From Ideonella aquatica (GTDB lineage: Bacteria > Pseudomonadota > Gammaproteobacteria > Burkholderiales > Burkholderiaceae_C), in the NCBI RefSeq assembly GCF_018069755.1, contig NZ_JAGQDE010000026.1, positions 1 through 56,153 on the forward strand: 56,153 nt of DNA. The letters run 5' to 3'. Shown piece after piece: positions 1 through 56,153 of the stretch (the stretch's first letter is position 1; each line of letters opens with the position of its first letter). The position numbers and the translations under genes are program-made. The notes below the pieces were generated by a model. It did no database searches. It was not told the origin of the DNA and worked only from the letters and a program-made list of their open reading frames with translations.

Positions 1-1208
1 GCGGCCCCGGCCGCACCGAGCGGCGGCGCGACCGGGGCCGCTGGGGCGACCGGCGCGGGCGGGGTGTCCAGTCCGAAAGCCGCCAGCGGGTCGTTGTCCG
101 GCAGTGCCGGCGACACCGGTGGCAGCGGGGCGCTCGCGGGTGCCGGGCCAGCGGCCGGCCGCGGCGCGGTGGGCGCGCGGGCACGGATCACCGTGCGTCC
201 CTCGGTGCCGGCCTCGTCCCAGGACATCACGGCGCCGGCGGGCCGCTCGGGCGGCGCGGCAGCGGCCGGTGCGGGCACGGGTGAGGGCGGCTGCGGACTG
301 GGTGCCGCGGCGGGCGGCGCAAAACCGCCCGGCGGCAGGAAGGGCCGGTTGAGGTCGGAGAAGTCGTCCGGCAGCGTCGCCGCAGTGGCGCGCGGCACGG
401 CCTTCAGCGAGGCCAGCGGATCGGCGGAGGCCGCCATGTTGGGCTGCACCGCAGCGGCGTTCAAGGCCGAGGCGCCCAGCGGATCACCCACCGCACCGGG
501 TTTCAGGCCGAACAGGCTGTCCAGCGAATCACCGCCGCTGGCGGCTGAGCTGGTGGGCAGGTCGGGGATCAGCGGCGCGGGGGCTCCGCCCACCGCGTCC
601 AGGCCGAAGCCGCCGCCCAAGGCGCGGCCCAGGTCCGGGGCGCCGCCGGGCTTGGGTGCGGGCGCGGCGAACGGGTCCCAGTCGTCGGGGATGCCACCGG
701 CAGCGGCGGGTGCCGCCGCGGGGCCCGCGGCCGGTGCAAAGGCCGCGAAGGGGTCCTGGCTGAGCGACGAGGGCGGCGCCGGTGGCGTCAGCGCCAGCGG
801 ATCGAAGCTGGCCGGCAGCCCGCCCTTGGCGGGCGCTGCCGAGGCCGGCCCCAGCAGGTCGGCGAAGGGATCATTGGCCCGGGCCCCGCTGGCGCTGGCA
901 CCGATGCGGATCTCGATCTGGTAGCCCCCGATCTGCAGCCAGTCGCCGTCCTTGACCGGTGCTTCGCGGCCATTGCCCAGCGCCTTGCCGTTGACCAGGA
1001 TGGCATTGCTGCCCTTGTCGATGACGCCGAAGCTGCCGTTGCGATACACCACCTGGGCGTGCACGCGAGAGATCGTGCGGTCCGGGTCGGGCAGCACGAA
1101 CTGGTTGGTGTCGGCGCGCCCGATGGTGCCGCCGAGCTCGTCGAACGCGGCACTCAGGCTGCTGGCGGGCGGCGCACCGTTGAACGAGATGACGGTCAGC
1201 GTGATCAC
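1..1208 (-). CDS. tagH: T6SS-associated FHA-domain protein (TagH-like), C-terminus beyond window
   Basis: About 402 codons are visible and the C-terminal part lies beyond the left edge. Residues 1-103 form a forkhead-associated (phosphothreonine-binding) domain with the conserved Gly30-Arg31, Ser48, His50 and Asn73-Gly74. The rest of the visible protein is a low-complexity Ala/Pro/Gly-rich linker of about 300 residues with repeated 'DPF/DPLA' elements. I chose the GTG at 1208 because AAGGA lies about 9 bases upstream and translation from it starts directly in the first FHA strand. In T6SS clusters such proteins (TagH/Fha) read threonine phosphorylation to switch the apparatus on. It is the last visible minus-strand gene and the missing membrane-complex genes may follow. 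The FHA call is certain; the exact subfamily is inferred from the neighbours. Confidence 0.88.
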   Translation of the reverse strand, partial: MITLTVISFNGAPPASSLSAAFDELGGTIGRADTNQFVLPDPDRTISRVHAQVVYRNGSFGVIDKGSNAILVNGKALGNGREAPVKDGDWLQIGGYQIEIRIGASASGARANDPFADLLGPASAAPAKGGLPASFDPLALTPPAPPSSLSQDPFAAFAPAAGPAAAPAAAGGIPDDWDPFAAPAPKPGGAPDLGRALGGGFGLDAVGGAPAPLIPDLPTSSAASGGDSLDSLFGLKPGAVGDPLGASALNAAAVQPNMAASADPLASLKAVPRATAATLPDDFSDLNRPFLPPGGFAPPAAAPSPQPPSPVPAPAAAAPPERPAGAVMSWDEAGTEGRTVIRARAPTAPRPAAGPAPASAPLPPVSPALPDNDPLAAFGLDTPPAPVAPAAPVAPPLGAAGA

Positions 1209-1424
1209 GGCGAAAGGTCCTTGGTGAGCCGGGAGGCGGGTGCAGCGAGGCCGGTGCCGACCGGCATGGCGGCGGGATCGAGCATACCGTCGACCAGCGC
1301 TAAGCGGCAGCGTCGAATACGGGGGTGGCGGGGCATCGCGGCTGCTGTGCGCGGCGGCCTTGCCCTAACATCGCGGCGTCGGCACGGGCGGCGCTGCGCC
1401 GCCCAGTCATCGAGGCCCCTGCCC
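1209..1424. other. Short gap upstream of tagH and the plus-strand gene
   Basis: This 216-base gap lies between the GTG of the tagH-like gene (minus) and the ATG of the hydrophobic-protein gene (plus). It should hold the plus-strand promoter. In-frame translation across it on either strand gives Arg-rich, non-protein-like sequence. I could not assign -35/-10 elements with confidence. Confidence 0.4.
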
Positions 1425-2381
1425 ATGCCCTGCTTCTGCTCCAAAGCGCTGTCATCCTTCGCGACGGCGGCCTGTTCGGTCCCGCTGGCGACGCTGCCGA
1501 TTCCCAGCCTGCCGTCGGCCCTGCTGTCCTTCGCGGCCTCGGCGCCGACACTGCCCAGCATGGCCCTGCCGGCGGCACCGTCGATGACCGCGACGATCTC
1601 GTCGGTGGCCCAGTTGCTGGCCAGCCTGCCCTCAACACTGCCGATGCCGAACCTGATGCTGGACCCGCTGGCGCTGCAACTTCCGCTGGCCCGCTTGTCA
1701 GCCTCGTTCAGTGTGGCCGCGGCCTCGCTGCCATCCTTGCCGGCACTGCAGGCCACGCTGTCGGCGATGGCCCCGCTGGGATCCCTGGCCGCGCTGATGA
1801 CGGCGCTGTCGGGAATGGGCATCAGCCTGGGCGCCAGCGGCTCGATTCCGTCCTTGCAGTCGGTGCTCACCCGACCGCCAACCCCCACGGTCGCGGCCAC
1901 CTCGCCGCTGGCCTCGGCGCTGGCCTCGCTGTCGGTGGCTGCGGGCGGCTTGCCGGCGCTGCCGGTGCTGCAGGCGGTGGTGCCGGTGCTGGCGGCGCTG
2001 CCGCCGCTGCCCACGGTGGCCTTGCCGGCGCTGGGCACGCTGGCGGGCCTGGTGTCGCTGCAGGCCATGGTGCAGTTCCAGCTGGGCGTCAATCCGCTGT
2101 CGCCGGCCTCGATGCCGGCGCTCAGCGCAGCGCTGTCCTCGCTGCCGCTGCCGGCCCTGGCGGCGCTGGAGGTGCCCAGCCTGCCAGCGCTGCCGCCGAT
2201 GCCCGAACTGCCCGAGCCCGACCTGCCGGATCTGCCCGCGCTGTCAGCGGCGCTGACCGGGCTGTCACCGGGCCAGCTCGGACCGATGACGATGCTGCTG
2301 TCGATGGTGTCGATGCAGCCGCTGCTGTTGTCGCCGCCCGGGGCCTGTGGCGCGGGCTGCGCGCTGGGCATGCTGGACTGA
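1425..2381 (+). CDS. Hydrophobic Leu/Ala/Pro/Ser-rich protein of unknown function
   Basis: A 318-residue protein made almost entirely of Leu, Ala, Pro, Ser, Met, Val and Thr, with irregular 'LPxLP' and 'LPAL' runs and few charged residues until an acidic 'PELPEPDLPDLP' stretch near the C-terminus. It starts MPCFC and ends with a Cys-x3-Cys motif. I see no clear signal peptide and no catalytic motif. GAGG lies 9 bases before the ATG and a perfect hairpin follows the stop codon. It is the only plus-strand gene inside a minus-strand T6SS operon. Its third codon positions coincide with those of an antisense open frame, so codon bias does not fix the strand. The protein-like composition begins at this ATG, while the antisense frame runs on into Arg-rich junk; that favours the plus strand. 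I do not recognise the family. Confidence 0.55.
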   Translation: MPCFCSKALSSFATAACSVPLATLPIPSLPSALLSFAASAPTLPSMALPAAPSMTATISSVAQLLASLPSTLPMPNLMLDPLALQLPLARLSASFSVAAASLPSLPALQATLSAMAPLGSLAALMTALSGMGISLGASGSIPSLQSVLTRPPTPTVAATSPLASALASLSVAAGGLPALPVLQAVVPVLAALPPLPTVALPALGTLAGLVSLQAMVQFQLGVNPLSPASMPALSAALSSLPLPALAALEVPSLPALPPMPELPEPDLPDLPALSAALTGLSPGQLGPMTMLLSMVSMQPLLLSPPGACGAGCALGMLD

Positions 2382-2397
2382 GGCCCGGCACCGGGCC
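2382..2397. terminator. Hairpin between convergent genes
   Basis: GGCCCGG-CA-CCGGGCC is a perfect inverted repeat immediately after the TGA of the plus-strand gene and 6 bases before the stop of the minus-strand gene ending at 2403. It could stop transcription from both sides. No U-tract follows on either strand, so this rests on symmetry and position. Confidence 0.5.
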
Positions 2398-2402
2398 GGC
2401 GC

Positions 2403-3215
2403 TCAGCGCAGCACATACAGGCGGCCCTCCACGGCTGTCAGGCGCAGCGGCCAGGCGAGTTGCCGGCCGTCGGCGTCGGCCTTGGTCTGCAGCCAGGGCG
2501 TGCCATCGCTGCGCAGGCACTCGAACAGCCGGCCGCGCGCCACACGGCGCAGCACCAGGCCCTCGGGCTCGAAGGGCAGCCAGTCCAGGCGGCGCGCTTC
2601 GGCCAGCTCGATCAGGTGGCTGCGCAGGCGGTCGAGTTCTGTGCGGGCGTCGCGCTGGTAGGCGGCGGCGATCTCCTCGACGCGCAGGCGCACCGCGGCC
2701 AGAAAGGCCTCGGGCTGCCCCTCGCTGAGCTGGCGCGCCCAGGCTGCGGTCTGCTCGGCCACCAGCGCATGCAGCGCAGGGCTGTCGTCGATCGCGGGGG
2801 CATCGATCCAGCGCCAGCGCGGAAAATTGATCGGCAGGTTCAGCGTCTGGTCCAGCGGCAGCGGCGCCACGTGCGCCTGGCCGGCGTCGGGCGCCCAGTC
2901 GATCTGGCCCAGCGTGCGCGCATGGCCCTCGTCGGCCAGCTTGCCGGTGCGCGGCAGCAGCAGGCGCAGGTGGGCCGAGGAGCGGCCGGTGGCGGTGACA
3001 CGCTGCTGCGGCGGCGCCTTGTCGGGCGGCATGGTCGCGGCATAGGGCCAGACCATCAGCGCGAGCTGGTTGTCGCCGGTCATCGTGTACTCGTGGACCG
3101 GCAGCAGCACGCGCGGGCGCCCCGGGTGGGCGCGAGCGATCGGAATGCCGTTGAGCCAGGCCTCGGCCTCGCAGTCGACGGCGTCGAGCTTGAGCACCAG
3201 CAGACGCTCGATCAT
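2403..3215 (-). CDS. T6SS VgrG-island protein of unknown function (270 aa)
   Basis: I do not recognise this family. The start is the ATG at 3215, which overlaps the stop of the preceding gene as ATGA and implies translational coupling. The N-terminal ~100 residues read as a beta-rich domain (MIERLLVLKLDAVDCEAEAW onward, with a 'VLLPVHEYTMTGDN' segment). The middle is Pro-rich and contains 'NFPRWRW'. Residues ~165-225 are helical with regular Glu/Arg/Leu spacing, and a short beta-rich C-terminus follows. No signal peptide, membrane segment or known toxin motif is visible. It is the last gene of the vgrG-DUF4123-unknown-unknown series. That position is typical for effector, immunity or adaptor genes, but the sequence does not say which. 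Confidence 0.8.
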   Translation of the reverse strand: MIERLLVLKLDAVDCEAEAWLNGIPIARAHPGRPRVLLPVHEYTMTGDNQLALMVWPYAATMPPDKAPPQQRVTATGRSSAHLRLLLPRTGKLADEGHARTLGQIDWAPDAGQAHVAPLPLDQTLNLPINFPRWRWIDAPAIDDSPALHALVAEQTAAWARQLSEGQPEAFLAAVRLRVEEIAAAYQRDARTELDRLRSHLIELAEARRLDWLPFEPEGLVLRRVARGRLFECLRSDGTPWLQTKADADGRQLAWPLRLTAVEGRLYVLR

Positions 3216-4966
3216 CCGAGGCTCCAGTCGACCAGGGTCATCGCAGGCAGCAGCGGGCGGCGCCATTGCAGCTGGCCCAGCAGCGGATCACTGATGCGGC
3301 ACAGCGCCTGCACCGGCTCCACGGCCAGGCGTGCGAACCATTGCCAGCCCATGCCGTCGGGGCGCGGGCGCACACCACACTGGCCGACCACCGCGCCCGC
3401 TACCAGGCTGGCGTCGACCATGCAGGCGCCGTCGGTGGCGGCCACGTCGACCTGCAAGACCAACGGCAGGCGGATGGCCACCTGGGCCTCGGGCGGCGGC
3501 AGCGGGCTGCCACCCGAGGTGTCCCACTGGGCGCGCAGCGGCACCTGGCCGGCGCAGTGCAGACGCCATTGGCTCAGGCTGCCGCTCAGCGCGAGCTGGC
3601 CCGACAGGCGCAGCGACAGGCGCGCCGCGACCAGGTCCAGCTGGCCCGCCACACGGTGCTGCGGCGTGCCGGCCAGGCCCTCGGCCGCGGCCTGCCAACC
3701 CCAGGCCAGGCCGGCGTCACCGCTCAGCACGGCGGGCTCCGCGGCCATCTGGGGCTGCTCGAAGCCGGCCTCGCGGCACCAGGCGGTGAACAAGCGCTCC
3801 AGGCCCTGCTCCAGCTGTGCATCCAGGGCCTGCAGGCCGGCCTGCCAGGCGGCGGCATCAAGCCGCTGGCCGTCACGCTCGACGATGCAGGCTGCGCGTG
3901 TCACCGGCGGCGGCGGCGCGGTGTCGGTGCTCCACTGGCGCTCGGGCGCGGCCTCGCGCCGCCACAGCATCCAGTGCTGTGCCGCGGGGTAGACACTCCA
4001 GTCGGTGTTCAGCTCGCCCACGGCGTCGCCGTGCTCGCGCAGGCCGCAGGAAGACAGCTGCAGGCGGCCGAAGCGCGCGCCACCCGACCAGGCCAGCGGC
4101 GGCTGCGGGGCCCGCGGCGCGGGGGCGTCAGGCAGGGGCGCTGGCTGGGACAGCACCAGTTCGGCCGTTTGCGGGCCGCGCCACGCCAGCAAACCGGTGT
4201 CGGTGAACTGCACCACGCAGGGGTGGACGGCCGGATCGCAGCAGTGGCCGGCGCGCAGGCGCAGGCGCAGGCGGGCCGGGTGTCCGCTGGGGTCCTGCCC
4301 CAGCAGCGACACGCGCGCCGGCCAGGCCGACGGGTCGGTGGCGGTGACCACCAGCGGTGCTGCGGGCGCGGCATGGTCGCTGGCACGCGACCACTGGCCG
4401 CGCTCGAAGCGGTAGGGCGGGCGGGCGGGCGCGTCGTGTTCGCGCAGCTCGATCGCGTCGATGTCGCAGGGCTGGCCCAGCACCAGCCGGGCGCCGCGCT
4501 GCAAGGAGCCCATCACGCCCAGCTGCCGCAGCGCGTCATCGAGCTGGGCCACGGCCAGGTCGAACTCGGCCAGCTTGGGCAGCTCGGCGGCGGCCGGGCC
4601 ACCGGCGGCCAGCAGGCGCTGCAGCTCCTCGCGGCAGCGGCGCACCAGCTGGAAGGCCTTGGCGCCTTCGCTGCGGCGGGCGTCGGCCAGCAGGTCCAGG
4701 GCCCAGGTGTGGCCGCCGCGGGTTTCGAACTCGGTGCCCAGCACCACCCAGCAGGCCAGGTAGCGGGCCACCGCCAGCGCATGCCTCAGGCCATGGGCGG
4801 CGGCCCGCTGCTCGCCCAGTGCCACCAGGGCGCCCAGGCGCTCGCCAGCGCGCGCGGCCAGCGCGGGGAATGCTGCCACCAGGGCCTGCCCCAGCTGGCG
4901 CCGGTCGCGCTCGGCCTGCAGGGCCTGCAGGCGCGTGGCCTGCTCCAGGTTGAGCACCAGCGTCAT
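3212..4966 (-). CDS. Candidate VgrG-linked cargo or adaptor protein, unknown family (584 aa)
   Basis: The start is the ATG at 4966, overlapping the DUF4123 stop as ATGA. Residues 1-~170 are predicted helical (Leu/Ala/Arg-rich, with 'RYLACWVVLGTEFETRGG' near residues 70-90). The remaining ~400 residues are Trp-, Gln- and Pro-rich and look like several beta-sandwich segments, with scattered Cys residues. No signal peptide or membrane helix is seen. DUF4123 proteins are known adaptors that load a cognate effector onto VgrG and are usually encoded directly upstream of it, so this gene is in the effector position. I see no nuclease, lipase, amidase or pore-forming motif, so an effector role is inferred from position only. 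A structural or second-adaptor role is equally possible. Confidence 0.8.
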   Translation of the reverse strand: MTLVLNLEQATRLQALQAERDRRQLGQALVAAFPALAARAGERLGALVALGEQRAAAHGLRHALAVARYLACWVVLGTEFETRGGHTWALDLLADARRSEGAKAFQLVRRCREELQRLLAAGGPAAAELPKLAEFDLAVAQLDDALRQLGVMGSLQRGARLVLGQPCDIDAIELREHDAPARPPYRFERGQWSRASDHAAPAAPLVVTATDPSAWPARVSLLGQDPSGHPARLRLRLRAGHCCDPAVHPCVVQFTDTGLLAWRGPQTAELVLSQPAPLPDAPAPRAPQPPLAWSGGARFGRLQLSSCGLREHGDAVGELNTDWSVYPAAQHWMLWRREAAPERQWSTDTAPPPPVTRAACIVERDGQRLDAAAWQAGLQALDAQLEQGLERLFTAWCREAGFEQPQMAAEPAVLSGDAGLAWGWQAAAEGLAGTPQHRVAGQLDLVAARLSLRLSGQLALSGSLSQWRLHCAGQVPLRAQWDTSGGSPLPPPEAQVAIRLPLVLQVDVAATDGACMVDASLVAGAVVGQCGVRPRPDGMGWQWFARLAVEPVQALCRISDPLLGQLQWRRPLLPAMTLVDWSLG

Positions 4967-5532
4967 GCATCGGCCCCTGTGCGCACGGGCCGCCATTCCA
5001 GGTGGCCGCCGGTGATGCGCGCCAGTGACCAGTGGCTGGTGCCGGGCAGGACCCAGGCGCCCACCGGGCCGTTGATCGCCGCGCGCTGGGCGTTGTCCGC
5101 GTGGTCCAGCACGATGCGCAGCATGTCCGGGCTCAGCGTGTCCAGCGGGACCGTTTGGCCATCGGGCAGGCGCGCCTGCAACAGGCTGCGCAAGTGGTTG
5201 CGCAGCACGATCAGGCGCACGCCGGCCAGCACCAGAACGCCCCAGTCGCTGGGCCTGTCGGCGGCAAAGAGCAGCGCGTCGGTGAAGGGGCTGTCACGCC
5301 GCAGCCGCACCAGGTACGGCGCGCCCTGCTGCACGGGCGGCGGCAGGGCGCCGGGCAGCAGGCAATCGAAATCGTCGATCTCGCCGTCCTGCTGTGCCGC
5401 GGCCAGGCGTGCCGGCAGGCCGCTCAGGCAGCGGCCCAGCAGCACCGCATGCACCTGCAGGCGCTCATCGGCCCAGAGCTGGGCCTTGAACTGCGCGGGG
5501 GCGATGGCAAGGGGTGAATCGGCGGCGGACAT
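4963..5532 (-). CDS. DUF4123 T6SS effector adaptor (Tap/TEC family)
   Basis: This 189-residue protein matches the DUF4123 pattern: a central 'PYLVRL' strand near residues 73-78, 'SPFTDALL' following, 'WGVLV', then 'LRNHLRSLLQARLPDGQTVPL' (residues ~111-131) and a final arm leading to a short 'HWSL/EW' C-terminus. Proteins of this family are cytoplasmic chaperones that attach effectors to the VgrG tip. The gene starts 21 bases downstream of vgrG and its stop overlaps the next gene by ATGA, so all four genes of this island probably share one transcript. Length is within the normal range for the family. Confidence 0.85.
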   Translation of the reverse strand: MSAADSPLAIAPAQFKAQLWADERLQVHAVLLGRCLSGLPARLAAAQQDGEIDDFDCLLPGALPPPVQQGAPYLVRLRRDSPFTDALLFAADRPSDWGVLVLAGVRLIVLRNHLRSLLQARLPDGQTVPLDTLSPDMLRIVLDHADNAQRAAINGPVGAWVLPGTSHWSLARITGGHLEWRPVRTGADA

Positions 5533-5553
5533 CGGCGTTCAACAGGCCCCGGC

Positions 5554-7641
5554 TCAGTTGCCCGAGGCCAGCGGATCCTCGTCCGGGTCGGGCAGCTCGG
5601 GTGCGGTGGGGTCGGCCGGGCTGGCCTGGGCGGCGCTGTTGGCGTTGCCGGCCGAGCCGCCGCTGTTGATCTTGACCATCGTGCCCTGGATCGTCACACC
5701 GTCCGGGCCGACCGAAATGAAAGACCCGCCCGCCTTGATGCTCAGCGTGGAGCCGCCATCGATCACCACGCCCATGCCCTTGATGTGGATGCTGGAGGTG
5801 GCGGTGGCGTTGAAGGCCTGGCCGACATTGATGTCCATGCCCTGGCCGGAGGTGATCGAGATCGCCTGGTCGCCCTTCACCGCCACCGCGTCGGTGACAC
5901 CGGTGTTGAGCGCGCCCTCGATCTTGAGGTTGAAGTCGGCGCCCAGCTTGGCGTGCACGTCTTCCTTGATCGAGAGCGTGGCTTTCTTGCCCACATCCAC
6001 CGTGAGGTTCTCGCCGATCTGCTGCGCCACGTTCTTCTCGACCTTGTCCCAGCGGTCGTTCTTGACGGTGATCTTGGCGTCGTTCTTGACCAGCTGGTGG
6101 TAGTCCTTCTCGGCCTGGAACCAGACGTACTCGGAGCCCTTGAGGTCGTCGAAGCGCAGTTCGTTGAAGTTGTCCTCGCCGCCTTCCTTGGTGGAGCGGC
6201 TGCGGATGCCGGTGACGGTCTTCTGCGTCGGCAGCTCGTAGGGCGGCATGCGCTCGGCGTTGTAGACGCGGCCGGTCACCAGCGGGCGATCGGGGTCGCC
6301 GTCGAGGAACTCGACCACCACCTCGTCGCCCACCCGCGGGATGGCGATCATGCCGAAGTTCTTGCTGGCCCAGGGGTAACTGACGCGCACCCAGCACGAG
6401 GCGGTCAGGTCGCTCGGACTGACGCGGTCCCAGCGGAACTTCAGCTTGACCCGGCCATGCTTGTCGGTGGCGATCTCGTCGCCCGAGCCGCCCACCACCA
6501 CGGCGGTCTGCGGCCCGTGGATGCGCGGCCAGGCCACGCTGGGCTGGGGTTGAAAGCGCACGCTCTTGGGAACGGCGTCGAAGCGGGCCTGGTAGCCGCG
6601 GCTGACGCTCTTGACGTTGGACTCGTACTCGCCGAACTCGGCGGTGAAGACCAGGCGGGTCACCAGGTAGTCGCCGTCGTCGCTGCTGTGGTCCTTGAGC
6701 TTGAAGGTCTTGCCCGCGGCCATGGCCCTGAAGCGCGTGTCGGCCGAGGCCACGATCTGCTGCGAGTCGTAGCTGTCGACCTTGCCCTTGGCGAAGCGCT
6801 CACCGATTTTCTTGTGGTCCGCTCCCGTGGCGGCCCGCTTGAGGTCGTAGTAGGCGCCAGGCCATTGGCGAACCTCCAGGTCACCCGGGTTGGGGAAGCC
6901 CGTGGTGCGCGTCTTGAAGGTGGCCAGCGGCGTGGATGGCACCTCGAAGTCGTGGTCGTCATGGGCGTATTTCAGCGAGCCCACCTGCTTGACCAGGCGC
7001 CAGTCGGTGACGATGTCGTCGCGCAGCTGGTTGTCGGTCTGGGCGCTGGACCAGGCCAGGCTGCCGCCGGGGATGTCGGTGTGGCCGGAGGCGTCGTCGC
7101 ACAGCACCAGCTTGTGCTGGCCGTCCTCATGCGTGAAGTAGTGGTAGATGCCCTCCTGCTCCATCAGTCGGGTGACGAAATCGTGGTCGCTCTCGTTGTA
7201 CTGGACGCAGAACTCGCGCGGCTGGTAGCTGGCCGTCAGCTTGTTCTGCACCGACTGGTTGGTGTAGTCCTCGAAGACCTTGGTCAGGATCTCGACCACC
7301 GTCTTGTTCTGGAAGATGCGGCAGTCGGATCCCAGCTGCAGGTACCAGAACCAGACGTTGAGGTCGAGGAAATAGCGGTCGTAGCGGCCCATCGCGCCGC
7401 CACGCTCGAAGCGGGTGACGAAGCCATTGACGTAGCGGTAGTCACCACCGGGCAGCAGCAGCTTGACGGTGGCGCGGGTGCCCAGCAGCTCGTCGGCCTT
7501 GATCGGTGTCTCGGTGCGCGTGCGCAACAGTTCCAGGCGGTACTGCGGCAGGCGGCCGAGCTCCTCCACCGCCTGCAGGCGACGGAACAGCAGGGCGTCG
7601 TTACCCTTGACGCAATTGAACTCTGCATCCAGCTTGGCCAT
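5554..7641 (-). CDS. vgrG: T6SS tip protein VgrG (TssI)
   Basis: The 695-residue protein has the full VgrG architecture. Residues ~1-380 match the gp27-like hub ('FNCV', 'EFCVQYNESDHDFVTRLMEQEGIYHYFTHEDGQHKLVL'-type region). Residues ~385-480 form the gp5 OB-fold ('HGPQTAVVVGGSGDEI', 'DKHGRVKLKFRWDR', 'SCWVRVSYPWASKNFG', 'IPRVGDEVVVEFLDGDPDRPLVTGRVYN'). The rest is the repetitive gp5 beta-helix spike ('DVGKKATLSIKEDVHAKLG' and similar). It ends in a short Pro/Asp-rich tail with no extra effector domain, so any cargo must be carried through the downstream DUF4123 adaptor. A GGGGAG ribosome-binding site sits ahead of the ATG. It lies 42 bases after clpV. Confidence 0.97.
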   Translation of the reverse strand: MAKLDAEFNCVKGNDALLFRRLQAVEELGRLPQYRLELLRTRTETPIKADELLGTRATVKLLLPGGDYRYVNGFVTRFERGGAMGRYDRYFLDLNVWFWYLQLGSDCRIFQNKTVVEILTKVFEDYTNQSVQNKLTASYQPREFCVQYNESDHDFVTRLMEQEGIYHYFTHEDGQHKLVLCDDASGHTDIPGGSLAWSSAQTDNQLRDDIVTDWRLVKQVGSLKYAHDDHDFEVPSTPLATFKTRTTGFPNPGDLEVRQWPGAYYDLKRAATGADHKKIGERFAKGKVDSYDSQQIVASADTRFRAMAAGKTFKLKDHSSDDGDYLVTRLVFTAEFGEYESNVKSVSRGYQARFDAVPKSVRFQPQPSVAWPRIHGPQTAVVVGGSGDEIATDKHGRVKLKFRWDRVSPSDLTASCWVRVSYPWASKNFGMIAIPRVGDEVVVEFLDGDPDRPLVTGRVYNAERMPPYELPTQKTVTGIRSRSTKEGGEDNFNELRFDDLKGSEYVWFQAEKDYHQLVKNDAKITVKNDRWDKVEKNVAQQIGENLTVDVGKKATLSIKEDVHAKLGADFNLKIEGALNTGVTDAVAVKGDQAISITSGQGMDINVGQAFNATATSSIHIKGMGVVIDGGSTLSIKAGGSFISVGPDGVTIQGTMVKINSGGSAGNANSAAQASPADPTAPELPDPDEDPLASGN

Positions 7642-7683
7642 CGATGGCTCCCCGGGCCGGCGGCACGCGGCCGCCCGACCTCA

Positions 7684-10362
7684 TCAGTCGAAGGTGTAGG
7701 TGAACTCGCTGTCGGCGGCACCCAGGCGGATCACCTTGAGTTCCTCGCCACGCGCCATGCGGCCCAGGTACTCGATCGAGATCTTGGGCAGCACGGTGTT
7801 GGTGAGGATGGCGTCGATGATGCGACCGCCGGCCTCGGCGTTGTTGCAGCGGCTGACGATCAGCGAGACCGCGGCGTCATCGAACTCGAACGGGATGCGG
7901 TGGTTCTCTTCCACGCGCTTCTTGATGCGGCCCAGCTGCAGGCGGATGATCTTGGCCAGCATCTCGCTCGACAGCGGGTAGTAGGGAATGGTCACGATCC
8001 GGCCCAGCAGCGCGGGCGGGAAGACCTTCATCAGCGGCTCCTGCAGCGCCTCGGCCAGCGAGTCGGGGTCGGGCAGCAGCTCGGGGTCCTTGCACATGTT
8101 CATGATGAGCTCGGAGCCGACGTTGGACGTGAGCAGGATGATCGTGTTCTTGAAGTCGATCATGCGGCCCTCGCCGTCTTCCATGCGGCCCTTGTCGAAG
8201 ACCTGGAAGAACAGCTCGTGCACGTCGGAGTGGGCCTTTTCCACCTCGTCGAGCAGCACCACGCTGTAGGGCCGGCGGCGCACCGCCTCGGTCAGGATGC
8301 CACCCTCGCCATAGCCCACATAGCCCGGAGGCGCGCCCTTGAGGGTGGAGACGGTGTGCGCCTCCTGGAACTCGCTCATGTTGATCGTGATGACGTTCTG
8401 CTCGCCACCGTAGAGCGACTCGGCCAGCGCCAGTGCGGTCTCGGTCTTGCCTACGCCCGAGGTGCCGCACAGCATGAACACGCCGATCGGCTTGTTCGGG
8501 TTGTCCAGCCGCGCGCGCGAGGTCTGGATGCGCTTGGCGATCATGTCCAGGCCGTGCTGCTGGCCGATGACGCGCTGGCCCAGCGTTTCGCCCAGGCGCA
8601 GGATGGCTTCCAGCTCGTTCTTGACCATGCGGCCCACCGGGATGCCGGTCCAGTCGGCCACCACGCTGGCCACGGCCTGGGCGTCGGTGGAGGGCATGAT
8701 CAGCGGCGCATCGCCCTGCAGCTCGGCCAGCGCGGCCTGCTCCTTGCGCAGCTCGTCGATCAGCGCGCCGCGGTCGGCGTCGCCCGCGGGCACGGCCTGG
8801 TCGACCGGCTCGCCGTCGCCGCGCAGCTTGGCGCGCAGCGCCAGCACGCGCTCGACGATGGCCTTCTCGGCCTGCCAGCGCTCTTCCAGCGTGGCCAGAC
8901 GGGCGCGCTCGGCGGCCAGCTTGGCCTCGACCTCGGGGCCGCGCTCGCCGGTGTCGACGCCAGCGGCTGCCTCGCGGGCGATGATGCCCTGCTCAATCTC
9001 CAGCGCCTCGATGCGGCGGCGGCTGTCTTCCACCTCCGCCGGAATGGCGTGCTGGCTGACGGCCACGCGGGCGCAGGCGGTGTCGAGCAGGCTGACCGCC
9101 TTGTCGGGCAGTTGGCGCGCCGGGATGTAACGGTGCGAGAGCTTGACCGCGGCCTCGATGGCCTCATCAAGCAGCTGCACGCGGTGGTGCTTCTCCAGCA
9201 CGCTGGCCACGCCGCGTAGCATCAGGATGGCCTTGTGCTCGTCGGGCTCGGGCACCTGCACCACCTGGAAGCGGCGGGTCAGCGCCGGGTCCTTCTCGAT
9301 GTACTTCTTGTACTCGGCCCAGGTGGTGGCGCCGATGGTGCGCAGGTTGCCGCGCGCCAGCGCCGGCTTGAGCAGGTTGGCCGCGTCGCCGGTGCCGGCG
9401 GCACCACCGGCACCCACCAGCGTGTGGACCTCGTCGATGAACAGGATGATCGGCTTGGGGCTGGCCTGGACCTCGTCGATGACCTGGCGCAGGCGCTGCT
9501 CGAACTCGCCCTTCATGCTGGCGCCGGCCTGCAGCAGGCCCAGGTCCAGCGACAGCAGCGACACGCCCTGCAGCTGCGGCGGCACATCGCCGCGCGCCAG
9601 GCGCTGGGCAAAGCCCTCGACCACCGCGGTCTTGCCCACGCCGGCTTCGCCGGTCAGGATGGGGTTGTTCTGGCGGCGGCGCATCAGGATGTCGACGATC
9701 TGGCGGATTTCTTCATCGCGGCCGGTGACCGGGTCGATCTTGCCCTCGCGGGCGCGCTCGGTGAGGTCCACCGTGAACTTCTTCAGCGCCTCCTGCTTGC
9801 CCATCGCGGCGGGGGCGATCGCGCCCTCGGACTCGCCCGGCTGGGCACTGCTCATGCTGCTGCCATCTTGCGCGCCCAGGCGCGCCTCGGCGGTGCCGCT
9901 GCACAGCTTGGGGAACTGCTCGACCAGGTCGTCGGGCTTGATCTTCTCGAACTGGCGCGAGATGCCCAGCAACGCGTTGCGCAGGCTGTTGGTCTTGAGC
10001 AGACCGATCAGCAGGTGGCCGGTGCGCACCTGGTTCTCGCCGAACATCAGCGTGCCGTAGACCCAGCCGCGCTCGATGGCGTTCTCGATGTGCTCGGAGA
10101 AGTCGGAGATGGCGGTGGAGCCGCGCGGCAGGCGGTCGAGCGCGGTGGTGATGTCACGCGCCAGCACCGAGGCATCCAGCTGGTAGTGGCGCATCAGCGC
10201 CTCGAGGTCGGTGTCGGCGGTCTGCACCAGCTGCGCCAGCCAGTGCACCAGCTCCACATAGGGGTTGCCGCGCATCTTGCAGAACACCGTGGCCCCCTCG
10301 ACGGCCTTGTAGGCCAGGGGGTTGAGTTTTCCGAACAGGGCGACTCGGCTGATCTCGCTCAT
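7684..10362 (-). CDS. clpV: T6SS sheath-disassembly ATPase ClpV (TssH)
   Basis: An 892-residue Clp/Hsp100 ATPase. It has an N-terminal Clp-N domain (residues ~1-155), a first AAA+ domain with Walker A GEAGVGKT at 238-245, a coiled middle region and a second AAA+ domain with Walker A GTSGVGKT near 633-640. ClpV recycles the contracted TssB-TssC sheath in the cytoplasm. The long coiled middle domain and T6SS context separate it from ClpB. The ATG at 10362 overlaps the tssG stop (ATGA), and AAGGAA precedes it at normal spacing. Length is typical for ClpV. Confidence 0.97.
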   Translation of the reverse strand: MSEISRVALFGKLNPLAYKAVEGATVFCKMRGNPYVELVHWLAQLVQTADTDLEALMRHYQLDASVLARDITTALDRLPRGSTAISDFSEHIENAIERGWVYGTLMFGENQVRTGHLLIGLLKTNSLRNALLGISRQFEKIKPDDLVEQFPKLCSGTAEARLGAQDGSSMSSAQPGESEGAIAPAAMGKQEALKKFTVDLTERAREGKIDPVTGRDEEIRQIVDILMRRRQNNPILTGEAGVGKTAVVEGFAQRLARGDVPPQLQGVSLLSLDLGLLQAGASMKGEFEQRLRQVIDEVQASPKPIILFIDEVHTLVGAGGAAGTGDAANLLKPALARGNLRTIGATTWAEYKKYIEKDPALTRRFQVVQVPEPDEHKAILMLRGVASVLEKHHRVQLLDEAIEAAVKLSHRYIPARQLPDKAVSLLDTACARVAVSQHAIPAEVEDSRRRIEALEIEQGIIAREAAAGVDTGERGPEVEAKLAAERARLATLEERWQAEKAIVERVLALRAKLRGDGEPVDQAVPAGDADRGALIDELRKEQAALAELQGDAPLIMPSTDAQAVASVVADWTGIPVGRMVKNELEAILRLGETLGQRVIGQQHGLDMIAKRIQTSRARLDNPNKPIGVFMLCGTSGVGKTETALALAESLYGGEQNVITINMSEFQEAHTVSTLKGAPPGYVGYGEGGILTEAVRRRPYSVVLLDEVEKAHSDVHELFFQVFDKGRMEDGEGRMIDFKNTIILLTSNVGSELIMNMCKDPELLPDPDSLAEALQEPLMKVFPPALLGRIVTIPYYPLSSEMLAKIIRLQLGRIKKRVEENHRIPFEFDDAAVSLIVSRCNNAEAGGRIIDAILTNTVLPKISIEYLGRMARGEELKVIRLGAADSEFTYTFD

Positions 10363-11498
10363 GGTGTTCCTTCAGGGGTGTCGGGGGTCGGTGTGGGGTG
10401 GGCGCGGGAGGCCGCGCTGGCGGAAGCGGGGCGCCGGATGCGCAGGATGCGCTCGGCGTCAAGCAACAGGTCGCCGGCATCGCCGGGCCGGCGGTAGGGG
10501 CCCAGCCAACTGGCGCGGCCCAGCGGTGTGTTGCGCTGGCCCAGGCGGGTGCGCGGCACCTGCTGGCGCCGCAGCACCAGGCGCAGGTCCCAGTCGAACT
10601 CCAGGCCCACCCATTGGCGCACCATGGCGTGCAGGCGCGCCAGGTCGCGGCCGCCGGGCAGGAAGTCGTGGTAGCGCGGCAGGTCAAGCGGGCCGATGAC
10701 GATGCGGAACTTGTGCTGCACGTCCCAGACGCTGCCGCCCAGCACCGCGCCACCGCCCAGCGGCTGGCCATGGCGTCGGGACAGCCGGCTGCGCTCGTCG
10801 CGGCCCAGCGCCATCCAGTGGCCGCACCACTGCTCTACCCGCACCGGCACATCGAACTCGGCGCGCAGCCAGTTCAGCAGGCCGTCGGCGTCGCGCGTGG
10901 CGCGCGCCAGGCGGCCGGCGAACAGCAGCTTGGGCATGTCCCCGGCGGCATCGCGCTGCAGCAGGGTCTCGTTGCCGATGCCGAACAGCGAGCCGATCCA
11001 GCGCGCGTAGCGGCTGTCGCCCAGGTGGTCGAAACCCACGGTGGGCTGGGCGCGCGCCCAGGCGCGGTAGAACAGCAGCGCAAAGCGGTGGGTGAGGTGA
11101 TCCAGGAAGCGTGCCAGCGCCTGGTCGCCGTGCTGGTGCGAGCGCTCGCGGGCGAACTCGGTGAGGTGGATGGGCAGCGCGCCGTTGGGGCCGGTCAGGC
11201 CGAAGGCGCGTTGCATCAGCCAGCGCCGGCCGCGCGGGGTCTGGACGACGCCGGTGACGTTGGCGGGCGCGAAGCTCAGCTCGGGCGGTTGGCCCACGCG
11301 CAGTGGCTCGTCGCTGGGGCGCATGGCTTCGCCCAGGCGCGGCAGCTCGGGGTGCAGCGCCTCGATGCGGCGCAGCGTCAGGAAGAAGTCCTGGTGGCCG
11401 GGGCGCTCGGCCAGGTCGCGCCACAGCGCGGCGCGTTCGGCCTCGAGGTCGCGTGCCGGCCGGTCGCGTGCGGTCAGGGCAGGGGGCAGGCCGGTCAT
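10359..11498 (-). CDS. tssG: T6SS baseplate protein TssG
   Basis: A 379-residue protein with the TssG (VasB/ImpH) signature: 'DFFLTLRRIEALHPELPRLG' near the N-terminus, 'PPELSFAPANV', 'FGLTGPNGALPIHLTE' and 'FLDHLTHRFALLFYRAW'. A central 'QWCGHWMALG' and a C-terminal 'VWDVQHKFRIVIGPL' segment follow. TssG joins TssE, TssF and TssK in the cytoplasmic baseplate wedge. It sits between tssF and clpV in the canonical order and overlaps clpV by four bases. The ribosome-binding site is weak, consistent with coupling to tssF, whose stop is only 7 bases upstream. The C-terminal tail is Ala/Pro/Thr-rich and probably disordered. Confidence 0.95.
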   Translation of the reverse strand: MTGLPPALTARDRPARDLEAERAALWRDLAERPGHQDFFLTLRRIEALHPELPRLGEAMRPSDEPLRVGQPPELSFAPANVTGVVQTPRGRRWLMQRAFGLTGPNGALPIHLTEFARERSHQHGDQALARFLDHLTHRFALLFYRAWARAQPTVGFDHLGDSRYARWIGSLFGIGNETLLQRDAAGDMPKLLFAGRLARATRDADGLLNWLRAEFDVPVRVEQWCGHWMALGRDERSRLSRRHGQPLGGGAVLGGSVWDVQHKFRIVIGPLDLPRYHDFLPGGRDLARLHAMVRQWVGLEFDWDLRLVLRRQQVPRTRLGQRNTPLGRASWLGPYRRPGDAGDLLLDAERILRIRRPASASAASRAHPTPTPDTPEGTP

Positions 11499-11505
11499 CG
11501 CGGGC

Positions 11506-13371
11506 TCACAGCACGGGGCGCTGGCCGAGGACCGGCTTCCAGCGCGCGATGGGGCCGCGTGACAGCGAGACCAGCGAGGTCTCGACGAAGCTGTTGAGCG
11601 AGGCGTGGCGCGCCAGGTAGTGGTGCAGCGCGGCGCCGAAGAGGTAGGCGCTGCCGCCCTCGTGGCCGAGTTCGTCCACCGTCAGCTCGACCTCGACGCC
11701 GCGGCCGAAGGCGATCGGGCCGCGCACGGGGTGGCGCCGCACCACCGGCCGCGTGCGCACACCCTGCAGCGACTCGATCTGCCGGCGCTGTGCCGGATCA
11801 CCCGCCATCGGGAAGCGGCTCAGCAGGTCGCGCAGCGCGGCCGCGGCCTCGCCGCCCTCGGTGTCCAGCAGTGACAGGTAGTTCAGCGACAGCAGGTTCA
11901 GCAGCCGCCAGGCCACGCCGCCTTCGCGCAGCGCGGTCTGCGGGCGCGACGGGCCGTTGACCACGCGCACCGCGCTCAGCGGCACCGGCGCATCGAGCTG
12001 AAACTCGGCCTGGCCACCGGCCATGGGGATGAAGATCGGCAGGTCGCGGTTGGTGCAGCGGGCCTGCAGCGCCACCTGGCGCAGGTCACCGGCGTAGGGC
12101 GCCTCCTCGGGGTCGACCAGCGAGACAAAGACCTCGGAGCCGATGTAGCCCGAACGCGGACCCTCGCGACGCGCCGCCTCCGAGGGCAGGCGGGGTTCGC
12201 GCCAGGCCGAGTAGTAGGCCGGCTGCCCGGTGGGCGAGCGGTGGTCGGGCGCGAACATCGGCATGAAGCGCCGCTCCTCGCCCTTGTCGTCGTAGCCGGT
12301 GAGCGCCAGCAGGTCGTAGACCTCGTAGTCCATCGGCGCGGTGCGGTCGGGCACGACATGGAATTCGTACTGGCCGTCGTTCACCTGGATGCGGTCCAGC
12401 CGTTTGGTGAACAGGTTCACCGCCGGCACGCAGTGCAGCATGAAGTGGTTGGCGTCGACCACGCCTTCCAGGCCGGCGCCAGGCCGGTTGAGCAGCAGCG
12501 TCAGCTCCAGCACCGATCCGTTCAGGCGCTGCAGCGCCGGGCGCAGGCCCTGGATGTCGATGAACAGGAAGCGCTCCGGGAAGGTGAAGTGCTCCTGCAG
12601 CAGGCGCACGCCGCCAAAGCCGCGCAGCGTGACGGGCAGCATGGCCTCGTCGTCGCCGTAGCCCACCGGCTGCACGGCTGCCGGCTCCAGCAGCTGGCGG
12701 GTCTCCGGCTGGCCGGGGGCGCCAACCAGCACCCCCAAGGTGCTGCCCATGACCAGCTCGTGCACCCGCATGGCCACTTCGGTGGGACCGCCCACATAGA
12801 AGCGCAGGGTGTCCAGATCCAGCTGGGACAGGCGCATGCCCTGGGGCAGCTGCAGCCGCACCCGGATGCCGGCGCGCGGGCGCTCGGGCAGGCCCAGCGC
12901 CGAGATGTTCAGGTCGGCCAGGTTCAGCAGGTACTCGGCCTGCACCGTGCTCAGCGGCGTGAGCCGCAGCGGGCTGGCGGTGCGGTATTCGCAGCGGGTG
13001 CTGGTGTTGGCCAGCGGCGGCGCGTGCAGCGGCAGGTCGCGCGGCAGCAGCGGGGCCTTGAGCAGGTTGGCGTCGGGCGCCGGGTGGACCTGGGCCACCA
13101 GCATCGACGGGATCGGTGCCAGGAAGTTGGGGTACAGCAGCTCCAGCAGGCGGTGCGAGAAGCGCGGGAACTCGCTGTCCTGGCGCAATTGCACGCGCGC
13201 GGCCAGGAAGGCGCAGCCTTCGAGCAGGCGCTCGACATAGGGGTCGGTGACCTCCATCGACTCCATGCCCAGGCGCGAGGCGATCTTCGGGAACTCGGCA
13301 GCGAACTCCGCGCCGACCTCGTAGAGGTAGCGCAGTTCCTGGTTGTAGTAGCGCAGCAGCCGGGCGTCCAT
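11506..13371 (-). CDS. tssF: T6SS baseplate protein TssF
   Basis: I start this 621-residue protein at the ATG at 13371 because it gives the classic TssF N-terminus 'MDARLLRYYNQELRYLYEVG'; a longer open frame upstream has Arg-rich, non-homologous sequence. Further signatures are 'FAAEFPKIASRLGM', 'DPYVERLLEGCAFLAARVQ', 'FSHRLLELLYPNFLAPIPSM' and a C-terminal region with 'GGSAYLFGAALHHYLARHASLNSF'. TssF is a core baseplate wedge subunit (VasA/ImpG). It lies 20 bases after tssE and 7 bases before tssG. Confidence 0.96.
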   Translation of the reverse strand: MDARLLRYYNQELRYLYEVGAEFAAEFPKIASRLGMESMEVTDPYVERLLEGCAFLAARVQLRQDSEFPRFSHRLLELLYPNFLAPIPSMLVAQVHPAPDANLLKAPLLPRDLPLHAPPLANTSTRCEYRTASPLRLTPLSTVQAEYLLNLADLNISALGLPERPRAGIRVRLQLPQGMRLSQLDLDTLRFYVGGPTEVAMRVHELVMGSTLGVLVGAPGQPETRQLLEPAAVQPVGYGDDEAMLPVTLRGFGGVRLLQEHFTFPERFLFIDIQGLRPALQRLNGSVLELTLLLNRPGAGLEGVVDANHFMLHCVPAVNLFTKRLDRIQVNDGQYEFHVVPDRTAPMDYEVYDLLALTGYDDKGEERRFMPMFAPDHRSPTGQPAYYSAWREPRLPSEAARREGPRSGYIGSEVFVSLVDPEEAPYAGDLRQVALQARCTNRDLPIFIPMAGGQAEFQLDAPVPLSAVRVVNGPSRPQTALREGGVAWRLLNLLSLNYLSLLDTEGGEAAAALRDLLSRFPMAGDPAQRRQIESLQGVRTRPVVRRHPVRGPIAFGRGVEVELTVDELGHEGGSAYLFGAALHHYLARHASLNSFVETSLVSLSRGPIARWKPVLGQRPVL

Positions 13372-13391
13372 CGTGCCGAGTCGAGCAGGGG

Positions 13392-13919
13392 TCAGGCGCG
13401 CATGTCGCGCAGGCGGGTGTTGCCGGTCTCGAAATCGACGTCGGCGGCGAGCAGCAGCTCCAGCGGCACCGGCTGGTTCCACATGAAGCCGCGGATCGTC
13501 ATCTGCATGGTGTTGTGGTGGTTCTCGTGGTCGACCTTGACGTCGACCTCAAGCGTGGCCGGATCGATGCGCGGCTCGAAGGTCTTGATGCACTCAGCCA
13601 CCGAGCGGCGGATCAGCGGGATGTCCACCGACGACAGCGTCTGTCCCGAGAAGGCCGGCATGCCGAAGTTCAGCACCGAGCGGCGTGCGAGCTCGTGCTG
13701 GCGCCACAGCTGGTGCTCGGCCTGGCGCTCCGAGCGCAGCTCGGGCTCGGGCCGGGTGGCGTTGAACAGCCAGCTCAGGTCACGCAGCACGGCCTGGCGC
13801 AGCTGCTGGCGGGTCAGCACGCGGGCGGTGGCCGGCTCGTTCTGCAGCCGGGGATCCGCGTCGATCAGCCGGTCGAGCAGGGAAGGCTGGAGCCGGTCAC
13901 GCGAGGCCAGTTCAGCCAT
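13392..13919 (-). CDS. tssE: T6SS baseplate protein TssE (gp25-like)
   Basis: A 175-residue gp25/lysozyme-like baseplate subunit. The N-terminus 'LQPSLLDRLIDADP' and the C-terminal domain with 'SVLNFGMPAF', 'IRRSVAECIKTFEPRI' and a final strand region carrying 'PVPLELLLAADVDFETG' are characteristic. TssE initiates sheath polymerisation at the baseplate. GAGGA precedes the ATG at 9 bases. The start overlaps the 3' end of tagJ by 8 bases. The domain is slightly longer than the phage gp25 core because of the N-terminal arm that is usual for TssE. Confidence 0.95.
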   Translation of the reverse strand: MAELASRDRLQPSLLDRLIDADPRLQNEPATARVLTRQQLRQAVLRDLSWLFNATRPEPELRSERQAEHQLWRQHELARRSVLNFGMPAFSGQTLSSVDIPLIRRSVAECIKTFEPRIDPATLEVDVKVDHENHHNTMQMTIRGFMWNQPVPLELLLAADVDFETGNTRLRDMRA

Positions 13920-14742
13920 TCGCAGCGTCCTCGCCGGCGGCCGGCTGGAGCTCGATGTGGCGGATGGACAGCAGGTCGTGCTCGCCCTGGTCGGTGACCA
14001 GCACGCGCTGGCCCAGGCCGAACCAGCGGTCGGGGCCGCCTTCGCGCCATTCGGTCTTGCGGGCCATCAGGATCTGGCCGTCGCTGCTCTTCTCGCTGCC
14101 CGGGTAGCGCACCGGAACCATGGCCACGACTTCGCCGCCATTGCTGAACGTCATGCGCGCGGGCAGCCAGACCTGGTCGCGCAGGTCGGTGGGGGCCTCA
14201 AAGCGCACCGAGGCCAGGCGCGAGAACGGCACCCAGTAATACTTGCCGTTGATCGCGGCTTCGATGACCGGGCCCAGGCGTGAGTCGGCATCGGCGATCC
14301 AGGCGAAGGCCAGGCCGTCGATGGTGCCGGCCGTGGCCGGGGCCTCGTCGAAGGCGCGCGCCGCCAGCGCATGCGATTGCGCCAGGTCGCCGGCGCCGGC
14401 CTGCAGCATCGACTCGATCAGCAGCGCCAGCCATTGATCAGGCTGGCCGAAGACCATGGGCGAGCGGCGGCCGGCAAACACCGCGTCGCGCAGCTTCTCG
14501 CAGCGCAGCGCGTGGCCGACCATCTCGCGCATCGGGCCGGCCTCGCTGTCCATGTCGGCCAGCACATTGAGCTGCGTGTGGGCGCGTTCCCACTGGCCCA
14601 ACACGCACAACAACTGGGCCAGAAAGACCCGCAGGCGGGCGTCGGCCGGCTTGGCGCGCACAGCCTGCGTCAGCGCGGCGAGGGCGGACTGGGGGTCACC
14701 GGCGCGCAGGGCGATCTCGGCAGTGGAGAGGGCGTCGTTCAT
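13912..14742 (-). CDS. tagJ: T6SS accessory protein TagJ (ImpE family)
   Basis: A 276-residue ImpE-family protein. The N-terminal ~100 residues are TPR-like helices ('AEIALRAGDPQSALAALTQAVRAKPADARLRVFLAQLLCVLGQWERA'-type repeats) and the C-terminal half is a beta-rich domain with 'GKYYWVPFSRLASVRFEAPTDLRDQVW'. TagJ binds the sheath protein TssB and modulates ClpV recruitment in the Pseudomonas H1 system; it occurs in only some T6SS lineages. Its presence between hcp-type genes and tssE supports assigning this cluster to that lineage. The ribosome-binding site is poor. Confidence 0.93.
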   Translation of the reverse strand: MNDALSTAEIALRAGDPQSALAALTQAVRAKPADARLRVFLAQLLCVLGQWERAHTQLNVLADMDSEAGPMREMVGHALRCEKLRDAVFAGRRSPMVFGQPDQWLALLIESMLQAGAGDLAQSHALAARAFDEAPATAGTIDGLAFAWIADADSRLGPVIEAAINGKYYWVPFSRLASVRFEAPTDLRDQVWLPARMTFSNGGEVVAMVPVRYPGSEKSSDGQILMARKTEWREGGPDRWFGLGQRVLVTDQGEHDLLSIRHIELQPAAGEDAANG

Positions 14743-14764
14743 GGTGGGGTCGCCGGGTGGGCGC

Positions 14765-15337
14765 TCAGAAGGCGTGGCCGCAGTCGGTGCAAAAGCGCGC
14801 CGAGCGCGAGGTCATGACGCCGCAGGCCGGGCAGCTCTTGTGCGTGCTGGCCAGGTCATAGCCGCATTCAGCACAGAAGCGGCCGCCGTCGCTGGGCGTC
14901 TGGCAGTTGGGGCAGTACACACCGGCGCCCGCGGACGGCTGATCGTCGCCGCCGGCCGTCGGACGGCGGGTGGATTCGCCGACGCACTTCGAGCAGCAGC
15001 CGGCCTCGCGGCTGAAGCAGCTCTCGCACACCACCTGATGGCAGGTCGGGCAGGTGGTGAACATGGTTTCGGCTTCGCGCATCGCATCGCTGAGCGCGCC
15101 CGCACGGGCCGAATCCAGGCGCGCGTCGGACAGGCCGCTGCCGGCCCGGTTGGCCATCGACGAGGGGCCGAAGAAGAAGCTGAAGCGGTTGAGGAGGCTG
15201 GAAAACTGGCCCAGACGGTAGGGACGGAACGGGCTGCGCCAGGTCTTGTGGCAATGGCTGCAGTCGAACTGGAACTGGAAGCCAGCGTGCATGTGCGACC
15301 CCAGGGAGCTGAGGTCTTGGTACTTGCTCAGTGTCAT
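14765..15337 (-). CDS. Multi-zinc-ribbon protein in T6SS cluster, unknown function
   Basis: This 190-residue protein carries eight Cys-x2-Cys knuckles: C26/C29, C96/C99, C104/C107, C115/C118, C142/C145, C155/C158, C169/C172 and C183/C186. The last four form two zinc ribbons of the double-zinc-ribbon type. The section at 96-118 resembles a small B-box- or RING-like cluster. Between C29 and C96 lies a hydrophobic 'SSLLNRFSFFFGPSS' stretch. There is no signal peptide, so it is probably cytoplasmic. It sits between the Hcp-family genes and tagJ, where the Pseudomonas H1 cluster has no such gene. Function is not known to me; zinc-dependent protein-protein contact is the most that can be inferred. 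Confidence 0.85.
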   Translation of the reverse strand: MTLSKYQDLSSLGSHMHAGFQFQFDCSHCHKTWRSPFRPYRLGQFSSLLNRFSFFFGPSSMANRAGSGLSDARLDSARAGALSDAMREAETMFTTCPTCHQVVCESCFSREAGCCSKCVGESTRRPTAGGDDQPSAGAGVYCPNCQTPSDGGRFCAECGYDLASTHKSCPACGVMTSRSARFCTDCGHAF

Positions 15338-15373
15338 GGTCGGTGCGGTCCGTGAATGACCTGGACGAGGGCC

Positions 15374-15973
15374 TCAGGTCTTCTTCTGGCCACTGTGCTT
15401 GCCAGTGTCCGACTTGCCGGCCTTGTCCTTGCCGTCGTCCTGTTCGTCGTCCTCGTCCTTCTTGGGCTTGGCCTTGCGCGGCGGTTTCAGCGACGCGTTC
15501 GGCGGCCGGGTGAAGGACGTGGTCCTGGGCACCTTCTGGCCCTTGTCGTTGCTCATGAAGTGGCTGAAGGTGACCGCGTTGAAGTCGCACTCCCAGTGCT
15601 CGTCCAGATCGGCTGAGGCATCGGCCAGCTGACCCGAGAAGGTCAGGCTCACCATGCGCAGGTTGGTCAGTTCGGCGCGCAACTCGAAGCGGCTGTGCTT
15701 CCAGTCCACCAGGCGGATGTCCGCCTTGGCAAAGGGCTTGCTGGTATTGAGGTGGCTCATCAGGACCGTCGACGAGCGGTCAGGGGCCTTGTTGAACGAG
15801 AACTTGGTCGGGACGGCCTGGTCCTTGCCGTCGTCCTCCTGCTGCTGGAAGGCCACGCCCCAGCTCCAGTCGTCAAGCTCGATCCAGTCCTCGTAGCCGT
15901 CCACCTCGCACTCGCCGTCCACGGCGCCGCCACCCTGCTTGGTGAGGCGCATGAATACGGATGAATTGGACAT
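15374..15973 (-). CDS. Hcp-family protein with charged C-terminal tail
   Basis: A 199-residue Hcp-fold protein. Residues 1-~150 follow the Hcp strand pattern: 'SVFMRLTKQGGG', 'GYEDWIELDDWSWGVAF', 'PTKFSFNKAPDRSSTVLMSHL' and a final 'HWECDFNAVTFSH'-type strand. From about residue 155 a Lys/Asp/Glu-rich tail (~45 residues, repeated 'KDK', 'DDE', 'GKSDTGKHSG') follows, absent from classical Hcp and probably disordered. Classical Hcp forms hexameric rings in the T6SS tube. This paralogue lies two genes downstream of the best hcp. It may be a specialised tube subunit or a ring modified at one face; that is inference. Confidence 0.82.
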   Translation of the reverse strand: MSNSSVFMRLTKQGGGAVDGECEVDGYEDWIELDDWSWGVAFQQQEDDGKDQAVPTKFSFNKAPDRSSTVLMSHLNTSKPFAKADIRLVDWKHSRFELRAELTNLRMVSLTFSGQLADASADLDEHWECDFNAVTFSHFMSNDKGQKVPRTTSFTRPPNASLKPPRKAKPKKDEDDEQDDGKDKAGKSDTGKHSGQKKT

Positions 15974-16004
15974 GTTGAACGCTCGATGTCGATGCGGGCG
16001 CTGA

Positions 16005-16517
16005 TCAGCCTGCCGGCGTGCGCACCTGGCCGTTGAAGCTGACGCTGCCGCCCCGGTCGTCGCGGCTGCGCGTGGCCGGGAAGTACTTCACGTCGATCTC
16101 CTTGTAGGACAGCTTCAGGTTGACCTTGGCCTGGGTGACCTTGCCACTGCTGATGTCGATCTGCAGGTCCTCGACGTAGCCGTCGCTGATCTTGATGATC
16201 AGCAGCTCCTTGGGGCGGTCCTTGGGCTGTACGGCGTGGATGACGCTGAGGTTGGCGGTGACGATCTTGTCGCGCTCCCTGAGCGCGGTGAGCATGCCGG
16301 TGGTCGAGAAATCGAAGAAGCCGACCAGATCCAGCGTTTCGAACTTGACGCCCGAGCTGCCACGCTGCGAACCCTCGTCACGCACCTCCTCGACCGCCAT
16401 GCCCCACTTGAAGCTCTCGAGCTCGATCTGCTTCTTGAAGCCGGAGACGGTCGACTCACCCTTGAGAACGTTGGCCTTCTCGAAGGTGATTTCCAGGTAG
16501 ATGAGTGAGTCACTCAC
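16005..16517 (-). CDS. Divergent Hcp-family protein
   Basis: A 170-residue protein whose strand order resembles Hcp ('IYLEITFEKANVLKGESTVSG', 'KKQIELESFKWGMAVEE', 'GVKFETLDLVGFFDFSTTGML', 'VNLKLSYKEIDVKYFP'). The usual 'GSEGWIEI' and 'SHYYD' segments are replaced by divergent ones. The only in-frame start is a GTG at 16517, and I see no good ribosome-binding site before it, so expression may be lower than that of the neighbouring hcp. It lies 31 bases ahead of the next Hcp-family gene and downstream of a terminator-like hairpin. Role is inferred: a third tube-type or tube-cap protein. Confidence 0.78.
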   Translation of the reverse strand: MSDSLIYLEITFEKANVLKGESTVSGFKKQIELESFKWGMAVEEVRDEGSQRGSSGVKFETLDLVGFFDFSTTGMLTALRERDKIVTANLSVIHAVQPKDRPKELLIIKISDGYVEDLQIDISSGKVTQAKVNLKLSYKEIDVKYFPATRSRDDRGGSVSFNGQVRTPAG

Positions 16518-16537
16518 TGCAGGGCGGGGCTCAGGTT

Positions 16538-16571
16538 AGAGAAGACAAGGCGGGGCTGCCAGCAGCCCCGC
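16538..16571 (-). terminator. Rho-independent-type terminator after hcp
   Basis: A perfect 9-base stem at 16550-16558 and 16563-16571 (GCGGGGCTG / CAGCCCCGC, 4-base loop) lies 17 bases after the hcp stop in the minus direction and is followed on that strand by the T-rich CTTGTCTTCTCT. It fits partial termination that would keep hcp transcript above that of the downstream T6SS genes, as is common for hcp. Confidence 0.72.
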
Positions 16572-16588
16572 CCGAACAGCCCGAAGGC

Positions 16589-17101
16589 TCAGGACACACC
16601 CGCGATGAGCTTCATCGAGGCGATATCCCACTCGAACGGCACGGCGGTACCCAGCTTGCCGCCCTGGTTGTCCTGCGGCTTGTACTCGACGCGGATCTTC
16701 TTGAAGACCATTTCCACGTCCTGGTTGACGGTGCCGTCTTCACCGCCCTTGGAGGACACCTTGGTGATGAAGGCGTTGGTCATGATGAGTTTCATGAAGA
16801 CTTCCGGCTTGGTGGTGCCGGTCTGCTTCAGACTCTCGATGACCACTTCGTCGAAGGCCGTGCCGGCGACGATGCGGCCCATGATCACCGGCGAAGCCAG
16901 GTCGTAGTAGTGGCTGAACGACAGGTTGCCCGGCGTCGGCTTGCCGACGCTGGCGCCGCCGCCCTTCAGGAAGCTGGTTTCGGCCTCGATGTCCCAGCTC
17001 CAGTCGCCGATTTCGATCCAGCCTTCCGAACCAGGGTTGGATTCCTGGTAGGACTCGCCCTTCTTGACTCCCGAAAACTTGATGAAGGTATTACCCGGCA
17101 T
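16589..17101 (-). CDS. hcp: T6SS tube protein Hcp (TssD)
   Basis: A 170-residue canonical Hcp. Visible signatures are 'FIKFSGVKKGES', 'PGSEGWIEIGDWSWDIEAE', 'GNLSFSHYYDLASPVIMGRIVAG', 'KPEVFMKLIMTNAFITKVSSKGGEDG' and 'VNQDVEMVFKKIRVEYKPQ'. It forms the stacked hexameric inner tube that is fired with VgrG. GGAGA precedes the ATG at 9 bases, the strongest ribosome-binding site among the three Hcp-family genes. It lies 39 bases downstream of tssC, as in the Pseudomonas H1 layout, and is followed by a terminator-like hairpin. Confidence 0.96.
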   Translation of the reverse strand: MPGNTFIKFSGVKKGESYQESNPGSEGWIEIGDWSWDIEAETSFLKGGGASVGKPTPGNLSFSHYYDLASPVIMGRIVAGTAFDEVVIESLKQTGTTKPEVFMKLIMTNAFITKVSSKGGEDGTVNQDVEMVFKKIRVEYKPQDNQGGKLGTAVPFEWDIASMKLIAGVS

Positions 17102-17140
17102 TTGGTGTTTCTCCGCGGTTGAGTTAGCAAAAGGCGGTTA

Positions 17141-18640
17141 TCAACCGCCGGACTTCTCGGAAGGCAGCTTGGAAACCAACCGTAGCGATACGGTCAGGCC
17201 TTCGAGTTGGTAATGAGGCTTCAGGAAGAACTTCGACTGGTAGTAGCCAGGCGCTCCTTCCACCTCCTCGACAACGACCTCTGCAGCAGCCAGCGGCCTT
17301 TCGGCCTTGGTGGTCTCGCTGGAATTGGTCGGATCGCCGTCGACATAGTTGCCGATCCAGTCGTTGAGCCAGCGCTCCATGTTCTCGCGCGAGCGGAACG
17401 AACCGACCTTGTCGCGCACCATGCACTTCAGGTAGTGCGCGAAGCGGTTGCAGGCGAACAGATAGGGCAGGCGGGCGGCCAACGCGGCGTTGGCGGTGGC
17501 GTCCGGATCATCGTACTCGGCAGGCTTTTGCAGCGACTGGCCGCCGATGAACGCGGCGAAGTCCGAGTTCTTGCGGTGGATCATCGCCAGGAAGCCGTTC
17601 TTGGACAGCTCGGCCTCGCGCCGGTCCGAGATGGCGATCTCGGTGGGGCACTTCATGTCCACACCGCCGTCGTCGGTGGGGAAGGTGTGCGCCGGCAGGT
17701 TCTCGACCGCACCGCCCGACTCGACGCCGCGGATGCGCGAGCACCAGCCGTAGAGCTTGAACGAGCGGTTGATGTTGGTGGCCATCGCGTAGGCGGCGTT
17801 GCACCACGCGTACTTGTCGTGCTCGGCACCGACCGTGTCTTCCTCGAAGTTGAAGGCATCGACCGGGCTGGTCTTCGAGCCGTAGGGCAGGCGGCCGAGG
17901 AAGCGCGGCATGCACAGCGACAGGTAGCGCGCGTCGTCGGACTCGCGCAGCGAACGCCAGGCGGCGTACTCGGGCGTGGTGAAGATCTTGGTCAGGTCGC
18001 GCGGGTTGGCCAGCTCCTGCCACGAATCCATCTGCATCACGGTCGGCGCGGCACCGGTGATGAAGGGCGCGTGGGCGGCCGCAGCGATCTTGGACATTTC
18101 GCCCAGCAGCTCGACGTCGGGCGGCGAGTGGTCGAAGTGGTAGTCGCCGACGATGGCGCCGAAGGGCTCGCCGCCGAACTGGCCGTATTCCTCGTCATAG
18201 AGCTTCTTGAACAGCGGCGACTGGTCCCAGGCCGTGCCCTTGTAGCGCTTGAGGGTCTTGCCCAGCTCCTGCTTGGAGATCGACATCACCCGGATCTTCA
18301 GCTGCTCATCGGTCTCGGTGTTGTTGACCATGTAGTGCAGGCCGCGCCAGGCCGACTCCAGCTTCTGCAGGTCGGGGTGGTGCAGGATCAGGTTGATCTG
18401 CTCGGACAGCTTGCGGTCGATCGCGGCGATCATCGACTCGATCGTGGCGACGGTGTCGTTGCTGATCAGCTTGGCGTTGGTCAACGCCTGCTGGGCCAGT
18501 GTCTGCACCGCGTTCTCGACGGCCGAGCGGGCCTCGTCGGACTTGGGCTTGAATTCCTTGCTGAGCAGCGACGCGAAATCGCTGCCTTCCATCGTCACGC
18601 CGGCAAAGGACGCTGTGCCTTGCTGCAGGGGATCGGCCAT
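17141..18640 (-). CDS. tssC: T6SS sheath protein TssC
   Basis: A 499-residue large sheath subunit. Diagnostic segments include 'LESAWRGLHYMVNNTETDEQLKIRVM', 'EYGQFGGEPFGAIVGDYHF', 'PDVELLGEMSKIAAAAHAPFITGA', 'RFLGRLPYG', 'YAMATNINRSFKLYGWCSRIRG' and 'PYLFACNRFAHYLKCMVRDKVGSF'. TssC interlocks with TssB to form the contractile sheath around the Hcp tube. GGAG precedes the ATG. It lies 47 bases downstream of tssB, and length is standard for the family. Confidence 0.97.
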   Translation of the reverse strand: MADPLQQGTASFAGVTMEGSDFASLLSKEFKPKSDEARSAVENAVQTLAQQALTNAKLISNDTVATIESMIAAIDRKLSEQINLILHHPDLQKLESAWRGLHYMVNNTETDEQLKIRVMSISKQELGKTLKRYKGTAWDQSPLFKKLYDEEYGQFGGEPFGAIVGDYHFDHSPPDVELLGEMSKIAAAAHAPFITGAAPTVMQMDSWQELANPRDLTKIFTTPEYAAWRSLRESDDARYLSLCMPRFLGRLPYGSKTSPVDAFNFEEDTVGAEHDKYAWCNAAYAMATNINRSFKLYGWCSRIRGVESGGAVENLPAHTFPTDDGGVDMKCPTEIAISDRREAELSKNGFLAMIHRKNSDFAAFIGGQSLQKPAEYDDPDATANAALAARLPYLFACNRFAHYLKCMVRDKVGSFRSRENMERWLNDWIGNYVDGDPTNSSETTKAERPLAAAEVVVEEVEGAPGYYQSKFFLKPHYQLEGLTVSLRLVSKLPSEKSGG

Positions 18641-18687
18641 CGGTTGCTCCGGGTTCTGGGTGTTCGAAGGGGGTCGGGGTCAGACGC

Positions 18688-19188
18688 TCAGGCGTCGCCT
18701 TCGGGCTTGGGGTTGCTGCTCAGCGATTGCAGCAGCGCCGGGTCGTTGAGGACCTTGCCGATGAGCTCTTCGGCGCCGCCCTTGCCGTCCATGTAGGTGA
18801 CCAGGTTGGACAACTGCGCACGGGCCTCGAGGAGCTGCTTCAGGCCTTCGGTCTTGGCGGCGATCGCGGCCGGCGAGAAGTCGTCCATGCTCTCAAAGGT
18901 GAGGTCGACCGACAGGTTGCCTTCACCGGTCAGGGTGTTGGGCACGGTGAAGGCCGCGCGCGGCTTCATGGCCTTCATGCGGGTGTCGAAGTTGTCGACG
19001 TCGAACTCGAGGAACTTGCGGTCGGCCACCGGCGGCAGCGGGTCCTCGGGCTTGCCGGCCAGGTCGGCCATCACGCCCATCACGAAGGGCAGCTGAATCT
19101 TTTTCTGGGCGCCGTAGAGCTCGACGTCGTATTCGATCTGGACCCGAGGCGCCCGGTTGCGGGCGATGAATTTCTGGCTGCTTCCCAT
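18688..19188 (-). CDS. tssB: T6SS sheath protein TssB
   Basis: A 166-residue small sheath subunit with the expected 'SSQKFIARNRAPRVQIEYDVE', 'KIQLPFVMGVMADLAG', 'FLEFDVDNFDTRMKAMKPR' and 'LSVDLTFESMDDFSPAAIA' segments. TssB pairs with TssC in the sheath and in this T6SS lineage contacts TagJ. GGAG is present before the ATG. It is the second gene of the operon, 103 bases after tssA, a gap large enough for an internal promoter that I could not identify. Confidence 0.97.
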   Translation of the reverse strand: MGSSQKFIARNRAPRVQIEYDVELYGAQKKIQLPFVMGVMADLAGKPEDPLPPVADRKFLEFDVDNFDTRMKAMKPRAAFTVPNTLTGEGNLSVDLTFESMDDFSPAAIAAKTEGLKQLLEARAQLSNLVTYMDGKGGAEELIGKVLNDPALLQSLSSNPKPEGDA

Positions 19189-19291
19189 GTGTTGGCTCCG
19201 GGTTGAGAGAGAGTGGTGTCAGGGTCAGGGCGAGAGAGTGACAGTCGGTGCCGGGCGGCCTCTGCGGTGGGCGGCTGGCCCGCCGGAACCG

Positions 19292-20377
19292 TCAATGGTC
19301 GGACGTGATGCTATCGGGATCAACCCCCATGATTCGAGCAACTTCGTTGATCGCATCGGGCGCGAGATCGCGGACCAGCTGGAGGAAGTTCTTGTCGATC
19401 AGCCGCTCGGCGCGACGCAGCAGCAGCTGGGCCGGGTTGGTGGGCTCGTGGCGCTCAAGGTAGCTGCAGACCAGGCCGATGGCCTTGAGCGCATCCTCGC
19501 GCGACTCCACGCTCCAGGCGCCGCCGCCGCCACGGCGCGTGCGCGGGGCTTCGGCGCCGGCGTCACCGCTGCTGCTGTTGTCGCCGGTGTCCTCGGGGCT
19601 GCCAGCGCCGCTGTCGTCAAAGGACTCGGGCAGCAGGCCCTGCACGGCGTCGAGCATGCCGCGGATCGGCTTGAGATCGACCGTGCGCTCGAAACCGAAC
19701 CGGTCCTGCATCAAGCGCTGCAGCTCCTTGAGTTGCTCCAGCGCGTCGACCACCGCGCTGCGCAGCTGTGCGCCAGGCTCGGCCAGGTCGGGATCGGTCA
19801 GCACGCCGCGCACATGGGCCAGCGAGGGCGGCTCTTCGTCGGGCTTGGGGGCCAGGCGGTCCAGGGCCAGTTCAACATCGCGCACGCGCAGGCCAGCCAG
19901 CCGGCGGTCGACCAGCAGCGGGCATTCGCGGGTGTCGCCCAGCAGGCCATTGAACTGGGCCAGCGAGCTGACCGCGGTGATGCGGGCGAAGGGGTCGCCG
20001 TCGTCCGGGTCCAGCTCGGGATGGAGCCGGTCCCAGAACCGGTCCATCAGGCCGTGCAGCAGGCGCACGCCCGGGGCCAGGGCCGGCAGGCCGTGTTCAT
20101 AGAGCTGGGAGCGGATCCAGGGCACGACGATGCGCAGGTCGCGCGTGCGCTCCATCAGCGCCACGGCGCGCGACTCGACATCGCTCCAGACGGGGGGCTC
20201 GGCGGCGGAGAACTGGGTCTCGGGCTTGCCTTCAGCGGCTTGCGAGAACTCCAGGAAGTCGAGCTCGTACTCCATGTTCTCGCCACAGGGCGGGTCACCG
20301 AGCGGCTCAAGCCAGGCGTCGACCTGGCGGTCGATGCCGGCCACCGACGGGTGCTTGGGCGCAGCAGACTCACTCAT
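19292..20377 (-). CDS. tssA: T6SS protein TssA (ImpA family)
   Basis: A 361-residue protein. I start at the ATG at 20377 (GGAGGA seven bases upstream) rather than at an upstream in-frame codon that would add about 30 low-complexity residues. The N-terminal ImpA domain is clear ('WLEPLGDPPCGENMEYELDFLEF', 'VWSDVESRAVALMERTRDLRIVVPWI', 'GLMDRFWDRLHPELDPDDGDPFARI'). After a Gly/Ser/Asp-rich linker the C-terminal ~90 residues carry the 'SREDALKAIGLVCSYLERHEPTNPAQLLLRRAERLI' helix pair. TssA primes tail assembly at the baseplate. It is the first gene of the minus-strand operon. Confidence 0.94.
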   Translation of the reverse strand: MSESAAPKHPSVAGIDRQVDAWLEPLGDPPCGENMEYELDFLEFSQAAEGKPETQFSAAEPPVWSDVESRAVALMERTRDLRIVVPWIRSQLYEHGLPALAPGVRLLHGLMDRFWDRLHPELDPDDGDPFARITAVSSLAQFNGLLGDTRECPLLVDRRLAGLRVRDVELALDRLAPKPDEEPPSLAHVRGVLTDPDLAEPGAQLRSAVVDALEQLKELQRLMQDRFGFERTVDLKPIRGMLDAVQGLLPESFDDSGAGSPEDTGDNSSSGDAGAEAPRTRRGGGGAWSVESREDALKAIGLVCSYLERHEPTNPAQLLLRRAERLIDKNFLQLVRDLAPDAINEVARIMGVDPDSITSDH

Positions 20378-20706
20378 CCAGCCGTCCTCCGGGTGTCCGG
20401 GTGGTGCGGACCGGTTGTTGTGGCAATCACGACGGGCATGTGGCGTGCATCCATGGCGTCTCGCCAATCTATCACGCCGATGTGGGCACGCGCATTAGCG
20501 CTGGTTAGCATGCGATCAGGGTTGACCATAGGGGGACGGCAGGCCGTGGCGGAGGGCGAAATCAAGGAAGAATCCGGGCCTCGGTGGGCTCGGCGTGCAG
20601 CATCGCGCATTGTGTGCGGCGGGCCTGGCCCCAGACCCCCCCAGCCTGTGGTGGCCGCTGATCCGGCCGCAACGGCGCGTTGACCCTTCGCCCAGCCGCA
20701 TCCACC
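20378..20706. promoter_or_regulatory. Divergent promoter region tssA / tagF
   Basis: This 329-base gap separates two divergent T6SS genes. Apart from the GGAGGA site of tssA at its left end, the notable part is a locally AT-richer stretch around 20475-20535 with a TTAGCGC/TTAGCAT direct repeat, the likely place for promoters. I checked both strands for GG-N10-GC sigma-54 elements and saw no convincing one. Short frames across it look non-coding. Confidence 0.45.
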
Positions 20707-21372
20707 ATGTTCGAGACCCTCATCGCGCCGGGATGGTTTGGCAAATTGCCAACGGTCGGTGACTTTGTGTCACGGCGCCTGCCGCAGGATGTCATCGATT
20801 GGTGGGACAGCTGGTTGTCGCAAGGTCTGGCCGGCCTGCGCGAGCGCCATGCCGACCACTGGCAGGCCCAGTTCCTGGCGGCGCCGTCCTGGCGCTTCGT
20901 GCTGGCCCCCGGCGTGGCCCCGGGCAAGCTGGGCCAGCATGCCTGGGCGGGGGTGCTGATCCCGTCGGTGGACAGCGTCGGCCGCTACTTTCCCCTGACC
21001 CTGCTGGCGCCACTGTCGCGCTGGCCGCTGGCGTCGACGGCGGGCGAGTCGCTCGGGCTGTGGCTGGAACACCTGGAACAGGTGGCGGCCGACGCCCTGC
21101 ACGACGACTGGACCATCGAGCAACTGGAATCGGTGCTCGACGCCGACCCGCAGCGGCGGGCGCCGGTGGCGGTGCCCGATCTGGATCTGGCGCAAGATCG
21201 CGTCATTTTTCCGGTGGACGCTCTAGCATCCATGGGGGTGGCGGGGCGGCGCCTCTTCGCCGAACATCGCGCGGGTCGCTCGCTGTGGCAGCGTGGCGGC
21301 TTGACCGACGGGGCGTATCAGCTGGTCCAGGGCCTGCCCGACGCACAGACCCTGTTCGAGGCCTGGGCATGA
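20707..21372 (+). CDS. tagF: T6SS accessory/repressor protein TagF
   Basis: A 221-residue TagF-family protein. The first ~140 residues are the family domain: 'GWFGKLPTVGDFVSRRLPQDVIDWWDSWLSQGL' leads into 'WRFVLAPGV', 'GVLIPSVDSVGRYFPLTLLAPL'. I chose the ATG at 20707; a TTG 27 bases upstream is in frame but adds nothing recognisable. In Pseudomonas and Agrobacterium, TagF acts as a post-translational repressor of the T6SS, opposing the FHA-protein switch. It is divergent from tssA and only 76 bases before the TpsB gene on the same strand, so read-through into the two-partner operon is possible. Confidence 0.93.
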   Translation: MFETLIAPGWFGKLPTVGDFVSRRLPQDVIDWWDSWLSQGLAGLRERHADHWQAQFLAAPSWRFVLAPGVAPGKLGQHAWAGVLIPSVDSVGRYFPLTLLAPLSRWPLASTAGESLGLWLEHLEQVAADALHDDWTIEQLESVLDADPQRRAPVAVPDLDLAQDRVIFPVDALASMGVAGRRLFAEHRAGRSLWQRGGLTDGAYQLVQGLPDAQTLFEAWA

Positions 21373-21448
21373 GCTTGGTTTCCGGCCCGCGGCGGCGTCT
21401 GCCGCGCGTGCCAGCACAAACGATCTGAATGACGAGGAGAACCCGACG

Positions 21449-23233
21449 ATGAACGCCCAGCACAGCGGCGCCCCCTGGCCCCGGCGGCGATTGCTCCGTC
21501 CCGTGATGACGGCCACCCTGCTGGCTCTGGCCCTGGGCACCGCCGCCCAGGCGCAGGAGGCCCCGCGCCCGGCCGATGGCGGCTTCGTCCCCACGCCGCC
21601 GTCGGTGCCAAGCCCCTCGTCCCTCGGCGAGGACGCCCGGCTGCCCCGCCCCGGCACGCCGGTGCTGGTTGACGGTGCCGTCGCCCCGGTCCAGCGCGAG
21701 CTGGGCAAGCGCGACGACAACCTGACCATCGACGTCAACGCCTACCGCGTGGCCGACGACGCCCCCGAGCCCCTGCGTCAGGCGCTGGCCACGATCACCG
21801 CGCCTTACGTGGGCAAGGGACGCAGCTACGAGGACCTGGTCAACGCCGCCAGCGACATCACCCGCTACCTGCAGCGCGACCTGGGCTATTACCTGGGCTA
21901 CGCCTACATCCCCGAGCAGGCGCCCAAGGACGGTGTGATCACGATCGGCGTGCTGGTCGGCAAGCTCGACCGCTACGTGCTGAACTGTGACGAGTCGAAG
22001 CCGCTGCCGGTGCGTTGCGACATCATCCAGTCCTACCTTGACCAGCTGCGCACCGGCGACGTGCTGACGGTGCAGGCGGTGGAGCGCGCGGTCTTCCTGA
22101 TCGGCGACTTGCGCGGCATCAACCTGCGCGCCGAGGTGAAGGAGGGCAGCCAGCCCGGCACCGCCATCCTCGAGTTCACGCCCAAGGCCGACCCGCAGTG
22201 GAACGGCAAGGTCGATGTCGATGCCAACGGCTCGCGCTTCATCGGCCGCGAGCGGTTGGGGGCCATGCTGTCCTATGACAGTCCCTTCGGCCGCGGCGAT
22301 GGCATCACGCTGTCCGGCCTGGGCTCGGTCAACGGGGGCATGCAGTTCGTGCTGCTGGGCTACAACACGCCGCTGTTTGGCAACGGCCTGAAGGTGGGCG
22401 CCTCGGTGTCGGGGTTGCGCTACCAGCTCAGCGAGGTCGAGTTCCCGCTGGGCCTGGAGGGCACGGGCATCACGGCCAATGCCTTCGCGCTGTACCCGTG
22501 GCTGCGCTCGCGCAACATCAACCTCTTTGCGCTGGGCTCGCTGGACCACAAGCAGTACGACGACTCCGCCGCGGGGGCCTCCACCGTCAAGCAGGCCGAC
22601 GTGCTGGGTCTGGGCATCACCGGCGACTTCCGCGACGCCGTGCTCGGCGGCGGTGTGAACACCTTCCAGGCCTCGACGAGCCTGGGCACGCTGCGCTTCC
22701 CGGATGGCCGGCCGCAGGGCCTGGACAGCGCGGCGCGCTTTGCCAAGATCAACCTGGCCTACACCCGGCTGCAGGCGCTGCCCTTGGAGCGCCTGATGGT
22801 CTACGGCTCGGTGCACGGCCAGTACGCGCTGCACAACCTGGACACCACCGAGCAGTTCCGCATCGGTGGCCCGGACGGCGTGCGTGCCTTCGCGCCCGGC
22901 GAGGGCACTGGCGACAGCGGCCTGGTCATCTCCGGCGAGCTGCGCTGGCTGCCGCCTGAATCGCTGTTCGACCGCTGGGCGCGTGAGCTGGTGTTCTCCG
23001 CCTTCGGTGATGCCGCCTATGTGCAGCTGCGCCACGACCCGAGCCAGATTCCCCGCGCAGCGAACTACCGCAACGATGCGCGCTATGCCGGCGCCGGCCT
23101 GTCGGTGGTGTGGGCGCGCCAGAAGGCCTACTCGATGCGCCTGAGCGTGGCCTGGAAGCTGCGCGGCACGGCCACAGGCGACACGCTGGAGCGTGACCCG
23201 CGCATCTACTTCCAGGCCAGCTACTACTTCTGA
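21449..23233 (+). CDS. Two-partner secretion outer-membrane transporter TpsB (ShlB/FhaC/HecB family)
   Basis: A 594-residue outer-membrane protein. Residues 1-~36 are a signal peptide ending AQAQ. Residues ~70-260 hold two POTRA-type domains ('LRQALATITAPYVGKGRSYEDLVNAASDITRYLQRDLGYYLGYAYIP', 'VQAVERAVFLIGDLRG'). The remainder is a 16-strand-type barrel that ends in the C-terminal Phe typical of outer-membrane proteins. The L6 loop that normally reads VRGY/F appears as VRAF in 'GPDGVRAFAPGEG'. A GAGGAG ribosome-binding site precedes the ATG. TpsB proteins export a cognate TpsA, here the next gene 67 bases downstream. Confidence 0.95.
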   Translation: MNAQHSGAPWPRRRLLRPVMTATLLALALGTAAQAQEAPRPADGGFVPTPPSVPSPSSLGEDARLPRPGTPVLVDGAVAPVQRELGKRDDNLTIDVNAYRVADDAPEPLRQALATITAPYVGKGRSYEDLVNAASDITRYLQRDLGYYLGYAYIPEQAPKDGVITIGVLVGKLDRYVLNCDESKPLPVRCDIIQSYLDQLRTGDVLTVQAVERAVFLIGDLRGINLRAEVKEGSQPGTAILEFTPKADPQWNGKVDVDANGSRFIGRERLGAMLSYDSPFGRGDGITLSGLGSVNGGMQFVLLGYNTPLFGNGLKVGASVSGLRYQLSEVEFPLGLEGTGITANAFALYPWLRSRNINLFALGSLDHKQYDDSAAGASTVKQADVLGLGITGDFRDAVLGGGVNTFQASTSLGTLRFPDGRPQGLDSAARFAKINLAYTRLQALPLERLMVYGSVHGQYALHNLDTTEQFRIGGPDGVRAFAPGEGTGDSGLVISGELRWLPPESLFDRWARELVFSAFGDAAYVQLRHDPSQIPRAANYRNDARYAGAGLSVVWARQKAYSMRLSVAWKLRGTATGDTLERDPRIYFQASYYF

Positions 23234-23300
23234 CGCCGCCCGGGCCAGCGTCCCTGATCGCCCGACCGCATTGCAGACCGACCTGCCGAGAGTTCCCACC

Positions 23301-26300
23301 ATGAAGCGCACTTCCGCCTCCGCCCTGAACCTGTCGCGCGCACCGCTGCCCGGATGGCGCCCGGTCGCCTGGGCTGCCTGCCTGATGTTCCTGGACACCG
23401 CCGCACTGGCGCTGCCGCAGGGCGCGCAGGTGATCACCGGCCAGGTGAGCGTCAAGCCGGTGGCGCCGGGCCAGCTGCTGGTGCAGCAAGGCAGCCAGAA
23501 GGCGATCGTCAACTGGGACCGCTTCTCGGTGGACGTGGGCGAGTGGCTGCGCATCCAGCAGCCCAACAGCAGCGCGGTGCTGCTCAACCGGGTGGTGGGC
23601 ATCGATGCCTCGGCGCTGATGGGCCAGATCAGCGCCAACGGCCGGGTCTTTCTGATCAACCCCAACGGCATCGTGTTCGGCAAGGGCTCGCGCGTGGATG
23701 CCGGCGGCTTCATGGCCACCACACTGGGCATGAGCGACGCCGACTTCATGGCCGGCCGCTACCTGCTGTCGGCGGGCAACGGCCAGCCCGGCAAGCTGCA
23801 GGCCGATGGCGTGATCGACGTGCATGGCGGCACGCTGGCGCTGGTCTCGCCCGAGCTGTCGGTGGGCGGGCGCCTGCAGGGCCAGCGCGTGGGCTTGGCG
23901 GCGGCGGAGCGGGTGCAGGTCGATGTCGAAGGCGACGGCCTGATCTTCTTCAATGTCGCCAACAGCAAGCTCGACGCCCGCCTGGACGTGCTGGGCCAGG
24001 TGCTGGCCCAGGGCGGCGGCACGGTGGACATGCGCGCCCAGGCCCGCGCCGGCTTTGCCGACACCGTGCTCAACATGAACGGCGTGGTGCAGGCGCGCTC
24101 GCTGGGCATGAAGGACGGGCAGGTGGTGATCGATGGCGGCAGCACCGGCCAGACCATTGTGCGTGGCCAGGTCGATGCGCGCGGGCTGGCCGCTGGCGAA
24201 CAAGGCGGTCAGGTGCGTGTGCTGGGCGACAAGGTGGGCCTGTTCGACCACAGCCTGATCGACGCCTCCGGCCAGGCGGGTGGCGGGCGGGTTCTGGTGG
24301 GGGGCAACTTCCTGGGGCAGGGCAGTGAGCGGCGTTCCTCACACACCGTGGTGGGCGAGGATGCGGTGATCCGCGCCAATGCGCTGGCGTCCGGCCAGGG
24401 CGGCGAGGTGGCGGTCTGGTCTGACAAGCGAACCGATTTTGCCGGGCACATTGAGGCCCGCGGCGGTGCCCAGGGGGGCGATGGCGGCCAGGTCGAGACC
24501 TCTGGCAAGGAGGTGCTGAACCTGCCGTCCGGTAGCGTCAACGTGAACGCCCAGCGTGGCCGTGGCGGCAGTTGGCTGTTGGACCCCAATGACATGGAGA
24601 TCAGCAACAGCCCCAGCAGTCACGTCAATGGCAGCTTCTCCACCACCGACGACAACGCGGTGGTGAATGCGGCGGCGCTGGAGGCGGCCCTCAGCAACAA
24701 CGCGAACATCACCCTCACGACTCGCAGCCAGGGCGCCAACACGCAGGGTGGCACCATCACGGTGAAGGCGGGTGTCACGGTCGACGCCTCCCTGACGGCC
24801 GGGCAGAGCGCGACATTGACGCTGCGCGCGCAGAAGGACATCGTGCTGGAGGCGAACAGCGGCATCAGCGCGGGCGCTGGGCAACTGACCCTCAACCTCC
24901 TGGCAGGCGTGGACGGCAATGGCACCGGCACGCCTGGCAACCGCGCCAGCGTCATCACGATGGCGTCCAACGCCAGCATCGACACCGGCGGCGGCGCGCT
25001 GCAGATGGTGGCCAGGGATGGCATCACCGTGTCCAACGTGACCAGCGGGGCCCTCACGCTCAACAGCGTGGCGGGGTCGATTGCCCAGCAGAATGCCACG
25101 GTGGTGTCGCTGGGTGGGGCGCTGAATGCCACCGCCGGCACCGGCCTGAGCTTGAACGGCAGCGGCAACCTGTTCGGATCCAACACGCTGACCCTCAGCA
25201 GCGGCGGCGATGCCACGCTGACCGCAGACAGTCTCAAGTTCGGCACCTCTGGCATCGGCGGCAAACTGGTGGCCACTGCCGAGACGGGCGGCATCACGCA
25301 GTCAGGCGTCATCACCACCGGGGCCAACGGCAGCGTCTTCACCACCAGTACCGACGATCAGGCCATCAACCTGGCGACCCAGACCAATGCGTTCGGCACC
25401 CGCACCGTCGCCTTGAACACCTCGGGTGCGGCGGGTGATGCGGCCATCCGGTCCGACAGCCTGAACCTGGCGGCCAGCACGGTCGGCGGCAAGCTCACGG
25501 CCACTGCTGCCACCGGTGGCATCACCCAGAGCGGCGTGATCTCGGTCGGTGCTGACGGCTCGAGCTTCACCGCGCTCACCGCCAATGCCGACATTGATCT
25601 GTCGACCCAGACCAACCAGTTTGGCGCCCACACCGTGGCGCTCAGCACCGGCGGTGCCACGGGCGATGCGGCCATCAGGTCCGACGAACTGAAGCTGGCC
25701 GCCAGCAGCATTGGCGGCAAGCTCACGGCCACGGCCACCACGGGCAACATCACGCAGACCGGTGCCATCATCCTGGGCGCCAACGGCTCCAGCTTCACGA
25801 CGCTGGCCAACGACGCCGACATCGACCTGTCGACCCAGGCCAACAACTTCGTCACCAACACAGTGTCGTTCAACACCGCTGGCAGCGGGGGCGATGCGGC
25901 CGTGCGGTCGACCAGTATCCGCTTCGGCACCAGCAACGTTGGCGGCAAGCTGACCGCGATCGCCGCCAGCGGCGGCATTGCACAGAGTGGCGTGATCACC
26001 ACCGGCGCCGACGGCAGCAGCTTCACGGCACTGACCGCCGATCAGGCGATCAACCTGTCGACACAGACCAATGCCTTTGGCACCCACACCGTGGCCTTCA
26101 GCACCGGCGGTGACGCAGGCGCCGTGTCGGTGAGGTCCGACAGCCTGAAGCTGGCCGCCAGCAGCATCGGCGGCAAGATCACGGCCACGGCCACCACCGG
26201 CGACATCACGCAGTCTGGCGCCATCATCCTGGGTGCTGATGGCTCCAGCTTCACGACGCTGGCCAACAATGCCGACATCGATCTGTCGACCCAGGCCAAC

Positions 26301-29300
26301 AATTTCGTCACCAACACGGTGTCGTTCAACACCACCGGCACCGGAGGGGATGCCGCGGTGAGGTCGACCAGCATCCGCTTTGACACCAGCGACGTCGGCG
26401 GCAAGCTGACGGCGGAGGCCTTCAGCGGCGGTATTGCGCAGAGCGGTGTGATCACCACCGGCGCCGACGGCAGCAGCTTCACGGCCCTGACTGCCGGACA
26501 GGCCATCAACCTGTCGACCCAGACCAATGCCTTCGGCACCCACTCGGTGGCCTTCAACACCAGTGGCGCCGCGGGCTTTGCGTCGGTCAAGTCCGACAGC
26601 CTGAAGCTGGCGGCCAGCACCGTGGGCGGCAAGCTGACCGCGGTCGCTGCCACCGGCAACATCACGCAGACCGGTGTGCTGACCGTGGGTGCCGATGGTT
26701 CGAGTTTTGTCACCCAGGGCAACAACGCGGACATTGACCTGTCCAGCCAGACCAACAGTTTTGGCGGCTTTGACGTCGCGCTGAGCACCACGGGCGCCAC
26801 GGGCGACGCCGCGATCAAGGCCGACACCCTGGTCTTTGCCGCCACGGATGTGGGCGGCAAGCTCACGGCCACGGCCACCAGCGGCAGCATCACCCAGACT
26901 GGGGTCATCTCCACCGGTGCCGATGGGTCGTCCTTCACGGCGTCGGCGGCCGGCCAGGGCATTGACCTGTCCAGTCAGGTCAATGCCTTCGGCACGCACA
27001 GCGTGGGCTTCAACGCCAACGGCGCAGACGTGGCGGTGCAATCTGACGCGCTGAACCTCGATGTCAGCGTGATCGGCGGCAAGATCACGGCCAGCACCAC
27101 CTCGGGCGGCATCACCCAGAGCGGTGCGGTCAGCACCGGGGTCGCCGGGTCGAGCTTCACGGTGTCATCCGGGCAGTCCATCAACCTGGGCAGTGCCGCC
27201 AACCAGCTGACCGGCGCTGATGTCGCCGGCAGCCTCAGCTTCAATGGCATGACCGACCTGCAGCTGCGCAGCGTGGGCGACGTGCAGATCGGTGCCACCA
27301 CGGTGAGCGGTCGCATCGTGCTGACCAGCGACACCGGCAGCATCACCCAGACCGGCGCGCTGGTGACCGGGGCAGACGGTTCGAGCTTCACCACGTCGGC
27401 GGCGGGTCAGACGATCGATCTGTCCAACGCTGGCAACAGCTTCGGCACCCACTCGGTGGCCCTGAACACCAGCGGCGCCACCGGTGATGCCACCATCGTG
27501 TCCGACAGCCTGAAGTTCGGCACCAGCGTGGTGGGCGGCAAGATCAACGCCACGGCGCAAACCGGTGGCATCAGCCAGTCCGGAGCTGTCAGCACTGGCG
27601 TCAGCGGCTCCAGCTTCACCGTGGCGGCGGGACAGACGATCGACCTGGGCAGCCAGGCCAATCAGCTGACCGGGGCCGGTGCGTCCGGCGACCTCAGCTT
27701 TGTCGGCATGTCCGACCTGCTGCTGCGCAACGTGGGCGATGTCCAGCTCGGGCCGACCTCGCTGGCTGGCCGCCTTGTGCTGGTCAGCGACAGCGGCAAC
27801 ATCAGCCAGACGGGGGCCTTCGTGGTCGGCGCCGACGGCTCGCGCTTCACGACCTCGGGCAGTGGCAAGACCATTGCACTGAACGATGCCGGGAACAGCT
27901 TTGGCACGCACACCGTGTCGATCAACACTTCCGGTGCGGCGGGCGATGCCAGCATCGTCTCCGACAGTCTGGTGTTGGCCGCCTCGAACCTTGGCGGCAA
28001 GCTGCAGGCCACCGCGCTCAGCGGTGGCATCGGGCAGACCGGGGCGATCACCACCGGGGCCGACGGCTCGCAGTTCACGGCCAGCGCGGCTGGTCAGTCG
28101 ATCGATCTGTCCACCTCGACCAACGCCTTCGGCAGTCACAGCGTTGGCTTCAGCACGGTGGACGCCGACGTGTCGGTCAAGTCCGATGCGCTGAAGTTCG
28201 CCGGCACGACGGTGGGCGGCAAGCTGACCGCGCTGGCCACCACCGGCGGCATCACCCAAAGCGGTGTGATCTCGGTGGGTGCCGACGGGTCGAGCTTCAC
28301 GACCCAGGGTGCCAATGCCGACATCGACCTGTCAACCCAGACCAACGCCTTTGGCGCCCACACCGTCGCCCTGAGCACCACTGGTGCCACGGGTGATGCG
28401 GCGATCAAGGCTGACGCCCTGGTCTTCGCCACCACCACGACCGGCGGCAAGCTGACTGCCACGGCGGACACCGGCAGCATCACCCAGACCGGGGTGATCA
28501 CCACCGGCGCCGACGGCTCGTCGTTCACCACCTCGACCGCGGGGCAGGCCATCGACCTGTCGACGCAGACCAATGCCTTCGGCACGCACAGCGTGGGCTT
28601 CAACACCACGTTGGCCGACGTGGCCGTCACCTCGGATGCGCTGAAGTTCGCCACCAGCACGGTGGGTGGCAAGCTGTTGGCCGTGGCCACCACCGGTGGC
28701 ATGACCCAGTCGGGGGTGGTCACCGTGGGTGCCGACGGCTCCAGCTTCACCACCCAGGCGGCAGACGCCAGCATCGACCTGGCCTCGCAGACCAACGTCT
28801 TCGGTGGCTTTGATGTCACGCTGTCGACCAATGGTTCGCTTGGCGATGCGGCGATCAGGGCCGACAGCCTGGTGTTCGCCACCAGCTCGGTGGGCGGCAA
28901 GCTGACCGCCACGGCGGCCACCGGCGGCATCAGCCAGACCGGCGTGTTGACCACTGGCGCCGACGGCTCGTCGTTCACCACCTCGACCGCGGGGCAGACC
29001 ATCGACCTGTCCAGCCAGACCAACCAGTTCGGCAGCCACAGTGTCGGTTTCAACACCACCGGCACCGGGGGCGACGTGGCGGTCACCGCCGATGGCCTCA
29101 AGCTGGCCGCCAGCAACGTGGGCGGGCGCATCACCGCGCTGGCCGCGACGGGAGGCATCAGCCAGAGCGGTGTCCTCACCACCGGCGCCGATGGCTCCAG
29201 CTTCACCACCCAAGCGGCGGGCCAGACCATCGACCTGGCATCCCAGACCAACGCCTTTGGCGGCCACACCGTGGCACTGTCGACCAACGGCAGCGGTGCC

Positions 29301-32300
29301 AACGCCGCGATCAGGTCCGACAGCCTGAAGCTGGCCGCTAGCAGCGTGGGGGGCTCACTGTCGGCCACCGCCACCACCGGCAACCTCACCCAGAGCGGCG
29401 TGATCACGGTGGGCGCCAACGGGTCGAGCTTCAGCACCCTGGGCGCCAACGCCGACATCGACCTGTCGACCCAGACCAACAGCTTCGGCGGCTTCACCGT
29501 CGCTTTGAACACCACCGGCGCCACCGGCGATGCGGCGGTCAAGGCTGATGAGTTGGTGTTGGCCACCACCACGATCGGCGGCAAGCTCACCGCGACGGCC
29601 GCCACCGGCGGCATCAGCCAGAGCGGCGTCATCACCACCGGCGCGGATGGTTCCTTGTTCAGCACCCTGACCGCGGGCCAGACGATCGATCTGTCGACCC
29701 AAACCAATGCCTTCGGCACCCACAGCGTCGGCTTCAGCACCTTGGGCAGCAGCGGCGATGTGGCGCTGCGCTCCAACAGCGTGCGGCTGGCGGCCAGCAC
29801 CGTGGGCGGCAAGCTGGTGGCCACTGCCACGACTGGGGGCATCACCCAGACCGGCGTGATCACCACCGGAGCCGATGGCTCGCAGTTCACCACCTTGGGC
29901 ACCAACCAGGACATCGACCTGTCGACCCAGACCAATGGTTTCGGGACCCACAGCGTCGGCTTGTCGACGACGGGCGCGACCGGTCAAGCGGCCATCAAGT
30001 CGGACAGCCTGCGTCTGGCCACCAGCAGCATCGGCGGCAACCTGACAGCCACGGCGGTCACTGGGGGCATCACCCAAAGCGGCGTGATCACCACAGGCAC
30101 CGATGGCAGTGCCTTCACCACACAGGCCAGCGGGCAGACGATCGATCTGTCGACGCAGACCAATGCGTTCGGCAACAACGGGGTCAGATTCACCACCAGC
30201 GGCAGCGGTGGCGATGTGGCGGTGCGCTCGAACAGCCTTGAACTCGGTACCAGCTCGGTGGGCGGCAAGCTCACCGCCACGGCCACCACCGGCAACATCA
30301 CCCAGACCGGCGTCCTCAGCGTGGGTGCCGACGGGTCGCAGTTCAGCACCCTGGGCGCCAACGCCGACATCGACCTGTCCACCCAGACCAATGCCTTCGG
30401 CACGCGGACCGTGCGCCTGGCCACCACCGGTGCCGGTGGCAACGCGGCCATCCGCTCCGACAGCCTGAAGTTCGCCGCCAGTTCGGTGGGCGGCAAGCTC
30501 ACGGCCACTGCCACTACGGGCAGCATCACCCAAACCGGGGCGATCACTGCAGGTGCCGATGGTTCGCAGTTCACCACGCTGGGCAGCAACCAGGACATTG
30601 ACCTGTCGACGCAGTCGAATGCGTTTGGCAACCGCACCGTGGGGCTGTCGACCAGCGGCGCCACCGGTGACGCGGCGATTCGCTCGGACAGCCTGCGTCT
30701 GGCCGCCAGCACCGTGGGCGGCAAGCTCGTGGCCACCGCGACCACGGGCAGCATCACCCAGACCGGCGCCGTCAGCATCGGTGCCGACGGTTCTCAGTTC
30801 AGCACCTTGGGCGCGAATCAGGACATCGACCTGTCCACGCAGGCCAATGTCCTGGGCGGGCGCGGCGTGTCGCTCAACACCACAGGCACTGGCGGCGACG
30901 CAGCGATCAGCGCCGACAGCCTGAAGTTCGCGACAACCACCGTGGGCGGCAAGATCACCGCCACCGCCACCAGCGGCAACATCAGCCAGACCGGCGTGAT
31001 CACTGCGGGTGCCGCCGGTTCGCGCTTTGCCACCAACACTGCAGGTCGCACGATCAACCTGTCCTCCCAGACCAATGCGTTGGGCAACCGGGCGGTGTCC
31101 TTTGTCACGGTCGGCAGCGGGGCCAACGTGGCCGTCAAGTCCGATGCGCTGCGGCTGGCCACCACCACCGTGGGCGGCAAGCTGACCGTCGAAGCGGTCA
31201 GCGGCAACATCGACCAGTCCGGTGTCGTGACCGTTGGTGCCGATGGCAACAGCTTCACCACGCATGCCGCCAACCAGACCATTAATCTGGCCGGCGCCAG
31301 CAACCGCTTCGGCAACCACACGGTGGCGCTGAACACCACCGGGGGCGCGGGCACCGCGTCGATCAGCACTGACCAGTTGGTGCTGGCCGCCAGCGACGTG
31401 CAGGGCAACCTCAACGTCACGGCCGGCAGCCTGTCGCAGACAGGCGATCTGTCGGTCACCGGCCTGGCCAACCTGAGCACCAGCGGCGGCGACATCACGC
31501 TGTCGCGCAGCGGCAACCAGCTGACCAGTGTGCGGGTCACCGCCCAGCGCGCCACCCTCAATGATGCCGATGGCTTCTCGCTGGGGGCCAGTACCGTGGG
31601 CCAGTCGCTGACACTGGCACCGTCCCTGGGCAGCACCGTGGCCATCGTGGGCACGGTCTCTGGTGCGGGCAAGCTGGTGCACAACGGCGCGGGCGACGTG
31701 ACCGTGACGGCGGCGCAGAGCTTCAGTGGAGGCACCGAGATCAACAACGGCCTGCTGGCCGCGGAAGGTGCTGCAGCGAGCCTGGGCAGCGGCGCCGTGC
31801 AGGTGGCGTCGTCAGCCAACCTGGACCTGCGCGCCGGAGCGACGCTGGCCAATGCTGTCACGATCCAGGGTGGCCGACTGCTGACCAGCGCTGGCGATGC
31901 CAGCCTCTCGGGCGATCTGAGCCTGAGTGCCGACAGCCGCGTCGAGGTGGCCAGCGGCAGCACGCTGACCCTGGGCGGCGTGGTGGGTGACGGCAGCGCC
32001 AGCGCCAGTCTCAGCAAGCTGGGTGCCGGCACGCTGGCACTCAGCGGGTCGACCCAGTTCGACGGTCCGTTCAACATCGACGCCGGCCTGGTGGACGTCA
32101 CCGCTGGCGCTCAGCTCAACCCGGTCGGTGCCGTCAACCTGGCGGCGCCGGCCACGCTGCGCCTGGCATCCGACCAGTCGGTGGGATCGTTGGCTGGCGC
32201 GGGCCGGGTGGACCTGGCGGGCCAGCGCTTGAGTGTGGGCGCCGACAACAGCAGCACCACCTTCAGTGGCCAGATCGACAGCAGCGGCAGCACCGGGGGC

Positions 32301-34850
32301 GGCCTGAGCAAGCTTGGCACGGGCACGCTGACCCTGTCGGGCAGCTCGACCTACGAAGGCGACACCCGCGTGCAGGCGGGCACCCTGACGCTGGCCTCGG
32401 CCAGCGCGCTGCTCCCGGCAGGCACGCTGGACGTGGCCAACGGCGCCACGCTCGATCTCAATGCCAATGCCTCGGCAGGTGCCTTGTCCGGTGCTGGTAC
32501 CGTACAGCTCGACAGCTTCGACTTGACGGTGGGTGCCAACAACGCCAGCACCAGCTTCAGCGGCACGATCACCGGTGGTTCCACCAGCCAGCTGGTCAAG
32601 CAGGGCACCGGGACCTGGACCGTGTCGGGTACCAACAGCTCGACCGGAGCGATCGAGGTGGCCTCGGGCACGCTGGCCTTGGGCAGCGCGACGGCGCTGG
32701 GCCTCATGGCCGCGACCGTGGACAGCGGCGCCACCCTGGCGCTGCAAACTGGCTCGACCGTTGGTTCACTGGCCGGTGCCGGCACGGTCGCGCTGGGCTC
32801 CAACACACTGCAGGCGGGCGCCAACCAGACCAGCACCACCTTCTCTGGCCAACTCACTGGCGATGCCGCTGCCTCGCTGGTCAAGACGGGCTCGGGCACG
32901 CTGACGCTGGATGGCGTGAGCACCCTGCCCGGCACGATCCGGGCTGCTGCTGGTGTGCTGAACCTGGCGGGTGGTACCGCCGTGGCCGATGCCGGAACGC
33001 TGGCCGTCGACAGCGGCGCCCGCGTCAATGTGCTATCCGGCGAGACCCTTGGCGGGCTGACCGGCGCGGGCGCGGTGACCCTGTCCGGCGCCACGCTGAC
33101 CACCGGCGCCAACGACGCCGCCGCCAGCTTCAGCGGTGCGATCAGCGGCAATGGCGGCCTGACCAAGGTGGGCAGTGGCACGCAGGTGCTGTCCGGCAAC
33201 AACAGCTACAGCGGCACCACCACGATCAGTGCAGGCACGCTGCAGGTGGGCGCGGGCGGCAGCACCGGCACGCTGGGCAGCGGCGCCGTGGTCAACCAGG
33301 CCACGCTGGCGGTCAACCGCAGCGATGCGCTCACGATCGCCAACGCCATCAGCGGCAATGGTCAGCTGGTGCTCAACCAAGGCACGCTGACGCTGTCGAG
33401 CGCCGCCAACAGCTACACCGGCGACACGCTGGTGCGTGGCGGCCAACTCAGGACCGCCGGTGCCGAGCGCCTGCCGGATGCCACCGACGTGGTCGTGTCG
33501 GCACCTGGCAGCCTGGTCCTGGGCGGCAGCGAGACCGTGGCCAGCGTCAACGCCGCCGGCCTGGTCACCGCCGCGGGCAACATCAGCACCGCGGGTGACC
33601 AGACCTACCAGGGCGGCCTGGTCCTCAACGGCAGCAGTGGCCAGACCCTGAGCGCCGACAGCCTGGTGGCCACCAGCGCCGCCAACGAGCTGGGCAGTCA
33701 CCCGGTGTCGATCCAGGCGCGGCAGGTGCAACTGGCCACCGACCAGAGCCTGGTGCTGGGCAACGTGACGCTGACCGAAGGTGGCAGCATCGAGGCCGCC
33801 AGCCTGCGCCTGAGCGGTGACATGACGCTGCAGGGCGGCCGCACCACGCTGAGCGCCACCGGCCTGCCCGACGCCACCCTGTCCGAGACCTATGGCGACG
33901 ACACGGCGCTGGTGCCCACGCTGAACAACGCCAAGCTGCGCACCGCGCAGAAGATGGTGGAACAGGACAGCGGCACGGCCATCACCGTGCAAACCGGTGC
34001 CACGCTGGATGTGGCGTCCACGCAGGGCGGCTCGATCTCGCTGGCCAGCGATGCCAACCGTTTCGACGGCGCGCTGTCGGTGCTCAGCGGTCCGAGCTTT
34101 GGCACCGCCTGGCTGCCGGGCGAGGCCACGGTTGACGGGCGCACCGTGGGGGTGCAGTCCTTCATCAATGTTGCCGGCTCCACCGTGCACCTGGGCGGCA
34201 GCGGCATCGAGGGCGACCTGGTGCAGGTTCGTGCTGACCAGCTCGCCACCCAAGGCAGTTCGGTCATCACCGCGCGCCTGCCCTATGACGACTTGATTCT
34301 CGGCACCCTGCGCTCCGCCCCCAGCCTGACGATGATCCTGGGTGACGGTGCCTACACGATCAGCCAGAGCTTTGGCGGCATCGGCGATGGCGCTTTGCGC
34401 GTGGCGGTGGGCACGCGGGCCACCGGCGGCCGCACCACCGGCCCCAATGCCGGCTTCCTGACGATTCGTCCCAAGGGGGGCGCGCGTGGCAGCACGGCGA
34501 TCTTCCTGCAGGGCGAGCAGGTCGTGCTGACCGATCCCACCGGCTACCGCCTGTTCCACGACGGCGCCGGTCAGCAGAACGAGATCCCGGTGATCTACAA
34601 CCAGCTGCTGCCCGAAACGCCGCAGGTTTCCGGCGCGCTGTCCTCGGTGGCTGCGGTGTCCGAAGAGGCCCGTCGCGAACGCTTCGAAGAAACGGTCCGC
34701 ACCGAGAACGTGTCGGTGCGCCTGCGCTCGGGCGTGATCGCCGAGGTGGGCCCGGGCAGCCCGGCGACCACCGGCACCCAGGGCGCCAAGCCGCCCGAGG
34801 TGTGCACGCCGGGCGCCGGCATGGCCTGCGAGGAGGCGCCGCGCAAATGA
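23301..34850 (+). CDS. Giant TpsA filamentous-haemagglutinin-type adhesin with tandem repeats
   Basis: A 3849-residue exported protein. The ATG at 23301 gives a signal peptide of ~37 residues (TAALA at the cleavage site); an upstream in-frame extension overlaps tpsB and lacks signal features. The TPS secretion domain covers ~38-300, with the hallmark 'INPNGIVFGKG' at 119-129. A beta-helical region follows, then 27 tandem ~76-residue repeats (residues ~652-2699). Next come several autotransporter-type beta-strand (PATR) repeats ('KLGTGTLTLSGSSTYEGDTRVQAGTL' type, residues ~2900-3400) and a C-terminal domain. The mature protein has only two cysteines, 3835 and 3843, beside the C-terminus. It is probably a long surface fibre for adhesion or biofilm. 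Its stop overlaps the caspase-like gene (ATGA). Confidence 0.95.
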   Translation: MKRTSASALNLSRAPLPGWRPVAWAACLMFLDTAALALPQGAQVITGQVSVKPVAPGQLLVQQGSQKAIVNWDRFSVDVGEWLRIQQPNSSAVLLNRVVGIDASALMGQISANGRVFLINPNGIVFGKGSRVDAGGFMATTLGMSDADFMAGRYLLSAGNGQPGKLQADGVIDVHGGTLALVSPELSVGGRLQGQRVGLAAAERVQVDVEGDGLIFFNVANSKLDARLDVLGQVLAQGGGTVDMRAQARAGFADTVLNMNGVVQARSLGMKDGQVVIDGGSTGQTIVRGQVDARGLAAGEQGGQVRVLGDKVGLFDHSLIDASGQAGGGRVLVGGNFLGQGSERRSSHTVVGEDAVIRANALASGQGGEVAVWSDKRTDFAGHIEARGGAQGGDGGQVETSGKEVLNLPSGSVNVNAQRGRGGSWLLDPNDMEISNSPSSHVNGSFSTTDDNAVVNAAALEAALSNNANITLTTRSQGANTQGGTITVKAGVTVDASLTAGQSATLTLRAQKDIVLEANSGISAGAGQLTLNLLAGVDGNGTGTPGNRASVITMASNASIDTGGGALQMVARDGITVSNVTSGALTLNSVAGSIAQQNATVVSLGGALNATAGTGLSLNGSGNLFGSNTLTLSSGGDATLTADSLKFGTSGIGGKLVATAETGGITQSGVITTGANGSVFTTSTDDQAINLATQTNAFGTRTVALNTSGAAGDAAIRSDSLNLAASTVGGKLTATAATGGITQSGVISVGADGSSFTALTANADIDLSTQTNQFGAHTVALSTGGATGDAAIRSDELKLAASSIGGKLTATATTGNITQTGAIILGANGSSFTTLANDADIDLSTQANNFVTNTVSFNTAGSGGDAAVRSTSIRFGTSNVGGKLTAIAASGGIAQSGVITTGADGSSFTALTADQAINLSTQTNAFGTHTVAFSTGGDAGAVSVRSDSLKLAASSIGGKITATATTGDITQSGAIILGADGSSFTTLANNADIDLSTQANNFVTNTVSFNTTGTGGDAAVRSTSIRFDTSDVGGKLTAEAFSGGIAQSGVITTGADGSSFTALTAGQAINLSTQTNAFGTHSVAFNTSGAAGFASVKSDSLKLAASTVGGKLTAVAATGNITQTGVLTVGADGSSFVTQGNNADIDLSSQTNSFGGFDVALSTTGATGDAAIKADTLVFAATDVGGKLTATATSGSITQTGVISTGADGSSFTASAAGQGIDLSSQVNAFGTHSVGFNANGADVAVQSDALNLDVSVIGGKITASTTSGGITQSGAVSTGVAGSSFTVSSGQSINLGSAANQLTGADVAGSLSFNGMTDLQLRSVGDVQIGATTVSGRIVLTSDTGSITQTGALVTGADGSSFTTSAAGQTIDLSNAGNSFGTHSVALNTSGATGDATIVSDSLKFGTSVVGGKINATAQTGGISQSGAVSTGVSGSSFTVAAGQTIDLGSQANQLTGAGASGDLSFVGMSDLLLRNVGDVQLGPTSLAGRLVLVSDSGNISQTGAFVVGADGSRFTTSGSGKTIALNDAGNSFGTHTVSINTSGAAGDASIVSDSLVLAASNLGGKLQATALSGGIGQTGAITTGADGSQFTASAAGQSIDLSTSTNAFGSHSVGFSTVDADVSVKSDALKFAGTTVGGKLTALATTGGITQSGVISVGADGSSFTTQGANADIDLSTQTNAFGAHTVALSTTGATGDAAIKADALVFATTTTGGKLTATADTGSITQTGVITTGADGSSFTTSTAGQAIDLSTQTNAFGTHSVGFNTTLADVAVTSDALKFATSTVGGKLLAVATTGGMTQSGVVTVGADGSSFTTQAADASIDLASQTNVFGGFDVTLSTNGSLGDAAIRADSLVFATSSVGGKLTATAATGGISQTGVLTTGADGSSFTTSTAGQTIDLSSQTNQFGSHSVGFNTTGTGGDVAVTADGLKLAASNVGGRITALAATGGISQSGVLTTGADGSSFTTQAAGQTIDLASQTNAFGGHTVALSTNGSGANAAIRSDSLKLAASSVGGSLSATATTGNLTQSGVITVGANGSSFSTLGANADIDLSTQTNSFGGFTVALNTTGATGDAAVKADELVLATTTIGGKLTATAATGGISQSGVITTGADGSLFSTLTAGQTIDLSTQTNAFGTHSVGFSTLGSSGDVALRSNSVRLAASTVGGKLVATATTGGITQTGVITTGADGSQFTTLGTNQDIDLSTQTNGFGTHSVGLSTTGATGQAAIKSDSLRLATSSIGGNLTATAVTGGITQSGVITTGTDGSAFTTQASGQTIDLSTQTNAFGNNGVRFTTSGSGGDVAVRSNSLELGTSSVGGKLTATATTGNITQTGVLSVGADGSQFSTLGANADIDLSTQTNAFGTRTVRLATTGAGGNAAIRSDSLKFAASSVGGKLTATATTGSITQTGAITAGADGSQFTTLGSNQDIDLSTQSNAFGNRTVGLSTSGATGDAAIRSDSLRLAASTVGGKLVATATTGSITQTGAVSIGADGSQFSTLGANQDIDLSTQANVLGGRGVSLNTTGTGGDAAISADSLKFATTTVGGKITATATSGNISQTGVITAGAAGSRFATNTAGRTINLSSQTNALGNRAVSFVTVGSGANVAVKSDALRLATTTVGGKLTVEAVSGNIDQSGVVTVGADGNSFTTHAANQTINLAGASNRFGNHTVALNTTGGAGTASISTDQLVLAASDVQGNLNVTAGSLSQTGDLSVTGLANLSTSGGDITLSRSGNQLTSVRVTAQRATLNDADGFSLGASTVGQSLTLAPSLGSTVAIVGTVSGAGKLVHNGAGDVTVTAAQSFSGGTEINNGLLAAEGAAASLGSGAVQVASSANLDLRAGATLANAVTIQGGRLLTSAGDASLSGDLSLSADSRVEVASGSTLTLGGVVGDGSASASLSKLGAGTLALSGSTQFDGPFNIDAGLVDVTAGAQLNPVGAVNLAAPATLRLASDQSVGSLAGAGRVDLAGQRLSVGADNSSTTFSGQIDSSGSTGGGLSKLGTGTLTLSGSSTYEGDTRVQAGTLTLASASALLPAGTLDVANGATLDLNANASAGALSGAGTVQLDSFDLTVGANNASTSFSGTITGGSTSQLVKQGTGTWTVSGTNSSTGAIEVASGTLALGSATALGLMAATVDSGATLALQTGSTVGSLAGAGTVALGSNTLQAGANQTSTTFSGQLTGDAAASLVKTGSGTLTLDGVSTLPGTIRAAAGVLNLAGGTAVADAGTLAVDSGARVNVLSGETLGGLTGAGAVTLSGATLTTGANDAAASFSGAISGNGGLTKVGSGTQVLSGNNSYSGTTTISAGTLQVGAGGSTGTLGSGAVVNQATLAVNRSDALTIANAISGNGQLVLNQGTLTLSSAANSYTGDTLVRGGQLRTAGAERLPDATDVVVSAPGSLVLGGSETVASVNAAGLVTAAGNISTAGDQTYQGGLVLNGSSGQTLSADSLVATSAANELGSHPVSIQARQVQLATDQSLVLGNVTLTEGGSIEAASLRLSGDMTLQGGRTTLSATGLPDATLSETYGDDTALVPTLNNAKLRTAQKMVEQDSGTAITVQTGATLDVASTQGGSISLASDANRFDGALSVLSGPSFGTAWLPGEATVDGRTVGVQSFINVAGSTVHLGGSGIEGDLVQVRADQLATQGSSVITARLPYDDLILGTLRSAPSLTMILGDGAYTISQSFGGIGDGALRVAVGTRATGGRTTGPNAGFLTIRPKGGARGSTAIFLQGEQVVLTDPTGYRLFHDGAGQQNEIPVIYNQLLPETPQVSGALSSVAAVSEEARRERFEETVRTENVSVRLRSGVIAEVGPGSPATTGTQGAKPPEVCTPGAGMACEEAPRK
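25254..31397 (+). repeat. 27 tandem ~228-base repeats inside the TpsA adhesin gene
   Basis: The unit begins '(V/I)GGKLTATA.TGxITQ(S/T)GVI', continues with 'GADGSSFT', 'IDLSTQTNAFG' and ends 'AAIRSDSLKLAAS'. Most copies are 76 residues; two are 74 (units starting 26850 and in the 27990 group) and two are 77 (starting 27072 and 27531). Starts I checked directly: 25482, 25710, 26394, 26622, 26850, 27072, 27303, 27531, 27762. A 28th degenerate copy begins at 31398. The frame is intact throughout, with no stop. Confidence 0.95.
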
Positions 34851-36298
34851 GCCAGCAGCCGGGTCAGCGCGGCCGCCGCCGTGCCTTGCGTCAGCTGGGT
34901 GGCGCGCTCGGTGCCTGGGCGTCTGGTGCGGCCGTGCCGGCCTGGGCGCAGGGCTACGGCCGCCGTCCAGCGGCCGCGCCTGCCGAGCCGACGGCCCCGG
35001 CCAGTGCGCCGGTTCAGTCGGTTCCTGCCTCGTCGGCCGGTGACGGCTCGGAGGTGCGCCTGGCGCTGCTGCTGGGCAACCGCCAGTACCCCGAACCCTT
35101 CGACCTGCCGCCCATCCCCAAGAACCTGCGCGATCTGAAGAGCGCACTGGAACACCGCGGCTTCCAGGTCAGCGATGCCCTCGACCGCGACCTGCCGTCC
35201 TCGCGCGCGGCGATCGATGACTTCGTCCGCCAGGCCCAGACCGCACCGCCCAACGCCACGCTGCTGTTCTATTTCTCGGGCCACGGCGTGCAGATCGAGT
35301 CGGCCAACCTGCTGCTGCCGGCGGGCCTCAGCCCGGCGCTGCAGGCCGATGCGATGCGGCGCGGCTCGCTGCAACTGCTGTCCGACATCGTCGGCCGCCT
35401 GCCCGAGCGGCCCCAGGGCCAGGTGATCGCGGTGGTCGATGCCTGCCGCACCACGCTCAAGCAGGCCACCGAGGACGCCGGTCTGAACCAGGTCGAGGCG
35501 CCGCCGGGCTGTGTGATCGCCTTCTCCACCGGCGCCGGCCGGCCGGCGATCGCGCCGGCGGTTGAAACGCAGAACACCTTCTACACCGGTTCGCTGGTGC
35601 GGCTGCTGGCCAGCACTTCCGATGAAACCTCGTTCAGCGAGTTGTTTCAGCTGGTCAAGCAGGACGTGCGCGAGACCATGCTCAAGCACCCGGTCGAGGC
35701 CATCCGCAAGCTGGCCCAGGACCCGTTCATCGCCGACAACAGCCGCTCGCGCGTGACCCTGGCGCCGCGCTCGGTGCGTGAGACCCGCGGCCCGCGCTTT
35801 GCCAGCCGCAACGAGGAAGCCGACTGGCAGCGCCTGCAGGAGGCCACCTGGCCGCCCGAGGTGCTGCAACTGGCCGACGCCTATCTGCGCGACCACCCCG
35901 ACAGCAAGCTGGCCGGTGCCGCCAAGGTGGCCCGCACCGGTTCAGACAATGCCGCGCGCTTGCTCAAGCGCAGCGATGTGCGCCTCTACAAGAGCGCCTT
36001 TCAGCTGCAGGACAGCCTGTCCGAAGACGAGCGCCGCGACATCGCCCGCGCCGGCATCGGCGACAAGGACGCGGCGGCTCGCATGGGCCGCCGTGCGATG
36101 GCCAAGGGCGGTACCGGCCTGCCCCGCTACGAGGGCTGGCTGCAGTACGCGTCGGCGCTGGGCAACGGCATTGCCGCCTACGAGCTGGCGCTGCACTACC
36201 GACGCCAGGAACAGCCGGTGATGGCCTCGCGCTACGAGGCCATCGCACGCGAGCTGGGCTACAACCCGCCGGTGTCGCTGGACAACGTGCGCAAGTAG
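34847..36298 (+). CDS. Exported caspase-like protein (peptidase C14) coupled to the adhesin gene
   Basis: A 483-residue protein starting at the ATG at 34847, overlapping the tpsA stop by ATGA. The N-terminus 'GRRRALRQLGG' followed by a hydrophobic run to 'AWAQG' (cleavage near residue 34) looks like a Tat-type signal, so export is expected. After a Pro/Ala linker, residues ~70-300 form a caspase-fold domain: 'LALLLGNRQY', 'LRDLKSALEHRGFQV', 'LLFYFSGHGVQ' with catalytic His146, and 'VIAVVDACRTT' with catalytic Cys200. The C-terminal ~150 residues are helical with a Sel1-like 'ALGNGIAAYELALHYRR' segment. Bacterial C14 proteases often cleave after Arg or Lys. Translational coupling to TpsA suggests it matures, releases or senses the adhesin; that role is inference. 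Confidence 0.92.
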   Translation: MSQQPGQRGRRRALRQLGGALGAWASGAAVPAWAQGYGRRPAAAPAEPTAPASAPVQSVPASSAGDGSEVRLALLLGNRQYPEPFDLPPIPKNLRDLKSALEHRGFQVSDALDRDLPSSRAAIDDFVRQAQTAPPNATLLFYFSGHGVQIESANLLLPAGLSPALQADAMRRGSLQLLSDIVGRLPERPQGQVIAVVDACRTTLKQATEDAGLNQVEAPPGCVIAFSTGAGRPAIAPAVETQNTFYTGSLVRLLASTSDETSFSELFQLVKQDVRETMLKHPVEAIRKLAQDPFIADNSRSRVTLAPRSVRETRGPRFASRNEEADWQRLQEATWPPEVLQLADAYLRDHPDSKLAGAAKVARTGSDNAARLLKRSDVRLYKSAFQLQDSLSEDERRDIARAGIGDKDAAARMGRRAMAKGGTGLPRYEGWLQYASALGNGIAAYELALHYRRQEQPVMASRYEAIARELGYNPPVSLDNVRK

Positions 36299-36307
36299 GC
36301 TGGGCGC

Positions 36308-36868
36308 TCAGCCGTGCAGCCGGCTGCTGCGCGGCACGCTGGCCAGCAGGAACTCCATCTGGTCGGCCAGGATGCGCCGCCCGCGCAGGATCATGTCCTC
36401 ATGCAGGCTGGGCACATAGGGCGCGTAGAGCAGGCTCATGTGTGCCTCCTCGGGCGTGCGGCTGCCCTTGCGGCCGTTGCAGGCGCGGCAGGCGGTGATG
36501 CAGTTCATCCAGGCGTCATGCCCGCCGCGCGACACCGGCTGGATGTGCTCGCGCGTCAGCGCGTCGAAACCGAAATGGTGGCCGCAGTAGGCGCACAGGT
36601 GGCGATCGCGCGAGAAGAGCTTGGGATTGGTCAGTGCCGGCGCGGTGCGCCAGGCCCGGCTGGGGATGCTGCCGCGCACCGCGATGATCGGGTGCAGCTC
36701 GATCTGCGACAGCCGCCCGGTGCTGCGCTGGAGCCCGCCGCGCATCACATGGAACGACTTGCCCAGCGTCCAGGCTACCGCCTGGCTGGCGTACAGCGTG
36801 GCCGCCTCCTGCAGGCTGATCCAGGCCTGCGGGCGCCCTGAGACATCGAGCTGAAGCACATCCGGCAC
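36308..36868 (-). CDS. HNH endonuclease family protein
   Basis: A 186-residue HNH protein. A zinc site is formed by C92-x2-C95 ('CAYCG') and C127-x2-C130 ('CRACN'), framing the HNH core 'LTREHIQPVSRGGHDAWMNC' with His108 and Asn122. The N-terminal ~80 residues match the usual arm of bacterial stand-alone HNH proteins ('LHPIIAVRGSIPSRAW'). The start is a GTG with GGAAGGAG nine bases upstream. It is convergent with the caspase-like gene (9-base gap) and divergent from the TetR gene. There is no sign of a restriction-modification partner. The cellular role of these widespread solitary HNH genes is unclear. Confidence 0.88.
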   Translation of the reverse strand: MPDVLQLDVSGRPQAWISLQEAATLYASQAVAWTLGKSFHVMRGGLQRSTGRLSQIELHPIIAVRGSIPSRAWRTAPALTNPKLFSRDRHLCAYCGHHFGFDALTREHIQPVSRGGHDAWMNCITACRACNGRKGSRTPEEAHMSLLYAPYVPSLHEDMILRGRRILADQMEFLLASVPRSSRLHG

Positions 36869-37000
36869 GGTTGACGCTCCTTCCGTCGCCGAGCATAGCC
36901 CGGGCCGCTATCCGGACTCAAGCGCCAGGGTTAACCCTTGGATGGGGCCGGATCAGGCCGCGCTTAGGGCGCCGACCCTAGAAAAATGCACGCCCTGAAG

Positions 37001-37042
37001 CTGGCACGGTCGTTCGAAATCTGCAAAATAGAACGACCGTTC
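37001..37042 (+). promoter_or_regulatory. Promoter and paired TetR operator boxes upstream of the beta-oxidation operon
   Basis: Two palindromic boxes flank a possible promoter. Box 1 is GCACG-GT-CGTTC (37004-37015) and box 2 is GAACG-AC-CGTTC (37031-37042); the 10-base arms ACGGTCGTTC (37006-37015) and GAACGACCGT (37031-37040) are perfect inverted copies. Between them CTGGCA (37001-37006), 17 bases and CAAAAT (37024-37029) resemble a -35/-10 pair, 4 of 6 each. The boxes end 15 bases before the proposed GTG of the TetR gene, which fits autoregulation. Confidence 0.62.
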
Positions 37043-37057
37043 GTATCAAACCTCGCC

Positions 37058-37750
37058 GTGTCCGCCGAACCGACCCCCACCGCCGCCCCGCGCCGCAGCC
37101 CCTCGCGCGGCCTGCACAAGGGCCAGCAGACGCGCGCCGCCATCCTGGAGGCCGCGCTGGGCCTGGCCTCGTCGGTGGGCCTGGAAGGCTTGTCGATCGG
37201 CGCGCTGGCCGAGGTCACCGGCATGAGCAAGTCGGGCGTGTTCGCCCACTTCGGCTCGCGCGAGGAACTGCAGATCTCGGTGATCCGCGAGTACCACACC
37301 AAGTTCGAGGAAGAGGTCTTCTTCCCGGCGATCCGCGAGGCCCGCGGCCTGCCGCGCCTGGGTGCGCTGTTCGGCAACTGGGTGCGCCGCGTGTCGGTCG
37401 AGATCGACTCGGGCTGCATCTACATCAGCGGCGCCGTGGAGTTCGACGACCGGCCCGGACCGGTGCGCGATGCGCTGGCCAGCATGGTTCGCGCCTGGCA
37501 CCTGGCGATGGAGCGCGCGATCCGCATCGCCATCGACGAAGGCCACCTGCGTGCCGACACCGACCCGGCCCAGATGCAGTTCGAGGTGCACGGCCTGATC
37601 CTCGCGCTGCACCACGACGCGCGTTTCCTGCGCACCCCCGGCTCGCTCGAGCGCGCCCGGCGCGGCTTCGTGCGCACCGTCACCGATTACCTGGCCGATG
37701 GCACCGTGCTGCCGGCCGACTTTCCCCCGACCAGCGCGCCCCGTCGCTGA
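37058..37750 (+). CDS. TetR-family regulator of the beta-oxidation operon
   Basis: A 230-residue TetR-type repressor. The helix-turn-helix is clear near residues 18-65 ('KGQQTRAAILEAALGLASSVGLEGLSIGALAEVTGMSKSGVFAHFGSREEL'). A TetR_C ligand domain follows ('GALFGNWVRRVSVEIDSGCIYISGAVEFDDRPGPVRDAL'). I place the start at the GTG at 37058; an ATG at 36986 is also in frame but would put both operator boxes inside the coding region. No strong ribosome-binding site is seen. The acyl-CoA dehydrogenase gene follows after 25 bases, so the repressor and the pathway probably share a transcript, with an acyl-CoA as likely inducer (inference from the family and neighbours). Confidence 0.88.
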   Translation: MSAEPTPTAAPRRSPSRGLHKGQQTRAAILEAALGLASSVGLEGLSIGALAEVTGMSKSGVFAHFGSREELQISVIREYHTKFEEEVFFPAIREARGLPRLGALFGNWVRRVSVEIDSGCIYISGAVEFDDRPGPVRDALASMVRAWHLAMERAIRIAIDEGHLRADTDPAQMQFEVHGLILALHHDARFLRTPGSLERARRGFVRTVTDYLADGTVLPADFPPTSAPRR

Positions 37751-37775
37751 CCGTTGACCGCCCCAGGAGAACACC

Positions 37776-39566
37776 ATGCCCCAGTACAACCCGCCCCTGC
37801 GCGACATGCAGTTCGTGCTGCACGAGTTGCTCGACATCGGCTCGGTGCTGAAGGCGCTGCCGCCGCACGCCGAGACCGACGCCGACACCATCAACGCGGT
37901 GCTGGAAGAGGGCGGCAAGTTCGCCGCCGAGGTGTTGTTCCCGCTGAACCTCAGTGGCGACGCCGAGGGCTGCACGCTCGACAAGACCACCCACGAGGTG
38001 ACGCCGCCCAAGGGCTTCAAGCAGGCCTATGCGCAGTACGTCGAAGGCGGCTGGCCGGCGCTCAGCTGCGACCCCGAGTACGGCGGCCAGGGCCTGCCGC
38101 ACACGGTGAACCAGTGCTTCTACGAGATGCTCAACAGCGCCAACCAGGCCTGGACCATGTACCCGGGCCTGTCGCATGGCGCCTATGAGGCCCTGCACGC
38201 CCACGGCACGCCCGAGCAGAAGGCGCTGTACCTGCCCAAGCTGGTCAGCGGCGAGTGGACCGGCACCATGTGCCTGACCGAGCCGCACTGCGGCACCGAC
38301 CTGGGCCTGCTGCGCACCAAGGCCGAACCGCAGGCCGACGGCACGTACCGCATCACCGGCCAGAAGATCTTCATCAGCGCCGGTGAGCACGACATGGTGC
38401 CCAACATCGTGCACCTGGTGCTGGCCCGCCTTCCGGACGCACCGGCCGGCTCCAAGGGCATCTCGCTGTTCGTGGTGCCCAAGTTCCTGGTGGCTGCCGA
38501 CGGCACCCTCGGTGGGCGCAACGGCATCCACTGCGGCGCGCTCGAGCACAAGATGGGCATCCACGCCAACGCCACCTGCCAGATGATCCTGGACGGCGCG
38601 GTGGGCACGCTGGTGGGCGAGCCCAACAAGGGCTTGCAGGCGATGTTCGTGATGATGAACGCCGCCCGCCTGGGCGTGGGCAACCAGTCGCTGGGCCTGA
38701 CCGAGGTGGCCTACCAGAACGCCGTCGCCTACGCCAAGGACCGGCTGCAGATGCGCGCGCTGTCGGGCCCCAAGGCCACCGACAAGCCGGCCGACCCGAT
38801 CATCGTGCACCCCGACGTGCGCAAGATGCTGCTGACCGCCCGCGCCTTTGCCGAAGGCGGCCGCGCGCTGGCCTGCTACACCGCGCTGCAGCTCGACATC
38901 GAGCTCAACCACCCCGACGAGGACGCCCGTCGCGCCGCCGCCGACGAAACCGCGCTGCTCACCCCCATCATCAAGGCCTTCCTGACCGACAACGGCTGGC
39001 TGGCCACCTCGCACTGCATGCAGGTCTACGGCGGCCACGGCTTCATCCACGAGTGGGGCATGGAGCAGTACGTGCGCGACGCCCGGATCAACATGATCTA
39101 CGAGGGCACCAACACCATCCAGTCGCTGGACCTGCTGGGCCGCAAGGTGCTGGGCGACAACGGCAAGAAGCTCAAGGCCTTCGGCAAGAAGATCGCCGAG
39201 TTCGTCGAAGAGGAAGGCGTGCGCGAGGACATGCAGGAGTTCATCAACCCGCTGGCCGACCTGGGCGACAAGGTCACCAAGCTGACGATGGAGATCGGCA
39301 TGAAGGCCATGGCCAACCCCGATGAGGTGGGCTCGGCCGCGGTGGACTACCTGCGCGTGGTGGGCCACCTCAGCTTCGCCTACTTCTTCGCCCGCATGGC
39401 CAAGCTGGCGCTGGACAAGCAGGGCAGCGGTGACCCGTTCTACGCCGCCAAGCTGCACACCGCGCGCTTCTACTTCGCCAAGCTGCTGCCCGAGACGGCC
39501 ACGCTGATCCGCACCGCCCGCGCCGGCGTGGCGCCGCTGATGGCGATGGACGAAGCCCTGTTCTGA
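37776..39566 (+). CDS. Acyl-CoA dehydrogenase, large type with extra C-terminal domain
   Basis: A 596-residue FAD-dependent acyl-CoA dehydrogenase that performs the first step of beta-oxidation. Visible signatures are 'GEWTGTMCLTEPHCGTDLGLLRTKA' (FAD/substrate region, ~165-190), 'HKMGIHANATCQMILDGAVG', 'MNAARLGVGNQSLGL', 'CMQVYGGHGFIHEWGMEQYVRDARINMIYEGTNTIQSLDL' with the catalytic Glu of YEGTN near 450. A C-terminal ~130-residue extension is typical of the ~600-residue subfamily (FadE/DmdC-like). CAGGAGAA precedes the ATG. The order dehydrogenase, FadN-type enzyme, thiolase indicates a fatty-acid degradation operon. Chain-length preference cannot be read from sequence. Confidence 0.95.
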   Translation: MPQYNPPLRDMQFVLHELLDIGSVLKALPPHAETDADTINAVLEEGGKFAAEVLFPLNLSGDAEGCTLDKTTHEVTPPKGFKQAYAQYVEGGWPALSCDPEYGGQGLPHTVNQCFYEMLNSANQAWTMYPGLSHGAYEALHAHGTPEQKALYLPKLVSGEWTGTMCLTEPHCGTDLGLLRTKAEPQADGTYRITGQKIFISAGEHDMVPNIVHLVLARLPDAPAGSKGISLFVVPKFLVAADGTLGGRNGIHCGALEHKMGIHANATCQMILDGAVGTLVGEPNKGLQAMFVMMNAARLGVGNQSLGLTEVAYQNAVAYAKDRLQMRALSGPKATDKPADPIIVHPDVRKMLLTARAFAEGGRALACYTALQLDIELNHPDEDARRAAADETALLTPIIKAFLTDNGWLATSHCMQVYGGHGFIHEWGMEQYVRDARINMIYEGTNTIQSLDLLGRKVLGDNGKKLKAFGKKIAEFVEEEGVREDMQEFINPLADLGDKVTKLTMEIGMKAMANPDEVGSAAVDYLRVVGHLSFAYFFARMAKLALDKQGSGDPFYAAKLHTARFYFAKLLPETATLIRTARAGVAPLMAMDEALF

Positions 39567-39630
39567 CGGCACCATCCCCCGAGTTCGCCGCCACCTGGAC
39601 GGCGACCCGCCACACCCCAGGAGACACCCG

Positions 39631-40059
39631 ATGAAGCGCATCCTCAGCACCCTCGCCCTGCTCGGCGCCAGCGCCGCCTTTGCCCAGGCCACGCCGGCCG
39701 GGCTGTGGAAGACGATCGATGACGACGGCAAGACCGAGAAGTCGCTGGTGCGCATCAGCGAGTCCGGCGGTGTCTTCAGCGGCAAGATCGAAAAGATCTT
39801 CGACCCCGCCAAGCAGAACGCGGTGTGCGACCAGTGCACCGACGAGCGCAAGGGCCAGCCGGTGACCGGCATGCAGATCCTGCGCAACCTGCGCCAGGGC
39901 GAGGACAAGGGCGTCTGGGAAGGCGGCGAGATCCTCGACCCCAACAACGGCAAGACCTACCGCACCCGTCTGAAGCCGATCGACGGCGGCAAGAAGCTGG
40001 AGATGCGCGGCTACATCGGCCCGTTCTACCGAACCCAGACCTGGATCCGTGTCGAGTGA
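39631..40059 (+). CDS. Exported DUF2147 protein
   Basis: A 142-residue small protein with a cleavable signal peptide (residues 1-~19, 'LLGASAAFAQA') and a DUF2147 domain: 'AGLWKTIDDDGKTEKSLVRI', 'GKIEKIF', 'GQPVTGMQILRNLRQ', 'EGGEILDPNNGKTYRTRLK' and 'MRGYIGPFYRTQTWIRV'. It is probably periplasmic. DUF2147 proteins are frequently embedded in beta-oxidation operons of Burkholderiales, but no activity is established to my knowledge. CCAGGAG precedes the ATG. Confidence 0.92.
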   Translation: MKRILSTLALLGASAAFAQATPAGLWKTIDDDGKTEKSLVRISESGGVFSGKIEKIFDPAKQNAVCDQCTDERKGQPVTGMQILRNLRQGEDKGVWEGGEILDPNNGKTYRTRLKPIDGGKKLEMRGYIGPFYRTQTWIRVE

Positions 40060-40093
40060 GCCTCGGGCGGACGAGTTTTCCAAGGAGCAGCAA

Positions 40094-42469
40094 GTGAGTC
40101 GATTCAATGTTCGCAAGGTGGCCGTGCTCGGCGCCGGCGTGATGGGCGCGCAAATCGCCGCCCACCTGGTCAATGTGCGCGTGCCGGTGGTGCTGTTTGA
40201 TCTTCCGGCCAAGGACGGCCCGAAGAGCGGCATTGCGCTCAAGGCCATCGAGAACCTGAAGAAGCTCAAGCCCGCGCCGCTGGGCACCCCCGACCTGGCC
40301 ACGCGCATCCAGCCGGCCAACTACGAGGAGCACCTGGCGCTGCTGGGCGAATGCGATCTGGTGATCGAGGCGATCGCCGAGCGCATGGACTGGAAGCTCG
40401 ACCTCTACACGAAGATCGCCCCGCACGTGGCGTCGCACGCGATCGTGGCCTCGAACACCTCGGGCCTGTCGATCAGAAAGCTGGCCGAGGCGCTGCCCGC
40501 CGAGATCCAGCCGCGCTTTTGCGGCATCCATTTCTTCAACCCGCCGCGCTACATGCAGCTGGTGGAACTGATTCCGACGCCCACCACCGACGCTGGCCAC
40601 CTGGACCAGCTGGAGTCCTTTGTCACCAGTACCCTGGGCAAGGGCGTGGTTCGGGCCAAGGACACGCCGAACTTCATCGCCAACCGCGTGGGCATCGCCG
40701 GCATGCTGGCCACGATCCACGAGGCGCAGCAGTTCGGCCTCACCTACGACGTCGTCGACGACCTGACCGGCAAGAAGATGGGCCGCGCCAGCTCGGGCAC
40801 CTTCCGCACCGCCGACGTCGTGGGCCTGGACACGATGGCCCACGTCATCAAGACGCTGCAGGACAACCTGGCCGACGACCCCTTCTTCCCCAGCTACGCC
40901 ACGCCGCCGGTGCTGTCGGGCCTGATCGCCCAGGGCGCGCTGGGCCAGAAGGCCGGTGCCGGCTTCTACAAGAAGGTGGGCAAGGACATCCTGCGCCTGG
41001 ACCCGGGCAAGGGCGAGTACGTGCCCGCGGGCGCCAAGGCCGACCCGCTGATCGACCGCATCCTGAAGAAGCCCGCTGCCGAGCGCCTGAAGCTGCTGCG
41101 CGAGAGCACCAACCCGCAGGCGCAGTTCCTGTGGGCCATCCTGCGCGACTCCTTCCACTACGTGGCCGTGCACCTGGCCGACATCGCCCAGACCGCGCGC
41201 GAGGTGGATTTCGCGATGCGCTGGGGCTTCGGCATGAAGCAGGGCCCGTTCGAGCTGTGGCAGGACGCCGGCTGGCAGCAGGTGGCGCAGTGGGTGAAGG
41301 ACGACATCGAGGCCGGCAAGGCGCTGTGCAGCGCGCCGCTGCCCGCCTGGGTGTTTGACGGCCGCACCGGCGTGCACACGCCCGAGGGCAGCTGGAGCGC
41401 CGCCGAAGGCCGCTACATCGGCCGCTCGGCGCTGCCGGTCTATGCCCGCCAGCACTTCCCCGAGAGCGTGCTGGGCAGCGGTGCGGTCGATCCGCTCAAG
41501 AGCGGCACCGAGGTCTTCCGCAACGACGAGGTGCGCCTGTGGACCCTCGACGGCGAGGTGCTGATCGCCAGCATCACCTGCAAGATGCACCTGATCGGCA
41601 CCGGCGTCATCGAGGGCCTGGCCAAGGCGGCCGACCTGGCCGAGGCCAGCTACCAGGGCCTGGTGATCTGGTCGCCGGATGAGATGTTCTCGGCCGGCGC
41701 CAACCTCGAGTCGCTGCTGCCGGTGTTCATGAAGAGCGGCGCCAAGGGCATCGCCCCGGTGGTGAAGCAGCTGCAGGACACCATGCTGCGCCTGCGCTAC
41801 GCCCAGGTGCCGGTGATCGCTGCGATGCGCGGCATTGCGCTGGGTGGCGGCTGCGAGATCGGCCTGGCCTGCGACCAGCGCGTGGCGCACATGGAGACCT
41901 ATGTCGGCCTGGTGGAAGTGGGCGTGGGCCTGCTGCCCGGTGGCGGCGGCCTGACCTACATCGCCCGCCGCGCCGCCGAGCGCGCGCCGGCCGGTGCCGA
42001 CCTGCTGCCCTTCCTGAAGGACGGCTTCCAGGCCGCGGCCATGGCCACCGTGGGCACCAGCGCGCTGGAGTCGCGCCAGCTGGGCTACCTGCAGGACGGC
42101 GACACCATCGTCGCGCACAAGGACGAGCTGCTGTTCGTCGCCATCCACCAGGCCAAGGCGGCCTGGGCCGCGGGCTACCGCCCGCCCGCCAAGGGCCTGT
42201 TCCCGGTGGCCGGCCGCAACGCCATCGCCACGATCAAGGCCCAGCTGGTGGGCATGCGGGATGGCGCCTTCATCACCGGGCACGACTTCCATATCGCCAG
42301 CCTGATCGCCGAGGTGGTCTGCGGCGGCGACGTCGACGCCGGCACGCTGGTCAGCGAGGAATACCTGATGACGCTGGAGCGCCAGCGCTTCTGCAGCCTG
42401 CTGGAGCATCCCAAGACCCAGGAGCGGGTGATGGGCCTGCTGCAAACCGGCAAGCCGGTCCGCAACTGA
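40094..42469 (+). CDS. 3-hydroxyacyl-CoA dehydrogenase / enoyl-CoA hydratase fusion (FadN type)
   Basis: A 791-residue bifunctional enzyme. I start at the GTG at 40094 because AAGGAG lies 6 bases upstream and the NAD-binding loop GAGVMG then sits at 13-18. The N-terminal ~300 residues are the dehydrogenase Rossmann domain with the catalytic 'FCGIHFFNPPRYMQLVE' segment. The middle is the helical dehydrogenase C-domain ('TPNFIANRVGIAGM', 'GLIAQGALGQKAGAGFYKK'). The C-terminal ~250 residues are an enoyl-CoA hydratase/isomerase domain ('GGGCEIGLACDQRVAH', 'VGLLPGGGGLTYIARR'). This dehydrogenase-first order is the reverse of FadB and matches FadN of Bacillus. The following thiolase is the expected partner. 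Confidence 0.95.
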   Translation: MSRFNVRKVAVLGAGVMGAQIAAHLVNVRVPVVLFDLPAKDGPKSGIALKAIENLKKLKPAPLGTPDLATRIQPANYEEHLALLGECDLVIEAIAERMDWKLDLYTKIAPHVASHAIVASNTSGLSIRKLAEALPAEIQPRFCGIHFFNPPRYMQLVELIPTPTTDAGHLDQLESFVTSTLGKGVVRAKDTPNFIANRVGIAGMLATIHEAQQFGLTYDVVDDLTGKKMGRASSGTFRTADVVGLDTMAHVIKTLQDNLADDPFFPSYATPPVLSGLIAQGALGQKAGAGFYKKVGKDILRLDPGKGEYVPAGAKADPLIDRILKKPAAERLKLLRESTNPQAQFLWAILRDSFHYVAVHLADIAQTAREVDFAMRWGFGMKQGPFELWQDAGWQQVAQWVKDDIEAGKALCSAPLPAWVFDGRTGVHTPEGSWSAAEGRYIGRSALPVYARQHFPESVLGSGAVDPLKSGTEVFRNDEVRLWTLDGEVLIASITCKMHLIGTGVIEGLAKAADLAEASYQGLVIWSPDEMFSAGANLESLLPVFMKSGAKGIAPVVKQLQDTMLRLRYAQVPVIAAMRGIALGGGCEIGLACDQRVAHMETYVGLVEVGVGLLPGGGGLTYIARRAAERAPAGADLLPFLKDGFQAAAMATVGTSALESRQLGYLQDGDTIVAHKDELLFVAIHQAKAAWAAGYRPPAKGLFPVAGRNAIATIKAQLVGMRDGAFITGHDFHIASLIAEVVCGGDVDAGTLVSEEYLMTLERQRFCSLLEHPKTQERVMGLLQTGKPVRN

Positions 42470-42494
42470 TCGGCCGCGAACAAGGAACCAAGAC

Positions 42495-43724
42495 ATGAGC
42501 AAGCAAGTGCAAGAGGCCTACATCGTCGCCGCCAGCCGTACCCCGATCGGCCGCTCCGGCCGCGGCTACTTCCGCCACACCCGCTCCGACGATCTGCTGA
42601 TCGCCGCGCTGCGCTCGGCGCTGGCGCAGGTGCCCACGCTGGATCCGGCCGCCATCGAGGACGCGGTGATCGGTTGCAGCTTCCCCGAAGGCGAGCAGGG
42701 CATGAACATGGCCCGCATCGCGGTGGCGCTGGCCGGCCTGCCCAATGGCGTGGGCGGCGTCACCGTCAACCGCTTCTGCGCCTCGGGCCTGACGGCGATC
42801 CAGATGGCGGCCGATCGCATCCGCGTGGGCGAGGCCGATGTGATGATCGCTGGCGGCGCCGAGTCGATGAGCCTGGTGCCGATGGGCGGCACCAAGCCCT
42901 CGTTCAACCCGGCGGTGTTCGCCAAGGACGAGAACGTCGGCATCGCCTACGGCATGGGCCTGACCGCCGAGAAGGTGGCGCAGCAGTGGAAGGTCAGCCG
43001 CGAGGACCAGGACGCCTTCGCGCTGGCCTCGCACCAGAAGGCCATCGCGGCGCAGCAGGCGGGCGAGTTCACCGACGAGATCTGCCCGGTCGAGGTGGTC
43101 GAGCGCATGCCCAACCTGGAGACCGGCGAGGTCACGCTGAAGACCCGCACCGTGAGCCTGGACGAAGGCCCGCGCCCCGACACCAGCCTGGAGGGCCTGG
43201 CCAAGCTGCGCCCGGTCTTCGCGGCACCCAAGGACCCGTCGGGCAAGGCCACCGGCCTGGGCAGCGTCACCGCCGGCAACAGCTCGCAGACCAGCGACGG
43301 CGCCGGTGCGCTGATCCTGGCCTCTGAAAAGGCGGTCAAGCAGTTCGGCCTGACGCCGCTGGCGCGCTTCGTCAGCTTCGCCAGCCGCGGCGTGCCGCCC
43401 GAGATCATGGGCATCGGCCCGATCGCCGCGATCCCGGCGGCGCTGGGCTACGCCGGCCTGAAGCACGAGGACCTGGGCTGGGTCGAACTGAACGAGGCCT
43501 TTGCCGCGCAGTCGCTGGCCGTGATCCGCGATCTGGGCCTGAACCCCACGGTGATCAACCCGCTGGGCGGCGCGATCGCGCTGGGCCACCCGCTGGGTGC
43601 CACTGGCGCCATCCGTGCGGCCACCACCATCCATGGCCTGCGCCGGCGCCAGCAGCGCTACGGCATGGTCACGATGTGCGTGGGCACCGGGCAGGGCGCG
43701 GCGGGCATCTTCGAGGCCCTCTGA
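42495..43724 (+). CDS. fadA: Acetyl-CoA acyltransferase (3-ketoacyl-CoA thiolase, FadA type)
   Basis: A 409-residue thiolase for the last beta-oxidation step, releasing acetyl-CoA. The catalytic Cys95 is in 'VNRFCASGLTAIQMA'; 'GLGSVTAGNSSQTSDGAGA', 'GWVELNEAFAAQSL', 'INPLGGAIALGHPLGATGA' (His) and 'VTMCVGTGQGAAG' (second Cys) follow in normal order. CAAGGAA precedes the ATG. It lies 25 bases after the FadN-type gene. The gene symbol is by analogy with the FadN-FadA pairing; substrate range is not determined. Confidence 0.94.
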   Translation: MSKQVQEAYIVAASRTPIGRSGRGYFRHTRSDDLLIAALRSALAQVPTLDPAAIEDAVIGCSFPEGEQGMNMARIAVALAGLPNGVGGVTVNRFCASGLTAIQMAADRIRVGEADVMIAGGAESMSLVPMGGTKPSFNPAVFAKDENVGIAYGMGLTAEKVAQQWKVSREDQDAFALASHQKAIAAQQAGEFTDEICPVEVVERMPNLETGEVTLKTRTVSLDEGPRPDTSLEGLAKLRPVFAAPKDPSGKATGLGSVTAGNSSQTSDGAGALILASEKAVKQFGLTPLARFVSFASRGVPPEIMGIGPIAAIPAALGYAGLKHEDLGWVELNEAFAAQSLAVIRDLGLNPTVINPLGGAIALGHPLGATGAIRAATTIHGLRRRQQRYGMVTMCVGTGQGAAGIFEAL

Positions 43725-43756
43725 ACGCCGGGCTCCACCCAGGACGAGGAGACACC

Positions 43757-44521
43757 ATGAGCATCAAGACCGCCACGCTGGACGGCATCGCGACGATCGA
43801 GATCGCGCGTCCCGAAAAGAAGAACGCCCTCACGCAGGCGATGTACCAGGCCATGGCCGACGCGCTCAGCGCCGCCCAGGCCGACCCGTCGGTGCGGGCG
43901 GTGCTGATCTGCGGTCAGCCGGGCATCTTCACCTCGGGCAATGACCTGGAAGACTTCATGCAGCGCCCGCCGCAGGGCCCCGACTCGCCGGTGTTCCGTT
44001 TCATGCGCGCGCTGCTGGACTGTGACAAGCCGGTGGTCGCTGCGGTGACCGGCGCCGCAATCGGCATCGGCACGACGATGCTGCTGCACTGCGACTTCGT
44101 CTATGTCAGCGACGAGGCCCGGCTGGCCATGCCTTTCGTCAGCCTGGGTCTGGTGCCCGAGTTCGCCTCCAGCCTGCTGGTGTCGCAGCGCATGGGCCAT
44201 GTGCGCGCCGCCGAGAAGCTGCTGCTGGGCGACCCCTTCACCGGCGCCGAGGCGGTGGAGTGCGGCCTCGCCAATGCGGTGCTGCCGGCGGCTGAAGTGG
44301 TCCACCACGCGCGCCGCGTGGCCGAGCGCTTCCGCCACCTGGCCCCGGCCGCGGTGCGCGAGAGCAAGGCGCTGATGCGCGCGCCGCAGCGTGAACAGGT
44401 GCTGGCGGTGATCGCCGCCGAGGGCGAGGTCTTCGGCCAGCGCCTGCGCAGCCCCGAGGCGCGCGAGGCCTTCCAGGCCTTCTTCGAGAAGCGCGCGCCG
44501 GACTTCTCCTCGTTCTCCTGA
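43757..44521 (+). CDS. Enoyl-CoA hydratase/isomerase family protein
   Basis: A 254-residue crotonase-fold protein. The ATG at 43757 has GGAGA upstream; a longer in-frame extension overlaps fadA and is discarded. The oxyanion-hole regions are 'FTSGNDLEDF' and 'GAAIGIGTTMLLHCDFVYVS'. The first canonical hydratase glutamate (in GGGCELA-type loops) is replaced by Thr, while a glutamate is present in 'LGLVPEFASS'. That pattern resembles delta3-delta2-enoyl-CoA isomerases rather than classical hydratases. A role in moving double bonds of unsaturated fatty acids is therefore inferred. It lies 32 bases after the thiolase gene and ends directly before the SGNH hydrolase gene. Confidence 0.9.
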   Translation: MSIKTATLDGIATIEIARPEKKNALTQAMYQAMADALSAAQADPSVRAVLICGQPGIFTSGNDLEDFMQRPPQGPDSPVFRFMRALLDCDKPVVAAVTGAAIGIGTTMLLHCDFVYVSDEARLAMPFVSLGLVPEFASSLLVSQRMGHVRAAEKLLLGDPFTGAEAVECGLANAVLPAAEVVHHARRVAERFRHLAPAAVRESKALMRAPQREQVLAVIAAEGEVFGQRLRSPEAREAFQAFFEKRAPDFSSFS

Positions 44522-44523
44522 GC

Positions 44524-45237
44524 ATGCTGGCCAAGCTGGCCCTGGGCCCGCTGCTGATCGCCCAGGGGCGCCAGGTGCGCCGCCAGGCATTGCGCCTGCC
44601 CGAGGCCGCCGGCCCGCGCAGCGGCGTGGCCGGTGAGGGCGCCGCACGCTGGCGGCTGCTGGTGCTGGGCGATTCCTCCGGGGCCGGGGTCGGTGTCACG
44701 CACCAGGACCAGGCGCTGGCCGCCCCGCTGGCCGCCGCGCTGGCCGCGCGTCTGGGGGGCGCGGTGGCCTGGCGCCTGCTGGCCACCACCGGTCACACCG
44801 CCGCTGACGCCTTGCAGGCGCTGCGCGAGGCCGAACTGGCACCGGCCGACCTGCTGGTCACCGCGCTGGGCGTGAATGACGCGGTGGGCCAGACCCGGCC
44901 GCAGCGTTTCGTCGCCACACTGGACGCGATCCATGCCGAGGCCCAGGCCCGCTGCGGCGTGCGCTGCACGCTGCACAGCGCGCTGCCGCCGATGGGGCGT
45001 TTCCCGTTGCTGCCGCAGCCGCTGCGCTGGGTGATGGGGCGCGACGCCGCGCGGCTGGACAGCGCGCTGGCGCGCCACGTGCGCGGGCGCAGCGACCGCC
45101 GCCATGTGCCGCTGCCCGCGGTGCCTGACGGGCCGCTGGACGGCTGGGTGGCCGAGGACGGCTTCCACCCCGGCCCGCGCGGCTACCCGGCCTGGGCACA
45201 GGCGCTGGCCGAGGCCGGCGCCGCCGTGCTGCGCTGA
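44524..45237 (+). CDS. SGNH/GDSL-type esterase or hydrolase
   Basis: A 237-residue SGNH hydrolase. Block I is 'LLVLGDSSGAGVG' with Ser51, block III is 'TALGVNDAVGQ', and block V is 'DGFHPGPRGY' with the Asp/His dyad near 205. The N-terminal ~30 residues are moderately hydrophobic without a clear signal cleavage site, so location is uncertain. The start is 2 bases after the hydratase stop, so it is the last gene of the beta-oxidation operon, and an acyl-ester or acyl-thioester substrate is plausible. It abuts the convergent thioesterase gene with no spacer. Confidence 0.88.
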   Translation: MLAKLALGPLLIAQGRQVRRQALRLPEAAGPRSGVAGEGAARWRLLVLGDSSGAGVGVTHQDQALAAPLAAALAARLGGAVAWRLLATTGHTAADALQALREAELAPADLLVTALGVNDAVGQTRPQRFVATLDAIHAEAQARCGVRCTLHSALPPMGRFPLLPQPLRWVMGRDAARLDSALARHVRGRSDRRHVPLPAVPDGPLDGWVAEDGFHPGPRGYPAWAQALAEAGAAVLR

Positions 45238-45693
45238 TCAGGCCGCGGCGTCCTTCGGGTCTTTGGGATCCTTGGGAATGGGCCGCGGCTGGCCCTGGCG
45301 GTCGATCGCCACATAGGTCAGCGTGGCCTCGGTCACCTTGACGATGTGCGGATCGGCCGGGTTGCGCTCGGCATACACCTCCACGTGCACGGTGACCGAG
45401 GTGTTGCCCACCCGCAGCACCTTGCCGTAGAAACTCAGCAGGTCGCCCACCGACACCGCCTGCTTGAAGATGAACTCGTTGACCGCCACGGTGGCGATGC
45501 GGCCGCGGGCGATGCGCATCGGCAGCACGGCGCCGGCCAGGTCGACCTGGGCCATGATCCAGCCGCCGAAGATGTCGCCGTTGCCGTTGGCGTCGGCCGG
45601 CATCGGCATCACCCGCATCACCAGCTCGCGGTCGGTGGGCAACTGGGTGCGCGGCGGCTGGGGCACACTGGCGGCTGCGGGGCTGTCGCTCAT
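45238..45693 (-). CDS. Acyl-CoA thioesterase (YciA-like hot-dog fold)
   Basis: A 151-residue hot-dog thioesterase. The active-site region 'NGNGDIFGGWIMAQVDLAGA' (residues ~37-56) with its Asp and the following strands 'VAVNEFIFKQAVSVGDLLSFYGKVLRVGNTSVTVHVEVYAE' match the YciA/BFIT group, which hydrolyse short to medium acyl-CoAs in the cytoplasm. The C-terminus is Lys/Asp/Pro-rich ('KDPKDPKD'). It is convergent with the SGNH hydrolase gene, the two stop codons being adjacent (TGATCA), and divergent from the Atm1-type transporter gene. Confidence 0.92.
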   Translation of the reverse strand: MSDSPAAASVPQPPRTQLPTDRELVMRVMPMPADANGNGDIFGGWIMAQVDLAGAVLPMRIARGRIATVAVNEFIFKQAVSVGDLLSFYGKVLRVGNTSVTVHVEVYAERNPADPHIVKVTEATLTYVAIDRQGQPRPIPKDPKDPKDAAA

Positions 45694-45734
45694 CGGGGGT
45701 CCTGCACTCTGAAAAGTCCAGCCATTGTTCCACG

Positions 45735-47576
45735 ATGCGTCGCGCCGCCGCCCTGCCTGAACCCGCCGCCAGCCCCGGCGCCCCCCGCTCCGACTGGGCC
45801 ACGCTCCAGCGCCTGCTGCCCTACCTGTGGGACTACCGCTGGCGGGTGGCTGCGGCCCTGGTCTTTCTGGTGGCCGCCAAGGCCGCCAACCTGGGCGTGC
45901 CGCTGCTGCTCAAGGAGCTGGTGGACCGCCTGGCGCCCGGACCGGTCGATGCGCGCGCGCTGCTGGTGGTGCCGGCGGGGCTGCTGGTGGCCTATGCGGC
46001 GCTGCGGCTGTCGACCAGCGTGTTCACCGAACTGCGCGAGCTGGTCTTTGCGAAGGCCACGCACGGCGCCAGCAAGCGCATCGCGCTGGAGGTGTTCCAG
46101 CACCTGCATGCGCTGAGCCTGCGCTTTCACCTGGAGCGCCAGACCGGCGGCCTGACGCGCGACATCGAGCGCGGCACCAAGGCCTTGCAGTCGCTGGTCA
46201 GCTACTCGCTCTACACCATCGTGCCCACCCTCGTCGAGCTGGGCCTGGCGCTGCTGCTGCTGGGTGCCAAGTTCGACATGGGCTTTGTCGGCATCACGGT
46301 GGCGGCGCTGGTGGTCTATGTGGTGTTCACGGTCAGCATCACCGAGTGGCGCACGCAGTTCCGCCGCCGCATGAACGAGCTCGACAGCCGCGCCCACACC
46401 CGCGCGATCGACGCGCTGCTGAACTACGAGACCGTCAAGTACTTCAACAACGAGGCCTTCGAGGCGCAGCGCTACGACCAGGGCCTGGACGAGTACCGCC
46501 GCGCCCAGATCCACTCGCAGAACTCGCTGTCGATGCTCAACACCGGGCAGCAGGCGATCATCGCGGTGTCGCTGCTGGCCATGCTGTGGCGCGCCACCAG
46601 CGGCGTGGTGGAAGGCCGCCTGACCCTGGGCGACCTGGTGCTGATCAACGCGCTGCTGATCCAGCTCTACATCCCGATGAACTTCCTGGGTGTGCTCTAC
46701 CGCGAGGTCAAGCAGAGCCTGGCCGACCTCGACAAGATGTTCACCTTGCTGGCGCGCGAGCGCGAGGTGGCCGATGCGCCGGGCGCCGTGGCCTTGCAGG
46801 TCAGCGGTGTCACGGTGCGCTTCGAGGACGTGCACTTCGCCTACGAACCCGCGCGGCCCATCCTGCACGGCGTGAGTTTCGAGATCCCGGCCGGCCGCAC
46901 GGTGGCGGTGGTGGGCGCCAGCGGGGCGGGCAAGAGCACGCTGTCGCGCCTGCTCTACCGCTTCTACGACGTGAGTGGCGGGCGCATCACGATCGACGGC
47001 CAGGACATCCGCCAGGTCACCCAGGACAGCCTGCGCCGCGCCATCGGCATCGTGCCGCAGGACACGGTGCTGTTCAACGACACCGTGGCCTACAACATCG
47101 GCTACGGCCGCACCGGCGCCACCCGCGACGAGATCGAGGCCGCGGCGCGCGCCGCCCATATCCACGACTTCATCGTCGCCCAGCCCAAGGGCTACGACAC
47201 CGTGGTGGGCGAGCGCGGCCTGAAGCTCAGCGGCGGCGAGAAGCAGCGCGTGGCCATCGCCCGCACGCTGCTGAAGAACCCGCCGGTGCTGGTCTTCGAC
47301 GAGGCCACCTCGGCGCTGGATTCAGCCAATGAGCGGGCCATCCAGGCCGAGCTGAAGAGCGCCTCGCAGGGCAAGACCACGCTGGTCATCGCGCACCGCC
47401 TGTCCACCGTGGTGCAGGCGCACGAGATCCTGGTGATGGACGCCGGCCACATCGTCGAGCGTGGCACCCACGAGGCCTTGCTGGCCGCCGGCGGGCGCTA
47501 TGCTCGGATGTGGGCGCTGCAGCACCGCCGCCCCGAGGACACTGCGCAGGACCCCCATGGACACCAAGTGGCTTGA
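45735..47576 (+). CDS. ABC exporter, Atm1/HMT1 type (fused membrane and ATPase domains)
   Basis: A 613-residue half-transporter. Six membrane helices span ~30-320; the Atm1-type segments 'LRFHLERQTGGLTRDIERGTKAL' and 'ALLNYETVKYFNNEAFEAQRYD' are present. The ATPase domain has Walker A 'GASGAGKST' (~395), signature 'LSGGEKQR' and Walker B 'VLVFDEATSALD'. Atm1-type proteins export glutathione-linked compounds for iron-sulfur or heavy-metal handling; the substrate here is unknown. The ATG at 45735 has no strong ribosome-binding site. The 3' end overlaps the LysR start by 20 bases. Confidence 0.93.
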   Translation: MRRAAALPEPAASPGAPRSDWATLQRLLPYLWDYRWRVAAALVFLVAAKAANLGVPLLLKELVDRLAPGPVDARALLVVPAGLLVAYAALRLSTSVFTELRELVFAKATHGASKRIALEVFQHLHALSLRFHLERQTGGLTRDIERGTKALQSLVSYSLYTIVPTLVELGLALLLLGAKFDMGFVGITVAALVVYVVFTVSITEWRTQFRRRMNELDSRAHTRAIDALLNYETVKYFNNEAFEAQRYDQGLDEYRRAQIHSQNSLSMLNTGQQAIIAVSLLAMLWRATSGVVEGRLTLGDLVLINALLIQLYIPMNFLGVLYREVKQSLADLDKMFTLLAREREVADAPGAVALQVSGVTVRFEDVHFAYEPARPILHGVSFEIPAGRTVAVVGASGAGKSTLSRLLYRFYDVSGGRITIDGQDIRQVTQDSLRRAIGIVPQDTVLFNDTVAYNIGYGRTGATRDEIEAAARAAHIHDFIVAQPKGYDTVVGERGLKLSGGEKQRVAIARTLLKNPPVLVFDEATSALDSANERAIQAELKSASQGKTTLVIAHRLSTVVQAHEILVMDAGHIVERGTHEALLAAGGRYARMWALQHRRPEDTAQDPHGHQVA

Positions 47577-48483
47577 GGACTTCGTCAGCCTGGCCGAGAC
47601 GCGCAGCTTCTCGCGCTCGGCGCTGGCGCGACACGTCACGCAGCCGGCCTTCTCGCGTCGCATCCAGGCGCTGGAAGCCTGGGCCGGCATCGACCTGGTC
47701 GACCGCTCGTCCTACCCCACCCGCCTGACGCCCGCCGGAGAGACCTTCTTGGCCCAGGCGCTCGAGATCCTGGGCGCGCTGCAGGCCACGCGCAGCATGA
47801 TGCGCAGCCACCAGGCGGCCGACCAGGACATGGTGGAGTTCGCGGTGCCGCACACCATGGCCTTCACCTTCTTCCCGCACTGGCTGATGGACCTGCGCCA
47901 GCGCTTCGGGGCGATCAAGAGCCGGCTGTCGGCGATGAATGTGCACGACGCGGTGATGCGCCTGACCGAGGGCAGCTGCGACCTGCTGATCGCCTACCAC
48001 CACCCCACCCAGCCGCTGCAGCTGAGCTCCGACCGCTACGAAATGCTCAGCCTGGGCCACGAGACGCTGGCTCCCTACGCCAAGGCCGACGCTGCCGGTC
48101 AGCCGCTGTTCCGCCTGCCCGGCCGGCCTGGTGCGCCGGTGCCTTTTCTCAGCTATGCGCAGGGCGCCTACATGGCGCGCATCGTCGAGCAGATCATCAA
48201 GCTCGCCCCCGCGCCGCTGCACCTGGACGCCATCTACGAGACCGACATGGCCGAGGGCCTGAAGGCCATGGCGCTGGAGGGCCACGGCCTGGCCTTCCTG
48301 CCGGCCAGCTCGGTGCGCAAGGAGCTGCGCGCGCGCCGCCTGGTGGCCGCCGGCCCGGCCGAGTACGAGCTGACGATGGAGGTGCGCATCTACCGCGAGC
48401 GCCCCAGCGGCGCTCGCCACGCCAAGCCGGTGGCCGAGGAGCTGTGGCACTTCCTGAAGGCGCGTGGTGACGCGCTGGAATGA
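47557..48483 (+). CDS. LysR-family transcriptional regulator
   Basis: A 308-residue LysR regulator. The winged helix is 'WLEDFVSLAETRSFSRSALARHVTQPAFSRRIQALEAWAGIDLVDRSSYPTRLT' (residues 5-58). The effector domain covers ~95-300 ('FAVPHTMAFTFFPHWL', 'DLLIAYHH', 'AEGLKAMALEGHGLAFLP'). AGGA lies 6 bases before the ATG. It overlaps the ABC exporter gene and the kinase gene by 20 bases each, so exporter, LysR, kinase and response regulator may be one transcript. The unusual 'WAGIDLVDRSSYPTRLTPAG' form is seen in hypothetical regulators beside acidic amino-acid transporters. Confidence 0.92.
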   Translation: MDTKWLEDFVSLAETRSFSRSALARHVTQPAFSRRIQALEAWAGIDLVDRSSYPTRLTPAGETFLAQALEILGALQATRSMMRSHQAADQDMVEFAVPHTMAFTFFPHWLMDLRQRFGAIKSRLSAMNVHDAVMRLTEGSCDLLIAYHHPTQPLQLSSDRYEMLSLGHETLAPYAKADAAGQPLFRLPGRPGAPVPFLSYAQGAYMARIVEQIIKLAPAPLHLDAIYETDMAEGLKAMALEGHGLAFLPASSVRKELRARRLVAAGPAEYELTMEVRIYRERPSGARHAKPVAEELWHFLKARGDALE

Positions 48484-50316
48484 GCTGAGCCAGAGCTGGG
48501 GCCGACCGCCGGGTCTGCGCGGCCTAGGGGGGCTGCTGCTGGCGCTGCTGCTGGTGGGCGCCGCCGCCTGGGCCGGCTATGCGGCCAGCACACGCCGTGG
48601 CACCGATGCCCTGCGCAGCGAGGCCAAGCACCAGCTCGACCTGTTCGCCAGCGTGGTGCAGGGCATGGTGCGGCGCCTGGAGTACGTGCCCGCCACGCTG
48701 CAACTGCACCCCGAGGTGTTGGCGCTGCTGCGCCAGCCCAGCGATGCCCAGCGCCAGCAGGCGGCGGGCGACTACCTGCGCCGCCTGAATGCCCACCTGG
48801 GCAGTGCCTCGGTCCATGTGCTGGACGCCACCGGCCGGGTGATCGGTGCCAGCGACCCGGCGCTGCTGGGCGAGGATCTGTCGTTCCGGCCCTATTTCCA
48901 GGAGGCGATGGCCGGCCGCGTGGGCCGCCATTTCGCGATCGGCCTGCGTGACGCCACGCCTGGCTACTACGTGTCACACCCGGTGCACGACGGTGCCCGG
49001 GTGATCGGCGTGGCAGTGCTGAAGATCGGCCTGGGTCCGGTGGACCAGGCCTGGGCGCTGCTGGAGGCGCCCGCGCTGCTGGCCGACTCCAACCAGGTGG
49101 TGGTGCTGTCCTCGCAGCCGCAGTGGCGCTACACCGCGCTGGCCGAGCTGCCGCCCGAGCGCCTGGCCGATGTGAAAGCCACGCGGCTGTACGGTGACCG
49201 GCCGATCCAGCGCCTGCCGCTGCAGGTGGACCTGCGCATCGACGAGGACAGCCAGATCGTCGAGGGTGTGCTGCCCGAGGGCCTGCGCGGCAACGGCGAG
49301 CGCGGCCTGGCGCGCGAGATGCTGGTGCTGGGCCGCACGCTCGACGGCATGGACTGGCGCCTGCTGATGTTCACCGACCTGCGCCCGGTGCGTCAGGACG
49401 CGGTGCAGGCCGGCCTGCTGGCGGGTGTCAGCACCGCCTTGCTGCTGGCGCTGGGCGTGGTCTACGGCCAGCGTCGGCGCATCACGCGGCAGAAGCTGCG
49501 CGCCCACCACGAACTGGAGACCCAGGTGGCTGCACGCACCCAGGCGCTGTCCGAGGCCAACGAGCGCCTGCGCACCGAGGTGGCCGAGCGCCAGCAGGCC
49601 GAGCAGACCCTGCGCCGTGCGCAAGATGAGCTGGTGCACGCCGGCAAGATGGCCGCGCTGGGCCAACTGGCCACCGGCATCACCCACGAGCTGACGCAGC
49701 CACTGGGGGCGATCCGCACGCTGTCGGCCAACGCGGTGGAGTTCATGCGCCGCGGCGAGCACGGCGTGGCCGCCGACAACCTGGGCATCATGGCCCGGCT
49801 GGCCGACCAGATGGGCGCGATCATCGAGCCGCTCAAGGGCTTTGCACGCAAGTCGCAGGCGCGGCCGCAGGCCAGCGACGTGGCACAGGCGGTGCGCCAC
49901 GCGCTGTTCCTGTACGACCAGCGGCTGCGCCGCGAGGCGGTCGAGGTGATCGATCGCACCACCGCCGGCGCCGTGCTGGCCTGGTGCGACCCGAACCGGC
50001 TGGAGCAGGTGCTGGTCAACCTGATCGGCAATGCGCTGGATGCGATGACAGACAGCACGGTGCGGCGGCTGTGGATCGACGCCAGCACCGAGGCCGACCA
50101 GGTGCTGCTGCGGGTGCGCGACAGCGGGCCTGGCATCAGCGCCGAGGTGCTGGCCCATCTGTTCGAGCCTTTCTTCAGCACCAAGGAGGCCGGCGTCGGC
50201 CTGGGCCTGGGCCTGGCGATCTCGCGCGATATCGCACGCGAGGCCGGTGGCGAGCTCAGCGCCGACAATCACCCCGACGGGGGCGCCTGCTTCACGCTGC
50301 GCCTGCCGGCCACCCC

Positions 50317-50320
<4 letters not shown>
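48464..50320 (+). CDS. Sensor histidine kinase, DctB/AauS type
   Basis: A 618-residue membrane kinase. Helix 1 is at ~18-42, a periplasmic double-CACHE-like sensor covers ~43-310 ('VHVLDATGRVIGASDPALLGEDLSFRPYFQEAMAGR'), helix 2 is at ~320-340, and a coiled linker leads to the H-box 'GITHELTQPLGAIR' with phospho-acceptor His408. The N-box 'NLIGNALDAM' and G-box 'GLGLGLAIS' complete the ATPase. The start is one of two adjacent GTG codons (48464 or 48467), with AAGG upstream. The sensor layout matches C4-dicarboxylate and acidic amino-acid sensors. With the importer downstream, glutamate/aspartate is the likely signal. Confidence 0.93.
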
Positions 50321-51660
<1,340 letters not shown>

Positions 51661-51663
51661 CGA

Positions 51664-51708
51664 ACGGAAATCCGTACGGCGCCGCGGCAGCGGCGCACGG
51701 GTTTCCGT
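51664..51708 (+). promoter_or_regulatory. Paired CGG-N4-CCG boxes, candidate upstream activator sites
   Basis: ACGG-AAAT-CCGT (51664-51675) and ACGG-GTTT-CCGT (51697-51708) are two palindromes whose centres are 33 bases apart, about three helical turns. The reverse complement of the second differs from the first at one of 12 positions. They lie ~105-150 bases before the predicted start site, the usual distance for sigma-54 activators. The core CGG-N4-CCG equals that of the AauR site reported in Pseudomonas (TTCGG-N4-CCGAA, from memory). The same stretch can also fold into an imperfect GGAAA...TTTCC hairpin after the regulator stop, so a terminator role is possible. Confidence 0.6.
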
Positions 51709-51784
51709 ACGCCCGCCCCGCCGCAGCTGCGGGCGCGGCCGGCTTTCTTGTGGTGCGACAAGCACTTGCACTGCGTGGCTGGCC

Positions 51785-51801
51785 CTGGCACGCCATCTGC
51801 A
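51785..51801 (+). promoter_or_regulatory. Candidate sigma-54 (-24/-12) promoter
   Basis: CTGGCACG-CCAT-CTGCA matches the YTGGCACG-N4-TTGCW consensus at all positions except C for the first T of TTGC. GG and GC are 10 bases apart, as required. The start site would fall near 51812, so the ATG at 51813 would have almost no leader, and the ATG at 51834 may then be the true start of the first binding-protein gene. Confidence 0.68.
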
Positions 51802-51812
51802 AGAGACTGGGC

Positions 51813-52736
51813 ATGTGGATCCGCCGCGTTGCCATGTACCTGGGCCTGTCTGCCATCCTGGCGGTCGGGCCGATGGGCGCCTGGGCGGCGCCGGGGGCTG
51901 CCTCGGCCCCGCTGCGCGGCGGCACGCTGGGCCGCATCGCCGAGACCGGAACGATCAACCTGGGCCACCGCGAATCCTCGGTGCCCTTCTCCTACTACGA
52001 CGGCAAGCGCCAGGTGGTGGGCTATGCGCACGAGCTGATGCTGCGCGTGGTCGACGAGATCAAGACCGAGCTGAAGCTGCCGGCCCTGACGCTGCGCCTG
52101 GTGCCGGTGACCTCGCAGAACCGCATCCCGCTGGTGATGGACGGCACGGTGGACCTGGAGTGCGGCTCCACCTCCAACACCGCGGAGCGCGGCCGTCAGG
52201 TGGCCTTCTCCACCTCGTTCTTCGTCATCGGCACGCGGCTGCTGGTGCGCCGTGGCTCATCCATCAAGGACTTCCCCGACCTGGTGGGTCGCAAGGTGGT
52301 GGTCACCGCCGGCACCACCTCCGAGCGCCTGCTGCGCCAGTGGAGCGAGCAGCCCGGGCGCAAGGTGCAACTGCTGGCCGCGCGCGACCACGACGATGCG
52401 TTTCGCGTGCTCGAATCGGGCCAGGTCGATGCGCTGATGCTGGACGACGCGCTGCTCTTCGGCGAACGCGCCAAGGCTGCCCGCCCCGACGACTGGGTGA
52501 TCACCGGCACGCCGATGTCCCACGAGGCCTATGGCTGCATGATGCGGCTGGGCGACCCGGCCTTCAAGGCGGTGGTCGACCGCGCACTGACCCGCCTGCT
52601 GCAGTCGGGCGAGGCGATGACGATCTACACACGCTGGTTCCAGCGGCCCATTCCGCCGCGCAACCTGAATCTCGATTTCCCGCCTTCCGAGGCCCTGCAA
52701 CAGCTTTTCCGCCGGCCGAGCGACCAGCCCCTGTAG
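51813..52736 (+). CDS. Glutamate/aspartate-type ABC substrate-binding protein (first paralogue)
   Basis: A 307-residue periplasmic binding protein of the SBP_bac_3 family. The signal peptide runs to 'MGAWA' near residue 25. Family segments are 'GTINLGHRESSVPFSYYDG', 'LRLVPVTSQNRIPLVMDGTVDLECGSTSN' and 'VLESGQVDALMLDD'. The start is the ATG at 51813, but an ATG at 51834 fits the predicted sigma-54 start site better and keeps a full signal peptide. It shares the 'VTSQNRIPLV...GTVDLECGST' core with the next gene but differs widely elsewhere, so it probably has a different ligand preference or serves the kinase as a co-sensor (inference). Confidence 0.9.
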   Translation: MWIRRVAMYLGLSAILAVGPMGAWAAPGAASAPLRGGTLGRIAETGTINLGHRESSVPFSYYDGKRQVVGYAHELMLRVVDEIKTELKLPALTLRLVPVTSQNRIPLVMDGTVDLECGSTSNTAERGRQVAFSTSFFVIGTRLLVRRGSSIKDFPDLVGRKVVVTAGTTSERLLRQWSEQPGRKVQLLAARDHDDAFRVLESGQVDALMLDDALLFGERAKAARPDDWVITGTPMSHEAYGCMMRLGDPAFKAVVDRALTRLLQSGEAMTIYTRWFQRPIPPRNLNLDFPPSEALQQLFRRPSDQPL

Positions 52737-52781
52737 GGCTGGCGAGCGGTCTCTTCAACCCTCCCCGATGATGGAGTCGTG

Positions 52782-53705
52782 ATGTCCTACCAATCCTCCC
52801 CCCTGCGCCGTGGTCTGCTGGCCGCCGCCGCGCTGACCGTGTTCGCGGTTGGCGCCCAGGCCCAGAGCAGTGACACCCTGAAGAAGATCAAGGACAGCGG
52901 TTCGATCACGCTGGGCGTGCGTGAATCGTCCGGCGCGCTGGCCTACACGCTGGGCAACGGCAAGTACGTCGGCTTCCACACCGAGATGGCCGAGCGCGTC
53001 GTCGCCGCGCTGCGTCGCCAGCTGGGCATGAGCGAGATCTCGGTCAAGTACCAGCCGGTGACCTCGCAGAACCGCATCCCGCTGGTGCAGAACGGCACGG
53101 TGGATCTGGAGTGCGGCTCCACCACCAACAACACCGCGCGCCAGAAGGATGTGTCCTTCGCCGTGACCACCTACGTCGAGGAAGTGCGCATCGCCGTCAA
53201 GGCCAATTCGGGCATCACCTCGATCGCCCAGCTGGCCGGCAAGAATGTGGCCACCACCACCGGCACCACCAGCGTGCAGACGCTGCGCAAGCATGAGCGC
53301 GCCACCGGTGTCGAGTTCAAGGAAGTCTTCGGCAAGGACCACGCCGACAGCTTCCTGCTGCTGGAAAGCGGCCGTGCCGACGCCTTCGTGATGGATGGCC
53401 AGATCCTGGCCGGCAACATCAGCAAGTCCAAGGCCCCGAAGGACTACAAGATCGTCGGCGAGGTGCTGTCGGTCGAGCCGATCGCCTGCATGCTGCGCAA
53501 GGACGATGCCGCCTTCAAGAAGGCAGTGGACGACGCCATCATCGCGATGATGAAGAACGGCGACCTGGCCAAGATGTACGACAAGTGGTTCATGCAGCCG
53601 ATCCCGCCGGCCAACGTGCCGGTCGGCCTGGCGCTGTCGCAGGCCACCAAGGACGCCTGGGCCAACCCGAACGACAAGCCGATGGAAGCCTACGCGAAGA
53701 AGTGA
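52782..53705 (+). CDS. gltI: Glutamate/aspartate ABC transporter binding protein GltI
   Basis: A 307-residue periplasmic binding protein. The signal peptide ends 'AVGAQAQ' (~residue 27). The mature protein follows GltI closely: 'LKKIKDSGSITLGVRESSGALAYTLG', 'VKYQPVTSQNRIPLVQNGTVDLECGSTTNNTARQKDVSFAVTT', 'FLLLESGRADAFVMDG' and 'MYDKWFMQPIPPANV'. A GTG immediately before the ATG is in frame; I use the ATG, with GGAG 7 bases upstream. It lies 45 bases after the first binding-protein gene and 74 bases before gltJ, so it is part of one importer operon. Confidence 0.94.
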   Translation: MSYQSSPLRRGLLAAAALTVFAVGAQAQSSDTLKKIKDSGSITLGVRESSGALAYTLGNGKYVGFHTEMAERVVAALRRQLGMSEISVKYQPVTSQNRIPLVQNGTVDLECGSTTNNTARQKDVSFAVTTYVEEVRIAVKANSGITSIAQLAGKNVATTTGTTSVQTLRKHERATGVEFKEVFGKDHADSFLLLESGRADAFVMDGQILAGNISKSKAPKDYKIVGEVLSVEPIACMLRKDDAAFKKAVDDAIIAMMKNGDLAKMYDKWFMQPIPPANVPVGLALSQATKDAWANPNDKPMEAYAKK

Positions 53706-53779
53706 TCGCGGCCTGATGGGCGGGCACGGGGCGCTGACCCCGCCCGCCCCCTGTGAACGACCCGAGGAGGAGGCCCGAC

Positions 53780-54520
53780 GTGGCGACCTGGGATTGGCAG
53801 GTGTTCTGCAAGAACACCATCGATGGTGAGGTGGTCGAACGCTGCTTTGGCAGCAACGGCGACATCACCTACCTGGACTGGCTGCTGTCGGCCTGGGGCT
53901 GGACGCTGTCCGTGGCGCTGCTGGCGCTGGTGGTGGCGCTGGTCGTGGGCTCGCTGATCGGCATCCTGCGCACCGCGCCCAGCCGCTGGCTGTCGGGCTT
54001 CGGCAATGCCTGGACCGAGCTGTTCCGCAACATTCCGCTGCTGGTGCAGATCTTCCTGTGGTACCACGTGGTGCCCTCGATCATCGCGCCGCTGAAGGAC
54101 GTGCCGCCCTTCGTGCTGGTGGTGCTGGGTCTGGGCTTCTTCACCTCGGCGCGGGTCTCAGAGCAGGTCAAGGCCGGCATCGAGAGCATCCCGCGCGGCC
54201 AGCGCTACGCTGGCCTGGCGATGGGGCTGACGCTGGCGCAGACCTACCGCTATGTGCTGCTGCCGCGGGCGTTTCGCATCGTCATCCCGCCGCTGACCAG
54301 CGAGAGCATGAACATCATCAAGAACTCGTCGGTGGCCTTCGCGGTGAGCATCGCCGAGCTGACACAGTTCGCGATGCAGGCGCAGGAGGAAACCTCGCGC
54401 GGCATCGAGATCTACCTGGCGGTCACCGGCCTGTACTTCATCTCGGCTTTTGCCATCAACCGCATCGCCCTGGTCATCGAGCGCAAGTCGCAGGTGCCCG
54501 GCATGTTGGGAGCCCGATGA
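53780..54520 (+). CDS. gltJ: Glutamate/aspartate ABC transporter permease GltJ
   Basis: A 246-residue inner-membrane permease of the HisM/GltJ type. I start at the GTG at 53780 because GAGGAGGAGG precedes it; an earlier GTG adds nine residues without a ribosome-binding site. The ~25-residue 'WDWQVFCKNTIDG' N-terminus and the EAA loop 'AGIESIPRGQRYAGLAMGLTLAQTYRYVLLPRAFRIVIPPLTSE' are characteristic. Five membrane segments are visible. It pairs with gltK to form the channel for acidic amino acids. Confidence 0.93.
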   Translation: MATWDWQVFCKNTIDGEVVERCFGSNGDITYLDWLLSAWGWTLSVALLALVVALVVGSLIGILRTAPSRWLSGFGNAWTELFRNIPLLVQIFLWYHVVPSIIAPLKDVPPFVLVVLGLGFFTSARVSEQVKAGIESIPRGQRYAGLAMGLTLAQTYRYVLLPRAFRIVIPPLTSESMNIIKNSSVAFAVSIAELTQFAMQAQEETSRGIEIYLAVTGLYFISAFAINRIALVIERKSQVPGMLGAR

Positions 54521-54521
54521 G

Positions 54522-55187
54522 ATGAATCTGGACTTCACCTTCCTGACCTGGGACACCCTGGTCAACTTCGTCTCCAAGGGCCTGATCTTCTCGATCCAGC
54601 TGACGCTGGTGGCCATGATCGGCGGCATCGTGCTGGGCACGCTGCTGGCGCTGATGCGCCTGTCGGGCAAGAAGTGGCTGGAGATCCCCGCCTCGGCCTA
54701 CGTCAACCTGCTGCGCTCGGTGCCGCTGGTGATGGTGATCCTGTGGTTCTTCCTGCTGATCCCGCTGCTGATCGGCCAGCCCATGGGCGCCGAGCTGTCG
54801 GCCATCATCACCTTCACGGTGTTCGAGGCGGCCTACTACTCCGAGATCATGCGCGCCGGCATCCAGAGCGTGCCCAAGGGCCAGGTCTACGCCGGCTACG
54901 CGGTGGGCATGACCTACCGCCAGACGATGCAGCTGGTGGTGCTGCCGCAGGCCTTCCGCAACATGCTGCCGGTGCTGATGACGCAGACCATCATCCTGTT
55001 CCAGGATACGTCGCTGGTGTATGCCATCGGCGCCTACGACCTGCTCAAGGGCTTCGAGGTCGCCGGCAAGAACTTCAATCGCCCGGTCGAGACCTACCTG
55101 GTCGCTGCCGTGGTGTACTTCATCATCTGCTTCTCGCTGTCGATGCTGGTGCGTCGCCTGCAGAAGAAAATCGCCATCATCCGTTGA
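54522..55187 (+). CDS. gltK: Glutamate/aspartate ABC transporter permease GltK
   Basis: A 221-residue permease that starts at the ATG at 54522 ('MNLDFTFLTWDTLVNFVSKGLIFSIQLT'), one base after the gltJ stop, with GGGAG upstream. The EAA loop is 'AGIQSVPKGQVYAGYAVGMTYRQTMQLVVLPQAFRNMLPVLMTQ'. It has about five membrane segments and ends in a basic cytoplasmic tail ('RRLQKKIAIIR'). Together with GltJ it forms the membrane heterodimer. Confidence 0.93.
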   Translation: MNLDFTFLTWDTLVNFVSKGLIFSIQLTLVAMIGGIVLGTLLALMRLSGKKWLEIPASAYVNLLRSVPLVMVILWFFLLIPLLIGQPMGAELSAIITFTVFEAAYYSEIMRAGIQSVPKGQVYAGYAVGMTYRQTMQLVVLPQAFRNMLPVLMTQTIILFQDTSLVYAIGAYDLLKGFEVAGKNFNRPVETYLVAAVVYFIICFSLSMLVRRLQKKIAIIR

Positions 55188-55199
55188 GAGGGCTCGGCC

Positions 55200-55934
<735 letters not shown>

Positions 55935-55955
55935 GTCGACGACCGGCGGTTTCCT

Positions 55956-55984
55956 GCCCACAGCGGCCGTAGGCCGCTGTGGGC
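55956..55984 (+). terminator. Strong hairpin after gltL
   Basis: A perfect 13-base stem (55956-55968 GCCCACAGCGGCC with 55972-55984) with a 3-base loop lies 22 bases after the gltL stop. No U-tract follows, so termination would depend on stem strength or Rho, as is common in very GC-rich genomes. Confidence 0.68.
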
Positions 55985-56153
55985 CTCGACCGCTGCAGTA
56001 TGCCAACGGTGGATTCAGCCAAGGACTGAGCGGCCTGGGGATGGCGGCGCTGTCGGGGGCGCCGAGGAGCGCAGACGCCCCGGGGCGCGCGCCGCAGGCG
56101 CGCTTCGTGAACTGACTTGGTCGACACTGTTTGACCGCAGCGAGCCGCAGGCG
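55985..56153. other. Right-edge intergenic stretch
   Basis: No convincing gene lies in the last ~170 bases; frames here read as Arg/Ala-rich non-protein sequence. A second short perfect hairpin (GCGCGCC-GCA-GGCGCGC, 56087-56103) and two copies of GCCGCAGGCG (56091-56100 and 56144-56153) are visible, typical of GC-rich intergenic DNA in this group. Confidence 0.5.

Follow-up and report, generated by a model that had tools for sequence, protein, structure and literature searches.

A gene for a caspase-like peptidase of the C14 type forms a conserved unit with the tpsB and tpsA genes of a two-partner secretion (TPS) system in Ideonella aquatica and its relatives, and the encoded protease (C14) probably snips the TpsA fibre off the cell. 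The window, that is, the whole stretch of DNA that was analysed, spans 56,153 nucleotides. Our whole reading, to which we give a probability of roughly 60%, is that Tat-exported C14 would cut a conserved linker carrying the motif RTEN and free an anchored TpsA, which likely holds and releases neighbours beside a T6SS. That the protease would free its operon partner is suggested by four lines of evidence: the pairing of C14 with TpsA is strict, its pairing with the T6SS is frequent yet dispensable, the TpsA tail resembles an anchor, and one genome (G554) has lost both C14 and most of the linker.

The preliminary description had placed a TpsB, a 3849-residue TpsA and a C14 protein with His146 and Cys200 on one strand, and both coordinates and domain searches confirm a single operon on the plus strand (Table 1). 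The reported ATGA overlap is likewise found, with the tpsA stop TGA (34848-34850) lying on the C14 start ATG (34847-34849). The TPS domain of TpsA (TIGR01901) scored 65.7 bits against a cut-off of 29.1, and the repeats comprise 28 DUF5649 and 5 PATR stretches. With this domain at the N-terminus of TpsA and the POTRA and barrel parts of TpsB encoded together, the pair belongs to type Vb (two-partner) secretion. A CDI system (CdiA/CdiI) was considered and rejected: the Pfam matches of TpsA at E <= 0.01 were DUF5649 and PATR only, and the gene 3' of tpsA is C14, not a CDI immunity gene. A second full-length copy of C14 was not found in the window's genome.

Table 1. Positions in the window of the operon, its protein features and the adjoining T6SS genes.
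Feature	Position	Strand	Remarks
T6SS cluster	7684..20467	-	tssH, tssG, tssF, impE-like, weakly Hcp-like genes (Hcp-like match below its cut-off), tssC, tssB, tssA
tagF (T6SS-associated)	20680..21372	+	PF09867, TIGR03373; 76 bp upstream of tpsB
tpsB, outer-membrane transporter	21449..23233	+	594 aa; POTRA_2 and ShlB over Pfam cut-offs
tpsA, giant surface fibre	23301..34850	+	3849 aa from ATG; TIGR01901, DUF5649, PATR
TpsA repeat region	25098..31535	+	DUF5649, mostly 76-residue period; limits approximate
Ordered C-terminal beta domain of TpsA	33798..34607	+	residues 1-270 of the folded 350-aa fragment
Conserved linker, proposed C14 site	34683..34769	+	RF..xVRTENVxxRLRxGVIAEVG..AT
Arg of RTEN	codon 34698-34700	+	TpsA residue 3800
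C-terminal cysteine pair, proposed disulfide anchor	34803..34829	+	Cys3835 and Cys3843
C14 caspase-like protease gene	34847..36298	+	483 aa; PF00656, 70.2 bits against a cut-off of 21.4
Tat-like signal peptide of C14	34847..34948	+	GRRRALRQ ... AWA/Q; judged by eye
C14 caspase domain	35042..35782	+	residues 66-312
C14 catalytic codons	His146 codon 35282; Cys200 codon 35444	+	
C14 C-terminal helical domain	35807..36280	+	residues 321-478; structure model

C14 is a caspase-type peptidase by its domain, which exceeds the curated cut-off, by its His-Cys dyad and by its predicted caspase fold; the two catalytic residues are invariant in 26 sequences. Its N-terminus, MSQQPGQRGRRRALRQLGGALGAWASGAAVPAWA/Q, resembles a Tat signal when judged by eye, in agreement with the Tat-like signal described earlier, and the twin arginine is present in every aligned row that reaches the leader; from its sequence, C14 is probably exported by Tat. 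The closest solved structure to the caspase domain, by sequence and by fold, is that of the human paracaspase MALT1, a cytoplasmic signalling protease. The equivalent of MALT1 Asp462 is kept in C14 (D198), but MALT1 Asp365, which we take to be part of the S1 site, aligns with Asn93, an invariant residue of the C14 family. Because of this alignment, a preference of C14 for Arg or Lys appears uncertain, and cutting after these residues, which the preliminary description had carried over from bacterial C14 proteases in general, is not to be assumed.

A scan of contigs for C14 gave 23 loci, 22 of them with at least 50% identity in the best segment and one, in Limnobacter humi, with 44%; the closest named relative found was Ideonella alba, whose C14 is 92% identical. 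A TpsA tail ends just before C14 at 20 of the 23 loci; at two (L045 and L052) the contig begins within C14 or immediately upstream of it, and no TpsA tail precedes C14 in L. humi (L058). Two genome samples independent of the query covered 300 genomes of the order and 299 of the family. Some C14 match at E 1e-5 occurred in 42 of the 300 order genomes, while nearly full-length C14 at 48% identity or more was seen only in G000, G058 and G003, the same three genomes that carry the TpsA tail. In the family sample, in which the best 5 C14 candidates and the best 15 tail candidates per genome were scored, the tail was found in 18 of 299 genomes, TpsB of the clade (E <= 1e-80) in the same 18, and full-length C14 (at least 501 bits, the next match having 198 bits) in 17 of these 18 and in no other genome. 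C14 matches at E 1e-20 or better were present in 63 of the 299; those outside the triads were either other caspases or proteins with just the C-terminal domain. Directly after tpsA and on the same strand, C14 was located in 16 of the 17 C14-positive family genomes, gene limits in relatives being taken from longest-ORF calling, which misplaces some ORFs; in the 17th (G583), tail and C14 both lie at contig ends, so that adjacency is hidden. The conserved tpsB-tpsA-C14 triads whose existence in relatives had been raised as a question are thereby borne out. Co-inheritance of C14 and TpsA spans eleven genera of the family sample (five family genomes share TpsB coordinates with scan loci, and the counts of samples and scan are not additive), and full-length C14 was never seen in either sample without a TpsA tail in the same genome. 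The co-occurrence in the family sample excludes a chance neighbourhood of C14 and tpsA. C14 was not found in 72,556 plasmid records.

A T6SS cluster, of which the preliminary description made no mention, adjoins the operon and is divergent from the tagF-tpsB-tpsA-C14 strand. At 22 other TpsB loci, tssA lies upstream and divergent in 13, separated by about 150 to 370 bp. In two more, the first T6SS gene to be recognised is tssB; two loci have tssH and one has a divergent tssC within about 7 kb, and no recognised T6SS gene was found in the stretch in the remaining four. Among the 17 C14-positive family genomes, 11 have TssC no more than 5 kb from TpsB, three have it 14-49 kb away (with a fused tssBC gene at 0.8 kb in one of them) and one has it on a different contig. 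The genomes from the C14 scan and the order sample have a TssC match in 24 of 25 cases, G003 being the exception. The TPS genes of L. humi come after a T6SS FHA gene and a PP2C gene, and the triad of G058 is found near general metabolism and efflux genes, 45 kb from TssC.

This setting raises the alternative that C14 is mainly a regulator of the T6SS island, acting for example in envelope sensing beside the kinase/TagF pathway, with its place after tpsA being secondary. The frequent proximity of TssC fits such a role, as do L. humi and G003, in which C14 is separated from tpsA and immediately follows tssH, the gene of the T6SS ATPase. In G003, moreover, an intact-looking C14 outlasts TpsB: TpsB of the clade was not found in this genome, and the sole tail found sits on a 592-aa ORF without a TPS domain, for which reason we dropped G003 as a case of T6SS loss with TPS-C14 retained; it speaks rather against a pure TPS role for C14. 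A stand-alone homologue of the C14 helical domain, with a leader-like N-terminus, is encoded elsewhere in the window's genome near a Ser/Thr kinase and T6SS genes, which again favours the regulator. Among seven such homologues, however (this one and six at other loci, in three of which ORF calling showed the protein), no conserved neighbours were found, and the direct neighbours tested in three other genomes included no T6SS genes. If a signal activates C14, the foremost candidates for its input are the helical domain and the stand-alone homologues of that domain. Further arguments against the regulator are the constant company of the TpsA tail and G333 and G610, which carry the full triad and in which TssC was not found. 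Because the triad persists in these two genomes although no T6SS sheath gene was detected, C14 appears to serve the fibre, and we regard a primarily regulatory C14 as unlikely; the same triads weaken the simpler idea of a T6SS gene that happens to lie 3' of tpsA.

The anatomy of the TpsA tail may explain the pairing with C14. In an AlphaFold2 model of the last 350 residues (mdacbcfc8744e), a beta domain with ten-residue confidence means of 84-98 extends to about residue 270, a lower-confidence helix covers residues 275-310, and pLDDT is below 50 at residues 304-322 and 324-332. RTEN (301-304) occupies the last part of the doubtful helix, its motif continues into the disordered stretch, and the cysteines at 336 and 344 come after RTEN...EVG. 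The last approximately 110 residues at 22 loci share RTENVxxRLRxGVIxEVG and two near-terminal cysteines. In 21 of the 22 TpsA ORFs (many of them partial, at contig ends), no further Cys occurs outside the leader region; the other, L054, has three additional cysteines. The cysteine pair is also present in L. humi, G003 and G554. As counted by BLAST and a regular expression, with the rows missed by the expression read by eye, 34 of the 36 C14-positive genomes with a visible tail have RTENV and two have RTENA; L. humi and G003 are among the 34, yet their tails are without RLR. By analogy, the terminal cysteine pair resembles the anchor of Haemophilus HMW1/HxuA, in which a C-terminal periplasmic disulfide loop is described as locking TpsA in the TpsB pore (PMC5422565). 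Basic clusters had earlier been singled out in this region, and 'SEEARRERFEE' and the terminal 'APRK' are indeed both present in the window's TpsA, but the former is conserved only in part and the latter recurs among relatives only in L037. 'APRK' was rejected as a cleavage site for lack of conservation; the informative elements of the tail are RTEN...EVG and the cysteine pair.

G554 is the lone clade member without C14: it has TpsB of the clade (48% identical) and the tail, no C14 at E 1e-20, and a resolved slot after tpsA in which genes for an alpha/beta hydrolase and TauE are located. Its tail keeps both cysteines and loses most of RTEN...EVG, of which the R and T of RTEN remain. Among 47 tail columns conserved in at least 95% of 27 C14-linked tails (27 of the 36), 29 lie outside residues 296-324, and G554 retains 27 of them; of the 18 columns within this segment it retains 3, the other 15 being changed (Fisher 1.2e-7, for a segment picked post hoc, with non-independent columns, in one genome); one deletion explains several of these changes. 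The preliminary description had left trimming, anchoring, release and shedding of the fibre side by side. Release is the best-supported of these, because the tail is disulfide-anchor-like and preceded by a conserved, predicted flexible linker, and because this linker is mostly lost where C14 is absent.

Two further explanations have to be weighed against regulated release. C14 might mature or clear every TpsA, by constitutive trimming or removal of stalled chains, and the single operon with overlapping genes does suggest coupled synthesis of enzyme and substrate; a precedent is FhaB, whose C-terminal prodomain is described as being degraded stepwise by periplasmic DegP and CtpA (PMC8263021). 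Conservation of a cysteine pair beyond the proposed site would make little sense if the pair were always removed, however, and the linker, as a single short conserved element, is unlike a long prodomain; we consider this explanation improbable as well. Alternatively, RTEN...EVG may be an element for TpsB contact or anchoring, with C14 cutting something else or binding non-proteolytically. The Asn at the MALT1 Asp365 position would fit, and RTEN ends a low-confidence predicted helix that could contact the POTRA domains; against this, G554 mostly loses the motif although it keeps TpsB, and the His and Cys of C14 are invariant in the 26 sequences; we hold this to be the least probable of the three alternatives and very unlikely. 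Several points nevertheless count against cutting of the linker by C14: the loss is seen in a single genome; G473, a relative of G554 with C14, keeps RTENV in a looser linker (RLH, QLG); L. humi and G003 have C14 after tssH and tails without RLR; RTEN could instead serve anchoring; and the stand-alone homologue of the helical domain has no explanation under this reading.

In the mechanism that we propose, TpsB would export TpsA as a very long repeat fibre, the last approximately 50 residues of which would stay in the periplasm, where the terminal disulfide loop would jam the TpsB pore; this anchoring is suggested by the HMW1/HxuA precedent and the cysteine pattern. C14, to judge from its leader, would be exported by Tat to the same compartment, and as a cysteine protease with a predicted caspase fold and a conserved dyad, it may recognise the flexible linker RTEN...GVIAEVG, which joins the last folded domain to the cysteine anchor, and cut it, with the Arg of RTEN or its close surroundings as the most likely site (Table 1). 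The cut would release the whole fibre, giving a retention-and-release switch like that of CdrA/LapG but with a caspase encoded in the same operon as the adhesin. As the location next to a T6SS suggests, the fibre would likely hold neighbours and then release them during contact-dependent killing. A more specific version, in which the fibre grapples a neighbour for type VI killing and the paracaspase, tuned through its helical domain by an envelope-sensing kinase/TagF arm, cuts RTEN for release, is doubtful, though less so than the alternatives above.

The preliminary description knew of no characterised system of this form, but one that works very similarly exists: Pseudomonas aeruginosa CdrA is reported as a TPS adhesin that is released when the periplasmic cysteine protease LapG cuts its C-terminal tail in the periplasm (PMC5422565, PMC4694147). 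This is the closest mechanism to the one proposed here. LapG is transglutaminase-like and c-di-GMP-controlled, whereas C14 has the predicted fold of a caspase, shares an operon with the adhesin and in most cases is encoded close to T6SS genes; the operon protease, alone tested in this respect, matches PF00656 only (E <= 0.01) and not the LapG family. Because the family of the protease, its linkage to the adhesin operon and the genomic surroundings are all different, TpsA-C14 is not a member of the Lap system. For HMW1/HxuA, the account cited above names no dedicated operon protease in the parts used here, and the third HMW operon gene encodes a glycosyltransferase. In Bordetella FhaB, C-terminal proteolysis is described as controlling fibre release (PMC8263021), with a large prodomain and several proteases (DegP, CtpA, SphB1), none called a caspase in the passages cited; the sphB1 gene is placed outside the fha locus (PMC5422565). 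For T5SS toxins, the passage cited gives HINT, not a caspase, as the processing protease (PMC3482391). Vibrio fischeri TasL, a giant adhesion protein from a T6SS cluster, is reported to make contact for killing, so that such a protein of a T6SS island can decide which cells die (PMC9040878); it is a putative lipoprotein, not a TPS protein, and the passages cited name no protease partner. Among the literature matches listed (the top 12 to 20 of up to 656 papers each time), no title announced the pairing of a TPS with a caspase or the presence of a TPS operon within a T6SS island, a result that carries little weight. Genes for CHAT proteins have been noticed near TPS loci in genomes.

To our knowledge, very little is known of the natural substrates of caspase homologues in bacteria. 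C14 comes with a probable substrate, one natural case of loss, a predicted site that spans a few residues and the co-inheritance across genera described above, so that the question can be tested with one peptide and one mutant. If the specific version of T6SS-coupled release were true, C14 would be a bacterial caspase dedicated to a single natural substrate that is encoded in the same operon. TpsA may possibly be a release-controlled giant adhesin tied to a T6SS, and the T6SS setting suggests when release of the fibre matters.

Many genomes from the C14 scan and the order sample carry a weaker, second TssC match located 10-36 kb away from the canonical TssC. Fused VipA-VipB (tssB-tssC) sheath genes were found at two of the fetched loci (table), one of them on C25, a contig of the window's genome that, judged from spacing in the genome G300, may lie next to the window. 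Also encoded on C25, a few kb from icmF and the fused gene, is a small protein that corresponds to the C14 C-terminal helical domain alone; it has a leader-like N-terminus, and is adjoined by a DUF4384-containing Ser/Thr kinase.

Among the tandem genes of the window's own T6SS cluster, one of the four matched TssD/Hcp with a score below the cut-off, and the others showed weak similarity among themselves. The similarity and number of the genes at this position differ among relatives.

In G333, which has the full triad, the OmpA-family gene was 60% identical to that of the C25 T6SS region; TssC was not found in G333. TpsA of G610, also a triad genome, has a 33-residue Ala/Pro-rich extension beyond the cysteine pair. 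G003 is probably Limnobacter-like, and TssC was looked for and not found in this genome. Its 592-aa ORF has the RTEN/cysteine tail without a TPS domain, and on the contig of this ORF C14 is adjoined by a truncated tssH ORF; this locus looks like a decaying island.

Coordinates of the features discussed
Feature	Position	Strand	Remark
Fused tssB-tssC	L033 15021-16823	-	second, divergent T6SS-like cluster
Fused tssB-tssC, further case	L101 2805-5357		
Four tandem genes	window 14765-17101	-	between impE-like gene and tssC
OmpA-family gene	L100 3523-4224		G333; just upstream of tpsB
TpsA	L099 5954-17977		G610
tagF-like gene and adjoining 592-aa ORF	L063 10000-12781		G003
Small helical-domain protein	L033 10017-10700	-	G000:C25 about 24.0-24.7 kb
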